Positions 1 to 64,000 of a DNA stretch of 64,000 nucleotides are shown piece after piece. The stretch spans positions 62,001-126,000 of the forward strand of contig VKHL01000059.1 of NCBI GenBank assembly GCA_015146655.1, read 5' to 3'. Position 1 is the stretch's first letter, and each line of letters begins with the position of its first letter. The DNA is from Ochromonas danica (taxonomy: Eukaryota > Sar > Chrysophyceae > Chromulinales > Chromulinaceae). Below the pieces are notes generated by a model. That model saw only the letters and a program-made list of their open reading frames with translations, was not told where the DNA came from and did no database searches. Position numbers and translations under genes: made by a program.

Positions 1-2
1 AA

Positions 3-518
3 ACGCTGGACTCCTTTGCCAAGCATTATGTCACGGGTGAGCCTCTGCCCAATGACCTCTTTGAGAAGATTCGTGCCTCCAAGAACTTCCAAGCTGGTCT
101 TATGATGATGCGTCAACTTTACTTTGGTGCTATGGATATGTACTTGCATAGCTTAAACTATGATCCTAATGGTGAGAAAGATGTCTTTGCTGTGCAGCAA
201 GAGCTGGCCAAGGAATACACACTCATCGCCCCCTTGCCTGAGGACCGCTTCCTCTGCTCCTTCTCCCACATTTTTGCTGGTGGTTATAGTGCTGGATATT
301 ATAGCTATAAATGGGCTGAAGTAATGTCAGCTGATGCCTTTGGTGCTTTTGAAGAAGCTGGATTAGATAATGAGAATGCTGTCCGCACCACAGGTAGACG
401 ATTCCGTGATACTGTTTTGGCAATGGGAGGTGGTAAACATCCTTCTGAAGTGTTTCGTGCCTTCCGAGGAAGAGATCCTAGCCCTGAGGCTCTGCTTAGA
501 CACTCTGGTCTTATCTAA
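3..518 (+). CDS. M3-family oligopeptidase, C-terminal part
   Basis: The 5' end lies outside the window. The open frame from base 3 gives about 171 residues. It matches the C-terminal helical part of M3A zinc metallopeptidases (oligopeptidase A / thimet oligopeptidase / Dcp group). The diagnostic stretch is FSHIFAGGYSAGYYSYKWAE, followed by ADAFGAFEEAG, and the protein ends in ALLRHSGL, a typical family ending. In this family the enzyme degrades short peptides, and bacterial-type members also act on cleaved signal or transit peptides. The HExxH zinc motif is expected upstream of the window and cannot be seen. No intron is visible in this part. The family call is secure. The subfamily and the compartment (cytosol, mitochondrion or plastid) cannot be decided from the C-terminus. 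Confidence 0.9.
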   Translation, partial: TLDSFAKHYVTGEPLPNDLFEKIRASKNFQAGLMMMRQLYFGAMDMYLHSLNYDPNGEKDVFAVQQELAKEYTLIAPLPEDRFLCSFSHIFAGGYSAGYYSYKWAEVMSADAFGAFEEAGLDNENAVRTTGRRFRDTVLAMGGGKHPSEVFRAFRGRDPSPEALLRHSGLI

Positions 519-593
519 ACAGCCATAGACTATCATGGTCCTCTTCTGTAATTTCACCCAAAACTGTTAAGTTAACACCAGGACAACGGAACT

Positions 594-600
594 TATAAAA
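594..600 (+). promoter_or_regulatory. Possible TATA box upstream of HPRT
   Basis: TATAAAA lies 138 nt before the HPRT start codon and about 75 nt after the stop of the oligopeptidase gene. A TTAAGTTAA word starts about 28 nt further upstream. This is a match by eye only; no transcription start site is known. Confidence 0.3.
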
Positions 601-737
601 CGCGTTTATTGTAGTGGGGAAACTGTTTTTGTCTCAGTTGAGTTGTGTCCCATGCAGCGGTCATCATCCTCACCATCAAGTCCTCCTCGTCAATTACCTT
701 TGTGATCACTCTGTCTTGAAGATAAATTACTCTCATC

Positions 738-1839
738 ATGGCAGCTTTCAATAGCCCTTTATTTACTGAAGAATTAGGTACTCGTCGTGAGCCTTATTTT
801 GTAGCGGATGATGCAGGACGATCATTAGATCATTACTATATTCCTGCCCACTATCAAGAAACACTGAAAGAAATGCTTGTACCTCATGGAATGATCGTTG
901 ATCGTGTGGAAAAGCTTGCTTATGATATAGCACAAGATTATCAAGGACATACTATTCATTTCTTAGTGGTCTTGAAAGGTCGTGTTTTTATGTCCAATGA
1001 GTGAATGAGTGAGGAATGAAGTGTAACATTTGTCATATATGATGTACAGGTGGATCGACCTTCTTTATGGATTTAATCAATGCCTTAAGACGATTCCATG
1101 ACTGTAAGTCACCAACTCTCTCTCTCTCTCTCCACTGACTAACTGACTGACTGTTGTTATGTCATTATCATCAATCAGATGCTCGTCTAAACTATATCCC
1201 TTTCACTTTCGACTTCATCCGGTTAGTGACAGTATTGATCATGTCTTTTATTTCTAGCAATGCTATTGTTGACTTAGAGTTGTTCTTAGAGTGAAGTCAT
1301 ACGAAGGCACGGAAAGTACAGGAAATGTACAAATCACAGGTTGTGATCTCAGCAAGCTGGAAGGCAAGCATGTGATGTTTGTAGAAGATATCATTGATAC
1401 TGGATTGACCATGACAAGTCTCTTCAAGTATCTTCGTCAACATATTAAACCTGCTTCTATTCGGTAAAGTCTAGTTGATCTATTACATCGTAGTGCATTG
1501 TATTGACAATGAGGTCATTAATTGGATTATTGTCCTTTGTTTCAAATAGTGTGGCATCTTTGGTGGAGAAGCGCACATCTCGTAGTTGTGGATTTAAAGC
1601 AGATTATGTTGGCTTCTCTATCCCTGATGTCTTTGTCATTGGATATTGTCTCGATTTCAATGAGGTCTACAGAGATCTCAAGCACCTTGCCATTATTAAT
1701 GATGTAAGTAACATTACTTTCATAATATGATTTGCTTCTGTTTATGTTACTGATCTTTCTCCTCTCTCTGTGTGTGCTGCTTGTTAATGTTGCATGGATT
1801 CAGTTTGGTTACAATAAGTTCAAATCCTATGAGTTCTAG
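738..1839 (+). CDS. HPRT1: Hypoxanthine-guanine phosphoribosyltransferase, six exons
   Basis: This purine-salvage enzyme joins hypoxanthine or guanine to PRPP. Exons by GT-AG rule and frame are 738-978, 1050-1103, 1179-1221, 1290-1463, 1550-1703 and 1804-1839. Introns are 68-100 nt. The spliced product is about 233 aa, the usual family length. It contains the [11 protein letters not shown] segment near the N-terminal half, a flexible-loop region ([17 protein letters not shown]), the PRPP-binding loop [11 protein letters not shown] and the C-terminal purine-binding part ending [11 protein letters not shown]. All junctions restore the family sequence without gaps. There is no C-terminal SKL peroxisomal signal. 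The 3' end is only about 140 bp from the 3' end of the convergent coiled-coil gene. Confidence 0.95.
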
Positions 1840-1979
1840 AGTGTTTGTTAGTCATATCTTCATACATAATAGACGCTTGATTCGCCCGTAGATGATCTAG
1901 AGGGTTAATGATAGCAGAGGTGGAGTAATCGTAATTAACTCATTTTACTCAAGTTAGTGTGACTTCACCACATGGTTCA

Positions 1980-4900
1980 TTAATACTCACTGCTAAAATC
2001 TAACTTATCCAACTTCTCGGCTAATTTGCGTAGATTAGCATCGAATTTCTGCAGTCGACCTTGTTCATGACCACTTCCACTTCCACTTCTATTTCCTTCT
2101 CCGCGACTCTCGGGGTAGGATTGACTGAATCGACCCGCAGAGTTGAAGTCCTTTCCTGTAGAGTTACCATTCCCATTCCCATTGCCACTCCCAACACCCC
2201 CACTACTACCACCACTTCTACCCGTTGATCTCATTGCGTTGTTTGAAGACCTTCTATTAGTAGAAGAGAAGTCGTCTGTTTCCCTCAGATCCTCCAAATC
2301 CATTCCACCACGAGAAGAAAAAGTGAATCCAGGAGCAAGATCAGTTGCAGTATGTTCGTTCATGAACGGTCGAGTGCCAGTGTTTGTGGGAGTCATCAAT
2401 CCACGTCGAGAAGGAAAGAAGTAGTTCTCATTGCTCGAAGTTGTGGTATGCGTAGGATTTTGGAGAGAAGAAGATATTCTTGAGTTATTCAAAGAGGAAG
2501 AAGGAGCTGCTGGGACAGTAGTGTTTGCCGTCATGCCATTGTAGGCGACGTTATTACGTCTGGAAGGAGATTGTTGTAGTGTAGAAGAATAGTAAGTACC
2601 ATTAGCAACTGGACGATTATTGCTAACCGAATAGACCTGTTCTGCAGTCAATGTTCGTCGACCAGCACCCGCTGCAATCTCTGCAGCAATAGCACGAGCT
2701 GTCTGTAAAGACGTACCACTGGAGTTACCATCATTAAAGCCACCTTCCACCTTCCAAGAAGTATAGATAGCATTGATACGATGTAATAGAGAATGATTCT
2801 CTTCCAGCAATAGACGCACTTCATCTCGTAACACGGTAAATCCTGTCTGATTCACTAATAAAGCTGGCTGATCAGAGGTCAAAGAAAGAAAGAAATTCTC
2901 TGCTCGTGATAGCATGAGATCACTCTTGCGAATTAAACTGCGCAAACCAACTTCCACTTCCTGCAGCTCCGATAGTCTTAGACCTGCTGCTGTTGTTGTT
3001 GCTGTGCTTCCTCCATGATTCTCTCCCGGTCCTCCTCCTCCTTGCTGTCTCTGCTTCTCATGGGATTCTTGCAAGATCTTGGCTAACTCAGGATCGATTT
3101 GACGAGTACGAAGTCGTTCTACTTCAATAAGCAATCGTTGAATGCGATCTTCCGCCTCGTGTAGATTGTCTACTTTGCTTTGCAACTGTAATGCCAACTT
3201 CTCTCCTTCAGTGATTAGCATAGCATTCTCATTTTGAAGGTCTTGACATTGTTTCTGAAGACGGTGAACTTGATTTTCTTTACTCTGTAGATCCTTTTGT
3301 AAAGAACGATTATGATTAGATAAGCCATTCATTTTCCCTTCCACAGTCGACAATAAGCCCTCAGCTTGGTCTAAAGATTTCAACTCATCTCGTTGATGAG
3401 CACAAGTGAGTTGAGCTTGTTTCAAATCTTCTTCGAGCTTTTCAGCATGTCGCTTCATCTGCTCATGTTGACTCTTCTCTTGCTCATGTTTGATGAGAAG
3501 CTGGGTATATCTTTCCTCGTGGTCACGCAAAGCTGAAGCATGATCTGACAACAAGACTTCACGTAACTTCTTCACCTCCTCCAGCTCTCGACGACTGCTC
3601 TCACGATCTCGAGAAAGAGTTTGATGAAGACGTACAGACTCTCGCTCACTCTCTTCCAGGCGATGACTTAATAAAGCTGATCGCTCTTGCACTTGTTGGA
3701 AGAGAGCCTCGAAGCGATTGGTGACCTTGTCTACTTGTTGATCAAAGAGATAGCGAATCTTGATGGCTCGCTCAATCTTCATGGTCACTCGTTCAATCAA
3801 GACGGCTGTCTCTTGGCGAACTTCTTCAGCATTTTGTTCCAACCACTCCCTCTCATCTGAGGAATCCATGGCAGACAAACTACCACCGCCAACACGGCGG
3901 ACAGAAGCTCGAGGACGAGCAGTTCCATAAATAGCATGTGCTTTCAATCGACTGGTGTAAGCGAAATTCTCTCCACGATGGTGTGCTGAGATGGCAGCTT
4001 CTCCTTCCAGTAGAGTTGACAATGCCTCGTCATAATCCACCAGAGAGCGACGAGCCATGGCACTGGCTTGCAGCAGAATGTGAATCTTACCAGCCAAGTC
4101 CTCCTTCTCCACCTCACTTTCATATTCTCCTCTCTTCAGCTTCTCTTTCAACTGATCAATCTCCTGCTTCAAGGTAGCATTAGCTGCTTTCTGTTCTTGA
4201 AGTGTGTTTTCTGTTGCCAAGCGATGATCTCTCTCCTGCTGGAGCTTGACCAGTTGACTCTCTAAGCTCTCCTTCTTTTCAACTACTTCTGCTCTTAAAC
4301 TAGCAATCTCTTCCTTCGCACGTCTAGTCAAATCTTGAAATCGTCTCGTTTCTTCTTCAAGGTGTTGTAAATCCTTATTAACAGCAAATATCTTATGATT
4401 CGCTTCTAAGAGATCTTGTTGTAATTTGTTATTAACAATACGTAGTTTTTCATTATCACGTGCAATGAATTCAATTCCATCAGCTTTATTGCCTAATTCA
4501 GATGTAGTATGAGTCAGACGACTCACTTCTACTTTAGACAAATGAATCTCAGCTTCCAGTTCCTTTACCGTCTGTCTACTCGCTTCCAATAAATCTGTCG
4601 TCTGCTCTAACTTCAAGGATAATTGAGTCTTTTCAAGCAATTCAGCACGAAGTTGATCTTGTAATTCCATGTTCTTCCGTTGACTATCTCGTACTTCCAT
4701 ACGCAAATTAGACATAACTTGTAATTCATCACTTTTACTTGTTAAATCAGATCGTAAATGATCTAATAGAACTGTCTTCTCTCTTAATTCTGTTCGACAA
4801 GACTCAAGATCAGACATCAAGTTATCATATTTCATCCGATCTGATTCAATTAATGCATGCAACGTTTTCAATTCACTGTTCTTTTCATTGAGACGATTTT

Positions 4901-6224
4901 GACATTCTTCTCGAACACGTTGAATATCAATACTTTCTAATGTCTTACGATCTTCTAGACTACGTTCCATATTATTGCGTGCTTTAGAAAGTTCACTTTG
5001 ATAGTTCTCTCGAATATCATTGAGCATTTGAGCGTGGCCTGACCTCATCTTCTCCAAGTCCTAAGAGCACATGGAAAATCATCTCATTCATATTGAACAA
5101 TAGGAAAAGGTAAGCTTGGCTAATTACCTGCTCGTGATTGTTACGAATGGTTCTGATTTGTGCCTCGAATTGCGCAGTAATGTCTTGAATGCGTTGCTTT
5201 TGGCTCTCTTCCAGGTCCTTTCGACGAATAAGAGCCTCTCTCAATTGGTCCTTAACGTCATTGAGATGGACAAGTCAGCATTTATTGTCATAATACTGAA
5301 TGCAAGATGGTCAGGTGTGGAAGGGTCTTTCTCACCTTGACTTGATCAGTCTCCTGCTGACTTTCTTCAATCTGCATCTTGTACAAATCAATATGAGCAT
5401 GTGCTTGAGTTAGATCATCTTCTAAGGTAACAACTCTTTGTTGTAATTGTAGCCAACGATCTTCTAAGACGGTCTTCTCAGTACCTCCCTTTTGTACAGA
5501 ATCCTGCAAGTTGGCCATTGCCACTTCCGCCTGACGCTATTATACAAACCACTCATCATATTCAAAACACTCTATATTGCTAATAGGGTAATGTTTGTGC
5601 ACGTACCAGCTTCTCTTCCAACATGGACTTCTCTTGTTCCTTGTAACCCACCATTTGACGAGAAGAAGCAAGTTCAGCATCCAATTTATAGAGTTGATTC
5701 TTATAATCTAACTCAATCTCATCATTCATCTGTCTTAATCGCTTGATTCGTTCTTCAAGATCTGATTGTTTCTCAATTTCTTGTTTACATCGTTCTAACT
5801 CACTTTTCATCGCTTCAATAGCAGATTTTGCTTTCATGAGTAAGAGATCACGTTGTTCGACTTCAATACTCTTTTCTTCAAGTTGTAATTTGAGATCAGA
5901 GACTTCAGAACGCACCATGCCTTGGTTGACTTCATGACGGACTTCTGTATCTTGTAACTTTTTAATGGTCTCTTCCAAATGAAACACACGCAGTTTGAGA
6001 TCAAAGTTCTGTCTTTCTAGTCTTTGCCTTTCTTCATATTCTTCTTTTAAAGTAGGTTGAGGAGTATTGCCACTTGGTGTATAGGAGGCGATCTGACTTG
6101 TTGTCAATCGCTCATGCAATGATGTATAATTGCCAACACTACTACTACTAACACCACCCACACCACCTGGACTGCGATAGCGATCGCCAAATGAGGTGGA
6201 AGTAGATGACTTTAGATCATCCAT
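1980..6224 (-). CDS. Large coiled-coil protein, four exons
   Basis: The product is about 1,340 aa and is largely heptad-rich coiled coil (Glu/Lys/Gln/Leu). A short Ser/Gly-rich head (SPGGVGGVSSSSVG) precedes it. A Ser/Asn/Thr/Gly-rich segment with homopolymer runs near the C-terminus leads to a conserved-looking helical end, NLRKLAEKLDKLDFSSEY. Exons on the minus strand are 6224-5607, 5536-5336, 5250-5128 and 5060-1980. The junctions are in frame and give uninterrupted coil (LEEKL|RQAEV, QVK|DQLRE, NHEQ|DLEKM). I chose the first in-frame ATG at 6224. The open frame extends about 52 codons upstream without an ATG before a stop. No motor, kinase or other enzymatic domain was seen. A cytoskeletal, centrosomal or basal-body scaffold is plausible but unproven. 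It is head to head with the Mo25 gene. Confidence 0.75.
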
Positions 6225-6505
6225 GTTAATAGATAATCTTTCAGACAAGGAATGAAATGGACAGCACTTCTCTTCCTTGGTTGATCTTTCTCGTGATCCA
6301 GCAGGTCCAACCGTCAACTGAAACTGGCCGTAACAATAGATATTCCATGGAATGCCTTGGGTGGATAGGGATAATTCCACACGGGGATTGATTGCGCGGG
6401 ATTGGTAATAATATCTATCTATCTCTCTCTCTCTCTACTCGGCGAACACATCTCTCAATAACCTTTTGCTTCAATTATATTCATTAGAGAAAGAAAATAA
6501 GAAGA

Positions 6506-8416
6506 ATGTCATTGATTGAGAACTTACAAGTCTCATTAATTAATTTAGTAATGCATCGTTCAAATGGTGAAGAAATTAATTTTTCACTTCAAACGACAAT
6601 ATCCGAAACATTGCGAACTGTACGAGAAAATTTAATCGCCAACACAATCCCTACCGCCGCTATGATATCCTCTGAGACAGGTAATCAAAGTCCTAGGATA
6701 AGTACTACATCAGAGACGATTCCATCTCCTAGAAGACAGTTCGTTCAACAACAACGATCTAATTCAAATCATTCTGTAACAACTTCATCATCTTCATCAT
6801 CTTCTTTATTATTATATTATTCTACAGAAACTCCAGAAAGTATTTCTAATCAAATACAAGCATTAGCATTATTGAAAAGTTTAATATCTGCCTTACCTGC
6901 TCTCTTACCTGATGCTAGAAAAGATATTGCGACAATTTTCACTATCTTACTACATGAAGATATTAGTGGATTTGTTGATTACCTATCAACACAAATGTCT
7001 AGTATTGTTAGTGGATTAGTGGATGGATATAAAGATGTTAATATTGCTTTAATATGTGGACAAATGTTACGAGAATGTGTACAATATGAAAAACTCTGTT
7101 GGCAAATTTTGTCTTTTCCTGAATTGTTATGGCCATTCTTTGATGTCTATGTCCATATCCCACAGTTTGAGGTAGCATCAGATGCTTTCTCTACTATTAA
7201 AGAAATTATTACTGCACCCAAGTGTAAGAATCTATCGAGAGAGTTTCTGAGTGTTAATGCAGAGATCTTTCTGGATAAGTATGAGGTATGTGTAGTATGA
7301 TATCCTCGAATCAGATTTCTTAGTTAAGATATATTGATCCTATTGTTGTCTACATTGTATTCTAGGCATTATTACAAAGTGAGAACTATGTAACCAAGCG
7401 AAAGGCTCTCAAGCTACTCACAGAACTACTGCTTGATCGCTCGTAAGAGAAAATGATCATCTTTTACAGTATTGTGTTGTATTGTTCTTGTTGTTGCTCA
7501 CAAATCCTCTTGTTATGACAATAGATATCATAAGATGATGATGATCTTCATCTCAAGCAAGCTTCACCTCAAGGTATGCTAGCATGCACATGTTGTAATT
7601 GTGTTGGGTCTGAATCTCCCTTATGCTGAGTCTAACACTTCTTGTGGGGTTTACATTTTATTACAGACAATTATGAACATGTTGAAGTCCAAGTCCATGC
7701 AGATTCAATATGAGTAAGTCTAATCCTTTCCTATACATATGGAAGAACATTTTAGTTGAGCAATGGTTGTCTTGTTATTCATATCTTAGGAGTTTCCATG
7801 TCTTCAAGATCTTTGTTGCAAATCCTCACAAAAGCTATGAAGTAGCTTCTATTCTATACAATAACAAAGAAAAGTTAATTACATTTTTGCAAACTTTCCT
7901 CAATGAAAGAGAAGATTTCAATTTATTTGATGAGAAAGAAAGTGTCATTGAGTAAGTCACTTGTAGGTTGGAGGTGTTAAATTGACATTTATCATCATTC
8001 ATTGATTGTAAATGATTGTATTTCCAATCAGATTGTTGAAGGAGTTGCCCAATCCTGAGGGTGGGAAGCTCAAGCGATTTCACTCCACAGCCTCTGCTTT
8101 GCATGCCACGCAACCTGTGGAAAGTAGCAGGGGTAGTAGTAGCAGTACTGCTTCCCAACTCAAATCTTCCTCGGCCAGTAGCGCCTGCTTGTCTCACATG
8201 GGGAATATGGTGACCACTGCCGCTCCGGTGGCCAAAGAGGCTTTCAAAGTCAATGCTCCACCAGCTGACAACACGAGCACAGTTCTACCTCCCTCACCAC
8301 CCGTCCTTCCACAACCAGTCACCCCAGTCATCAAGAGCCCTTGTCTGGATAGTCTGTTGAAGAATGTTGTGTCTGTGGAAGATGATGGAGTAGATGATGA
8401 TGATGAGGGACGTTGA
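6506..8416 (+). CDS. Mo25/CAB39-family scaffold, six exons
   Basis: In animals and fungi Mo25 is a helical-repeat scaffold that activates STE20-type (STRAD, MST) and LKB1 kinase complexes. Exons are 6506-7285, 7366-7442, 7525-7573, 7667-7713, 7790-7951 and 8032-8416, and all joins are in frame. The product is about 499 aa. Family hallmarks are the segment ALICGQMLRECVQYEKL, FEVASDAFSTIKEI, the conserved core after exon 1 (ENYVTKRKALKLLTELLLDR) and YESFHVFKIFVANP. Mo25 proteins are usually about 340 aa. This one is longer because of a Ser/Thr-rich insertion near the N-terminus (about residues 50-105) and a disordered Ser/Pro C-terminus ending in an acidic tail. The head-to-head partner is the coiled-coil gene, with a gap of about 280 bp. 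Confidence 0.92.
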
Positions 8417-8845
8417 ATTGGACAGCCACTCGTAGATTACAATTGTTTTTCTTATATATTCTTCTTACTAGAATGACTCTTTGGTAATTGCTTTTTGGTA
8501 GATTCTCTTGTCTAATAACCTCAGTTCTTTAGAAGACTAAAGTGCTAGTGCTGATGTTTCATCTATTATGTTGGTTGGCTGCCTTTCTATGCTATACCAC
8601 ACAGGTGGGTGATGTCGCGCCTGTAAAGCACTGTATTTTGTTGTATGCTTAGGATATTTATCATCTACTATAGATAGAGACAGTTGTTTTCTCTTGATCT
8701 ACAATGATGATTTTCTTCTTTTTCTGTGTGGCAGCTAGCTCATGCTTCATTTAAATGGTAGAAAATGTAGAGTTATCTTAATACGAAATGACACTGCAAT
8801 CATCATCACATGTAGACTATTATCTATCTACAAGTATTTCTGCTT
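8417..8845. other. Convergent intergenic region
   Basis: These 429 bp lie between the 3' ends of the Mo25 gene and the orphan membrane protein gene. The stretch is AT-rich and holds no convincing open frame, RNA gene or repeat. It presumably carries both 3' UTRs and polyadenylation signals. Confidence 0.5.
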
Positions 8846-10887
8846 TTATAATGACTCAATAACAATAGGAAACTTATCTGAGGTGATTGGAGAATCTAAT
8901 CCGAGATGAATGCTCACTTTTACCAATTCTTCTTTGATCATGAATTGATCGAATTCATGCTGAGCTTGTAGGAATATCTCATGCTTTTCTTCTGTTGTCA
9001 ACGAATTAGGAAAGTCGTTGCAATAGGATGACACGAAATAGGAAGGATAGCCTAAGACAAGACCATTCCAAGCTGCATTATAGATCTGTTCTCTCCAACC
9101 GGCATTATGATCTATTAAAGTGTTAGATACATCCACGATTGGGAGTAAATGTAAAGCTTGTGCTTCATGATATGGTCTCAATAAATCCACCAAATAGCGT
9201 CGATTTGTGCGATAGAAGATGACAGTCTCCTCTTGACCACTATAGAAGGTGGTATAGTCTATACCAAGGGACTCGCCAAAGACCTCTTTGGCAGCAACAA
9301 TACCACGAGTTAACTTCTCCACTAAAGGAAACTTCCATTGATGGTCAGTGGGAGAGGTATATTGCACCATAACCACAGGTTTACCTCCTGCAATAAGACA
9401 AAGTAATTCTCCAGCATAGACAAGAACCTGTGGCATAGAGACTGCAGCATGATAAAAGAAGCATGCCGAGAGATGATCAGGAAACTCATTCTCTTTGTAA
9501 AACAAGTATTTCCAGATGAAAGCTTCTAAATTAGGACCTATGGTCACACTATTATAAAGCACAACATCTTGACCAGCAAGTGTGGCACTTAATTGACCAC
9601 TATTATTCAAACGTAATACCAAAACGTCAAGGTTTTCGTGTAGAATACTTCTTTTCATTATGTCCTTACGATTAGTTGGAAAAAATCGGAAAACCATAGT
9701 AATTGGTGAACTTGTAATACATTGAACCAGTAATTCTTCTCTTTCTTGATGATCAGATTCAGTTTGATTAGTGCGATACCAAAGCCAAGCATAGTCACCA
9801 ACATTCAAAGCTGTCAACTCAGAAGTCATCTTGCGATAATGCATTATTTGCTGAGTGTAAGAAAGAGGAAGGATATTAAAGCCAAGAGAATAGAACCCTC
9901 TTGCTGTTAAAATGATTGATTTCTCAGCATGATCAATAGCCTCTCGTTGGACAAGTCGTAAAGTCAAACGCCAGCCAGCTTGAGAGGCATGCTCTGCATT
10001 AACCAACAGTGCCAACGAGTTATCTGGCAGCAGCTTGACTGGTTGACCAAGAGCTAACAAAGGAGATATATTGTTAACTCTTTGCCATTCTCTTTCACGT
10101 TGATTAAAGAAGACACCTTCCCAATCCACTTCATCAACTTGTGAGTTAATCAAATAAAAGCTCGAAGCATAAGGTAAGTTATCAACAGGATCAAAATACT
10201 CAATTTCATAGAAGGATGTAGGATAATGATCATCTACGCAATGAGCTTCCATAGAAGGTTGAGCAGTCCACTCGCCATTGTCTAACCATCTCCATCCCAT
10301 TCTGTTAGGCCCGGCACCAGCATCATGTTCGAGCTGTAAAGGAGTGAGACTATATTGTGGACCATCAATATAGACATAGCCATTATCTTCTCCTGCCTTC
10401 CCACCAATCACCCAGTTACCGCGACTGCCAATATTATGTAGAATGAAGAAGATGTATTCTTGACCATTTGACCAAACAGCACGATTGTTTACCATCAAGT
10501 CAGACTGTAAAGTAAAGATAGGACTGCCTACTAAAGGTGAAGTAACGGATAAGGGATAGTTCTGTAACTCAATAGTAGAGCAAATAGCAGGGAGATGGAT
10601 TTCCTTCATAACACGCAGTCCCAGATAGGTGGAATCACTTTGTGAGGATTCAGAACTGACGCGTACAAACCCTGTGAGAGGAATTCCACTATCTGCTTTG
10701 CAATCAAAACACAATAATAAAACAATTATCATGACGCTATCTTTTGTTTTCAAAGACATGTAATGTAGTTTATCTTACCTGGCATATTAATTCCAGCATC
10801 TTCTTCTAAAATAATCTCTAAACTCCAACAACTTATTAATAAAACAATTCCAACAAGAATAACAAGAATAGGAAAAGTCTTTATCAT
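8846..10887 (-). CDS. Orphan membrane-anchored or secreted protein
   Basis: I do not recognise the family. Two exons (10887-10779 and 10692-8846, intron 86 nt) give 651 aa. The spliced start encodes a hydrophobic helix (KTFPILVILVGIVLLISCW) within the first 21 residues, which suggests a signal anchor or uncleaved signal peptide. The rest is mostly soluble, probably extracytoplasmic, and has scattered N-x-S/T sites. It contains motifs such as AGPNRMGWRWLDNGEWTAQ and GWREQIYNAAWNGLVLGYPS. The ATG at 10759 that would make a single-exon gene lies inside the intron. Splicing joins CCA-G to AT-AGT and reads through cleanly, so I prefer 10887. The C-terminal part (from about residue 420) resembles a globular Rossmann-like or glycosyltransferase-like fold only in a vague way, so no function is assigned. 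It is divergently paired with PrimPol. Confidence 0.75.
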
Positions 10888-11117
10888 GACTGGAAATAAC
10901 AACTTTGGTCAAGACAAACTTTAATCAATAAAGAAGGAATAGATCAAACAACAGAGATCAACACGATTCAATTCAATTTTGACAGAAAAACCAACAAAGA
11001 AGTCAAAAAACACTGAAAAAACGAGTTTCTCAAAAGAGGAGGAGGTTCTTCTTAAGTTAAATCCCTCTGTCTGTTAGACTGCTGGCTGTCCATGAAAATG
11101 AAGTGTAAAGTCGAAGT
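10888..11117. promoter_or_regulatory. Shared upstream region, orphan membrane gene and PrimPol
   Basis: This 230 bp gap between two start codons must hold both promoters. It contains a TTAAGTTAA word at 11052-11060, about 58 nt before the PrimPol ATG, and A-rich tracts on the other side. Confidence 0.45.
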
Positions 11118-12941
11118 ATGAATCCAATCCCAATAGAAAGCTTCTATAATCAATATGGTATAGTTGAAGGTGGTAAATATCGTAAAAAGATTTCTTCTTC
11201 TTATAACCGTCAAATAGATGCTTATTATGCTTATGATTCTCTTCCACCACGTGATCGTGCTCAAACGAAAGTTTTCTCTTATGAGACCTCCTCTACAGGG
11301 AAGAGACAATTCCTACTATCTGATATTACAACCTTTTATGAAGAATTCTCTAATGTTGACAGCAGTCATCGTCATGTCTATGAGCTTATACGAGATAGTT
11401 TTCCCTGTCGCCTCTACTTTGACCTGGAGTTTAATCAACCAGCTAACCCGTTAGTGCAAGGTCAAGAGTTAACCATGAAATGGATTGATTTGGTCTTATG
11501 GAAAATCTATCAATACTATAATATCTCAGTGGGTAGAGGAGATGTCATAGTGTTAGACTCCTGCACGGAAGAGAAATTCAGCAAACATTTACATCTTCTC
11601 TTATTCAATCATGAAGAAAGAAATCATCATTGTAAAGGAGAAGAAGAAGAAGAAGTAAAGCAGCAAAACATTGATGGAAATCATTCGATAACTAGACCTC
11701 ATCAAGAGTATTTATTTGAGAATAATATAGAAGTTGGACATTTCGTACAGTCTATTCTATGGGATATTACCAAACCAATTACTACCACTACTACATCTAC
11801 TGATGATACTGCTGATGCTACAGCTGATGCTGGTGGTACAGAGAGAGAGAATGACTTGGCAGTTGTCCTATTAGATGGACAATATCGACTACCTAAGGAG
11901 GAGTATCAATGTTTCTGGGTCAATCCTTCAAAAGAAGTTGAAGAAGAGTCAGAAAACCTGGTCAAAGGTGAAAATCATGATCCTCATCCTCATCCTCGTC
12001 CTCCATCACGACGTGATCAGAGGAAGGTTTGCTTTGTTGATCTTGGTGTCTATACCAGAAATCGTGCATTTCGTCTGTTTAATTGTTGTAAATATGGTAA
12101 GACAACAAGATTGTCAATTAATCCAAAGGATGTAAAGCATTTTGCTATGTTACGAGAGGTGCGCAAAAATCACCGCTATCCAATTCGACGTGTTCTTGCT
12201 TGGACCTTTATTGTTCCAGCAGATTTATTTATTGCTGATTCAAGTGATGGCAAGACAAGTTTGATTAATGTGCAGGCATCAGAGTCAATGGGACCTGCTG
12301 GAAACGGTAATGATCGTGTTGTAGCAGGAGATGAACGAGATGCTCCACCTGCGACTTTTGCTTCGTTTGCATCTTTCTTTAATCATGATCGCTATAGTTT
12401 TTTGCCAATCCTACCAAAAGATAAAACCAATGGTATGCATAGCTTATCTCGAACAGCAAATTTTGTGCATAATATGTTACATCGCCAACAATATGATGGT
12501 GATCGCAATAATAATGGATCTGGTCAGCGCACATGGAAAGATCGAGAAGTTGCTCGCTCTCACTATCCTAGACAATCCTCTCTTTTCCCAAAACTGGACG
12601 CCTTTATTCAACACACCTTCGCAGAGAGAGGAGGAGTAGTGGGTTATATTAGTTCTTGGAGTCTCTTCTATCGATCTCATGGCAGCTTTCCTTTCTATGT
12701 TCTTCGTTATCAAATAGGGAAGAATCGATATTGTGAACATGTTCAACGTCCACATAAATCAAATGGAGTTTATTTTGATGTGAATCTCATGGCTGGAGAG
12801 GTACAACAAGGTTGTTGGGATATGGATTGTCGAGGTTTCAACTATGCAACGTTCGATCTTCCTCGTGAGATTTGGTCATACAATGTAGAGGAAGTAAAAA
12901 GTGCTATTCAAAATATCTATCATCATTCCATCTCAAGTTAA
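11118..12941 (+). CDS. PRIMPOL: DNA primase-polymerase PrimPol (CCDC111 family)
   Basis: PrimPol is an archaeo-eukaryotic primase that reprimes stalled replication forks and does translesion synthesis in nucleus and mitochondria of animals. The single 607-aa exon shows all three catalytic motifs in order: motif I DxE (CRLYFDLEF, about residues 95-103), motif II SxH (FSKHLHLLLF) and motif III followed by VDLGVYTRNRAFRLFNCCKY. The C-terminal zinc knuckle is present as YCEHVQRPHKSNGVYF followed by GCWDMDCRGF, supplying the Cys-His-Cys-Cys set. An acidic, Thr/Asp/His-rich low-complexity insertion sits between motifs II and III, and a second Ser/Gly-rich one precedes the zinc knuckle region. No obvious RPA-binding tail follows. 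No intron is needed. Confidence 0.95.
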   Translation: MNPIPIESFYNQYGIVEGGKYRKKISSSYNRQIDAYYAYDSLPPRDRAQTKVFSYETSSTGKRQFLLSDITTFYEEFSNVDSSHRHVYELIRDSFPCRLYFDLEFNQPANPLVQGQELTMKWIDLVLWKIYQYYNISVGRGDVIVLDSCTEEKFSKHLHLLLFNHEERNHHCKGEEEEEVKQQNIDGNHSITRPHQEYLFENNIEVGHFVQSILWDITKPITTTTTSTDDTADATADAGGTERENDLAVVLLDGQYRLPKEEYQCFWVNPSKEVEEESENLVKGENHDPHPHPRPPSRRDQRKVCFVDLGVYTRNRAFRLFNCCKYGKTTRLSINPKDVKHFAMLREVRKNHRYPIRRVLAWTFIVPADLFIADSSDGKTSLINVQASESMGPAGNGNDRVVAGDERDAPPATFASFASFFNHDRYSFLPILPKDKTNGMHSLSRTANFVHNMLHRQQYDGDRNNNGSGQRTWKDREVARSHYPRQSSLFPKLDAFIQHTFAERGGVVGYISSWSLFYRSHGSFPFYVLRYQIGKNRYCEHVQRPHKSNGVYFDVNLMAGEVQQGCWDMDCRGFNYATFDLPREIWSYNVEEVKSAIQNIYHHSISS

Positions 12942-13241
12942 CTGTTGTGCTTTAATGTAAATAGTGTTAACTACTGTACAAGTAGTCTACTCTATGCGGA
13001 CATACTTCTCAACTTTTGGTTCATCTGCTGCAACCAAGGCTTCGCTATTTACAATTAATAGAAGTCTTCCTTCATCTGCACTATTTCCTCCTTCTTTCCT
13101 TTCACCACTATTATTTCCAATTCCGCCATGACCCCATGGTTCTTTAGGTAATCTTGGCTCTGGGGACAAGATTTATGTCCTCCTTGAACAGGCAAGAAAT
13201 GAATTGTCAAATGATCTTTCTGGCTTTCTGCGATACGTTCA
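12942..13241. other. Convergent intergenic region
   Basis: These 300 bp separate the PrimPol and Sua5 stop codons. Two minus-strand open frames of about 60 codons overlap here, but neither begins with ATG or resembles a known protein. I treat the region as 3' UTRs. Confidence 0.45.
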
Positions 13242-14480
13242 TTAGACTTTATCCATCATATTCACTACAACCAAATCAACATTTCTCCCTGAGGTAGCAC
13301 GGAAGATTCGATCTGCTAGTCCATGGCAAAGATCCAATGCGCTTTGATCTCCATTCTCTGTACTGGGTGGTAATGCTATTTTATCGTCCAGTGTGTTGGC
13401 GATTAGCACTACGCGTACACCTATTATTTGCTCAGTCCATCGCAAACTATCAAACAGATTCTGGGCAGCTTCTAAATAATTATGAGAAGGAGAAAGATCA
13501 CGATATGCAAGGAAATTCGAACCCAGCGATGAAAATCGTCCTCCAAAGTCCAGCATAACCACTCCAGCAGCCAGTAAATCAACTGACAATGTCAGCCTAC
13601 CAAGCAGAGGCTCGTATGAAGGGCTACTGACTTCAACATCCTTGTTGAGATATAGTGACTGGACTAAGTAGCATGGGACATCAGGGGCATAATGAGTAAT
13701 AGCTTGACCTGGCGCCTCCTCTCCGGCTTTTACTTCATCGACATTTTCCACCGCCTCCTCATCCATATTCACTGTACGCTTCACAACGATAACTTTCCAT
13801 GCAAGCTGATGTTGTTGTAAACATTCTTCTAATTGCCTCTGAGAGATTGCTCCTTGACGATAGATCCAGACCTCGCTAGTCTCTGCATTAAGCTTGATCA
13901 CAGTCGACTCGATACCAAACTCACATGATGCACTGTCATATGACACGAGGCCACTTTCACCATTCAATACTTTTACACCTTTCTCAGCTAGATCATCAAG
14001 AACATGCTTGGCTCGTGTGGGAGAGACATGACCAAATCGATTGGCAGATGGTGCCGCGACAGGAACGCCTGCTTTCTCAATGAGGAGACGAGCAAGAGGA
14101 TGCTTGGGACATCTTATCCCAACAAAGCCAGTGTTTGCCGTCACAGGTAAAGGGATTAATTGAGAGGCCTTGGCAATGATAGTGAGCGGTCCGGGCCAGA
14201 ATTGATTAGCCAAGATGGTAAAGACCTCTTTAACCACGGGACTGACATCTAGAAGTTCATACGCATCTTCACTCTTAGCGATGTGAACAATCAAAGGGTC
14301 TGTTAAAGGACGTCCTTTAGCACGGAAAATGTCCAGCACTGCTTCCACATTAAGAGCATTGGCCCCCAATCCATAGACAGTCTCTGTAGGAAAGGCTAAT
14401 AATCTACCATTTCGCAAGAGTGATGCAGCCTCCTCAAGTCCATCTTCATTTGGTTCAATTAAAAGATTGGACAACGTCAT
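13242..14480 (-). CDS. SUA5: Threonylcarbamoyl-AMP synthase (Sua5/YRDC)
   Basis: The enzyme makes threonylcarbamoyl-AMP from Thr, bicarbonate and ATP, the first step of t6A37 formation in ANN-decoding tRNAs. The 412-aa single-exon product has the YrdC domain at about residues 10-215 (LLAFPTETVYGLGANA, FRAKGRPLTDPLIVHI, FWPGPLTIIAKAS, GVPVAAPSANRFGHVSPTRA, ESTVIKL and IYRQGAIS). A linker carrying APGQAITHYAPDVPCYL then leads to the Sua5-type C-terminal domain. This is therefore the long Sua5 form rather than stand-alone YrdC. No clear organelle presequence is visible. It is divergently paired with the SQP-rich gene. Confidence 0.95.
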   Translation of the reverse strand: MTLSNLLIEPNEDGLEEAASLLRNGRLLAFPTETVYGLGANALNVEAVLDIFRAKGRPLTDPLIVHIAKSEDAYELLDVSPVVKEVFTILANQFWPGPLTIIAKASQLIPLPVTANTGFVGIRCPKHPLARLLIEKAGVPVAAPSANRFGHVSPTRAKHVLDDLAEKGVKVLNGESGLVSYDSASCEFGIESTVIKLNAETSEVWIYRQGAISQRQLEECLQQHQLAWKVIVVKRTVNMDEEAVENVDEVKAGEEAPGQAITHYAPDVPCYLVQSLYLNKDVEVSSPSYEPLLGRLTLSVDLLAAGVVMLDFGGRFSSLGSNFLAYRDLSPSHNYLEAAQNLFDSLRWTEQIIGVRVVLIANTLDDKIALPPSTENGDQSALDLCHGLADRIFRATSGRNVDLVVVNMMDKV

Positions 14481-14681
14481 TTGAATAGAATCTCAGTGAT
14501 AACTGATCTGAGAAGGAATGAATGGAATGGAATTGAGCTGATGGTGTGGAAGGAAACGTAGGAGAACTATTCTTGCCTTGCGAGGGAAATTGGAATCGCA
14601 TCCCTCACTCAGACCCCACGCATGGCAACAACAACTCACACTGTGTTGATTCCGTTGTGGTATGGACCTCATTGACCTTCC

Positions 14682-17600
14682 ATGATAAATAAACCAAATA
14701 ACGTTACTAGTACTAGTTCTAGTAGTGCAATGTATAGTACAATTCTCTTTCTCTTGCCTTTATTTACTTATTCTTTCACTTCTGTATTATCAAAGAGAAA
14801 TATGTCTGAAGAGTTTTGGCTTCCTGATCATGAACATGTCCAATTTCCTCTTGGACCTGTGAGTCATCCGCAGCTTTCAACCCTCGGCACCCTGGGCACA
14901 TCCGCGATCACATTGAGGGATAATCAATGGAACTTTTGTCCCTATTACACTATATCCGGATATAATACTGGGAGTGCAACCAATAATGCTTATCTCTGCC
15001 AATTTTCCTTGTGCCCTGGTCAACAGATTACTTCCATCTCTTTGTGTGGTGGTAGCACTGGTGGACCTGGTTGTTCTGGTGACACCTTTATTCGATTGAG
15101 AGATTCTGCTGGAAATGAATATTTAGCGGCTGATGATGGATGTGGAGTTTGCTCATATTATGGATCAACTTTCCGTCCAAGTCTGACGAGCTGTCAAACA
15201 TTTTATCTATGGCAAGGCTGTTATTCTTCGGTAACATCTTGTGGAGGATCTTCTGGAATTTATGTGAGTAGATATGTTATCCCTACCTCACCTCCAACCA
15301 TGGCACCCTCTCGGCCGCCCACCATTTCTCCTTCGATCTCTCCATCTCAAAGTCCCACAAGGTCACCCACCTACTCCCCCTCAATATCACCCACAGTGTC
15401 TCCATCCGTTAGACCATCTCCTCAACCCAGTGTTCCACCTTCACCACGACCAACATTACTACCAACATCTCGACCCACACATCGACCTTCGAGCCAACCA
15501 TCGGCAAAGCCTAGTGGGCAACCATCTTCTGCTCCGACTCAGCCAACAGCTCAACCTACGGGGCAACCTTCATCAATTCCTTCCACTCTACCCTCTACCG
15601 CACCTTCTTCGCAACCGACGGTCCAACCTAGTGCCGCCCCAAGCGTCTCGCCCAGTTCTCAACCCAGCTCTCAACCAACTGGGCAGCCCGTCGTTTTCCC
15701 GACATCGACTCCCACCCAATGGCCCACCAGCGCTCCATCTACTACGCCGTCGGACAAGCCGACAGCATGCCCTTCTTCCCAACCCTCATCTTCTCCAAGT
15801 GTTCTCCCCAGCTCTATGCCAACAAGTCAGCCCTCTGTTCCGACTACTATGCCTTCGAAAGAACCCAGCTCTGGGCCTACGGGTCAACCGTCTTCTTTTC
15901 CCTCATCTCAACCTTCCTCTTCTCCGTCAATGTTGCCAACTTCTCAACCAACTACTCATCCATCTACACCCACTTCTCAACCTTCATCTCAACCTTCCAC
16001 TAACCCAACAACCTATCCGTCCTCAACGCCCTCGGCGACTCCATCTTCCGTACCAACTCTTCAACCACAGAAAGGACCTAGTTTTTTACCCAGTTCTGTT
16101 CCAACAGGGCAACCGTCTTCTCAACCGATTGCAGCCCCCACCAGTCGTCCCACTGGACAACCCTCGTCCATGCCTTCGGGTCAACCCATTCCAGCTCCGA
16201 CCGGAAGGCCTAGCGAAGGGCCGACAAGTCAGCCCTCTGGTCAGCCGACCTTGTCACCAACTGCTTATCCCAGTGGGCAGCCAACTGCTCAACCTTTTTC
16301 CAAACCTTCGGGCCAACCTTCGTCCGCACCAACTGCTGTCCCAAGCAGCCAGCCCAGTGCAACGCCATCGAGCAAACCCTCGGATGCACCAACATCTCAA
16401 CCTTCGACCTCCCCATCACGGCAGCCAACAGCACAACCAACGGCTCAGCCTTCCAGTCAGCCTACATCTTTTCCTTCTTCGAAGCCGTCCAATACACCCT
16501 CTTCACAGCCAAGCTCTTCGCCTTCTGCTGTCCCTAGCGAACAACCTTCTTCAAGCCCTTCTTCACAGCCAAGCTCTCGCCCATCTTCCACACCTTCTGT
16601 TTCCCCCACTTCCTTTCCATCCAGTTTTCCGACGGTTAATACGTCTTCTTTGGGGGAGTTATTGCTCTCATCGCCTTCTTGGAAAGCAAATAGTTTGGGG
16701 ATCTTTGTAGCTTGGAATAGCTCTGGATTAGTGATGAGTTGGGGTGGGAGCAGCAGCTTGGCTAGCATAAAAAGCAAGATGCCTTCCACTTTCAATCTTT
16801 CTCAGTTCCCTGCCATTGACAAGGTGTATGCCAGTAAGAATGCTTACGTCGCGCTGCTACAAGATGGTCGATTTGTGGCTTGGGGAGTGGAGGCATCGAT
16901 AGAAGGGTGGGAAGCTTGGGGAATTACTAGTGAGAGCTATGTTGAAGGGAACGACATTACTTCAATGGTTACAACAGATTTAGCCTTTTGTGGACTAACA
17001 GTGTCGGGATCAATTATAGCTTTCGGTGCTAAAAGTCATGGAGGCACTATTGCTTCCAATATGAAGTCATATTTATCATCTGGTGTGTCCGGTTTGGCAG
17101 CTGCTTCGACTGGAACTTTTGCGGCGTGGAGAGAAGATGGTACAGTCTTTTCTTGGGGAAATGTATGGGCTGGTGGCGGGCTATCATCAGAATCAAATAG
17201 CAATTTGATAAATGCAAAACATGTTCGGCTTAATGTCAGCAGCTCTCTGTACAATATAAGACGGGTCTTTGCATCGACAGCTGCTTTTGCTGCCTTACGC
17301 GGGGATGGACATGTAGTCACATGGGGGAATTGCTATTATGGAGGCTGTGCCCCTGCTGATTTGCCCCGTCTTTCATGGATCGTGTCAACACCACTTGCTT
17401 TTGTGGGCATTAGGACATACGGTCGGGGTAAAATCGTTGCCTGGGGAAGGTCTGATATGGGAGGAAACATCCCCACTAACATTGCGGAGGCATTAGAAGA
17501 TGAAGAAGTTGTCTATATCTACCACAACCAAGGAGCAATCCTTGTACTAACAGCTAGTAGTCGTATATTTTGCTGGGGAAAGTCCAGCTATGGTGGGAAT

Positions 17601-18050
17601 TGTAGTACAATTACCACAGCTTTCGATGTGACTTATGAAGACTTGCCAACAATCAAGTTCGTCGCATCTGATCGAGCCTTTGTAGCTTGGAGGACTGAAA
17701 GCAGTATCCAAGTATGGGGCAATGGTAATTATGGTGGAAGAGTTACTGATGCTCAGAGAGCATGGTTGGCGGCAGGTGTGATAAATGTTGTAGCCACCCA
17801 AGGAGCATTTGCTGCTCTCCGATCTGATGGAAGTGTTCTCGCCTGGGGCCATCCATCGTATGGAGGAGATACGACTGCTGTCTCAACCTTGTTGCTCTCT
17901 GATATTGTTGAAATCTATTCCAGTGCCTTGGCATTTCTAGCAGTGAAAAGTGATGGCAGAGTAGTCGCTTGGGGAAATGCGCTATCCATTCCCCAACCAG
18001 GTTATCAATCTCAGCGCTTCCCTATTGGCCATGGCTTTACTTTCGTATAG
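14682..18050 (+). CDS. Secreted Ser/Pro/Thr/Gln-rich protein with RCC1-like repeats
   Basis: The 1,122-aa product begins with a hydrophobic signal (MYSTILFLLPLFTYSF; the second ATG at 14730 is the more usual signal-peptide start). A Cys-rich module follows at about residues 85-200 (FCPYYTISGYNTGS, CQFSLCPGQQITSISLCGG, DDGCGVCSYYGSTF). Next is a tract of about 430 residues of short SQPS/GQPT/SAPS units, probably an extended and heavily O-glycosylated wall or mucin-like stalk. The C-terminal 450 residues hold about ten repeats with consensus FaAlrxDGxVvaWGxxxYGG, spaced about 45 aa apart, consistent with an RCC1-like beta-propeller. No C-terminal membrane anchor is visible. SQP-rich proteins are frequent in stramenopiles. 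The role is probably surface or extracellular, but the ligand is unknown. Confidence 0.85.
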   Translation: MINKPNNVTSTSSSSAMYSTILFLLPLFTYSFTSVLSKRNMSEEFWLPDHEHVQFPLGPVSHPQLSTLGTLGTSAITLRDNQWNFCPYYTISGYNTGSATNNAYLCQFSLCPGQQITSISLCGGSTGGPGCSGDTFIRLRDSAGNEYLAADDGCGVCSYYGSTFRPSLTSCQTFYLWQGCYSSVTSCGGSSGIYVSRYVIPTSPPTMAPSRPPTISPSISPSQSPTRSPTYSPSISPTVSPSVRPSPQPSVPPSPRPTLLPTSRPTHRPSSQPSAKPSGQPSSAPTQPTAQPTGQPSSIPSTLPSTAPSSQPTVQPSAAPSVSPSSQPSSQPTGQPVVFPTSTPTQWPTSAPSTTPSDKPTACPSSQPSSSPSVLPSSMPTSQPSVPTTMPSKEPSSGPTGQPSSFPSSQPSSSPSMLPTSQPTTHPSTPTSQPSSQPSTNPTTYPSSTPSATPSSVPTLQPQKGPSFLPSSVPTGQPSSQPIAAPTSRPTGQPSSMPSGQPIPAPTGRPSEGPTSQPSGQPTLSPTAYPSGQPTAQPFSKPSGQPSSAPTAVPSSQPSATPSSKPSDAPTSQPSTSPSRQPTAQPTAQPSSQPTSFPSSKPSNTPSSQPSSSPSAVPSEQPSSSPSSQPSSRPSSTPSVSPTSFPSSFPTVNTSSLGELLLSSPSWKANSLGIFVAWNSSGLVMSWGGSSSLASIKSKMPSTFNLSQFPAIDKVYASKNAYVALLQDGRFVAWGVEASIEGWEAWGITSESYVEGNDITSMVTTDLAFCGLTVSGSIIAFGAKSHGGTIASNMKSYLSSGVSGLAAASTGTFAAWREDGTVFSWGNVWAGGGLSSESNSNLINAKHVRLNVSSSLYNIRRVFASTAAFAALRGDGHVVTWGNCYYGGCAPADLPRLSWIVSTPLAFVGIRTYGRGKIVAWGRSDMGGNIPTNIAEALEDEEVVYIYHNQGAILVLTASSRIFCWGKSSYGGNCSTITTAFDVTYEDLPTIKFVASDRAFVAWRTESSIQVWGNGNYGGRVTDAQRAWLAAGVINVVATQGAFAALRSDGSVLAWGHPSYGGDTTAVSTLLLSDIVEIYSSALAFLAVKSDGRVVAWGNALSIPQPGYQSQRFPIGHGFTFV
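15285..16640 (+). repeat. SQPS/GQPT-coding degenerate tandem repeat
   Basis: This GC-richer, low-complexity DNA is made of 12-24 bp units coding combinations of SQPS, GQPT, SAPT, STPS and TLPS. It is imperfect, so units have diverged. Long open frames in the other frames are by-products of this composition. Confidence 0.85.
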
Positions 18051-18262
18051 ATTTCCCGTTTTACTTTTATGAAACTTAGCGGAAGATATATAAAGATGTA
18101 CTTGTATTATACTACAACTCAAATAGTGCAGTGTTGCTTGATTAGAAGTTTGGAGGATTTGATATTTGCCTCTAGATTATTCTCTACTCCTGGAATAGTA
18201 ACTTCGTGTTATGATATTATAATTTGTATATAACTAACAATGATAATGATAGGGATAGCACT

Positions 18263-18299
18263 ATGATATATGATATGATATGATATGATATGATATATG
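18263..18299. repeat. (ATATG)n microsatellite
   Basis: Consecutive ATGATAT/GATAT units form a pure five-base repeat downstream of the SQP-rich gene. Confidence 0.85.
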
Positions 18300-18346
18300 G
18301 TGAGCAGCATATGTTAGTAAGCATTGGCTATATTCATGGATGCGGC

Positions 18347-18515
18347 GGTGAGATATTCCCCCCAAGATCTTTCTCATTATTGCCAGATTATCCTACTACC
18401 TCGCCTTATTGATGGCCAGTTGAAAGGATTGGTGAGATTACCCAAAGATATTTCTCATTGTTGCTGATTATCCTATTGTATCGCCTCGTTGCTCGAAAAT
18501 GGCCATTGAAAGGGT
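18347..18515. repeat. Two-copy tandem duplication, unit about 84 bp
   Basis: Copy one (18347-18430) and copy two (18431-18515) share, in the same order, GGTGAGAT, CC(C)AAGAT, TTTCTCATT(A/G)TTGC, GATTATCCTA, TCGCCT and ATGGCCA-TTGAAAGG, with scattered substitutions and short indels. The divergence indicates an old local duplication. Confidence 0.8.
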
Positions 18516-18826
18516 TTACTTGTTATTCATAGTGATAGTATTAGCTAATTAAATTCACAAAGACTATATTTTATCTTCTTCTTCCTTGTGTACGATGGTA
18601 CTAATATCTAGCTATACTTAACAACCAGGTCAGTAACAACACTCACAGTAATGCGAATCAACAACAAACAACAAGCTGGAAACAATAACCTCCGGGTAAA
18701 ACAGGGTAAAATGCATGGTAAAATACGGCGAAACATGGCTAAACTCCGAAAATGAATTCAAAATCGTCGATCCTTGGCTAGATTGAGAGAAAGATTGATT
18801 GTCAACCCAGTGCCCAACAAGTGAAG

Positions 18827-20164
18827 ATGAAGAACTTCTTATGGTTTGAAAAACTCTTTGGTTTTCCAGAGACAAGACAAGAAGGACAATATGAAATTCA
18901 AGACTATTTCGAGCTTTCTCCTAACGAAAAGAAGAACATCACAATGACTTCACGACAAAATAAAAGAACTTTCCATGTTGGACAGTTTACACGTCCTACT
19001 CTCCAAAGTATACGATCTTTAGCTCTTGATGCATTAAGTCAACCTCATTGTCCTGCAGCATTGACTCTTCGTGTCTCTCACATCATCTTTGGAGATGTGC
19101 TGGTGGAACATCATCGCTATCCCTTAGCCACTTTTCAAGCTGCTAGTCAGTTGAACTGTTTAGAATTTCCCAACCCTAAAGCACTCCCTGAACATGGTAT
19201 TACAGCGTATAGTACAGATCGAACACAAGGTCCTGCCTGTGCCTTGGCTTGTCCTGCAGGCACACTATATCGTAACTATTTCATGACTGTTTACAACCCC
19301 TCTACAGGTGATTATGAAACAGGACAACGACGAAGCTTACAAGTGAATAATCTAGAAGAATTAGAAGTAGCTTTAAATAATAATGAAGAACAGTATTGGC
19401 AGGTGGAAAACGGCTATACCTTCTCAACGGAAGAAGGATTGGCAAGACTAAATCAACGATTAGAAGCACTAGAAGACTATGATGATCTATGTGATCTAGT
19501 GAAAATAGGATGGCAACGAGATACAGAAGTTGTCTTCCAAGATCGCTTTGTAGAAGTCGAGAGGAAAGAGGAGGAACCGGTAGTTTTGGTGAGTCAGGTC
19601 TATTGCAGTGCTCTCTCTGTGGCCTATTCGGGGGTAGCACAAAGACACTGGGAGACCTTTGCTCGATTGGTCTTAGAAGCTAATTATGAAGCAAGCATCT
19701 GGGCTGCTATCTTGAATATGGTACATCATCATCCTGATCTTCGTCATACCGCATCCCCTCCCCATCATCACAATGATGATAACAACAACAATAACAACAA
19801 TTACCAAACTCACCTACACGATATAAGAGATCACACATCTCTGTCAACATCTCCTCCTCATCCTCCCTCTTCCTCAAGAAGCAATGGAAGAGATTCAGAC
19901 AAGCTCTTCTTGACATTGTTAGGTGGAGGAGTCTTTGGTAATGCCTTGGAATGGATTGTGGAAAGCATGGCGAGGGCTTGTATCAAGGTAGACAAAGAGC
20001 TCAAGCGTATTATGAAGCAGAGAGAGGATCTTCCTGGCCATCACGCTTCGCCCCCCGCAGTGCTTTATGTCAATGTGACACATTTCCGCGAATTAAATCG
20101 ATCAGTTGCGGTCCCCTTGACTCAACTGCTCGATCCAGAGCTAACTGTTCAACGTTATTATTGA
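18827..20164 (+). CDS. Conserved-looking protein of unknown function
   Basis: The 445-aa product is not recognised. I start at the ATG at 18827 (MKNFLWFEKLFGFPE); the codon two triplets upstream is GTG. It appears soluble with no signal peptide or membrane helix. Conserved-looking stretches are LWFEKLFGFPE, the Cys-containing GPACALACPAGTLYRNYF, VYCSALSVAYSG and, near the C-terminus, LTLLGGGVFGNALEWIVESM. An acidic middle and a His/Asp/Asn-rich low-complexity insertion (about 19735-19880) separate the last two blocks. The Gly-rich turn GGGVFGN could be a nucleotide- or phosphate-binding loop, somewhat like macrodomain/PARG-type folds, but this is a weak resemblance. Stop codons flank the frame and no intron is required. 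Confidence 0.75.
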   Translation: MKNFLWFEKLFGFPETRQEGQYEIQDYFELSPNEKKNITMTSRQNKRTFHVGQFTRPTLQSIRSLALDALSQPHCPAALTLRVSHIIFGDVLVEHHRYPLATFQAASQLNCLEFPNPKALPEHGITAYSTDRTQGPACALACPAGTLYRNYFMTVYNPSTGDYETGQRRSLQVNNLEELEVALNNNEEQYWQVENGYTFSTEEGLARLNQRLEALEDYDDLCDLVKIGWQRDTEVVFQDRFVEVERKEEEPVVLVSQVYCSALSVAYSGVAQRHWETFARLVLEANYEASIWAAILNMVHHHPDLRHTASPPHHHNDDNNNNNNNYQTHLHDIRDHTSLSTSPPHPPSSSRSNGRDSDKLFLTLLGGGVFGNALEWIVESMARACIKVDKELKRIMKQREDLPGHHASPPAVLYVNVTHFRELNRSVAVPLTQLLDPELTVQRYY

Positions 20165-20471
20165 AGTAAGACATGACATGGTTGGGATGAACTAAGCGGT
20201 AAATTAGATTTACTTCAGTTTTCTGTTCATAGGCGATGAGCTAATAATACAAAGGTGAGCTCAAATAGATCCGACTAATATCATATTATACGATCAAATC
20301 TTCTTTATATATCTTACGGCAAGGCAAGGCATTGCTCGCTCGTCCATCAGAAGATGAAAAGCAATTCAGCTGGCTAGTTCACTTCACAGACGAATACTTT
20401 GGTATCCAATATTCAAAACAATAGAGTTGTAATTCCAAGCAAGCAGTCGATGAAGACTGCGGTAAATTCAT
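20165..20471. other. Convergent intergenic region
   Basis: About 307 bp lie between the stop codons of the orphan 445-aa gene and the molybdenum hydroxylase gene. I see no open frame, repeat or RNA gene here. Confidence 0.45.
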
Positions 20472-23400
20472 TTAACAGGGCATAATATAGCGTTGAGGAT
20501 AAACCGAAGAGGCAACTTGGCGATCATCAACAGTGCAAGGCACAGGCAGATCGAAGAATCCAGGCTTTCCTGCATCCGCACGAGCAGAACCAATGGCCAT
20601 CTTCAAAGCAAAGTAAGCACTGTTGGCAACAATCAGCGGAGGTTCTCCAGTTGCTTTCGACCCCATAATGGAGTTCTTGTCATAGGCATTGGCAATTAAG
20701 GTGACATTGAGCAAACTTGGGATATCTTGAGCCATAGGAGGCTTGTATTCCCATGTACCAATTGTCTTCAATATACCTGTCCCTTCCGCGTACATTACCT
20801 TCTCATGGAAAAAGTATCCAATTCCCATAACAATCGCTCCTTCGATCTGTCCGATATCAACTGTAGGGTTCAGTGAGCGACCGCAATCATAGACCAACTC
20901 GCATGACAAAACATGCACTTCTCCTGACAACACGTTGAGCTCCACTTCGGTCACACAAGCAGCATAGACAAAATACTGGAAGAATTGACCATTAGGATTC
21001 TGTTGAGGAGAATACCATCCTTCAGTGTTCAAAGAGATACTCGTTGGTACAGTATGCAAGAAGTTAATCCATTCATCAGTTGACATTTTCTCTTTCTTGG
21101 CAGTTCCTTTACGATAGGGATCGATGCGAGCATTGAGCTTCGCGCATGCATTAAGTGCTGCTTGCACAGTGACTTCAGATGTTCCTGAGCCTCCAGTTGG
21201 ACCTCCATTCACGACGGCACTTGTAGAAGTGCGTTCAATAGAAACCAGAGACAAGTCGACACCTAATGCGCTGGCGACAGCTTGGGCCACCTTGGTATTA
21301 ATTCCTTGACCAATTTCCACACCGCTATGAGTGACAAACACTCTCCCATCAGTAGTTCGCACACCCAACTTAACTCCCGCACTATACCCTGACCATCCCA
21401 TGCCATACTTCACTGGAGCTGCTGCCAATCCACGCTTACGCCACAAATTGTCCCGATTGAAGGCTTGAATTCGCTGCAATCGTGAATCATATTGAGAGCG
21501 AGTCATCACCTTCTGCCAAACTTGTGGTAACGTGCTGTCCGTAATGACCTGTCCACAAATGGCAAGTTCACCATTTTGAATGAAGTTCCGTTCTTGAACA
21601 GTTCGCACAGGAATACCAAGTTCAGTAGCAATTCTCTCAATGACCATCTCAGTAATCAATGTCGACTGAACTACACCAGGAGCTCGCATCGAAGTTCGCA
21701 CAGGAGTGTTGGTGTAGCAAAGCAATGCATCGGCACGATAGTTTGGCAGATAATAAGCATTGTCAGCCCAATACATGCCCATAAACAAGCCACCCACGGC
21801 ATCAACATATGCTGCGCCCGCGTCGAGGTAGAAGCGGTACGTTAAGCCCTGGATCTTTCCATCGGCAGTGATACCCACTTCGTAGTCAGCCAACCAGTCC
21901 TCGCGACCACCTTGCATATTCATATCAGCTGTGCGAGGATTGAAAATGCGAATAGGGCGATTGAGTTTCAGAGCACATAAAGCAGCAGAAGCCGCATTCA
22001 CAACACCACCTGTTAGCTTTCCTCCAAATCCTCCACCCACACGAGCACAATAAACTTCTAATTGACTCGAAGGAACATTTAGAATAGACGCGATACTTGC
22101 AGCATTATCAGAAGGAAGCTGCGTTCCAAATACGATGTTCACTTTGTTTCCATCCACCAATTTAGCAACAGCAGCGTGTGCTTCTTCCATGTAGAAATGG
22201 CTTTGACCAGCCGCAGAGAGTCGACCAGAAAATCGATAAGGCGCCATCACCAACTTCAATAATGTGGCTTACTGAAGGCTCAAGAAGAGGATAAAAGGAT
22301 TTTTGAGCCACAGCAGTGGTTAGATCAGTAATGGGTACTCCAGCGTCAGAGCCATAAGTCACCTTGACAGTAGCAGCGGCTCGATTAGCCAACTCTTCGC
22401 TCTCCGCAACAATCACGGCAAGCGGTGCTCCAGCACAAGGAACTAACTCTCCAACGGGAACAAAAAGTGGCATTCCCGTACCAGTAGCATTCGCACCAGG
22501 GATATCAGCTGCAGTGTACATGGCCACTACGCCACGAATAGCAAGTGCTGCGCTAGCATCGAGTGCTTGCAATGTCACAGCGGCACGAGTACTGAAAACA
22601 ATTGCAGCATGCAAGCAATTCGCGGAGAGAGTTTCATCGGAAGGATACACAGCTTCACCCGTAGCTTGGATAGGTGCCTCTATCTTGGAGACAGCCTGGC
22701 CAATAGGGCTTAACGGATTTCCGTTTCGATCAATGGGGTAGAACTCCACTCCATGAGATGATGGTTTAGCCCAAGGAGTCAACACGGACTGTAGATTGGA
22801 AGGAACCAAATGCTTGGGGAAACAACGTAAGAAGAAGCGATAGAGACAGGCTGGAGTGGCTGAGGTGATGAAGGCATACGAAGTCAACTCACTATTAACT
22901 CCACCCGCATCGGTCCAATCTTGTTGTAGGGCAGATAATGCAGCAGACAAAGTCGCCGCGTTCAGAGTTTGTCCTTGGACAACTCCTTCAGCACGATAAG
23001 CGATAAAAATCTGTGGCGCAACTGCACCCAACACGATGCGTGCCGACTTGCAAATGGGAACACCTCGCTGATCTCTTTGAAGAGTGAAATGGCACGCAAC
23101 ATCAACGAAAGCATGAGCATTATGCTCTCTGCGAGCCATCTTGAATGTTTCCATGATTGTCTCACCCTCCACAGCCGAAGGCTCGCGAAGAATCAAGGCC
23201 ACAATGAAAAGACCCTTCTGTAAGAACTCGTCCCAAGAAGCGGTCAGGAAGTTCTCAATTGGCATGTAGGAAATACTGCCTTGATTGTCACAAAGCTTAA
23301 GCGTGGCTCTTGCAGCTGTCAACACCAAGACAATATCACTCGCAAAGCCTCTGTATTGAAGAAAAAGCATAAGATTTCCCGCCCATGTCGCACAATTACG

Positions 23401-24729
23401 CAGTTGTGTATTGCCCACGCGATGAAGATGATAAGCCGTCACAGAGAACACACTTTTGTGATCGATTGCTTCTCCATCATTGCCATGACAATGTTGATGC
23501 AGCGCAGAAATCACCTCTGTCACAGAGAGAGCAGCTCCAAGAATGATCTCACCAGTCTCTGGAAAGAAGGTTTGCTCTTGCATTTCAGAGATCTGGTTGA
23601 TATCGACGAGTATACGATAGCTATCCGGTTGGTAATATGGACCGCTTGTGTTAAGATATTTACTCACACCAATGGAAGTATTGCCAGCAACCAGCTGAAC
23701 TTGATGCTTACTGTATTGCGAGCGATGTTCTCGAAGGACAGCACAGAGCTGGTCGAGTGCAACAGGTCTTAAGTACGATTGACCGCTCGTTGGGTCATGG
23801 AATCGTAAAGGTCGGCTTGCTTGGTTCTTCACTTGTTTTCTATTACTCTTTCCTCTCGAACGAGCAAGCGCTAATGCAGCATTTGCAGTAGTTTTAGGAC
23901 AAGATTGTAAGTCTTCAATATCAGCAAAGCGATCTTGACAAGCTCGCACTTCTTCCAGACTCTCACAATGACCATTTTTGACCGAAGAATCCGAACATAA
24001 AGAATGGAAAGCTTGCATAATAGGACGATATCCAGTGCATCGACAGATATTACCATCCATCTTCTTGTCAACATCACTTTTTCGCAGAGGTTTTCCTTCT
24101 CTGTCAGCCTCTTCACGCAAAGCATGCATGGCTGTCACCCAACCAGGTGTACAAAATCCACATTGAGTAGCACTGTATTTCACAATTTGTTGTTGTTCTT
24201 CGGATAGAGAGGTTTTGATCGATCCTAACCCTTCCACGGTGGTCAATTCCATGCCATCGTTGAGACACAAAAGGCGAAGACAAGAATTGGCAGCCACCAC
24301 TTGGCCATTCGATTTCTCGACAATCACAGAACAAGCACCACAACCGCCTTCTTCACAACCTAATTTAGTCCCTTTTAAAAAGGCTTTCTCTCGGATATAA
24401 TGAGCAAGTAGTTCACCAGGTTGTGGATTAACAATTTCCACATTCTTTCCATTTAATTTAAATTGTAAGACATTCGACCATTGAATACTATGATAAGATA
24501 GTAGACTTCGTTGTGCAGGGACAAGGTTGTGCTGGGAAGTCAGCAGTAGTTCTGTTTCCCCGCCAACATCACCATCAGCAGTTGTTGATTTTGTTGTTTT
24601 TGTCTCATTATCTTGGAAACAAGATTTAATTCGAGAAATTAAATATTTTCTTCTCCATATTAGAAATAAAATTAGAACAGAAGTAATAACAAGAAGGGGA
24701 ACTATATCTATATCCACCTCAATTTGCAT
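20472..24729 (-). CDS. Xanthine dehydrogenase/aldehyde oxidase family, membrane-anchored, one frame break
   Basis: The family oxidises purines or aldehydes at a Mo-pterin, passing electrons through two 2Fe-2S clusters to FAD. The product, about 1,415-1,420 residues in total, shows a transmembrane helix at residues 10-25, then the plant-type 2Fe-2S domain (GCEEGGCGACSVIV, about 124-137), the second cluster (QCGFCTPG at 189, CRCTGY at 229), the FAD domain (LVAGNTSIGVSKYL, LRNCATWAGNLMLF) and the Mo domain (GQSHFYMEEAH, RVGGGFGGKLTG, RAPGVVQST, EIGQGINTK, GEPPLIVANSAYFALK with the catalytic Glu). The typical XDH motif GGKETR reads GGKLTG here, so substrate range may differ from xanthine. The frame shifts near 22245, inside the linker before FSGRLSAAGQ. 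The rest is intact, so this is either an assembly error or a very recent inactivation. Confidence 0.9.
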
Positions 24730-25137
24730 TTGTACTGAGAGATTGATTGATTGATTGTTGTTGTTGTTGACTCTGTCGACAGGCTGAGGCAGAGGCCAGG
24801 AGAAGATCGTCTCAATGACTAAATGCGCGGGAACTCCTTCTTTGTTAAGTTAACCATCTGCTCTACGTTAAGTTAAACTATCCGTTGTTAAGTTAACTAT
24901 TTGCTCTGATAGGCCAGCCTGCCAGAACGGTAGATTTGGGTTTGAATCTTCATCATTCATCCAAGGTCAATAAACGAATCTCTGGATCTTCTCTCCCAGC
25001 AGAGGCCTAAAGTCTGCTTTCTCTGGTTGCGGACACTGGGATAGGACAAGATCCAGCAGGCAGGCATGGAGCTTGGCAAGAGCACAATGAGACAGAACTA
25101 AACCTCCATAGCTTCTTAGAAGTAACTAATCAGCAAA
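24730..25137. promoter_or_regulatory. Shared upstream region, molybdenum hydroxylase and PH-protein genes
   Basis: This 408 bp divergent gap contains three copies of GTTAAGTTAA (24844, 24867 and 24887) and (TTG)n/(TGAT)n short runs next to the molybdenum hydroxylase start. No open reading frame or RNA gene was recognised. Confidence 0.45.
24844..24897. promoter_or_regulatory. Triple GTTAAGTTAA repeat
   Basis: Three copies are spaced 23 and 20 bp apart. Copies one and three are followed by AC, and the sequence between them includes CATCTGCTCT, echoed as TATTTGCTCT after copy three. The spacing of about two helical turns is compatible with a factor-binding array. The same word recurs at other gene starts in the window. 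Confidence 0.45.
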
Positions 25138-26024
25138 ATGGACGGACTAGCCACAACGATGATCTCCGTGGACTTCCAGGATGGAAACGTGGTCTCCTTT
25201 GATCGTGCGCGCAGAGAGATGATTCTCACAATTGCGGCCAGTGGTAGCGTTCTCACTTTCAGTACTATCCCAGCTCGTCCCAGTCCTCCTCGAACGATGA
25301 TCGATGCCAGTGGAAAGACTGTCGCCCTTGATGATCTTCCTCTTTCCCCTGTCACTCGCACTGCCACAGTAATGAAGCTGGGCTACAAGAAATTCCCCAT
25401 TCTGGGAATGCCAATCTGGAATAAGCGCTTTATTCGTCTGACAGAGAACGAGATCTCATACCATGTGAGTGAGGAAACTCGAGCGAAAGGTGTCCTCCAC
25501 CTTTCTCCTGCTGTGAAGGTGGGTGTGATCCACGCGAATGATCCGGCTTGCAAGGATCGCCACAAAGGTGGACGGGGCCTCAGCTTCAATCCACGCAAGG
25601 GAATTCTAGGTAAAGACAACTGTGTTGAAGTTCGTATCCCTGCAAACTTGGGCAAAATGTTGGCCGGTCATCAAAGCAGAACGTATTACTTCTCATTTGA
25701 TAACCTGGTGGATGCCCAACAGTTTGCGGACGCGATTAAAACTAACATTAAGGTGAGCGGACTTAAACTAGAGCTTGAAGCAGTCGTTGACTCTCAATGT
25801 GTTAGGTTTTGAACTGGAAGGAGCGATTTAACTCTGATGCGAACAATTTTATGGACAGATCTATGAATATGATGAGCAATATGGAGCTCGTGTCCAACCC
25901 GGAGACTTCCTTGGAATGGTATTGCACTACTCTGAACACCTCCCTTCCAACTATGGAAATCTACGAGCGCTTGCAAGTGTTCTACGACAATCTGGCCGCG
26001 GTCAATATTCGTCCAAACCGTTAA
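25138..26024 (+). CDS. PH-domain protein, two exons
   Basis: Exons 25138-25752 and 25806-26024 are joined by a 53-nt intron (IKTNIK|VLNWKERF) and give 277 aa. A pleckstrin-homology domain spans about residues 80-205. It begins YKKFPILGMPIWNKRFIRLT, has ISYHVSEETRAKGVLHL, and ends in the C-terminal helix DAQQFADAIKTNI. The N-terminal 75 residues are a separate small beta-rich segment, and the C-terminal 72 residues are helical and Met/Asn-rich. Such proteins usually bind phosphoinositides or act as membrane adaptors. Here the ligand is unknown and no catalytic domain is attached. Confidence 0.8.
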
Positions 26025-26642
26025 TTTTCATGTCTTACACACTATAGTATTCTGGTGAATTTTCATCATGTGATCTGGTTTGTTGGTTGTCTCTGCTCAG
26101 CAGCTATTATACTGCGAAGTATACTGGCTTCGAGCTCAGTCGACGCCGTTCATACATATATTTGCTGTTACTTTTCCTTCTGATTGGACCACATGGTTTT
26201 GACGTGTATTGATTAGACATTGAGATTCATAGTAACTGTGTTGATTTTTAATGATATACTGTAGTATGGCGTCTTATATCCATTTACACGGCTATGGCTC
26301 CAATTTAAGTAATTTTCTAAAGATCATCAATATGCGCAGGATTGTTATCTTTAACAAAGGAACAGCAACTAGACTATGCTATTATCAATGTCGCTTATAC
26401 AACACAAAGCTTAAATGCATCTTGCCGTATAGATTCGAAGTAAACATAGCAACTGCATATCAGCACAGATTGGGTCTGTCACAGTATCCTTGCCCTGCTG
26501 GCTTGGAACACCGACTACTGACTACTGACAAACTCCGTTAATCTAAGCGATAGGAACAGACCATTCTATTCTATTCCTGTATCAATCACTGCTAATCAAC
26601 CTGATAGCATCTCCTCACAGCCAGTTAGTCAGTCAGTCGCTC
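26025..26642. other. Convergent intergenic region with doubtful ORF
   Basis: This 618 bp gap lies between the 3' ends of the PH and DHHC genes. A plus-strand ATG frame of 96 codons (26251-26541) is present but has no recognisable domain and an irregular composition. It ends near (GTCA)n-like repeats. I do not call it a gene. Confidence 0.4.
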
Positions 26643-27548
26643 TCAAACGTCAGGACCATGGGGTATGCGATGCTTCCCCAGGACAGCGAAAATAATGTAA
26701 TAGATCAGCACTCCTAGCAAGTAGTAGAATTGGAAACATAGTAAGTGAAGAAAAGAATAAAATGCCTTCAGATTTCTCTTGCCTATGCATTTCCCCGACC
26801 TGTAACCATCACCATTAAACAACATGAATGAAGATTGAGAAGGAGATATGATGTCTTACCACGGACAATGGTGATCCAAGTCATCAATACAAACACCACA
26901 ATAGGAGCAATGCCGTGCAGTGGTGGGTCGGTGGAACTGGCATTGTCCGCATTCCATCGTGTTCTTGTGCTGATGATCCACTCCCCCCACAGCGCGGAAG
27001 CGACTGTTCGCTCGACCCGTCGATAACGTCGACATCGCAATATTTGACGTTGGATGGATGACAGCAGGAGTGAGCCGAGCGTTGGTGGGAGAGGAGGAGG
27101 GTTGGTGCATGGGATCGTCCACTTCCTGCGCCACCACCATGGCGGCCTGTGTCAGACTGACTGCTTCTTCTTCATCCTCAGACACTGGGTAGTCATTCTT
27201 GTAGATAATACCAGGGTCAGAGAAGACAGTAACTGAGTAAGCAACTAGCAAAGCAGAGCCGCCCACAGCTCCGATAAGAATTGGCGGCCAGCCCAGCGGC
27301 GAGGCCACGCCCAAAATAACACCATGTGCTGCCAGAATAGCAAAATAGACAAAAACCACAGCACACCAATCAGGTCCCACTAGACAGTGATAAGGGAAGA
27401 CAGACTTCCTTCTCCCATAACAGAGAATAGATTTGCCCACTTTCCTCGGCCAGCACAGAAATCGATTATCATCTACCATGTCATTGTCTTCCAAGACACA
27501 GCAACAACAAAAGTGATCAAGAGGATCTCGGATATTGGATGCTATCAT
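26643..27548 (-). CDS. DHHC-type protein S-palmitoyltransferase, two exons
   Basis: The enzyme would attach palmitate to cytosolic cysteines of membrane proteins at Golgi, ER or plasma membrane. Exons 27548-26860 and 26799-26643 (60-nt intron) encode 281 aa. The order is a Cys-rich N-terminus (HFCCCCVLED), two membrane helices (about residues 62-78 and 87-107), an acidic loop, and the zinc-binding cysteine-rich domain CGQCQFHRPTTARHCSYCGV followed by DDLDHHCPW and, after splicing, SGKCIGKRNLKAFY. One further hydrophobic segment (FYYLLGVLIYYIIFAVLG) follows, then a stop. Typical members have four helices and a TTxE motif after the DHHC. Here only three helices and no TTxE are seen, so the protein is unusually short or has a missed 3' exon. 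Confidence 0.88.
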
Positions 27549-27842
27549 TCTGAAGAAGATTCTGTCTTGAAATCCTCAATTCTGAACTCAAACTTATCAA
27601 ACGAACCAATCCAATCCAATCCAATAGCAGGCAATCTTCTCTTTTTCTTCCAGAATCTCTTAAGTTAAGATTGGTAAGCATTTCCTCAATAGAATTGTTA
27701 AGTAATTACCTAAATAAACGGTTTTATCTTCTTCGAGAAGGCTTTGCGATTGGTTTGAAAAATAAACAATAAAGTGGATTTCCACGATATAAACGATTGC
27801 AGAAGAAATAGAAAGGAGGAGGGATAATACAAAAACTATAAG
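27549..27842. promoter_or_regulatory. Shared upstream region, DHHC and TTC12 genes
   Basis: The 294 bp gap between two start codons contains a TTAAGTTAA word at 27660-27668 and an AT-rich, purine-rich stretch just before the TTC12 ATG. Confidence 0.4.
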
Positions 27843-28860
27843 ATGAATGTTGATGCTCTTCTTAACCTAGAAGTAAGAAAATACTTCCACTGGACTTGTC
27901 TTCTTCTCTCATAGCATTTGTCAGACACTGTCACTGACTGACTGTCACTGACACTGTCGCTGACTGACTGTGACTGACTCACTGTGACTGACTTCCAACT
28001 AACTTTGTGTCTGTCTCATGGCTATCTAGAAGCGCACTGGAATCAAAAACTCCGATATCGATGAGTTCACTCGCAAGGCAAGTCTCTGTCTCTCTGTCTC
28101 TCTGTCTTGTCTCCTCGAGGCTGTGCATCCTCATAACCAATGCTTGGTGGTTGATTGATTAGGCGGAGGAAGTACAGAGAGCGATCCAAGGGCTAATGGA
28201 TGGAACAGTCAACCCTGAAGAAGTCCAGATCGAAGGCATCGAAACAGAAGAGGAAAGAAAGAGAAAGGAGGTCAGCTACAACCACCACTACCACTACCAC
28301 AATATGTTATCTGGTGTAACTGTTGTCTGCTGCAGGTTGAGAAAGAAGAGAAACGCAAACAGTATTTAGCAAAAGAAGAAGCACTTCGTCAACAACGCAA
28401 AGCTCAAGAGAAGGAACGATGGTGGACTGGTGCTGAGGCCTTCTTCCCAAAGCAACAGTCCTCCACTCCCTCTACTACCTCCACTACCACTACTAGTAGA
28501 GAGGAGGAACAGTCGCAACTCTCTCGCTATACGGCAGACTATTCGAAATGGGAAAGTTGGCAACCCACTGACGAAGTGAGTCGTTTAGAAGAAGAAGAAA
28601 AGCGTCGTCAGGAAGAAGAAGAAGCAAACAAACTCTTCGAACAGAACAATCCTGACTTCTGCCAACAATATCTTCATGATATGGAAGAGAGAAAGAAAGT
28701 CACAGCCAAGAAGCAAGAAAGTGCTGATATTCTGCGATTGAAAGGCAATCGATTCTTTAAGGCTAAAGACTATCCACGAGCCTTAGAACTCTATATGGAT
28801 GCTATGAAAGAGACCCCTTTTGATGGTCGTCTCTTACTCAACATTGCTCAGGTAAGTGCT

Positions 28861-28954
<94 letters not shown>

Positions 28955-31011
28955 GTTGATGGTAACTTGGTTTGATTGTTATCTACTATGAACAGGTTCA
29001 TATTAAATTCAAAGCTTATGAAGATGCCTTGGAATTCTTATCTCGTACTCTTTACCTTGATGGAAAGAATGTCAAAGCACTTTCTCGACAAGCTTTTGTC
29101 TTTAGTGAACAAGGACAGATCGAACAGGCTTTGCTCTCTCTAAAACAAGCACTCGCACTCGATCCTACTAATGCTGATCTACTCGCTCAAAGAAGAGAAC
29201 TTGATGGTTTGCAAAGAGAATGCTTAGCTGAACAAGCTCTTCAAGAACGAGACAATACCAAACACTCTGAGCTGTTCTCTTCTTTCGATGCTTTACGACC
29301 ACTTCTTGTATCATTCAATCACGATGATAATGTTGATGATGTTTCAACTCATTCTGCTATCTCATCTATAGTGGAGACTTTGTTGAAAGGACTAGAAGGT
29401 CTTGCTGACAGTGATATGGATATGATTGCAACGTATTCTCGTCAATCAGGTTTGTTAGAGATTTTGTTGCAAGACGTTAAGAAGTTATTGTCATCAGCTG
29501 ATTCTTCTTCAATCTACTCACAACAATCAACTGTTCTATTGGCTAACTTAATCGAATTATCTGCTCGATTAGTCAATGGACAACATTCTGCTAAATTACT
29601 TCTTTTACAATCAAAAATATTCTCACAGGAATTGAAAAAGATATTAAACAATGCAGTCAATGTGAATACCTCTTTGATTAGTGCTATTTTCAATTTGATC
29701 ATTGCTTTGGTCAATGACGATCATAGTTGTGCTAAGGCTAGAGCGATGGTTTGCAACGATTCTCTTCTCTGGGAGATCGTGGCCAACTATTTGGGCAATT
29801 CCTCACACAACCTGCTAAAGCGCCTGAATGCTGCTAATGCTGCTGGTTCTTCTTCATCATCATCTCTATTGAAGGAAGAAGAAGAACAACAGCAACTGCT
29901 TGATGTCCTTCGCAAAGGATTGGAATTGATTGCTTTTGGTACAAATGATCCTCAAGCTCAAGAAGTCTTCCAAGCTTCTTCTTCCTTGTCTATAGCCTTA
30001 GTATGTTCGATTGGAAGTGTGCTTCATGTCATTGTGACTGTTTCTCAATCTCTATTTGGGACTGCAGGAAGAGAGAAAGCTGAGAGAGATGTAGAGCAAT
30101 GCATGACTATTCTACTCAGATTGAGTCAAAAGGAAGGCATGCGACCAGCTTTTGCCTTTCCTTTACCATTAAATCTCGAGAGGAAAGTTACAACCATTGG
30201 TAGTCTACTCACATTGATAAAATGGTTACCTCATCAGACTGTCAATGTCATCGCCATTCTCATGAATGCCTCTGTTCTTCCTAAAGGCTCACAAGGAGAA
30301 GGTTTAGCTGTCATTCAAGAAATCTATCAACAAGATGGATTGACTTTGTCATTACCAGCTATTGATTCAATAACAGTATTGAAAGATATTACTATCTTTG
30401 ATTTACAAGAACTAGTCCGTAAAGTTGGACTATTAGCAAGATTGGTGATTTTATCAGAAGTACAAGAAAAGCTGTTATCTGAACAATGTTATCGTTCTTT
30501 GTGTCGTAGTATATCTGTCATGGCTGCCTACATTGCTCCATCAGATGAATATAATAAATGGAAGCAAGAAGGCGTTAGCACCTATATTCGTATCTTGGCC
30601 ACCTTGCGTGTAATTGATCCTTCTGTTATGGCCATTGGTCGTACAGAGGGTTTGTTAGCATCGATTATGTCTGTATTCCCTCAACCACGAATGGAATGCA
30701 ATGAAATCACCCCAACTAGCGTCATTCTCTTACCAAAGGAGGCTTTTGTTCCTGTTCTCTTGGGCAATGCTGCTCGTTGCTTGATTCCATACATGGATGA
30801 TGTTCCTTCTACCAAGTTGTTATTCGGACAAAAGCAATTCCTTGCAGTGGAGAAGTTAGTCTGTGCTATGGCAAGTTGTACTGATATTCGAGTGCGTAAG
30901 AACATTGCTATTGTCTTAGCCAAAGCTTGTAAGACCGCCCCTGAAGTTCGAGAAAGGGTTTCCTATTTTAGAGGACTTCAAATGATGATTGAACTACAAA
31001 ACCAACTCTAA
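27843..31011 (+). CDS. TTC12: TTC12-like TPR/ARM protein, dynein-arm assembly factor
   Basis: In vertebrates TTC12 is a cytoplasmic factor needed to preassemble axonemal dynein arms. Exons are 27843-27872, 28030-28077, 28163-28270, 28336-28851 and 28996-31011, giving 905 aa. The second intron has a GC donor (AAG|GCAAGT), the accepted non-canonical form; the others are GT-AG. The N-terminus is charged coiled coil. Three TPRs follow at about residues 193-300 (LRLKGNRFFKAKDYPRALEL, AYEDALEFLSRTLYLDGKNV, GQIEQALLSLKQALALDP). The remaining 600 residues are ARM/HEAT-like helices ending in VRKNIAIVLAKACKTAPEVR, which parallels the human TTC12 C-terminus. The TPR-then-ARM order and the matching ending support the family call, though sequence identity is low. 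It implies that the organism builds motile cilia. Confidence 0.8.
27923..27992. repeat. CACTGACTGACTGT repeat in TTC12 intron 1
   Basis: The intron carries repeated CTGAC words (CACTGACTGACTGT, GACACTGTCGCTGACTGACT, GTGACTGACTCACTGTGACTGAC). CTGAC/CTAAC resembles a splice branch-point consensus. A shorter version is seen in HPRT intron 2 (about 1131-1151). Confidence 0.7.
28869..28953. repeat. (TG)n microsatellite in TTC12 intron 4
   Basis: About 42 perfect TG units begin 17 nt after the donor site of the intron and occupy most of it. An in-frame read-through would encode Cys-Val repeats, which I regard as intronic. Confidence 0.95.
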
Positions 31012-31190
31012 CCATATTAAACATGCTATTATTTAACCAAAATAGTAATACTTTACTTCACTTGATAATTGTTTTTACATTCAAATCACAAAAAACATTC
31101 ATTTAATTGGAAAGTCTCATTTCTTGCACTACATTGATTATTGCTTTGTTATTAGCTATCTTCGTACTGTACCTCATGAGTGTCATTGTC

Positions 31191-34100
31191 TCATGCAAGT
31201 GCTTTGGCCAGAGTGGATAACATTGAAGAAGATCGGGCTGGTAAACCAATCTCATAGTCTCCACTTCGACTAATAGAACATTTCTCTTTCAAACGTTGCA
31301 TATGATGGCGTAACCAAATGTGTCCTGGGATGATTGTGTTATCTGGATCAACAAATACAGCATCACCTTCTGCAGCCAATTTCAACCAACTATCCTTTTC
31401 CCCTTGTCTATTATTAGTGGGTGAATATACACAACCACTACCACCACCGTCAGCACGACGTGTCAAGGATAGATACTCTGTCAATATTAATAGTGAAGGA
31501 GAATCCTCCGGATAGAAACCTTCTATGGTCTTGGCAGAGCGGATAATTGCTTTCTTGCCGAAAGCAGGTCCACTAGTTGGTTGTAAATATCGACTTAGTT
31601 TCAAGTCTCGAAGGAACGCACAGAGCAGACTTGGAATCTTAAAACTAGCCGGTAGTCCAGACTTCTTCTGGTTGGAAGATAGATGCTTTGCTATCTCCAT
31701 GCGCAAGAAATTAATGATAAGCAATAGTACAACTGCCCAATGAGGTCGACAGATTACAAAGCTATCCAACTCATTGACTTTGGCAAACAAAAACCAAAAC
31801 TGTCGATATACCTCTAATGGCAAGACATTAGTGTCAGACTGAGTACAGACAGACATTGGCTTCCAAATTTTGCTGATGGAGTCATCAACCAGGAGAATAG
31901 AACGAATACAGGGTTCATCAAGACAGTAAATCATCTCACAAAGTGCTAACACCATTCTCTCCACCAATTGATTACAAAGACCATCGACATGCAACCGCTG
32001 TGCATCTACAACATCTTCTATATACTGATAAGAGAGTCTTGGTAACTTTTGAGGAGATGTTTCTGATTTGATTGGAGAAATCCATGTTTTGGGGGAAGCA
32101 AACAAAGCAGATCGATCAGGTCGAGTAGGACTACCAATAACAAAAGCAGAGTCTGCAGTCAGATTAGCTTCTATCTCAGATGCAAGGAAAAGCGGTGGAT
32201 ACGAGAGTGATGAAGCCTCGATAGCTTTCTTCTGGTTCGGTGCAACAGAGAAAGCATATCTCCTCTCTGAGTAATCAACTAGAAGACGTTCAATTATTGG
32301 GAAACTGTTCAACAATATTTGATCCATTTCCTCGTTACCATTCCCAGAAGAAGCATGATCTGCTTGCTTAGGTGACATGGAAGCAAAACTATCCGTCAGT
32401 GTGCTATGCGTTGCATTATCATCATTCTCACTATTTGAATCATTCCAGTTAGTCAACATTTCCACCTCTTGACATATAGCTGGAGTAATTCCTTTCTTGG
32501 CAGATAAGATCATATTCTTAATCGTTTGCATAAACAAGAGAATCCGCTCTTGTCGTAATGATTGCACAGGATAGTATAACGCCTTATCTAAGTATTGGTA
32601 CATTCTTTGGATTCTCTGAGTCTCAGCTTCTCTTGATGTGATTTGATTCGTACGACGGAATGCCTTCGGAAGCAGTACTTCATCCATTGTTGCATCATCA
32701 ATTTCTTTGAATTGTTGCAGATAATCCACAACATTAAACAAAACACTCTCTCCTTGAGCTTCTCGTAGAAATGTTCTGATAGTAATTAACTCATTATGCA
32801 CTATATCATATGTTTGACTGTGGATAAGATCATCTAAGCACCCGCCAAGATCATCATCACTCGTCTTGGCCAACACAAATTTCTTCATGACATGCGCAAT
32901 GCGTTGAGTCGTACGATTGGGAGGTCCACTAAGATAATCCAGCAAAGCTGAGCGCAAAGCATGAACCAATCTCGCGGACTGCAGACAATTAGCGAATTCT
33001 CTTGACCAATACAAAGCAATTCCTTTACGAGAAGCAAGTTTTCTAATCTTATCGATAACTCTGAGAGTATTTCCTAACAAACGGCAGTAAAGATCCGAAA
33101 TGGTTAGATTGCCTATGGCATCAAAAGCTGACATGCCTTTGTTCACATAGTATAGTAAGTCTTGTCGTAAATAGACTTCCAACACAAAGTTTCGTAATGC
33201 ACTGAGAGCAGTGAGAACTGATTGATGACCATAGAAAGTATAGAGAGAATGATGATCATCTTTGCTGTTTGACATAACAGTAGATTTATGATGATTGATC
33301 AGGTCCCAGTCGAACTGACATAGAACCTCCAATACTGATCTTCCCTGTTCTTGGTCAGTTTGATCTTCGGTCATGCTGATTTTGTTGTCAGAAGAGGATA
33401 TAGGAAAGGTCTCTCTTAACAGACTATCTAGCTTGCCATATGTTTCTTTTGATAGCTGCACCAATTTCCAGTCACCAGGAAGCCAATCCTGACGCCCAAC
33501 AGCTTGTAACAAATCTCTCCAAAGATCCAATGACTGTCGAAGTGAGCAAAGGAATCTTGTTTCTATCCCGTCCTCCTCAATTAATTGTATTCCCACAAGA
33601 TCCACTTCGTGATAGATTTCAGCCATCAAATCATCTACACGAGCTAATGCTCTTCCAAGATTTTCTCCGAACAATCTGAAAAACTCCTGCTCATTGCTAA
33701 TATCCACATCGCTAACCATAATACCATCCCAATCTTTATCCACCACCTTTCCATTCAAAAAATCCATCAGAGTTGCGAATTTACCAAAGCCAACGGGTAG
33801 AGGAAAATCAATCACAAAATTGTTGAAAGCACTAATCAACTGACATTCGCAAGTGGTCCATGCTAGTAAATAGCTCAGTTCTGCTTGTACTTGATCATAA
33901 ATGGTGCACGCTGAGTGATGGGAAGCATAGAGTTCCCAACGAATAGCCTCCAAAAGGTCATGAATCTCTTTCCCTTGTCGATGATGATTACCCTGTTTAT
34001 TCCATTTCAAGACAAGGCGACGTGCATAGACCAGGTTTTCGCTCCAACTCACAGCACTGGCCAAGCCAATAGAAAGGCCACCAGCCTGGTGAAGGAATGG

Positions 34101-37100
34101 TTTTATTCGGTCTATAGCTTCTTCAAGATGTTGCAATTGCAAATGTTCATGAGGGCTGAATGCATAGACAGGAAGACAGAAATGGCAAGAAGATTGAATA
34201 GCTTGTAACAGTGAAGAATGGTTTTCAATAGTTTCTTGTGCTACTTGTCGATATGCTTCTATCTCTTGACGACCATAGTCGCGATAGATTTTGTTGCCTT
34301 CTACCAATTGTTTTGCCGTATCTAACCATGTTTTCAACTCTTCCATGGCCGTTAACTCTGACAGTAGTGTATTATCATCAGAGACAGCATTTGCACAATT
34401 AAAGCGATTCAGTAGTAATCTATACTGCAAAATAGTCTGCAATGTCAACAGCACATTACTCAAAGCAGGGGAAGGATAGATAAAATTATATCTCTCTGCA
34501 ATATCAATAGCTGTTTGTAAATATTCTACAAGGTAGATATCACCTTTCAAGACAATTTTCGCAAGAGTGTGGATAATAGTTGATTCATCATCTTTGCCAC
34601 TGTTTGTCGTGATCAAACTAGACAACCTGCACAATTGCAACTCCGAAAGATGTTGTAGATTGGCATCAATTCGATGAATAGCATCCAAAGAGGACAATAT
34701 TGGCATCTGTTGGTGTCGGTGTTGATTACCATGTTTTGTATGTTCATGCTGTACATCTCCGATATTTTCCTTGGAGATAATATTTGCTTTCAGATAGCGC
34801 GCCAAAGCTAATGGAGGGTAGTCTAATGCTAGAATCATCTGAAACATCGTCTCTCGGTATTGTAAGATGCTCTCAATGGTCTCAATCTCTTGTTTGACCA
34901 CAACGATAGCATCCACTAAATCACTAACCCAATAATATTGAGAAGGTTTCAATTTGAGACTGTTGAAATCAGTATCTCCTGGAGGAGCATGTTCGGATGA
35001 GTTCATTGAATAAACCAAAGTATTTGTGCGATTCCTTCCCCCGATATCTGAGGACATGCTGCTTCTTCGTTGTTCATTCGGATTCATCAACAGACCAAGT
35101 GAGACAAAGAGTTCGTGTAGTTTGCGCTCTTCAAATTTTCGAAAGGCTTCAATGGATGCTAAGATATTGCCACGACCACTGACATCCGCATCATCTGTTT
35201 CTAGGTTCATATCAATGGGAGGTAGTAGAGGAAGCTGCTCCTGACCATCAGCAAGTACTATATCCGTACCAGCGAAGACGAGGAATGTGTGTCGCAAATG
35301 AATAACTCGCTTAGCTAACTCTATCACAGAAAGAATGGAAGAATCTTGAAATCCACCACTTTGCAATGCTGCAACAACTTCCATGATATGAGAATATAAG
35401 ACATTCTTGATCTTTATATCATGAACCGCTCCATCTTGTACTCGAATATTACCTTTTGTTAATGACTCAGCTACTGTTTCTAAACAACGCTGATAACACA
35501 AGCCTTCTCTGACAGCATTTACTTCTTCCAAGGCGACAGGTGGTAGATTCATAGGTCGCTGGACTAACTGAACAACAGCTTCCCAACGATTGTTGACAAT
35601 TGCTTCACGAAGCTCCAATATTACTTTGGCTGCGTTAAGAAAATAAACAGTGGAATCTGACTTGACGCTAACACGACTGGCCACAGCGACAGCTCGTTTT
35701 AGAGCATAAATGCTATTTTGCACCACACCAACAAAGAATTGCGACGATGTATTGTTTGGATTGTGTTGTCCGTTAACAGCACTTGAGGAATCCCCAACTG
35801 AGCCACCTTGCTCATTCGCCGCGTCAACAAGATAAAGGCTCTCGAATTGTGCCATCATATCAGCAATTCCTTGGCTGACTCGGCGGCTGTGGAAGATACT
35901 ATTGCGGACTGGCTCTCCATTCAAGTCTGAATGCTGACCGAAGCTGACCGTCGATCGTCGTCGTCTTACCAATCCAGTGTTTTGATTGTTATTAGCGCTA
36001 ATAAAGCTCCTTCTTCCTGATCCAAGAATCGGTGTTTGTACCATTGAAGGAGAATGTGATGTTGGAGTTAGCTCCTCTCGATACTTTGCCATGACCATAT
36101 CCATGGCAGCAGAATCTGTCGCCCCAACAGCTGCGCCTTCATCACTGCTGACACTTTTCATCTTGGCAATAGCAATGACATCTAAATACCTTCCGGTCTT
36201 CAATCCATAAGCAATCAACTTCCCTGCATCATAATTTTCCATCTCAACTCGCAATCGTTTTATTTCCTCCTTAACCAATTCGTTATCTTTCAAAATATGT
36301 TCATGAGTGATGGCAATTTTCATCGCTTGAGAAAGATCGCCTTCTTTCAAAGCTTTGCGAAGCTCAATAACAGTATGTGCTAACTTCATGAATGATTGGT
36401 TCTCATCTGTTCCCATAATTTCCAAGGAAGGCAAGGCTGCATCATAAGCTGTAATCATAGCTCTCAGATCAATTTTATCATAAGGAATCATGCCAATCGG
36501 ATAGTCTAAATACTTCTGACCATGAACGATCTCATATCTAATTTTCTCCAAAAGTACAGGGAAATCCAAAACATTAGACATCTTCGAGATTTCAAAGATC
36601 AATAATCCAACATAGCTTGTCAACCCTTTCTTATGATCACGTTTCTTAACTTTAGCTACCTGGTCGATAATCATTTGTGGGGATTTGTTAGGTTCATCAC
36701 GCACAAATCGTCTCAATTGCAAGCCCAGATATAATGCTTCAATCAAACGATCAAATTCAGCACTTGGGAATTGCAAGACGGCATTCTTTGAAAATTCTAG
36801 CAATGACTCGATCTTATAGATGCGTTCATGCAAATCAACTGATTCTAGAATACTCCCATCCAAGACAACACTGGCTCGCCTCGTGAGCAACTCTTCTTTT
36901 CGCATTTCCTCCGAGAATTCACATAAAACAATATTAAAGAGGGCATCATATTTTAACAATTTTAATTCCTCCCACACTTTAGCAGTAATTGGTTCCAGAT
37001 AGTCATCATCCAGCTCAGAAACTGGACGCAATACTGCTTTTTTCATCTTGGGCATTCCAGGAAATGGCATAAGGAGACTTGCTGAGGTTGTTCTGCTTTG

Positions 37101-40100
37101 ACTACTGATCTTTTGTTGTTGTATGTATTGGGTACGACTTTGGAAAACCAAGGCATTGTGATCTTCCGCTAAACTGACAATCTCATTCAGTTGGATGAAA
37201 TCATTGTTCAAGCGACACTTTCTGGCATCTAGCAAGAGTTTTGCATCTCTCAGCAGACCTTTGCATTGACTATGTGTAGCAATGAAGTTAAAGAAGCTTG
37301 CATAAATTAGCGCTTCTTCTAGCAAACCAATATCAATACTATTATCCTCCACAGATCCTGGTGTGCCTTTATACCCAGCAGAATGGATACCGATGAAGAC
37401 TTTCGCAATAATCTGTCTGAATAAAACCTCGTTCCGAGCAAGTTTGAGTTCATCTAAGATGATACAACTAATCGAATCAGCAGTTGAAGCATCAACCGGT
37501 TCGCTAGCATTAATCTCATTAGTTGCATCAACTGGTAAATTCTCATTATTTTCAAGACTAAGGAGATGCTCATCTGTGTAAGAATCTCCAATCTTATCCT
37601 CATCATTATCTGTTGTTTCTCCAGTTTCTGACATTGCCCCAACATCTTCAAGATAGCTTTCATCATGATCTTCCTCCTCTTCCTGCTGTGATATCTCTCC
37701 ATCATGGCTACTATCCTCTTCCATGCTTTCACTAATAGGCTCCACTTTTAACGAAGTGATTGTATTTTGATTTTGTATTTTCTTTGTCTTATGATCATAA
37801 ATGTTTCTGACAATATTATCAAAGTCCTCCAGAATATTCTCAACATATTCATTATCTTTGAAAGGCGATGTGATAAACTTCATCATCCATTCTGAACTGG
37901 TGAATTGATTAGATTGATCATCAACACTAACGAGAGAGTTAGAGACTTCCTCGTTGATTTCTCTTCCTGTATTGGGTGCTCGGTCGAGATAGTCTTGATA
38001 GGCACTGGGACCCATCTCAAGTATATCTAACGAGGTCAAAGCATTCACAGCGCTTGCTTCTTTCTGTTTATCTTCTTTCACATTAAAGTGAATCCATCGA
38101 TTGAGTAATTGCGCTTTCCTAATTCGATAAATGAGTTCAGCTGATCTCCGCAAGATTGAAATGTGCCCATGACTGATACCCACAGTGTCATGCAAGGCAA
38201 AAGCCTCTTCCAATGGAATTAAACTGAGCTCATCATGAGAAAGATGACCAAAGTCGCCCAATATACGACTGGAGGTCAATGCCACTTCAAATGCGTTCGT
38301 AACAATAGCATATGCAGCATGAACATTAGCTAATTGCACTTCTTCCAGACATGCCTCAGCTAATTTAATGGAATTGCTCTTCAAATTCTCCAATATAAAC
38401 GAAGTGAGATCATACAAGGTTTGATAATTTTCTTCCTTGAATAATGTTCGAATATTGAGAATAGATTCACAACTATTTTCCAGCATCTTCACCGTGTCGT
38501 CTTTCCATTCCTTACGAATGAATTTATATAACGCAAATGCTTCCTGTGGAAGAGTTCTGTCGACTAGTTCTGGGTTATAAATATAGTCAATCTTCCCTTG
38601 AATCACACCTTCAGAGAAAGCATGATTTGTCTTTTCAATTGCTTGCGTTAGGCTAGAAACACGCCAAGAATCCAGCAGTTCCTTTTGATTGGATGCCACG
38701 TCGGGAAAGTCGTTGCTTTCCTCATTGAATAGCGCCATGACGGTCTCGATAACTTCCATGAACTTTCTTTCTTGCAATTTCTTTCTAATGGATAAGATGA
38801 TTGTTGCTGTTTTGTGTAGTTGGATAGCTTTCGAACATGTTGGGATGATAGTCTCACATATCTCACATACTTGAAGCAGGTCATCTGTTTCTATTCCAGT
38901 CAAATCAAAAGGATACGTTTCTTCTGTTGGACAACCTTGAGATGAAAGAGCAAATTCTAATTGTAAGATTAATCTCTTTTGTTCTAAATCAGCTTCTGCA
39001 AGAGCAATTTCACCGCGGGTAATAGCCACAAAGATCTTTTGTTTGGACTTCTTGGAAGAGGAAGAGATATTGGAGATATTAGGACTATTCTGAGGGGAAG
39101 GGGTTTCCCCATCAACTTCTCCACTCAGATTTTCCAATTCTTTGGCTTCTTGTACAATTTCTAATCCAATCTCAATCAGCTGGATATCATTCTCTAATTG
39201 TCCTTTACGAATGGAAAAGATTGAACGTGTCATTCTGTCTAATAGCTTGCATTCATTTGACAACTCAGAAATATGACTATCAGTCAAAATTTGAGCCAAT
39301 TGACCAATCAGATCAACATTGATTACATTTGTCGTTAGTTCACCTGGTTGACCAGAAGCAGGCTTATCTTTCATGGCCAGCAAATACTGTTTATACATCA
39401 ATTCAAAGAGGAAATGACGTTTGATGAAGATGATAGTCTCCTTCATCTCACGTCGATATCGTGGCAATTCAGTCAAAGCAGCATGTCCCAAATTATGAGT
39501 GAACTTCGCTAAAACTGTATTGGCAGGGTTGTAGACATCATCGACTTGGGATGAAGGATTTAATAAGTGGAAGACAGTCTTCATGCTTACTGACCAATCT
39601 TTGGGCTGATTCTTTGATTGGTCTTCACTAATAACATGTGCTTGACTGACAAAATCATTTCTTGTCTTGCTGAACTTTCTCTGATAGTCTTCTTCCTGTA
39701 AAATGAGAATTTCTTCCATTGACAGTACTTGACTTGTCGATACACTTTCAGGAGGTGCAGGTTGACTGATTAATTGTAAGACCATATCTTGTTTGTATTT
39801 ATCTAAATAATCCAACAAATAGAGCAGTTGCTCAAAGCTATGAAGATCATGCTCTTTCTGTGCTTTACAGAATTTTAGCAAAATCTTTGCAGTTAAATAG
39901 GATTGTTTTAATGGTAGACAAGATTGGATATATCCCTTATGCATTTCAAAGAAGTCAATCAGTAAGTTGAGCAGTTCGACAGTATCTGATGAAATTGTCA
40001 ATTCCCCAGGTGACCCACCAATTCGAACCAATCGGAAGGTGTAAGATGCAAGATATTCCAATTGGACTACTTTAATCTCTTCTCTGATTTTGTTAATTTC

Positions 40101-43100
40101 TCTTTGTAGATGTTGTTTTAAATAGGTTTCAATGCATTGCGATCTTTGAATGACATTCGTGAAATTAACTAAACAAGCATAGACTGACTCTTGGTGGTTA
40201 ACATATGACAAAGGTTGATCATCTTGCTTATTGACATGAGGATAAGAGAAATGAATATCGTCACCAAGATGTCGAGCAATGGTAAGGATTGGATTGTTAT
40301 CTGTCAGATCACTCAGATTGATAAACCTTCCCTTTTTGATTGCAAAGAGAAGATCAATTAGTCTCTGTGCTATCTCACTCAATTCCTCGAAGATCTTAAA
40401 CTTGGGTAATGGCGTTCCACTACCATCTACCACACTTCTCATAAATCGTTCAAGATGACCGCCTAAATTCTTACAAACATCAAGTGCATTTTCATGGAGA
40501 CTCCAAGTAGGATGAGACGGTAATATACACAAAAGAAGATAATACTCCAAAGCACGCTGTGCGTTGATAATATTAATATGAATATGGAAATAATCAACAT
40601 CTCTAGTATAGATATTAAATCCTTCGATAGGTTCGATTGACTTGGTGAGATTCAATGCTTGATGCCATCTCTTCTGCGTGATCAGATCACGAAAAGTGAT
40701 CAGCTTGATAACATAATCTTTTAACTTATTGCCTTTCATTGTCAGGAAGGATAGATTGGTAATGATCTCAGTTAGTTTCTGTGCGAAATAATGATAACTT
40801 GATGCTTCATCGCCAGTGTCAGAATTGGGCGCGACTAACAATGGGATGGCATCTATTCGCTTCACTTTGAATTGAATCCTTCCATCTTCATCTTCAAATA
40901 AAATGATATTCTCACTCTTTGAAATACGACATAGCAAGCGAATGCGTACATGCTCAATACAACAACTTCGTAAAATGGCGAGTGTAGATTCTAAGATGAG
41001 AGGTGGGAAGGCATGCTTCTGAAAACCTGCTTTACGCTCTAGATGATACTTAAAATCAGAATAGACTTTTATGAAATAATAGACTGCGGGAAGTATTCTA
41101 TCGAAAGAAGTGGTGCCTGGATGAAGTGTAACCTCATTCCCACTGCTACCACCTGTATTACACACAGAAGCAGCAGATTTCAATAACTTCATCATTGCTG
41201 TTGCAATTAGATTTAAACCATGGCACCAATTCTCATTAGGTTTTGCAAATGAGAACTTCTCTTTGGTGCCTTGATTCACAGCTAATTCTAACGCATTGTA
41301 CATTGTTGACATGGTCAGACCTTGTTTAGTCAATTGTAAGTACTCTCCATCCAAGATATGATGTAAAGCATGACTCACTGCGTTCATTGTATAATGTTGC
41401 AATAATAGTTTGCTCTCATTGATGACAAAGTCCTTTAACTGAGGATCCAGACACTTGTTCATAACTTCATAATCTACAATACTCTGCACTTGATTTGTTA
41501 AGAACTTAATTTGATCGACAATTTTGTCATCAAATGTCGTTGGCCAATTGAGGGAACTAATCTTCTCAACTGTTTGTTCAGCTGCTGTAATGCTAGCTTC
41601 AACAAATGACTGAATCTCAACAGAATTTAAGCTAGCAATAGATCGTGATCGTTCACGTACAGGAGTGTTTCCCTTAACTTGCATACCAGACACCAGTATA
41701 CGTATCTTCATCGCCACTTCACACAATTCGATTAATTGTGTGGTAAACTTTGATTTGATTCGCAAGGCTGTAGCTAGCATTATGACACGATTCAAAGGCC
41801 TGGGGTCCACCTCATGAGCTAAGATGGCACCTCTCGCACCTCGTATCGCGCCAGTTAATAATGCTTCTTTAGCTTGAATTTGCCAATAAGCATCACACGC
41901 TTCGGCTGTCAATAACTTGAACTCCATTTCGGCTATTTGCATCACCTTGCGATCCTTGGCATCGAATAAGGTTTTCAATATGGTATCAACATTTCCTTCA
42001 TTGATCTGTAGATATTTCTTGATGACATCAATGGCTTCTAAAATGAATCGATTCTTGACGTTCTTACGAAGATGATAAATCACTTCGAGCATGTTCAACA
42101 GAGTCGTACAACTACTGACACGTACATTGACTTGATAGACACGCTCTAATGTATTCCATGCATAATCTACAGATTCATCAGAGATGATAATATTGCCTAC
42201 TTTCCCTTGTGATGGATAATTTGTCAGCGCCTTTTCTATCTCTATCGAAGAGACTTTGTCTTCTACGAGTTCTGTTTCGTAGTGCAATGCATTAGTCAAG
42301 ACAGGATGAAGTTCAAGACGATTTGCAGCACGCAACAGCTGTTGAATGGAATGATCTGCATTATCTACATGCTTGATTAAACTTGCCATATGAGGTGTTT
42401 TAGAGTTATTCAAGTCCAGTTTCCAATCGCGTTCAAATTCATCATAATTCTCCTTTACCTTTGCACGATAGAAATGCAACAGGAATATTGCCGAGTGATA
42501 GAGAATATCAAAGATGTGACCCGGTTTTATTCCAGTCTTTCTATCGTGGTTGGCATTATTACTGTTACCGCTGTGCATCTTCTGCTTATGATGGAAATTG
42601 GCGATAATGCGCGAAAGATCAGAGACTAGCATGGAATGTTTGACACTTCCACCTGTCAGCATCATTCGAGCATTGCGAAGCAAAGGCAAGACCTGCACGA
42701 GGAATTCCTGCTCCATAACACTTTCAACCACCAACTCTACCTCTACCAAGTGATAAGGCAGCTCTAGGGCGTATTTAACCTTTTTCACAGCTCGTTCAAA
42801 TCCTGGGTAATGACGCATATGATGGTCAATTGAGGCCGTCAAATCTTCAATATTTCGCATAGCTTGTTGGATTGCATTGGGTATAAATTCTTCATCATTG
42901 ACAATCAATCTCATGGCAGTGCTTGGATGAAGAAGATCATTCATTAGTTGCTGTTGTGTTGTTTGGGAGAACGATGTGGGCGATTTAAAGGATTGATGGA
43001 TGGCTAAAGCTTGTTGACGAATATCAACCAACTCTTGTGCAGCACTGGAGAATGTTTGAACCATTTTATCAATTTCACCTGATTCTGCTTCCATGACACG

Positions 43101-46100
43101 AATCTTCTTTATTGCTTGCTCCAACAAATCACTTCGTGCATCTCTAAAATGCAAAGCCAATGGAGAACCTGTAATCATGCCCGCCGAATACGCACGCCTG
43201 AAACCTTGAAGCAATAATTTACGATCCCATTCGCGACTAACTAAAGCAAATTCCTTCACCAACACTTGAGGTGGTACACCTCGGGCCGGTGTGCGAAAGA
43301 ATTTCAATGCTTGCTGATATTCCATTAAACAGCGTTTGACTGTGACGATTGTGCGATCAAGTGACGATTTCCGCCCAGCTGACTCGCTTAGTTCCCATTC
43401 ATTGGCAGCCAAAGCTTTGCGTAAATTAATAGAGAGCTCCAGGTAGAAGAACAAACGATCCAATCGATCAGACCGTGTTTTCAACTTCCTGGCACTATCC
43501 AAACGTTCTATAATATGTTCATACTGTAGTCTGGATAAACTAAACTTTCCACTCTCAAAATAAGGACCACCGAACGAGACAGCTTTTGAAAGCTCCACAA
43601 AGGCTGTGAGGTCATACAAACGATTTAAAATCAATCGTAACTCCTCGCAAGCATAACCTTCCTCAGCATTTTCTATGACACGTTCCACATCCGCAATATT
43701 TAAAACCTCGTGAAGGCGATCCTCTTCTTCATCCTTCTCATCTGCAGCACCAGTAGAGATAACATAGGTTGTATACGTTTTCACAATGACTTCCCTAATT
43801 TTGACTAATTCACGTGCAGTTTCAAACCAATTCTTCGTCCTTTTGGACCATGAAAACATGTGATGCTCAGCAAATGCCAAAGCAGACTTCAAGATATCTA
43901 ACCGAATCAAACGATGATTTAAATGGTCAACTGAACCATGGCATTTCCCCATACCAGCACCAATCAGTAAACAAATTTGACAACGTCGATCTGAGGAAAG
44001 TTGCTGGATAGTTTCAATTTCCACTTTGCAGATGGTTGGTATAGAGATAGTGGTTAGCCATGACAAGATCTCCAGTACTGATAAGCTCAGCAATTCCATG
44101 GAACGTATTCGGTCTTCCACTTGATGTAGAGGGAACTGTGCTTCTTGTAAGTTTGCCACCAATCGATCGAGTGACTTAAGATCTTTGATTCCTTTCGTTT
44201 TGCTTTCCTTACCCTCAATTTGTAACAACTGGGCAGGTAGTTCATCAGTTGGGACATTTCCACAGAATAACAATTCCAACGGTTCCCATAGTCCATCTCT
44301 AACAACACATCTCAAGCAAAACAAAGCCTTCGCAAACAGAAACGTTTTAAATGTTTTTGCAGATAATCTCTTCACTTCCGAAGCGGCAATAATCGCGCCG
44401 AGCAGTTGGCATGCATTGCTCACTGGCAAGGGCTTCTCTTGAATCACGAGTACCTCCAACAAGGATTGATGAACATTGTAATCTTCAAATCTATCTCTCA
44501 AGGCTTGGAATTCAGCCCTGCAAACTTCATGACAATCTGAAAACTCGTCCGTCTTCTCAAAGATCTCCATGATATCTTTACCAAGTGCATCCCACTGATC
44601 ACCATAGAGATACTCTCTTAATCGAGCAATTGTTTGGCAATCATGTTGCAATAATTCCGTTTGTGCAGTACGAATCAAATTAGGTTTGTTTTCCTCCAGG
44701 CAAATCATGAATGCATCTGAGTTATACTGCACACTATCTAATGGCTCTTCCAATTGTAAAGGAATGGCACCAATCTGGAAAGCTCTAACAATAACATGTA
44801 CAGCTCGTGCATGTCTAAGCTCTGAGAGGAAAGTAGACAATTCATGCTCGATCACCATTACTGCCTTCTGAACCTCTACAGGTAACTGTTGTAAATGCTC
44901 TTTGCTATTAATTTCTTTCCACATCGAGTGGTGTTGAAGCCTCAGGATATCTGCTTCACTTTCATCAAATGCATTTGATTTAAGGTGAGTTCGAATTTGA
45001 AGTAATGCGTCTGCTATAACGAGCAATATCCTCCAATCTTTGCCTTTTACCTCAATCGACTGTGCGCCATGAAGAGCTGATTGCAATTGATCCACTTTCA
45101 TATCTTGGCCTTGCAACGAGCCTGGCTCTCCCTTCCATTGTTCATAGATAATTCCCGTGAGAACTTTGTCCATTGCCACATACATCCGCTTAAATTTGCT
45201 TGCATTAAGATAATCTGGATGTGATTTAGACACCAAACGAATGCTATTTAAAGCATCTAACAGGGTTGTCTTGTTACCCGAGGAAATGGCATTTCGCAAG
45301 AAGAGATGCTCTTTGATTGTGTCGATAAACTTCAGCAAATTGGCATCGAAATAAGTCTCGAATTCCTTTGTTTTCTCCAATTCATGAACCAAGCTTGATG
45401 AATCAATGAAGTCACGAGCATTATACATGGGAGTATCAGGAATAGCATTGAAATTGAGCAAAGAGGTGAATGTTGGCACAAGCATGGAGCTGATGGCTGC
45501 AATGTGCAGATCTCGGACCTCATCCAGGGCATTCTTGCGAATAGGAGGAGGCAAGAATAGCTGTCTTCCCTCTGCAACGTCGGTCATAGTATCTAGAACA
45601 TCCTTTTTGCCTTGTGACTGCCACCAAAGGGTAACCAAGTGCTGGATTTCAGGCCATTGTTGAGCTTTGGCTGCTGTTCGGAGATTTATGATAGCCTCAC
45701 ATGTTTGTAATAACAGATTCGCCTTCTTTGAAAGCGTGCCTAATGTAGACTTCATCTTACTACCTGTCAAAAGGACTTTTTTCAAAGGTTCAGGATCAAC
45801 TTCCACAACCACAGGGGTTACTGTCGAAGCATCAGATGATGACTTCACCGTACATCTTCCTTGAGGAAGAGCATTTTGGAAAACAGCAAGGATTTCATCA
45901 AATTGTCGAGCTGCAGCGTTGATAATTGTATTCGCATCTTTCTCAAATTCCTTGCAAAAGGAGACATCGACAACTTTTGTTGTTCGAAGTTCATTTAATG
46001 CCTCCATTGCCCCTTCCAAGAGAAGCTCATTGCGATTTTCCATGCCTTCTCGGAATTGTTTTTGTACTTTCACTTTCAATCCCAATACACGAACCTTTTC

Positions 46101-49100
46101 TTCACTTTCTGCCAGTAGCGGATTCTCTTGCCATTGTAAACGAAGAACTTTTCCCTTAAAATTGGCTTTGAAATTGATTGATTTGGCCTGCTCCATGAGA
46201 GGAAAAAGCTGGACATATCTGTCTTCATCAGACATGTTAGTTTTCGACCAAATTGAGTTCATCTGAGCTGTGCAGAAATTCTCCTTTTCCAGTGCTTCAG
46301 CGAAATCGGCTGCAATTTGTACAATTGGACTGTAGCAAACAACATGGCAAGCAGTGAAGATACGAGCTTTGACTTCTTGTAAGGTTTGAGATATTTGTTG
46401 AAGGCGTTCTAATGCTCTTTGCATGATCGCAAGCATAGCATTGTGTTCATTCGCGATAATCGAACGAACAAGCTTGCTCGCTATATATCTTCGAGTCACT
46501 CTTTGCAAGAGGATACAAGCATTTAGTAGACGATCCTGTCTGATCTCTCTTAACACACGATGTTCATTAGCTCGATAAAATGTCTTGGTGATACCAACAT
46601 AGAACTTTGTTCGATCAATTGTGGCATAGCTTTCTGCCATGAAGCGAACCAAAAGATTACAACACTCTCGAGAGACATCCGAAACAACAGCGTGCTTTCT
46701 CTCTTTTTTATCAAGAGAAACACCATGTTCTTGACAAAAGGTATCGAAGGCTGCTTTGTTATTCATCAAGAGTGATTGATCAGATCGTTTGAGGAAGGCA
46801 TCTACTAACTCATCATTAGAAAACATACGCTTTAGCCAGGAGGATTTCATCAAAACATGATACGAACAATAGAATTCATAATGTGTGAATCGAAAAGGAT
46901 ATCCATTTTGCATAATAATGACTGCTTCAAAGACACCACTGTAGGTAAGTTGTTCATTGGTGAGATGATGAACAAAGATATTAGGCTTCTTCAATTGGTT
47001 GGGTTTAATGCATCGAATGTAACGAGGTTTAGTAGCATTTAGATTGCCAACCAAGGATTCCATTTGTAGGGAAAACTTGCGTCCAACTGTTTGTTTGGTT
47101 TCATAGGAAGAGCCTCGTTTAGCAACTTTGCCTCTTGCACCAGTAGGTTCTACTACTATATTCGCCTGGATAACTCCACGAAATGATAGTGCACCTTCTT
47201 CACGTTGACGAATAATCTCTTCATCAAAGAGATCTCTTATAAATGTATGTGAAGAAAGTGAGAGGATTTCAATCAAGTCCATAGAGAGGGTATCTTTGTT
47301 CTTCACGAGGAAGAGTGATGGATCATAGTAGACTTCGCCTGCATAATGCACAATACCAAGTTCATTCGTTTTGGAACGAATTTTGACTCTTGGATGGCTG
47401 GCGTATTGTTTGGAAAACTTGCTGTAGAAGCCTTCCCAAGATCCCTTGGGTACCATACCTTCCTCATCCAGCATGGGGATGAGACCCTTGGGGCGTTTGA
47501 TGATCAGGTCCAAAACGTCTTGATTGTCTTTAAAGTCTAATTGTGGCACGGGCACATCCTCTGCAAGATAGATGTCCATCTCAGCTTGAAAGATGTTATA
47601 ATTGAAATGTTGTTGCAAAGCTTCGTTAGCTAAGTTGATACATAGTTGTTCAAATGAATTCTAATACATGAGAAGCATAAGGAATGCAAGGAAATGGTCA
47701 ATGAAGTTAAGTCATCATTCTCTAACCTTTTGAAAGATCTCAAAGCCAAAGATATCCAAGATACCAATCATCAATGCAGCTTGAGCAGAAGAATTAAACA
47801 TTAAACGATTAATAGTCGCCACAATCCAATCAAAACAGCGATTATAGATTTCTTTTGCTAGTGCATCTCGATTGTCATTGGCTGCTACTGGGGTATAAGG
47901 TGAGAAGGCGATGGACACTCTTCTGGCATTACCTGATTTAATCTTCTTAAACAGCAACGCTTTGCGGAAAAAGTCGATATCAGCACCAAACATAGAAGCA
48001 CATCTTTCAAAGTACTTCTCTGTCTGCGGATCGATATTAGATTCATCACCTTCAGGTATAAATGCAATGTTTCCCAAGTGCAGTATACCTGCAATAGTGC
48101 GATAGAGAGCATCTTGTTCTTCCATGGTAAAACCAACATCTGCAAATGCTTCATTGACCACCCGATAGTCATCAGCATCGTCTACATCATCAATAGCGAT
48201 GCAGCCACTTTGGTTAATATAGTTGAAAAGTGATAAATTCGGTCTAGTGGATAAGCCATTTTCTTGCAATCCATATTGCTGTAAGAGATCCACTGGAGCT
48301 CCTTGTAATAGTTGATAAAACACGTGATAGTTGCGTTCATCTTTTGATTGAAAGACCACACGCGACTTCTCGAGGATATAAGTCGTGTTGGACGAGCCCA
48401 CAATTGTGGAACTTCCATCAAACCAAATCTCAATATACTTACCAAAGCGAGAGGAGTTGTTATTACGTAATGTCTTGGCATTACCCCATGCTTCTAATAT
48501 TGGACTGGCATTGAGAATCTTGGATTGGATGCCGCTGGAGGAGCCAGCAATATAGGCCAGATAGTTGAGTGCTTGCTTGGTGGCTTCCGTCTTACCAGCA
48601 CCTGATTCACCACTGCACTCAAGAGGAGAGATAAAGACCGAGAAGAAGGAAGAGCAGTAGAAGGAGAGCGTACCTGATGATGAGGCTTTGGTCCTTGCCG
48701 TACGACAAATCGGAAAACGCGTCATGAGCCACAGCAAAAACATGAGGCTGTTCCGACAAGTTATAGAGATTACTCTTATACTTCTCCTTGACATGTTCAT
48801 CATAAATCCCAGCAATCCATTTGAAAGGGTTCAAAGCTACAAGGATGGGACCAATGGACGTGTAGATCTTGTCTCGATGGAAACGAGATCTCAATGTATG
48901 CAGAATACCCGGTCGATGGACATGTTGCAACTTAATAAGATCGTCTGGAGGATGTTCAAGCTCTTGTAATGAGCCTGCAGGGATGCACAAATCGCGTGCG
49001 ATCTGATAGGATCGTTTTGTTGTCGCGCCGCTGTTGCCACTGCTTTCCACATCCACTACTGTCAAACTTTGATCTTTGTTTCGACTTGCTAGATGAACTA

Positions 49101-49158
49101 GCTTAAAGACGGTCTCATTATCTGGTAAAAAGAAGTATTCACACTCATCTATATCCAT
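31191..49158 (-). CDS. Giant myosin with a 5,100-residue helical-repeat tail
   Basis: Three exons (49158-48674, 48612-47727, 47660-31191) encode about 5,946 aa, and the last exon alone is 16,470 bp without a stop. The motor domain fills residues 1 to about 830. It has P-loop GESGAGKTEATKQ, switch I NNNSSRFGKYIEIWF, switch II LDIFGFEIFQ with NSFEQLCINLANEALQQHFN, and actin-interface TKPRYIRCIKPNQLKKPNIF. The converter end YVGITKTFYRA leads to one IQ-like site at about 835-859 (ACILLQRVTRRYIASKLVRS). The rest is a predicted-helical tail in which a core motif (hxxhxLRxAlxxxxWxxhxxL) recurs at least 12-15 times at roughly 200-350 aa spacing. An acidic linker lies at about 37495-37740. No FERM, MyTH4, PX or kinase domain was noticed. 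Known myosins are generally far shorter, so class assignment is open. Confidence 0.9.
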
Positions 49159-49447
49159 CTTCTATCTAATTATTATTCATTTGTTTTGTAAATTTCGGCG
49201 GTTGTCTCATTCCATCTGGAATAACGTATTTCCTTTATAGGAAGTTGTGGAATTACTCTAGTCTAGTCAGCAACAGCAGTTGTAACGTCTTCTTGTTGAT
49301 GAGAACGATTGTTGAGAATAATAACTTGTAAGTTGATCACTTGAATTGACTGTTGGCTTGGCACAAAGGAGATGTCTTATTATTGACTAAACAAAGACGA
49401 ATTGAGAGTTTACTTAAATTAATCTATTATTCCATTGTTTGTTTAGC
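49159..49447. promoter_or_regulatory. Shared upstream region, giant myosin and IQ/SAM/ankyrin scaffold
   Basis: The 289 bp between the two start codons must hold both promoters. It is AT-rich with TTG-rich runs. No clear TATA or TTAAGTTAA word was seen. Confidence 0.4.
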
Positions 49448-52400
49448 ATGGCCACTAACAACGAATTGACTAGCAATGATCTCATTTCCAGTTTATGGAG
49501 TGGATCCTCCATTGACAAATGTCGAATAGGCCTATGTGATGCTATCTTATATGAAGCTGGTCTGCCAGTGCGATGGTATGTCACAGGTGGGGCAGGAGAA
49601 GTGAAACTCAAACGAAATGTCGACTTGTCCGCCATTTCCCGCCGTTGGTTAGCCATTGCAGAACAATCTGAATCTTCTTTTGTAGCAGCAATAAGACAAG
49701 AAGGATTAGTGAAATTTCTTAGTCGGACAGCCTGGGAAGCCTTTGTGGAAGAAGGCAAAGTGGCCGACCCGGCGCTGTTGTCCGTGCATTGCTTTCTCGG
49801 ACGAGGCACCAACCCCATTATCTATCGTAACTCTTACTCCATGAATCTTACTACAGGAAGATGGAAAACAAATACATTGTCTTATACGGTAGTCAAGGAT
49901 GAGATCATGTCTATTATCTATGAGGAGAAGTTGAAATTTGTTGATAATCGTGCAGCACAAATTGCAAAAGTTTTAGATTTAGCCTCAACGACAGTAATAC
50001 GATATGTAGAGAAGATGCTTCGTATTCAAATAGTAGAATGTAGTTTAGACTTTGTGATTGATCGTAAGTCTCAAATTTGGATGTTATGGGCAAACAAAAC
50101 GTTTTTTAAGAAATCTGCCGCTACTGGAGAAAGTATTTCCAGACCTTTATCATCAACTAATCGACTATCAGAGAGTATTGATCCTTTTTCTGAAACATAT
50201 GATGAAGATATGATACATAGGAAAGATGAAAATACAGGTCATCTTCTTTCTCAACAATTAGAAGAAATGGCAAATCATGATATTTTGAAACGAAATCCAA
50301 ATGCGGAGAAAATTCATTCTGCTAACACTTTGAATAACTTTATAGTAAATGAGAAAATAGAGAAGAATAAGAATAACAGCAACAAGAGAACAACTTCTTT
50401 CCCAACACCTTTCAAATGTATTGGAGATTATTGTCATCTTCTCGTCCAGCCTGTGGGGGCATTAACTGTTGACAAGAAAACTGCAGCAATGCATTTAGCA
50501 AGTAAACTCTTTACAGAGAAGGAGATTGAAACATTGAAGAAAGATCCAAATTATTCGAAGATGATGGACTTTTCTTCTTCTGCATTAGGAGAATCATCTG
50601 CTGATGGTTTGTTAGAGATTAACAAGAGATCTGTGGAATTGGCTCGTACAGAACGAAGAGGATTAGAACAGTCTGCCTTTAGTGATATCTCCTTCTCAAG
50701 CATTCCTGGACAGGCGATTGGATCTGCTGCTTCTGCTGGAGGAGGAGAGAATGGCGGTGGAAGCAAGAAACATCGATACATGGTGAGATCAAACTTGATT
50801 GCCAGCTTTCTATTTTCTTACCATTTGCTATATGTTTGTTTTGATGATAGGATTCGATTCAATCTACACCTAATGCTCCGATTAGAATGGAAGGCTTTCC
50901 CTCCAATATGAACACATATTATGAACCTGTACGCGTCTGTCCCACTTGTTATGATGCTTATCGTTGTCTCGATTGGGCTCGTGGTATATTGAAAAGAGCA
51001 GAATTATCCAGTAGAAACAATAGCCTTAGCCCCAATCGCGTTATAACGAGAACGAATACAGATAAATCCTTTCTAAGCGCTTCCCCCAACAAACAATCGC
51101 CTATCAAGCCTGCTACCACAGGAGGTCTTCAGGAAGAAAGCAAACAGTCCTTGGAGAGCATATCATTCAAGTCAACACAGTCTACAGAAGAAGGAAAACG
51201 TCAATCGAGACGAGGTGGACGAGAGAAGTTAGGCAGATCGTGGAAATCTCAAATAACTGATGAAAATGTGGTTGGCGAGGGGACATCATCGCACAGAAGA
51301 CGTAATGACTTGGCCATGCTTGATAACTATATTCGAGGGAAGCCATCTTCACCTTCTTATATTTCTCGCGAGAACTCCTCACAATCTCCTCAAAAGGGAA
51401 AATCTTCGTCTTCCAAACCAAGACGACAACGAAACTCATCTGAAGAAAGGGCCGCCACCACCACCACTGCTACTGCTGCTAACGAGAGTATCATCACAAG
51501 ATCAAAACTTCCTCAAAGCAATGTATACAAAGGGAAGGTCCTTCTTGCTAGTGCAGATTCAGAACAAGTCAAACGAGTGATAGCTATTCTACAAGAGAAT
51601 TTCTTTGAAGTACGTCATGTTATTGATGGTCGAGAAGCATTAAATATCATTTCTTTAGAATGGAAGAAGATTGATTGTGCTTTGATTGATCGAGATCAAT
51701 TACCTTTATTAGATGTCTTTGAAGTGTGTAAAGGTATTCGTTTACATGAGAAGACTTTACGAAAAACATACAGTCTACAATCACAAAAGGATCCCATCTA
51801 TACTGACAGATTTCTAAACTTTCGCTTGCCAGTAATTTGTTTCACTTCTGCTACAACAGCTGGAGATTTAAGCAGTTATATGGCAGGAGATTTGGATGGT
51901 TGTGTTTCCAAACCAGTCGATCCAACTTCTCTCTTGACGACCATTCGTGCTGCTATTCCTCAGCATTTGGCTCCTCTTCCACCGCCCACATCAGATGAAT
52001 CGATGGCCCTTAAAAATACCTCAAAAGTACAGAAAGTGGGACTTCTTGGTGAATTAGAGAATAGTCAAGACTCGGCGAGTATGGCATTAAAAACTTTAAG
52101 TATAATGGGCAGTAATGAAGGTTCAGAGTTTCAAGGCTTTGTTCAATTGGATGCTGACACAAAGCTACCTTACTTAGTGTTGAATGGTTCCAAGTATACA
52201 AGAGTAAGACAATCATCTACAAAGGAGAAGTTCTTCAATCTTGTTGTTTGTCATGATGTATTTGATACCTATGAACGAATGAAAATTCTATTACAACCTA
52301 TTATACAACGTTATCAAGCTATTCAAGTCTTAGTCTGGAATTATCCTGGTCAAGCACAAACAGAATGGAGATCTACTCAATCTTTAAATAATGAATATCT

Positions 52401-55400
52401 AGCAGCTTGTTTAAATGAGGTCTTAGGTCAAGTAGGTCATCTAGGAACACGAGATTTCAATACCGAAGAGCCTTTCTACCTCTTAGGCTATGGTTATGGT
52501 GCCAATATTGCTGCTTACTATATGGCTCACTATCGAGCACCGTATATTCGTGGTCTGTTATTAGCCAATGGTTGGGCTTTTGTAGACAGTTACTTGGCAG
52601 GTATTATGCATGATTGTGTGAATATCTTCCAATCTGCACCTTCTTCCAGACCTGATCTTCCAGTTTATTTCTTCTCACGCTTTCTCTTTTGTAAAGATTA
52701 TCTAGCAAAAGTGTCTGTTCCTTTAGCTTTAAATATCTACACTGCAGTCTATAACTCTATCTCTATTAATGGTCGAATTGCATTATGTAATGGAATATTG
52801 AAATCACATGATATTCGACCTTTGTTAAGATCAGTGGACTGTCCTATTGTCTGCTTACATAGCGATCAAAACAGCTTCATTCGGCCTATTCATGTTGAAC
52901 CATTTGTTTCAAATCGTGGTGGTGAAGTTCGTAGTATTTATCGTGCTTTACAAGATTTTCGAAGAACTTGTGTAGTCTGGTTACATGGTGGACATGAGAT
53001 GTTTCAAGAGAATCGTAAACAAGTTGTTCTTCTGTTAGAACAGATTCTCACAGGTTATCATGAAGTTCATGAATTAACCTTTCCTAGTGCTTCTTCAATT
53101 ATCTCCGCAACGAATGCATTAAATGCAAATGATCTAAAGACAAGTGTGAATGAAGTTTCGATGGAAGATAAATTCACTCAAAGTGTGTTGAATTTGTCTA
53201 AAAAGACTGCTAATGAGGTCCATCAGAAGACAACCAATCCTCTTAAGCCTGCCACATCACCTTCACCAATAAGGACTAAATCAGCACATGTCAATTCTCT
53301 TCAGAACAATAGTCCAAATTCATTGACTTGGGGTCCAAAGGCCAGTAGTCAGAAGGATCTCTTGGCTACCACCTCAGCAACAAGTAGTCCAGGAAAAGGA
53401 ATGTCGGTTGCCTTTGCAAATGATGAAGGAGTTCCTTCATGGCAATCTTTCTCCGAGACGTTATTACAAAAGCAACATTCTATTTTAACATTTGATGCAC
53501 AAAAGGCAAAGGATAAAGAAGGATTAAAGAAGACTAGTAATATCACTAATATCAACAATGTCCCTATGAATGATGTTCATGCTTATCCAGAAGTTAAGGA
53601 ATATATGCAATGGAGATTAAAACGAAATAAGAAACGTTTAGAAAGATTACAATTAGCTGCACAATCCATTCAATGTGCTTTCCGAGCTTTCTTAGCGCGT
53701 AAATTAGTGAAGACTATTCGTGAATTACGTGCTGCTTCATTGATTCAACGAGTCTTTCGTGGTCATATTGGTAGAAAGAAATTCTTCCAGCATGTTCGTA
53801 TGCTATGGGCAGCTATCTATATTCAAAAGATTTATCGTGGATTCATAGCAAGAAGAGATTATTTCATATTACAAGTTCGTATTGCAGCAGCAGCAAATAT
53901 ACAACGATTATTTCGTGGATGGAGAGGAAGAGAACGTGTTAAACGAATACGTGCTGAAAGAAATCATGCTGCATGTATTATTCAAGCTATGTTTCGTCGT
54001 TTTCAAGCTCGACGGGATGCTTGGCTTCGTCGACAATTTCGAAATTGTGCGACTGTCATTCAGAAGAACTTTCGCGGATTTTTGGGTCGAAAACGTGCTG
54101 CAGCAGAACGAGATAAATATATCTTTAGTAAGAGTCAGTCTCAAGGGATTGAGTTTGGTCGACAGATGTTATTAGAGCATAAGCTACATGTGACTAAATT
54201 ACAAAGTGATGTGACATTATTAAGTCAAGAGAAGGTTAGTGCAGAGGAACAGATTGAAGCATTATTAGAAGAGATTGCTTCCTTTGAAGAAGGTGTTCGT
54301 GTCTTGGAGAAAGAAATGCATCAATTATCAAAAGTTGAATCAGAAGCTGCTGCTTTTATGGATGAAGATAGTAAATTTGAATTACGAGAACAAAAGATGC
54401 GATTAGATCGTGAATTTGGTGAAATGTTAGGAAAGATTGCTAATCGTAAAGATATGTTAAATGATATTGAAAAGAAACTTGCAGCTATTGATAAGGCAAG
54501 ACAAGGTAAAGAAGAAGATCTTCGAACGTTAGAACGTAAACTAGTTGTATTATTAGAAGATCAACAAAAGGAATTGAATATGATCAAACGAAAACAAGAT
54601 GTTCGTGGTGCTTTGTTAGCAGCTTCACATGCTGAACTTAATCGTGTTACAACTGCTGCATCAAATGGCACCATGGCATCCAATGCTGGATTACCATCAT
54701 CTGCAGGAGGAAGTAGTGGTGGTGGTGGTGGTTATAATGGTGGTCCTAGTTTACAAGAGAAGAAACAAGCTGCTCAATTAATGCAAAGTACAGAGACGTT
54801 AATGAAGTTTGGCTTCATGTCAATGAGTATGACCTATTTTAGTTCTTTGAATATGATTAAGGCATTACGAACTGTTTCAGCTCAAGATACTGTCATGGCA
54901 GCTCTTGCTGATGTCCATGCACAACGAGCTGTTGGTCAGAATGGTCCATCATCATCATCTGCAATGTCCGCTGATACGATGAGTAATCTCACAGGTAATG
55001 CAGCTGATCGTGTAATGTCTCGTTTGAAAAAGGGTGAGTTACCAGGACAACAAAAGCTACAAGTTTCTTCTTGGAGTGTTGAAGATGTTGCCAAATGGTT
55101 GCAATCCTTATCATTAGGTCAATATTCAGAAGCATTTATTGACAGTGCAATTGATGGAGAGTTCCTCTATGATCTCAATGATGATGACTTAAAGAATACT
55201 TTAGGTATTGAACATCGTTTACATCGCAAGAAGATTTTGAATTGTATTCAACGACTTAAGATGGCAGAACTTCAAAATGAAAGTCGCTTGGGTAAGCTTC
55301 AACATGCTTTATTTGCTGGCCAAGGAGGTGCTGCAGGTGTTGGGAATAATGCCATGGTAAGGTCTTTCTTTCTCTTTCTCTTGCTAGTAGACAATGTTGA

Positions 55401-56099
55401 TCATATGGTATTGTTAGGGTCCATCGGGTCCTGGAGCCATGCCAGACTTGCCTGCTTCTGCGCAAATGCCCGACTTCGCCAATGTTGGCTTTCCTGATGG
55501 AAGCAGCAATCGACCAGAAGAAGACAGTCGAATCATCGAAGGTCCTCGCGTCTCCATCCAAGAACTCTTCTCTTACGTGCGACATTCCAAGCTCTCTATG
55601 CTCAAGGAAGCTATTGACTATCTACCCAATAAGCCTTTCGACAAGTCTCTTGTGCAGGTGAAGTCTATAACTCTGTTGAATGCTTAACATCTTTGTTAAC
55701 GTTCTGTCTGTGTGTGTGTTTGTGTTGGGTCAGGCTGCATTTGTTGCCGATTTCGGTACAGTTTACGTCTCTGGGTATGAACGTTTGATATTCCATATTA
55801 ACAAGGTGGATGAGTATGGCAATACCTTGTTGATCTATGCTTGTCAGAATGGCAATGCAAAGATCGCCAAGTATCTCGCCAACAAAGGCGCTAATCTCAA
55901 CCATCAGAACAAGCAAGGACAGACGGCTGCTCATTACGCCATTGCTTATCAATTCTTCGATCTATCTACGTGGCTGTTTGAGAATGGTGCTGATGACACG
56001 ATTGAGAACAAGTTCGGACTCACAGCTTATGACGGTCTCAATGCCACGGAGGATGAAGGAGGATATGGCGGTGAGGATACCCTAGCCATTGAGAACTAG
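49448..56099 (+). CDS. Multidomain scaffold: receiver-like, hydrolase-like, IQ array, SAM, ankyrin
   Basis: Exons 49448-50782, 50851-55356, 55418-55657 and 55734-56099 encode 2,148 aa. In order: an N-terminal globular region (about 1-220); Cys pairs that may bind zinc (FKCIGDYC at about 322, VCPTCYDAY at about 474); a disordered Ser-rich part; a response-regulator-like domain (about 671-814; VLLASADSEQVKRVIAIL, CALIDRDQLP, conserved SKPVD); an alpha/beta-hydrolase-like domain (about 897-1187) whose nucleophile elbow reads GYGYG, without the Ser of GxSxG; five to six IQ motifs (about 1378-1532; SIQCAFRAFLARK, IQRVFRGHIGRKKF, IQKIYRGFIARRDY); a coiled coil; a SAM domain (about 1852-1915; WSVEDVAKWLQSLSLGQYSE); and ankyrin repeats (EYGNTLLIYACQNGNAKIAK, KQGQTAAHYAIAYQ). 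Both enzyme-like domains look inactive, so I infer a calmodulin-regulated scaffold. Confidence 0.85.
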
Positions 56100-56278
56100 G
56101 GAAGCGTTAGAAAGAGAAGCGGGTAGATGTTGGACAAGATACTGTTGGTTTATGGTTTTCCTCATGTAAATAGACTCTATGATACTACTAGTAGTAGTAG
56201 ACTATACCCTTTCTTTAACGGTCATCATTGATTGAGCAATGATGAATAATACCTGTTGGTTAGGTTAGGTAAACCCAT

Positions 56279-56812
56279 CTATGACCATGGTTTGAGATCA
56301 GCATTGGCCTTGTCAAAGACTCGATCAACACTTTCTCTGCACGAGGCGAGGGACTGACCGTGTTGGGAGAATACATTGTGTGTAGCTTCTGCTGCTTTCC
56401 CACGAATACAACGATCTTTCCACACTGACCAAGTCTTAGCACATTCTGCTTCTCGTGCAGCACGTACTTCACTATAAGCTAGACCTTCAATAGTCTGCAT
56501 GTTAATCTGAGGATTGTGTAGAAAGTCATACGCATGCACAGCCTCATGGATTAACACTTCTGGGATATCCTGAGGTTGTAAACGATTGGCACAAAGTATG
56601 ATCTTGACATTTCTTTCAAGACTTAGATAAGCTCTAGCTGATCCTTCTACACCAGTGTTAGCACAGACATCACAGAGAACTTCAACATTGTTTTGTTGGT
56701 GTAAATGAAGAAGTAGATTGATGAGACGATTATCACTTCCTTTCTCATCTTGTCTTGATGCACTATTTGCTAGAGCAATCATTGTTTCTTGACATTGTTG
56801 CCAACGATTCAT
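56279..56812 (-). CDS. ATP23: Mitochondrial inner-membrane protease ATP23
   Basis: ATP23 is an intermembrane-space metalloprotease. In yeast it processes Atp6 and helps assemble the F-O ATP synthase, and it also degrades Ups1-type lipid-transfer proteins. The single-exon 177-aa product contains the zinc motif HEAVHAYD in the context IPEVLIHEAVHAYDFLHNPQ. It also has the characteristic Cys set CDVCANTGVEGSARAYL, RNVKIILCANRL, AARE-AECAKTWSVW and DRCIRGKAAEATH. Cys-rich short ATP23 proteins are imported through the MIA pathway, which fits the absence of an N-terminal presequence. Its 3' end faces that of the IQ/SAM/ankyrin gene about 180 bp away. Confidence 0.94.
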   Translation of the reverse strand: MNRWQQCQETMIALANSASRQDEKGSDNRLINLLLHLHQQNNVEVLCDVCANTGVEGSARAYLSLERNVKIILCANRLQPQDIPEVLIHEAVHAYDFLHNPQINMQTIEGLAYSEVRAAREAECAKTWSVWKDRCIRGKAAEATHNVFSQHGQSLASCRESVDRVFDKANADLKPWS

Positions 56813-57194
56813 TCTCTTCCTTTTTCCTCACCCTACAGGTAGTCTACTTTCTCAATCTTTTCATCATAACAGCAAAACCGACAAACCCGCCTGGTCAACA
56901 TTTGGAGATCTGGGAATTTAGATGCCTGGGATCTAGAGATCTGGAGATTTGGATGACTAGGGATGTTACAGTGTTGCACTGTAGCTGTCATAGTCTAGAC
57001 ATCTGATTGATCACACAAGGAAACAAAAGAGTGTCTAAGCCGCACAATGATCAAAATGGTGACTCACCATAGACAACAGAATAGGTAGGAAGAACCCCTA
57101 AGCCGGAATTGCATTAAAAACAAACAATCACTTAAACTACGCTATTCCAGCTTAACCTCATCCTCTGACCTTAACCTTAACCATCTACAGTATC
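56813..57194. other. Intergenic region between ATP23 and the plastid-protein gene
   Basis: This 382 bp gap precedes the ATP23 start and follows the 3' end of the next minus-strand gene. It contains short direct repeats of GGAGATYTGG-like words (about 56903-56953) and a CCTTAACCTTAACC tract (about 57169-57182). No open frame is supported. Confidence 0.4.
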
Positions 57195-59552
57195 TCACTG
57201 GCCTTTCAAGGACTTCTTCAGAGTTGCAACACGCTTGAAGACCTTCCCTAACTCACGGATACTAGGATTTTGACGAGCTTGTGGTGAATCAATTTGCTTG
57301 GCTAAGGTCTCAAAGTCCATGCCAGTGACTTTCTCGAATTCGAGAATATCAGGCAGTGTCAACTCTCCTCGATCCATGGCCTGATCGAGTCCTTGAAGCA
57401 CCTCCGTGAGGTAGGAGGCCATTTCCTCAGGCTTGAGTTTGCTTAAGTCAGGCATACCCTCAGGCAGCCCTCCACCTCCCGCTGGCATGCTTTCCATCAT
57501 GAGCTTGTTCAACTCATCCATGTTAGGCATCTCATTGGCACCACCTTTTCCAGTGAAGGCATCCATGAGTCCACCCAAACCTCCTCCTCCGCCTCCTCCA
57601 CCACCAGCTCCAGCGAATTCTTTGCTCTTGCTCATGACCAAGTCTCGCATGATCTTCTGTTCAATACTATTTCTCTTCGATTCCTTAATATCAAAGATGA
57701 ACTGCAACTTCTGCAAACTGGCCATTCTCTGTTCCATCACTTGCTGTAGATCTTGTTCCTCTGTAGCGGCTGTAGAGTCTTCTGGTTGGGAACCATCTGT
57801 GGGCATATTAAACATCTTGGAAAACATCGAATCATCTGCCATTGTAAACTTGGCATAACGTGTGTAAAGAGTTTCTAATTTGCTTTTCTTGGATTTGCCA
57901 TTGTATTGGATTGGCTCCACACGAATACCTGGAACAATCTGAGAAAATGCATAGCCAACACGATCGACAAACTCTGCAATGACATCTAAACTATTCAACG
58001 ATCGATCTTCATTCTTATCATCAGCAGTAGCAGCAGCTTCATCTACAAGCAAGACCATGATGGCATTCGTCACTTCAGCAAAGACTTCAGCTGCTTGTTG
58101 AGGCTGTAAATCAATCGATTGATAGCTTTCTACTATCGATTTCATAGCATCTTCATCGTTCTCTATGTTCATGATCCTTTCACTGCGAGCTGACAGGTGG
58201 ATTTCTAACGAGTCGTGAATATGTTGAGGCAAGTAGCGCTGCAAGAAGGCGGCGACCAACTTGCGATATTCCTTCGTATCATCTTGCACTTCCAACGCAT
58301 TCTTAATCTCTGCAGGTCGTCCACTACCTGCCTTCTGGAAAAGTCGGCCCAAGAGACCCCCAGGTTTCTTAGGTTCGAGTGCTGGCAGAGGCACTTCTTC
58401 AACAACTGGCGGCTGTACGGGAGGAGGAATGACAGGCAAAGCGTCTTCAGGAATCTCCATCAATGTAGCGAATGGAGGAACCACTGCTGGGATGGGAGCA
58501 TCAACAGTTTTGGAGGAAGCCATATCATTAACGGGATTGTCCAATTCGGTGGAGAGCTCATGTGGAAGTTGTTCAGCAGCAGCAGAAGGAGTTTTCTTGG
58601 CGATCTTCTTCATCATGCTCGATGATACTTTGGGTGATGATACACGACGAGATGGAGGAGCAGATGTAGGATTTTCAAGGATGTCATCAATAGTTTCATC
58701 TTCTTCGAGGATATCGTCGACTTTAGGTAACACAGATTTGCGCCAATCCCTTTTCTGATTGATTTGACCAATTTCCAAATCAGTTGATGAGGTCTGAGTA
58801 GAGTATTTCTTTTTGTTCAACTTCAGACCTTTCCCTTGAACCTCTTCTTCCCCTCCCAGTTCACTTTCTGCGTCAAGCATTTTTGCCTTCTTCTTCTTGA
58901 GTTGTTGCAAAGCTTGCTCTTTGGTCAGAGCAGACTCATCCCTTCCCAAGACAGCATAAACCACAGAGAAGACAACGAGTAAACCACCAACAAGATTCAA
59001 CTTCTGTTGATTGGAAGCCATGATGAAAGAGGAAGTCTGTTTCTTCGGTGTGACAATCTCCACCTGAACTTTCTGATTGCCAGCTTTCCTCGCAGTGCCT
59101 GTTGGAGCAGTTGCTTTGCTTTGTGCTTTCCTATTGTTATTAACCACAACAACCTTTTCTGATCCTCTTCTAGAGGAAGGTGCAGCATTGGCTGGTGACG
59201 TGATTGTAAAGGCAAGCAACAGTGCCACACAAATTGTTGACACAAAGACACGAACCTTCTGCAAGACTTTCCTCGCCTTGATTTGTACTTGCTTCCATAG
59301 AGATGGTTGAAAAGAAATTACTGAGGAGGAGGAGGAAGAAGAAGAAGAAGAAGAAGAAGAGTAGGTCGATGGAGATAACTGCAGAAGATTTTGAATGTTG
59401 TGGGTACGAGCCAGACGATCTTCTCGAAACAATGTCATAGAAGGATTAGTGCCATACCATCTTTTCCGATGCAAAGAGATAGCATGGAAAGCATGTGTAA
59501 TCTCTATTAAAGTAATAAAGAGGAAAAGATAGCGTAGAATACCTCTCATCAT
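57195..59552 (-). CDS. Plastid-targeted protein of unknown function
   Basis: The 785-aa single-exon product starts with a signal peptide (RGILRYLFLFITLIEITHA) whose predicted cut is before Phe (THA|FHAISL). It is followed by a Ser/Arg-rich, acid-poor stretch, the bipartite ASAFAP-type plastid signal of secondary red plastids. A second hydrophobic segment, VSTICVALLLAFTITSPANA, ends in ANA|A like a thylakoid-lumen signal or a membrane helix. Another helix, LNLVGGLLVVFSVVYAVLG, follows. The middle is disordered and Pro/Glu/Ser-rich. The C-terminal third is helical (TKEYRKLVAAFLQRYLP, LDVIAEFVDRVGYAFSQIVP) with a poly-Gly run and a conserved-looking end (LTLPDILEFEKVTGMDFETL, PSIRELGKVFKRVATLKKSL). 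I do not recognise the family. A thylakoid or envelope membrane protein with a large soluble domain is inferred. Confidence 0.8.
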   Translation of the reverse strand: MMRGILRYLFLFITLIEITHAFHAISLHRKRWYGTNPSMTLFREDRLARTHNIQNLLQLSPSTYSSSSSSSSSSSSSVISFQPSLWKQVQIKARKVLQKVRVFVSTICVALLLAFTITSPANAAPSSRRGSEKVVVVNNNRKAQSKATAPTGTARKAGNQKVQVEIVTPKKQTSSFIMASNQQKLNLVGGLLVVFSVVYAVLGRDESALTKEQALQQLKKKKAKMLDAESELGGEEEVQGKGLKLNKKKYSTQTSSTDLEIGQINQKRDWRKSVLPKVDDILEEDETIDDILENPTSAPPSRRVSSPKVSSSMMKKIAKKTPSAAAEQLPHELSTELDNPVNDMASSKTVDAPIPAVVPPFATLMEIPEDALPVIPPPVQPPVVEEVPLPALEPKKPGGLLGRLFQKAGSGRPAEIKNALEVQDDTKEYRKLVAAFLQRYLPQHIHDSLEIHLSARSERIMNIENDEDAMKSIVESYQSIDLQPQQAAEVFAEVTNAIMVLLVDEAAATADDKNEDRSLNSLDVIAEFVDRVGYAFSQIVPGIRVEPIQYNGKSKKSKLETLYTRYAKFTMADDSMFSKMFNMPTDGSQPEDSTAATEEQDLQQVMEQRMASLQKLQFIFDIKESKRNSIEQKIMRDLVMSKSKEFAGAGGGGGGGGGLGGLMDAFTGKGGANEMPNMDELNKLMMESMPAGGGGLPEGMPDLSKLKPEEMASYLTEVLQGLDQAMDRGELTLPDILEFEKVTGMDFETLAKQIDSPQARQNPSIRELGKVFKRVATLKKSLKGQ
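59323..59362 (-). repeat. Trinucleotide repeat coding a poly-Ser run
   Basis: GAGGAGGAGG/GAAGAAGAAG on the plus strand encodes about 15 consecutive serines in the transit-peptide-like part of the plastid protein. Length variation here would be tolerated by the reading frame. Confidence 0.85.
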
Positions 59553-60078
59553 GGAGAATCACTTCCAAGAGATTGATGAAAGGACACGAAGCAAGCAAGG
59601 CAAGCAAAGCCACCACAGCAGCACCCCATCCCAAGGCATCAACTAGTATTACGATGCGTGGGGGGAGGTGCACATACTGCACAGAACATCGTGTAAATTA
59701 CATGGCATGAGTTACTACTGTGCAGTAAAGTGAAAGAAAACAAGACAACGAGTAAGGATCTAGAAATATCTAGTTAAAGCTTGTAGTTTGAATGATATTC
59801 TACCATGTGCTAATCTCTCCAAGTGCAAGATGATGTCCTTATCCACAATGATACAGACAACATCAACAATCAATCTCCTGAGCAATGGTTTAGGATTGTA
59901 CACCCTCTAAAGTCAACGCTCGACATCATTGAAAGGACTAAGAAAGCAGAGTAGCAAAGGCTAGAGGAAGATAAAGTCAATAAAAAACATGTCTTTCATA
60001 CCCAGCCCAGCAGAAATGAGATAACCCAAAAAGATAGCAGCCTATCACCCCTTCTCGAAAATGCCAGATGAAAAATAA
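59553..60078. other. Intergenic region upstream of the plastid-protein gene
   Basis: This 526 bp gap lies between the start of the plastid-protein gene and the 3' end of the next minus-strand gene. It should hold the former's promoter and the latter's 3' UTR. No supported open frame or RNA gene was seen. Confidence 0.4.
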
Positions 60079-62623
60079 CTAAGATCTTCTGTTGGAGGAA
60101 TAGCTACCTCCATTATGATGTTGGCCACCTGAAGAAGAACGTCGCAAATCCGAATTATTGCGCTGCTCTCCATGATGACCTCCGCGCTGGACAAAACAAC
60201 ATTTGGTGACTAATTGAACAGCTGAAGGAATTGAACAATCATAAGGAAAGAATACCTGATCTACATTATTGGAGCCAGCATGGCCATGATGTTGGGATGG
60301 AGGAGCCGCATAATGCATGTTCTGATGTACCATGTTGCCAGGATGGTTGTATTGCGGCATCTGCATATGTGGAGGCATTCCACTCATGGAGATAGGCATA
60401 CCACTCGCATTTTGGGGCACACCATACATTTGAAGGGGCTGCGCGGAAGGCGATGGGGCTGCAGGAGGGGCATGAGAGACGCCTCCTGACATTGCATACT
60501 GAGGTGGACCTCCACCATATGCACCGTTGGAAACGTTGCCGTGCTGAGGGATCATATTTGCGAATTGTTGCATATTCATGGAAGGATTACCGGCGTACAC
60601 CATGCCCTGAGGAGCATGTTGCATAATTTGATATGGAGGTGTTCCTTGCATCGTCGGCGCACCATGTTGAAGAGAGGCACCTCCATTACCAGAATTAGTA
60701 CTACCGTTATTAGACGAAGGCGTCGAATTGCTATTCGTGGGAGGATTGCCAGGAGAAGCATAGTACATGGTCATACGAGGATCATTCAGCCCCTGCATTG
60801 TGGGAGGAACTGGAACAGTACCAGGCGGAGGTCCAGCCATGGCCATATGCTTTCATTCAAAGAAGAATGATTAGACAAGTCAAAAGTCCAAACAAAACAA
60901 CTAAAAGAAGGTCTGACTTACCATTGGAAATGAATACGCATAATTAGCCTGCGCTTGTGGGTGCCCACTCATGCCTGCATATGCGGACATCGACACAGGC
61001 ATCATGCCGTACGACATTCCCGAAGGACTTGAATAATACATGGGCATCGTTCCTGCGGGATAAACGGGAGCATTAGAGAAAACCGATTGCTGATAAGACT
61101 GCATCATCATATTCTGCATTTGAGCATGTTGCATTCGAAACAAAGGAATAGGAGTAGAAGGTTCATTAGGTGGCTTATAGTTTCTTTCAAAAATCAGCAA
61201 AACAGCATCTTCATATTTATATCCCATGTTCTGAAGTCGTCCAAGCTCAGAGTAATCCTCAGGTTTCATAGCTTCGAACATGTTTGTATTATATTTCGAT
61301 TCTTGAATAGAGATGATGTGAGTCAGCTCCATGAGCTCTTCTTCTGTAAGAGAATAAGGCATGTATGCTTGCAAATTAGAAGATATGATGGCCATTTTCT
61401 GCATCGAGGGTGGCCTAGGCATTGAGGTTTGCCCCGCATAACCATTGAATGATTGCGGAAGACTCCTGGGCGACGTGCTTTTCATCGAATTAGGCGTTTG
61501 CTGCCTCGATGAATAACGATTACCACCAGGCATCGGCCTGGGAGAAGATGTTTTTGAGGGATTATCTCTTGGTGAGGGCTGCGCTCGGGGAGAAGGAGAG
61601 GGAGCGGATCGATTTTGAAACGAATTCGGCGCTCGATTGGTTCCGTGTTGAGGAGAAGGAACCGGGTGCGGAACATTGCGATGAGACATTCCCGAAACAC
61701 TAGCACCAGGGCTGACATTCTCAAGATGATTTTGTTGATCATCCGAGCGACCTGAAAAACTACGATAAGAAGCATCTTGGCTGTCCCCAGTAGACCGAGA
61801 ACCCAAAGGCACTGAAACTCCACCGTCGGCCTCCCCTTCACTCCCCCCAAGTCCCTGAGTTACTTGAGAAACTTCTGAAGAAGTGGTTAGACCGCTGCTC
61901 GTTCCACCAGCAGCACATGCCGCAGCACGGGCACTTGCAGAACTTGCCAACGGTGGAGAAGTCGATGAATTGTCTGTTTGACCATCAGGGTAATCGTGAA
62001 AAGAGAGCTTTTCGGTTTGAACATTCAAAGGAGACTTGTCAGAAGCACGGCCGGCCTGTGCAGACGGTGGTCTATCACAACCAAACACAGAGCTCTTGCC
62101 TCCATCACTCCGCGCACTTTCTGTTCTTGTTAGACCCCGGGTTTTCTTTGAGTTTTGACCCGTAAGGCTGAAATTTCTTTTCAAGAGAGCATCGGGAGTC
62201 ATTCGCTGCATCTGCCCCTTGGTTTGCTCTTTGTCGCTGTCTGAGCTCTCGCACTCGTGCTCAACATGAGCAATTCCCTGCGAGCGAATATTTCAGAGAT
62301 GATTTTAAAGGAAATAAAAATGAACAAAAACAAAAGGAATCTTACCAACGCCAAATCATCCAAGTCCAAGGGAGTTGGAGCCTGCTTTGTCCAGGATCGA
62401 CTCGGCGGTTGTACGACTTCTACTCAAGAGAACAGCTTAGCACATTGAACATGATGAAAACAAAGAGAATGGAATAAAGATCACCTAATTTAGAAGAATC
62501 TGACGAAAGGTTATCATCCAAATCACTGTTCGACACATCTGAAACAACAATTTCTTGGTCTTCTGCGGGAAGACATTTGATCCCAATCTGTTGATCGCCT
62601 TGATTCACTTCTTGAGAATTCAT
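60079..62623 (-). CDS. Low-complexity Met/Pro/Gly/Gln-rich protein, five exons
   Basis: Exons 62623-62485, 62422-62346, 62277-60922, 60849-60256 and 60186-60079 are all in frame and give 757 aa from the ATG at 62623. The N-terminus is acidic and ends in a conserved-looking LDLDDLAL motif across a splice site. A Ser/Pro/Asn-rich disordered part follows. A short helical domain at about residues 350-410 (TEEELMELTHIISIQES, YSELGRLQNMGYKYEDAVLL) resembles a UBA-like fold. The second half is Met/Pro/Gly/Gln/Tyr-rich, of prion-like composition, and ends in an RGG/Arg-Ser tail. This composition is typical of RNP-granule or RNA-associated proteins, but no RNA-binding domain is seen. The name and function are unknown. 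An ATG frame at 62835 overlaps this start and may be a further 5' coding part. Confidence 0.7.
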
Positions 62624-62835
62624 GTACACAATCCAATTTTTTTTAGAGATTCCAAGAGATCATTAAACTTTCCAGGGATGGTAATAGTTGTTAATGAAAG
62701 CAATTCTTCACCCAACTTGGTCTTGTCTAGCAGTTGTCTGCTGCTTTGCTGAGTGAAGACGGAAGAGAGCGCCTCTGTCGCCTGGCCTCCCTGCTGCTCT
62801 CTGCTGTTGTCGCTGAACAAGTGGCGTTGCGCCAT
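62620..62835 (-). CDS. Overlapping upstream ORF or displaced N-terminus of the low-complexity protein
   Basis: This 71-codon ATG frame (MAQRHLFSDNSREQQGGQ at its start, PGKFNDLLESLKKIGLCT at its end) stops so that its TGA overlaps the ATG of the downstream frame (ATGA). Just before the stop is a run of eight A. In the other frame that run leads directly into the downstream protein (LKKNWIVYMNSQEV). The two frames may therefore be one coding region broken by a homopolymer-length change, or this may be a genuine translated upstream ORF. Confidence 0.5.
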   Translation of the reverse strand: MAQRHLFSDNSREQQGGQATEALSSVFTQQSSRQLLDKTKLGEELLSLTTITIPGKFNDLLESLKKIGLCT

Positions 62836-62981
62836 TTTACCACCTTTTGACTATTTTGCCGTTTTGCGGTTTCTCTGTTGTTGATTTTGGTTGGTTTTCG
62901 GGTTTTTGCCAAACTCTGGTTGTGAGATTGAGATTGATTGCAGTCGATTAATTAATTAATTAATTGTACTGTTGTGCATGT
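62836..62981. promoter_or_regulatory. Compact divergent promoter with (TTAA) repeat
   Basis: This 146 bp gap between divergent starts contains five consecutive ATTA units (62947-62965), about 17 nt before the plus-strand ATG. Confidence 0.45.
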
Positions 62982-64000
62982 ATGATTCAATTGTTTTACT
63001 TTATTTTCCTTGTTTTGGGTAGATGGAAGATTTGTGTGTCTTCTTCCTCTTCTACTTCTTCTTCTAGTAATCCCATCATTGAAGAGAATGCCAAGTTGGG
63101 CAGTTCGTTGTGGTGGCAGCCTCAACATCAATCTGACCCACCAATAGAAGGCTTCACCACATCGATTAGTTATCTGCCTGGAGAGTCAGTGGACTTCAAG
63201 ATGAAGTGTTCTAATCTCTCCCAACCTTCCTTTAACGTGGAGATCTATCGATTGGGTTATTACGGAGGCATGGGCGCTCGCCTGGTCGCCAATCTTTCTC
63301 TCCTCAGTGCCACTTGCCAAAGTCAACCTGCTTGTATGTGGGTACCAGGAGTTAAAATGACAGATTGTGACAATTGGTCCCTCTCGACACGATGGGTCGT
63401 CCCCAAAAATGCAGTTTCTGGCGTCTATCTCGCGTTGCCAAGCATTCGCGACATAAGTCTGCTTTATGGTGGATACATACCTTTCATAGTGAAACAACCC
63501 TTAGATAAGTTTGGCAGCGACATATTGTTTAAGACTTCTGATCCAACTTGGGTAGCTTACAATAAGTTTGGAGGATGGAATATCTATGGCTTCAATCATT
63601 CCAAAGACTTTGCAACCAGAGCCTTCGCTGCATCTTACAATCGTCCTTTTGCTAATCGTCTAATCTATCCAATCGGGCAACAACAAAACTTTGTTCTTGG
63701 TAGTGAGTTTCCAATGCTGTACTGGTTGGAGAAATTTGGTTACCATGTGAGTTATTGTGCTGCCAAAGATGTGGAAGATAGCAAGTTCATTGAGAACTAT
63801 CGGATCATACTTAGTATTGGTCATGATGAATATTGGACAAAGGAGATGAAGAATGGGTTTATTCATGGTCGAGACAGAGGGGTGCATTTGGCATTCTTCA
63901 GTGGCAATGAGATGTTCTGGCGAGTGATTTGGCAAGAAAACTATCAAGCCTTGATGAGACAGCATCATATCAATAGTACATGGTCCACTGAGCTACCTGT
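62982..64000 (+). CDS. Secreted N,N-dimethylformamidase large-subunit-like protein, 5' part
   Basis: The ATG at 62982 opens a frame that runs off the window after 339 residues without a stop. It begins with a signal peptide (MIQLFYFIFLVLG) and a Ser run. An N-terminal beta-rich domain follows (about 75-180; EIYRLGYYGGMGARLV), then the large-subunit C-terminal-type domain with DPTWVAYNKFGGWNIYGF, RPFANRL, FPMLYWLEKFGYHVSYC, IILSIGHDEYWTKEMKNGF and RDRGVHLAFFSGNEMFWR. These motifs are characteristic of the DMFA2 C-terminal domain family. The bacterial N,N-dimethylformamidase beta subunit uses a mononuclear iron to hydrolyse DMF. Most relatives in the family are uncharacterised, so amidase activity is not assumed. 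A eukaryotic, secreted version is unusual and may reflect gene transfer. Confidence 0.85.
   Translation, partial: MIQLFYFIFLVLGRWKICVSSSSSTSSSSNPIIEENAKLGSSLWWQPQHQSDPPIEGFTTSISYLPGESVDFKMKCSNLSQPSFNVEIYRLGYYGGMGARLVANLSLLSATCQSQPACMWVPGVKMTDCDNWSLSTRWVVPKNAVSGVYLALPSIRDISLLYGGYIPFIVKQPLDKFGSDILFKTSDPTWVAYNKFGGWNIYGFNHSKDFATRAFAASYNRPFANRLIYPIGQQQNFVLGSEFPMLYWLEKFGYHVSYCAAKDVEDSKFIENYRIILSIGHDEYWTKEMKNGFIHGRDRGVHLAFFSGNEMFWRVIWQENYQALMRQHHINSTWSTELP

Follow-up and report, generated by a model that had tools for sequence, protein, structure and literature searches.

Genomic Locus and Gene Model

The window, that is, the whole stretch of 64,000 nucleotides of Ochromonas danica DNA analysed here, carries a spliced myosin gene on its minus strand at positions 49158-31191. 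It encodes 5,946 residues in three exons with no internal stop. Exon 1 (48674..49158, 485 bases) holds codons 1-161 and part of codon 162, and its start codon is the ATG at 49158, which has an in-frame TAG two codons upstream. Intron 1 (48613..48673; 61 bp, GT-AG) is followed by exon 2 (47727..48612), and the splice joins the two exons to give GESGAGKT. Intron 2 (47661..47726; 66 bp, GT-AG) leads into exon 3 (31191..47660), whose 16,470 bp encode residues 458-5946 and the stop codon TGA. The whole of exon 3 is a stop-to-stop frame of 5,489 minus-strand codons. A preliminary description of this DNA had proposed a myosin of about 5,946 residues, with neither a stop nor a frame change over 16,470 bp; the unbroken frame and the two GT-AG introns bear this out. 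In a codon-use model trained on five neighbouring frames, with stops ignored, the frame of exon 3 ranks first of six in 26 of 27 segments of 600 bp.

The same description gave 800-3,500 residues as the typical size of known myosins. This is roughly right, as the longest of 2,269 myosins in a 2007 survey has 4,407 residues according to the accessible text of that source (PMC2375034), but the protein database searched already contains unnamed myosins as long as 7,211 residues, and the window myosin is therefore not the longest on record.

Motor Domain and Neck

The motor domain (PF00063) lies at 46797..48981 (-), about residues 60-745, a span that includes both introns. The Pfam motor profile matches exon 3 with an E value of 7e-69, and the whole-genome match reaches 9e-164. 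The P-loop GESGAGKT (48588..48611, residues 163-170), switch I NNNSSRFGK (48438..48464, residues 212-220) and switch II DIFGFE (47739..47756, residues 448-453), all on the minus strand, are intact as first described. The same holds for a single site at 46467..46511 (-), residues 841-855, which we take to be IQ-like on the consensus generally known. This stretch is aligned in 19 of 19 rows of the family, some of which depart from the IQ consensus. A serine occurs 16 residues N-terminal of the DALAK site in all eight rows that cover the position, and it is presumably a phosphorylation-type site by the TEDS rule.

Tail Repeats and Predicted Fold

The tail was taken as residues 861-5946, about 5,086 residues, in agreement with the length of about 5,100 first proposed; its helical character, also part of that proposal, is predicted by models of 1,207 residues. 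Comparison of the tail profile with itself reveals a degenerate repeat of about 104 residues arrayed along the tail. The array extends over 32739..45803 (-), residues 1077-5431, with 23 called units, some of them partial, among the alignments listed. Off-diagonal self-matches above 50% number 95, versus none in the reversed-column control, and the called units have probabilities of 61-99% (hhalign, among the alignments listed) against a control maximum of 0.2%. An alignment of nine units with MAFFT alone (A2) was too noisy for use. An acidic low-complexity insert is found at 37482..37742 (-), about residues 3764-3850, where repeat alignments bridge or break, and the last 500 residues or so contain no called repeat and are weakly conserved. 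Pfam gave no family above its cut-off in the tail part of exon 3 and no TPR, HEAT or ARM repeat family in exon 3 at E values up to 0.1. A sequence search of the PDB with the last 4,989 residues returned nothing at E<=1.

Two segments were modelled with AlphaFold2, covering 1,207 of the tail residues, or about a quarter. Residues 1280-2020 and 3190-3655 are both predicted as helical repeats, with mean pLDDT values of 86 and 87, the alignments being shallow (16 and 18 rows) and the pTM values only 0.65 and 0.73. The modelled units usually consist of four helices, which are 4-36 residues long and set apart from one another by breaks, and strands of at least three residues open five of the ten units called in the two models. 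The stacking of these helices is predicted from secondary structure. Fold searches with the models gave generic helical matches only, none of them confident in the PDB. The predicted fold is an alpha-solenoid in which about half of the units would start with a beta-hairpin, and the tail resembles TPR-, Nic96- and separase-type alpha-solenoids in its generic many-helix architecture.

Helix-rich models could also be expected of a long coiled coil, as in a filament-forming or dimeric myosin, and at one place in the tail a run of 96 residues is free of proline and glycine. This reading is nonetheless highly improbable: the helices in the 1,207 modelled residues are short and interrupted, the repeats of about 104 residues stand against a reversed control of zero, and exon 3 has no match at E values up to 0.1 to the Pfam coiled-coil myosin-tail profile that marks class II.

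Giant-Tailed Relatives and Conservation

Eighteen database proteins carry the repeats of the window tail with their order kept (blastp). The tail is therefore not a lone oddity, a point for which the preliminary description had suggested a search of other stramenopile genomes. These proteins (P0002-P0010, P0012-P0016, P0018, P0020, P0022 and P0088) come from metagenomes, one MAG and EukProt, and are 4,438-7,211 residues long, having been sought among proteins of 0.55-1.75 times the query length (about 3,019-9,605 residues). The tail match extends over 5,030 residues at 48% identity in P0003 and over 4,966 residues at 41% in P0002; the 16 others match at 21-32% over 1,567-3,988 residues. Like the window myosin, all 18 are devoid of a precomputed MyTH4 domain, and none has a name that describes the combination of motor and repeat tail. 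In several of them, unlike in the window gene, the predicted motor is missing its N-terminal portion. A further protein, P0019, falls inside the motor clade, yet its tail match is limited to 546 residues, and it was left out of the family alignment.

Conservation along the tail, profiled with three near-duplicates left out, is highest in island A (43092..43631, minus strand; residues 1801-1980), and a second conserved block is island B (36462..37391, minus strand; residues 3881-4190). The strong selection to keep the tail that had been suggested from its long open frame would fit with this conservation among relatives.

In Ochromonas danica itself, the EukProt gene model P0090 is 99.8% identical to the window protein over 3,733 residues. 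This one named model of the same species begins at an internal methionine (residue 2215), spans residues 2215-5946 and has no motor; similar proteins may therefore be hidden by gene models elsewhere. Its extent is what two adjacent genes in one frame would predict, one for the motor and the other, beginning near Met 2215, for the tail. However, the frame is unbroken, with no stop or shift between motor and tail, and a Pfam motor and the tail lie in one predicted protein in 17 of the 18 relatives, the remaining one, P0088, starting inside the motor. In addition, a search with tail residues of a shorter piece, limited to proteins of about 966-3,075 residues and scoring the 8,000 candidates richest in shared words, returned P0092 alone (1,435 aa, 33% identical) and no O. 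danica motor model. Two separate genes are thus very unlikely, and the sequence comparisons support a single gene for motor and giant tail, backed by the relatives.

In viral contigs, two stretches matched a set of six peptide patterns taken from the opening 4,156 codons of exon 3, and neither is a relative. A search of the own genome with 2,376 tail residues did not return C25, a repeat-bearing paralog, and distant copies would therefore be missed by it.

Placement among Myosin Classes

The phylogeny of the motor against myosin classes, proposed earlier as a check, places the window motor in its own clade, without MyTH4 and with 100/100 support, in a tree of 44 rows. A preceding tree of 72 rows did not include P0011 or the fragmentary P0005, P0014, P0015, P0016 and P0018, had no motor row for P0088, and had 26 rows thinned from the animal-dominated range P0054-P0085. 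Another 28 rows (long branches, short or near-duplicate) were taken out for the 44-row tree, among them both class XI-like rows from Closterium and the family members P0003, P0006, P0007, P0008, P0009, P0012, P0013 and P0020. A split supported at 96/92 in this tree, which contains no labelled Acanthamoeba class IV reference, sets the window motor and protist MyTH4 myosins on one side and, on the other, animal class XV together with five own paralogs, including C67 (class XXIX-like) and C23 (class XXXI-like). The deep branches on the side of the window motor are weakly supported.

The repeat is also found in other long myosins. Five or more units occur in 52 of 88 hits, a count that is partly circular within the giant-myosin family because the repeat profile was trained on it. 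MyTH4-bearing myosins carry the same repeat in their tails: at the cut-off used, P0026 from Cafeteria has 13 units, P0042 from Durusdinium 18, and C25, from the same genome as the window gene, 12. These three are presumably class-IV-like, judging from their MyTH4/WW architecture; in P0042 the N-terminal WW match is just under the cut-off. Their MyTH4 domain is near the end of the protein and is absent from the window family, and their motors belong to other clades.

The shared tail, and the position of the motor on the side of the MyTH4 myosins, could be explained by a class-IV (MyTH4 type) stramenopile myosin that has lost MyTH4. A hidden MyTH4 domain was sought in the family tail by profile comparison and obtained a probability of 0.1%, versus 99.9% for P0017 and P0034, both themselves members of that profile, and Pfam gave no MyTH4 match in exon 3. 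The window family forms a clade of its own, and the tree does not nest the window gene within any MyTH4 clade. Loss of MyTH4 is accordingly a possible but unlikely origin.

Other long myosins differ more clearly. Animal myosin XV, the longest in the 2007 survey at 4,407 aa, is, like the window myosin, very long and single-motored, but it has a MyTH4-FERM tail not found in the window gene; the myosin XV hits are without any repeat unit and stand apart from the window motor in the trees. Stramenopile myosins of classes XXIX and XXXI also have long tails, with CBS/PB1 in the former (as in C67) and a long IQ array, PH and ankyrin in the latter (as in C23), none of which was found in exon 3 by Pfam.

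The clade might already be a numbered stramenopile class, for example 75 or 81, with a tail left undescribed in accessible text. Classes 1, 4, 30, 31, 75 and 81 are common to most stramenopiles according to the accessible part of PMC5583752, whose main text holds no passage on "class-75" or "class-81". We consider this identity doubtful. Among the accessible PMC texts, with passages of PMC5583752, PMC3942036 and PMC2375034, no description of a giant myosin with a repeat tail was found.

Proposed Function and Biological Meaning

The gene model, the motor motifs, the repeats and the conservation of the family are shown by the sequences. Beyond them, our main reading, with a probability of about two in three, is an unclassified family of giant myosins in which a motor and a neck with one IQ site carry a mostly repetitive tail of about 5,000 residues that would serve as a long scaffold or tether. 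The molecule would act with a single head, because it has no recognised coiled-coil tail. This scaffold or tether could be flexible and, by analogy with the geometry of known solenoids, might measure some 50-100 nm. Partners may dock on the conserved islands A and B, and the motor would then be able to move large assemblies or membranes along actin, or to hold them there. Ochromonas danica is a phagotrophic alga, and as a guess the myosin might take part in capturing prey or in membrane traffic at the cortex.

A broader proposal, for which we see the chances as evenly balanced, is that these proteins represent a myosin class of their own and that their repeat, too, is new. Giant, single-headed "solenoid myosins" would have radiated long ago in SAR protists, where amplification of a helical repeat of about 104 residues produced tails of 3,000-6,000 residues. 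The same radiation would take in the class-IV myosins with MyTH4 that these groups possess.

If this is true, few cytoskeletal motor chains other than dynein would be larger than these myosins, which would join a motor to a scaffold for several partners in a single chain, with the scaffold built into the motor and not recruited. Evolution would have given the actin motors of ecologically important protists a type of tail for which Pfam has no entry, and the family would provide testable candidates for the moving or anchoring of large structures in mixotrophic flagellates.

Gene model and motor

The preliminary description of a 5,946-residue myosin with one long exon was borne out in both coordinates and content. 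Exon 3 runs from 47660 to 31191 on the minus strand as a frame of 5,489 codons with zero stops, two GT-AG introns of 61 and 66 bp link two upstream exons to this frame, and the spliced product of 5,946 residues contains no internal stop. A TAG lies in frame two codons upstream of the ATG at 49158, and the stop codon is TGA. Scored in 27 windows (600 bp each) with a codon-use model trained on five neighbouring frames, the gene's frame beats the other five reading frames in 26. The P-loop, switch I and switch II of the motor and one IQ-like site are intact, as had been read from the sequence. A serine is found 16 residues upstream of the DALAK site in all eight alignment rows that cover this stretch. 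The TEDS rule describes a heavy-chain phosphorylation site of the myosin motor, and the position of this serine suggests that the motor would be controlled by phosphorylation there.

The frame at 50851-55497, a near neighbour on the opposite strand, has 1,548 codons and encodes IQ motifs together with a SAM domain. At 20472-24849, two overlapping frames jointly match xanthine dehydrogenase/aldehyde oxidase domains and probably represent a single gene interrupted by an intron or a frameshift.

Family and conservation of the tail

Residues 1-390 of exon 3, which make up the latter half of the motor, were searched against targets of about 3,019-9,605 residues; 88 proteins matched, and 18 of these were gathered as one family. 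The preliminary description had also proposed searching for the tail elsewhere, and blastp with residues 861-5946 alone found it shared by these 18 relatives at 21-48% identity. The nearest database proteins are P0003 (48% over 5,030 residues) and P0002 (41% over 4,966 residues), followed by P0088, P0005 and P0004 (30-32% over 3,370-3,988 residues) and the remaining 13 (21-24% over 1,567-3,700 residues). Seventeen of the 18 predicted proteins combine motor and tail; the P0088 model starts within the motor. The main aligned pieces are collinear across the family, with a few short extra pieces out of register, as expected of a tail made of repeats. Mean conservation is far lower in the tail (0.23) than in the motor (0.56). 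Along the tail it is uneven, strongest at residues 1801-1980 and 3881-4190, then at 4451-4530, and identity to P0003 reaches 73% within residues 3901-4200. From these comparisons the tail is concluded to be old and kept.

A tail search found P0090, a EukProt model from Ochromonas danica (Chrysophyceae, Ochrophyta, Stramenopiles in the NCBI taxonomy), which is 99.8% identical over 3,733 residues, matches residues 2215-5946 and begins at an internal methionine without the motor. P0002 comes from a bin filed as an archaeal MAG (EON65_03685), a label that looks wrong because the protein is a eukaryotic-type giant myosin. The database already contains longer proteins than the window gene product, unnamed and reaching 7,211 residues.

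Place among myosins

The motor phylogeny that had been proposed sets the window gene in a clade of its own. In a quick 72-row tree it falls within a 14-row clade with support 100, and in a careful 44-row tree it groups with P0002, P0004, P0010, P0022 and P0019 at 100/100. A 96/92 split in the latter places animal class XV and five paralogs from the window gene's own genome (C67, class XXIX-like; C23, class XXXI-like, together with C16; C35; C310) on one side; the other holds the remaining 36 rows, including the window gene clade and MyTH4 protist myosins, with weak deep branches. The MyTH4 profile scored 0.1% against the family tail profile, and no MyTH4 was found; positive controls reached 99.9%, from two rows that are both part of the MyTH4 profile. 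The absence of MyTH4 from the family tail rules out class IV by architecture, and the gene may be close kin of class IV myosins.

The genome holds 33 myosin motor matches over 17 contigs, with CBS/PB1 and IQ/PH/ankyrin architectures both present; stramenopile classes XXIX and XXXI are described with these architectures in a 2007 survey (PMC2375034). Another giant myosin frame, 3,476 residues long (G000:C51:51605-62032; L013, L014, L032), shows no Pfam tail domain over residues 1-2,964 (E up to 0.001), and the repeat profile does not match it. On G000:C45 (L021:1594-5769), RCC1-like repeats follow a myosin motor that is very divergent.

The tail repeat and its distribution

When the family alignment was compared with itself, profile against profile, 95 off-diagonal matches exceeded 50% probability, and a reversed-column control had none; a denser scan, without a control of its own, gave 253. 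With the iterated repeat profile of 104 positions, hmmsearch called 17 units in the window gene product, and hhalign called 23, some partial, across residues 1077-5431 at 61-99% probability (reversed control, 0.2% at most). Diverged units may fill the segments that separate the called ones and the final ~500 residues, or these stretches may be of another nature.

Five or more units occur in 52 of the 88 motor-search matches, one or two in 2 and none in 34; the myosin XV matches among them have zero units by this profile. Precomputed MyTH4 is present in 23 of the 52 carriers and absent from 29. Among the carriers with a named source are Cafeteria roenbergensis, Durusdinium and a Bolidomonas entry. 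Within the window gene's own genome, 12 units were counted in the paralog C25, rising to 14 when the cut-off was relaxed, and this paralog has MyTH4 near its end; C160 has three weak units. With 2,376 tail residues as query, the genome yielded the window gene, one short and broken piece on contig C1, and nothing else; distant copies would escape this search, since C25 was not returned. The piece (L034, G000:C1:569451-569675) is a stop-interrupted stretch resembling tail residues 2709-2781 (55% over 73 residues, rising to 75% within its best 48 positions), apparently a relic copy.

Proposed mechanism

The window gene encodes a real, conserved and, within the reach of the literature search, undescribed kind of giant myosin. 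It is read here, with a probability of about two in three, as an unclassified, probably single-headed giant myosin with a solenoid tail. This estimate is lowered slightly because the helix stacking is predicted from secondary structure rather than read from model coordinates, and because only about half of the repeat units in the models, rather than most, begin with a hairpin. The same two points slightly raise the probability of a coiled-coil tail, as in a dimeric or filament-forming myosin, which is nevertheless considered very improbable. In the preferred reading, a single-headed motor would sit on a short neck, and the long tail, a predicted solenoid, could act as a flexible scaffold or tether; solenoid geometry gives an estimated tail length of 50-100 nm. 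A role in prey capture or cortical traffic may be guessed from the lifestyle of the organism.
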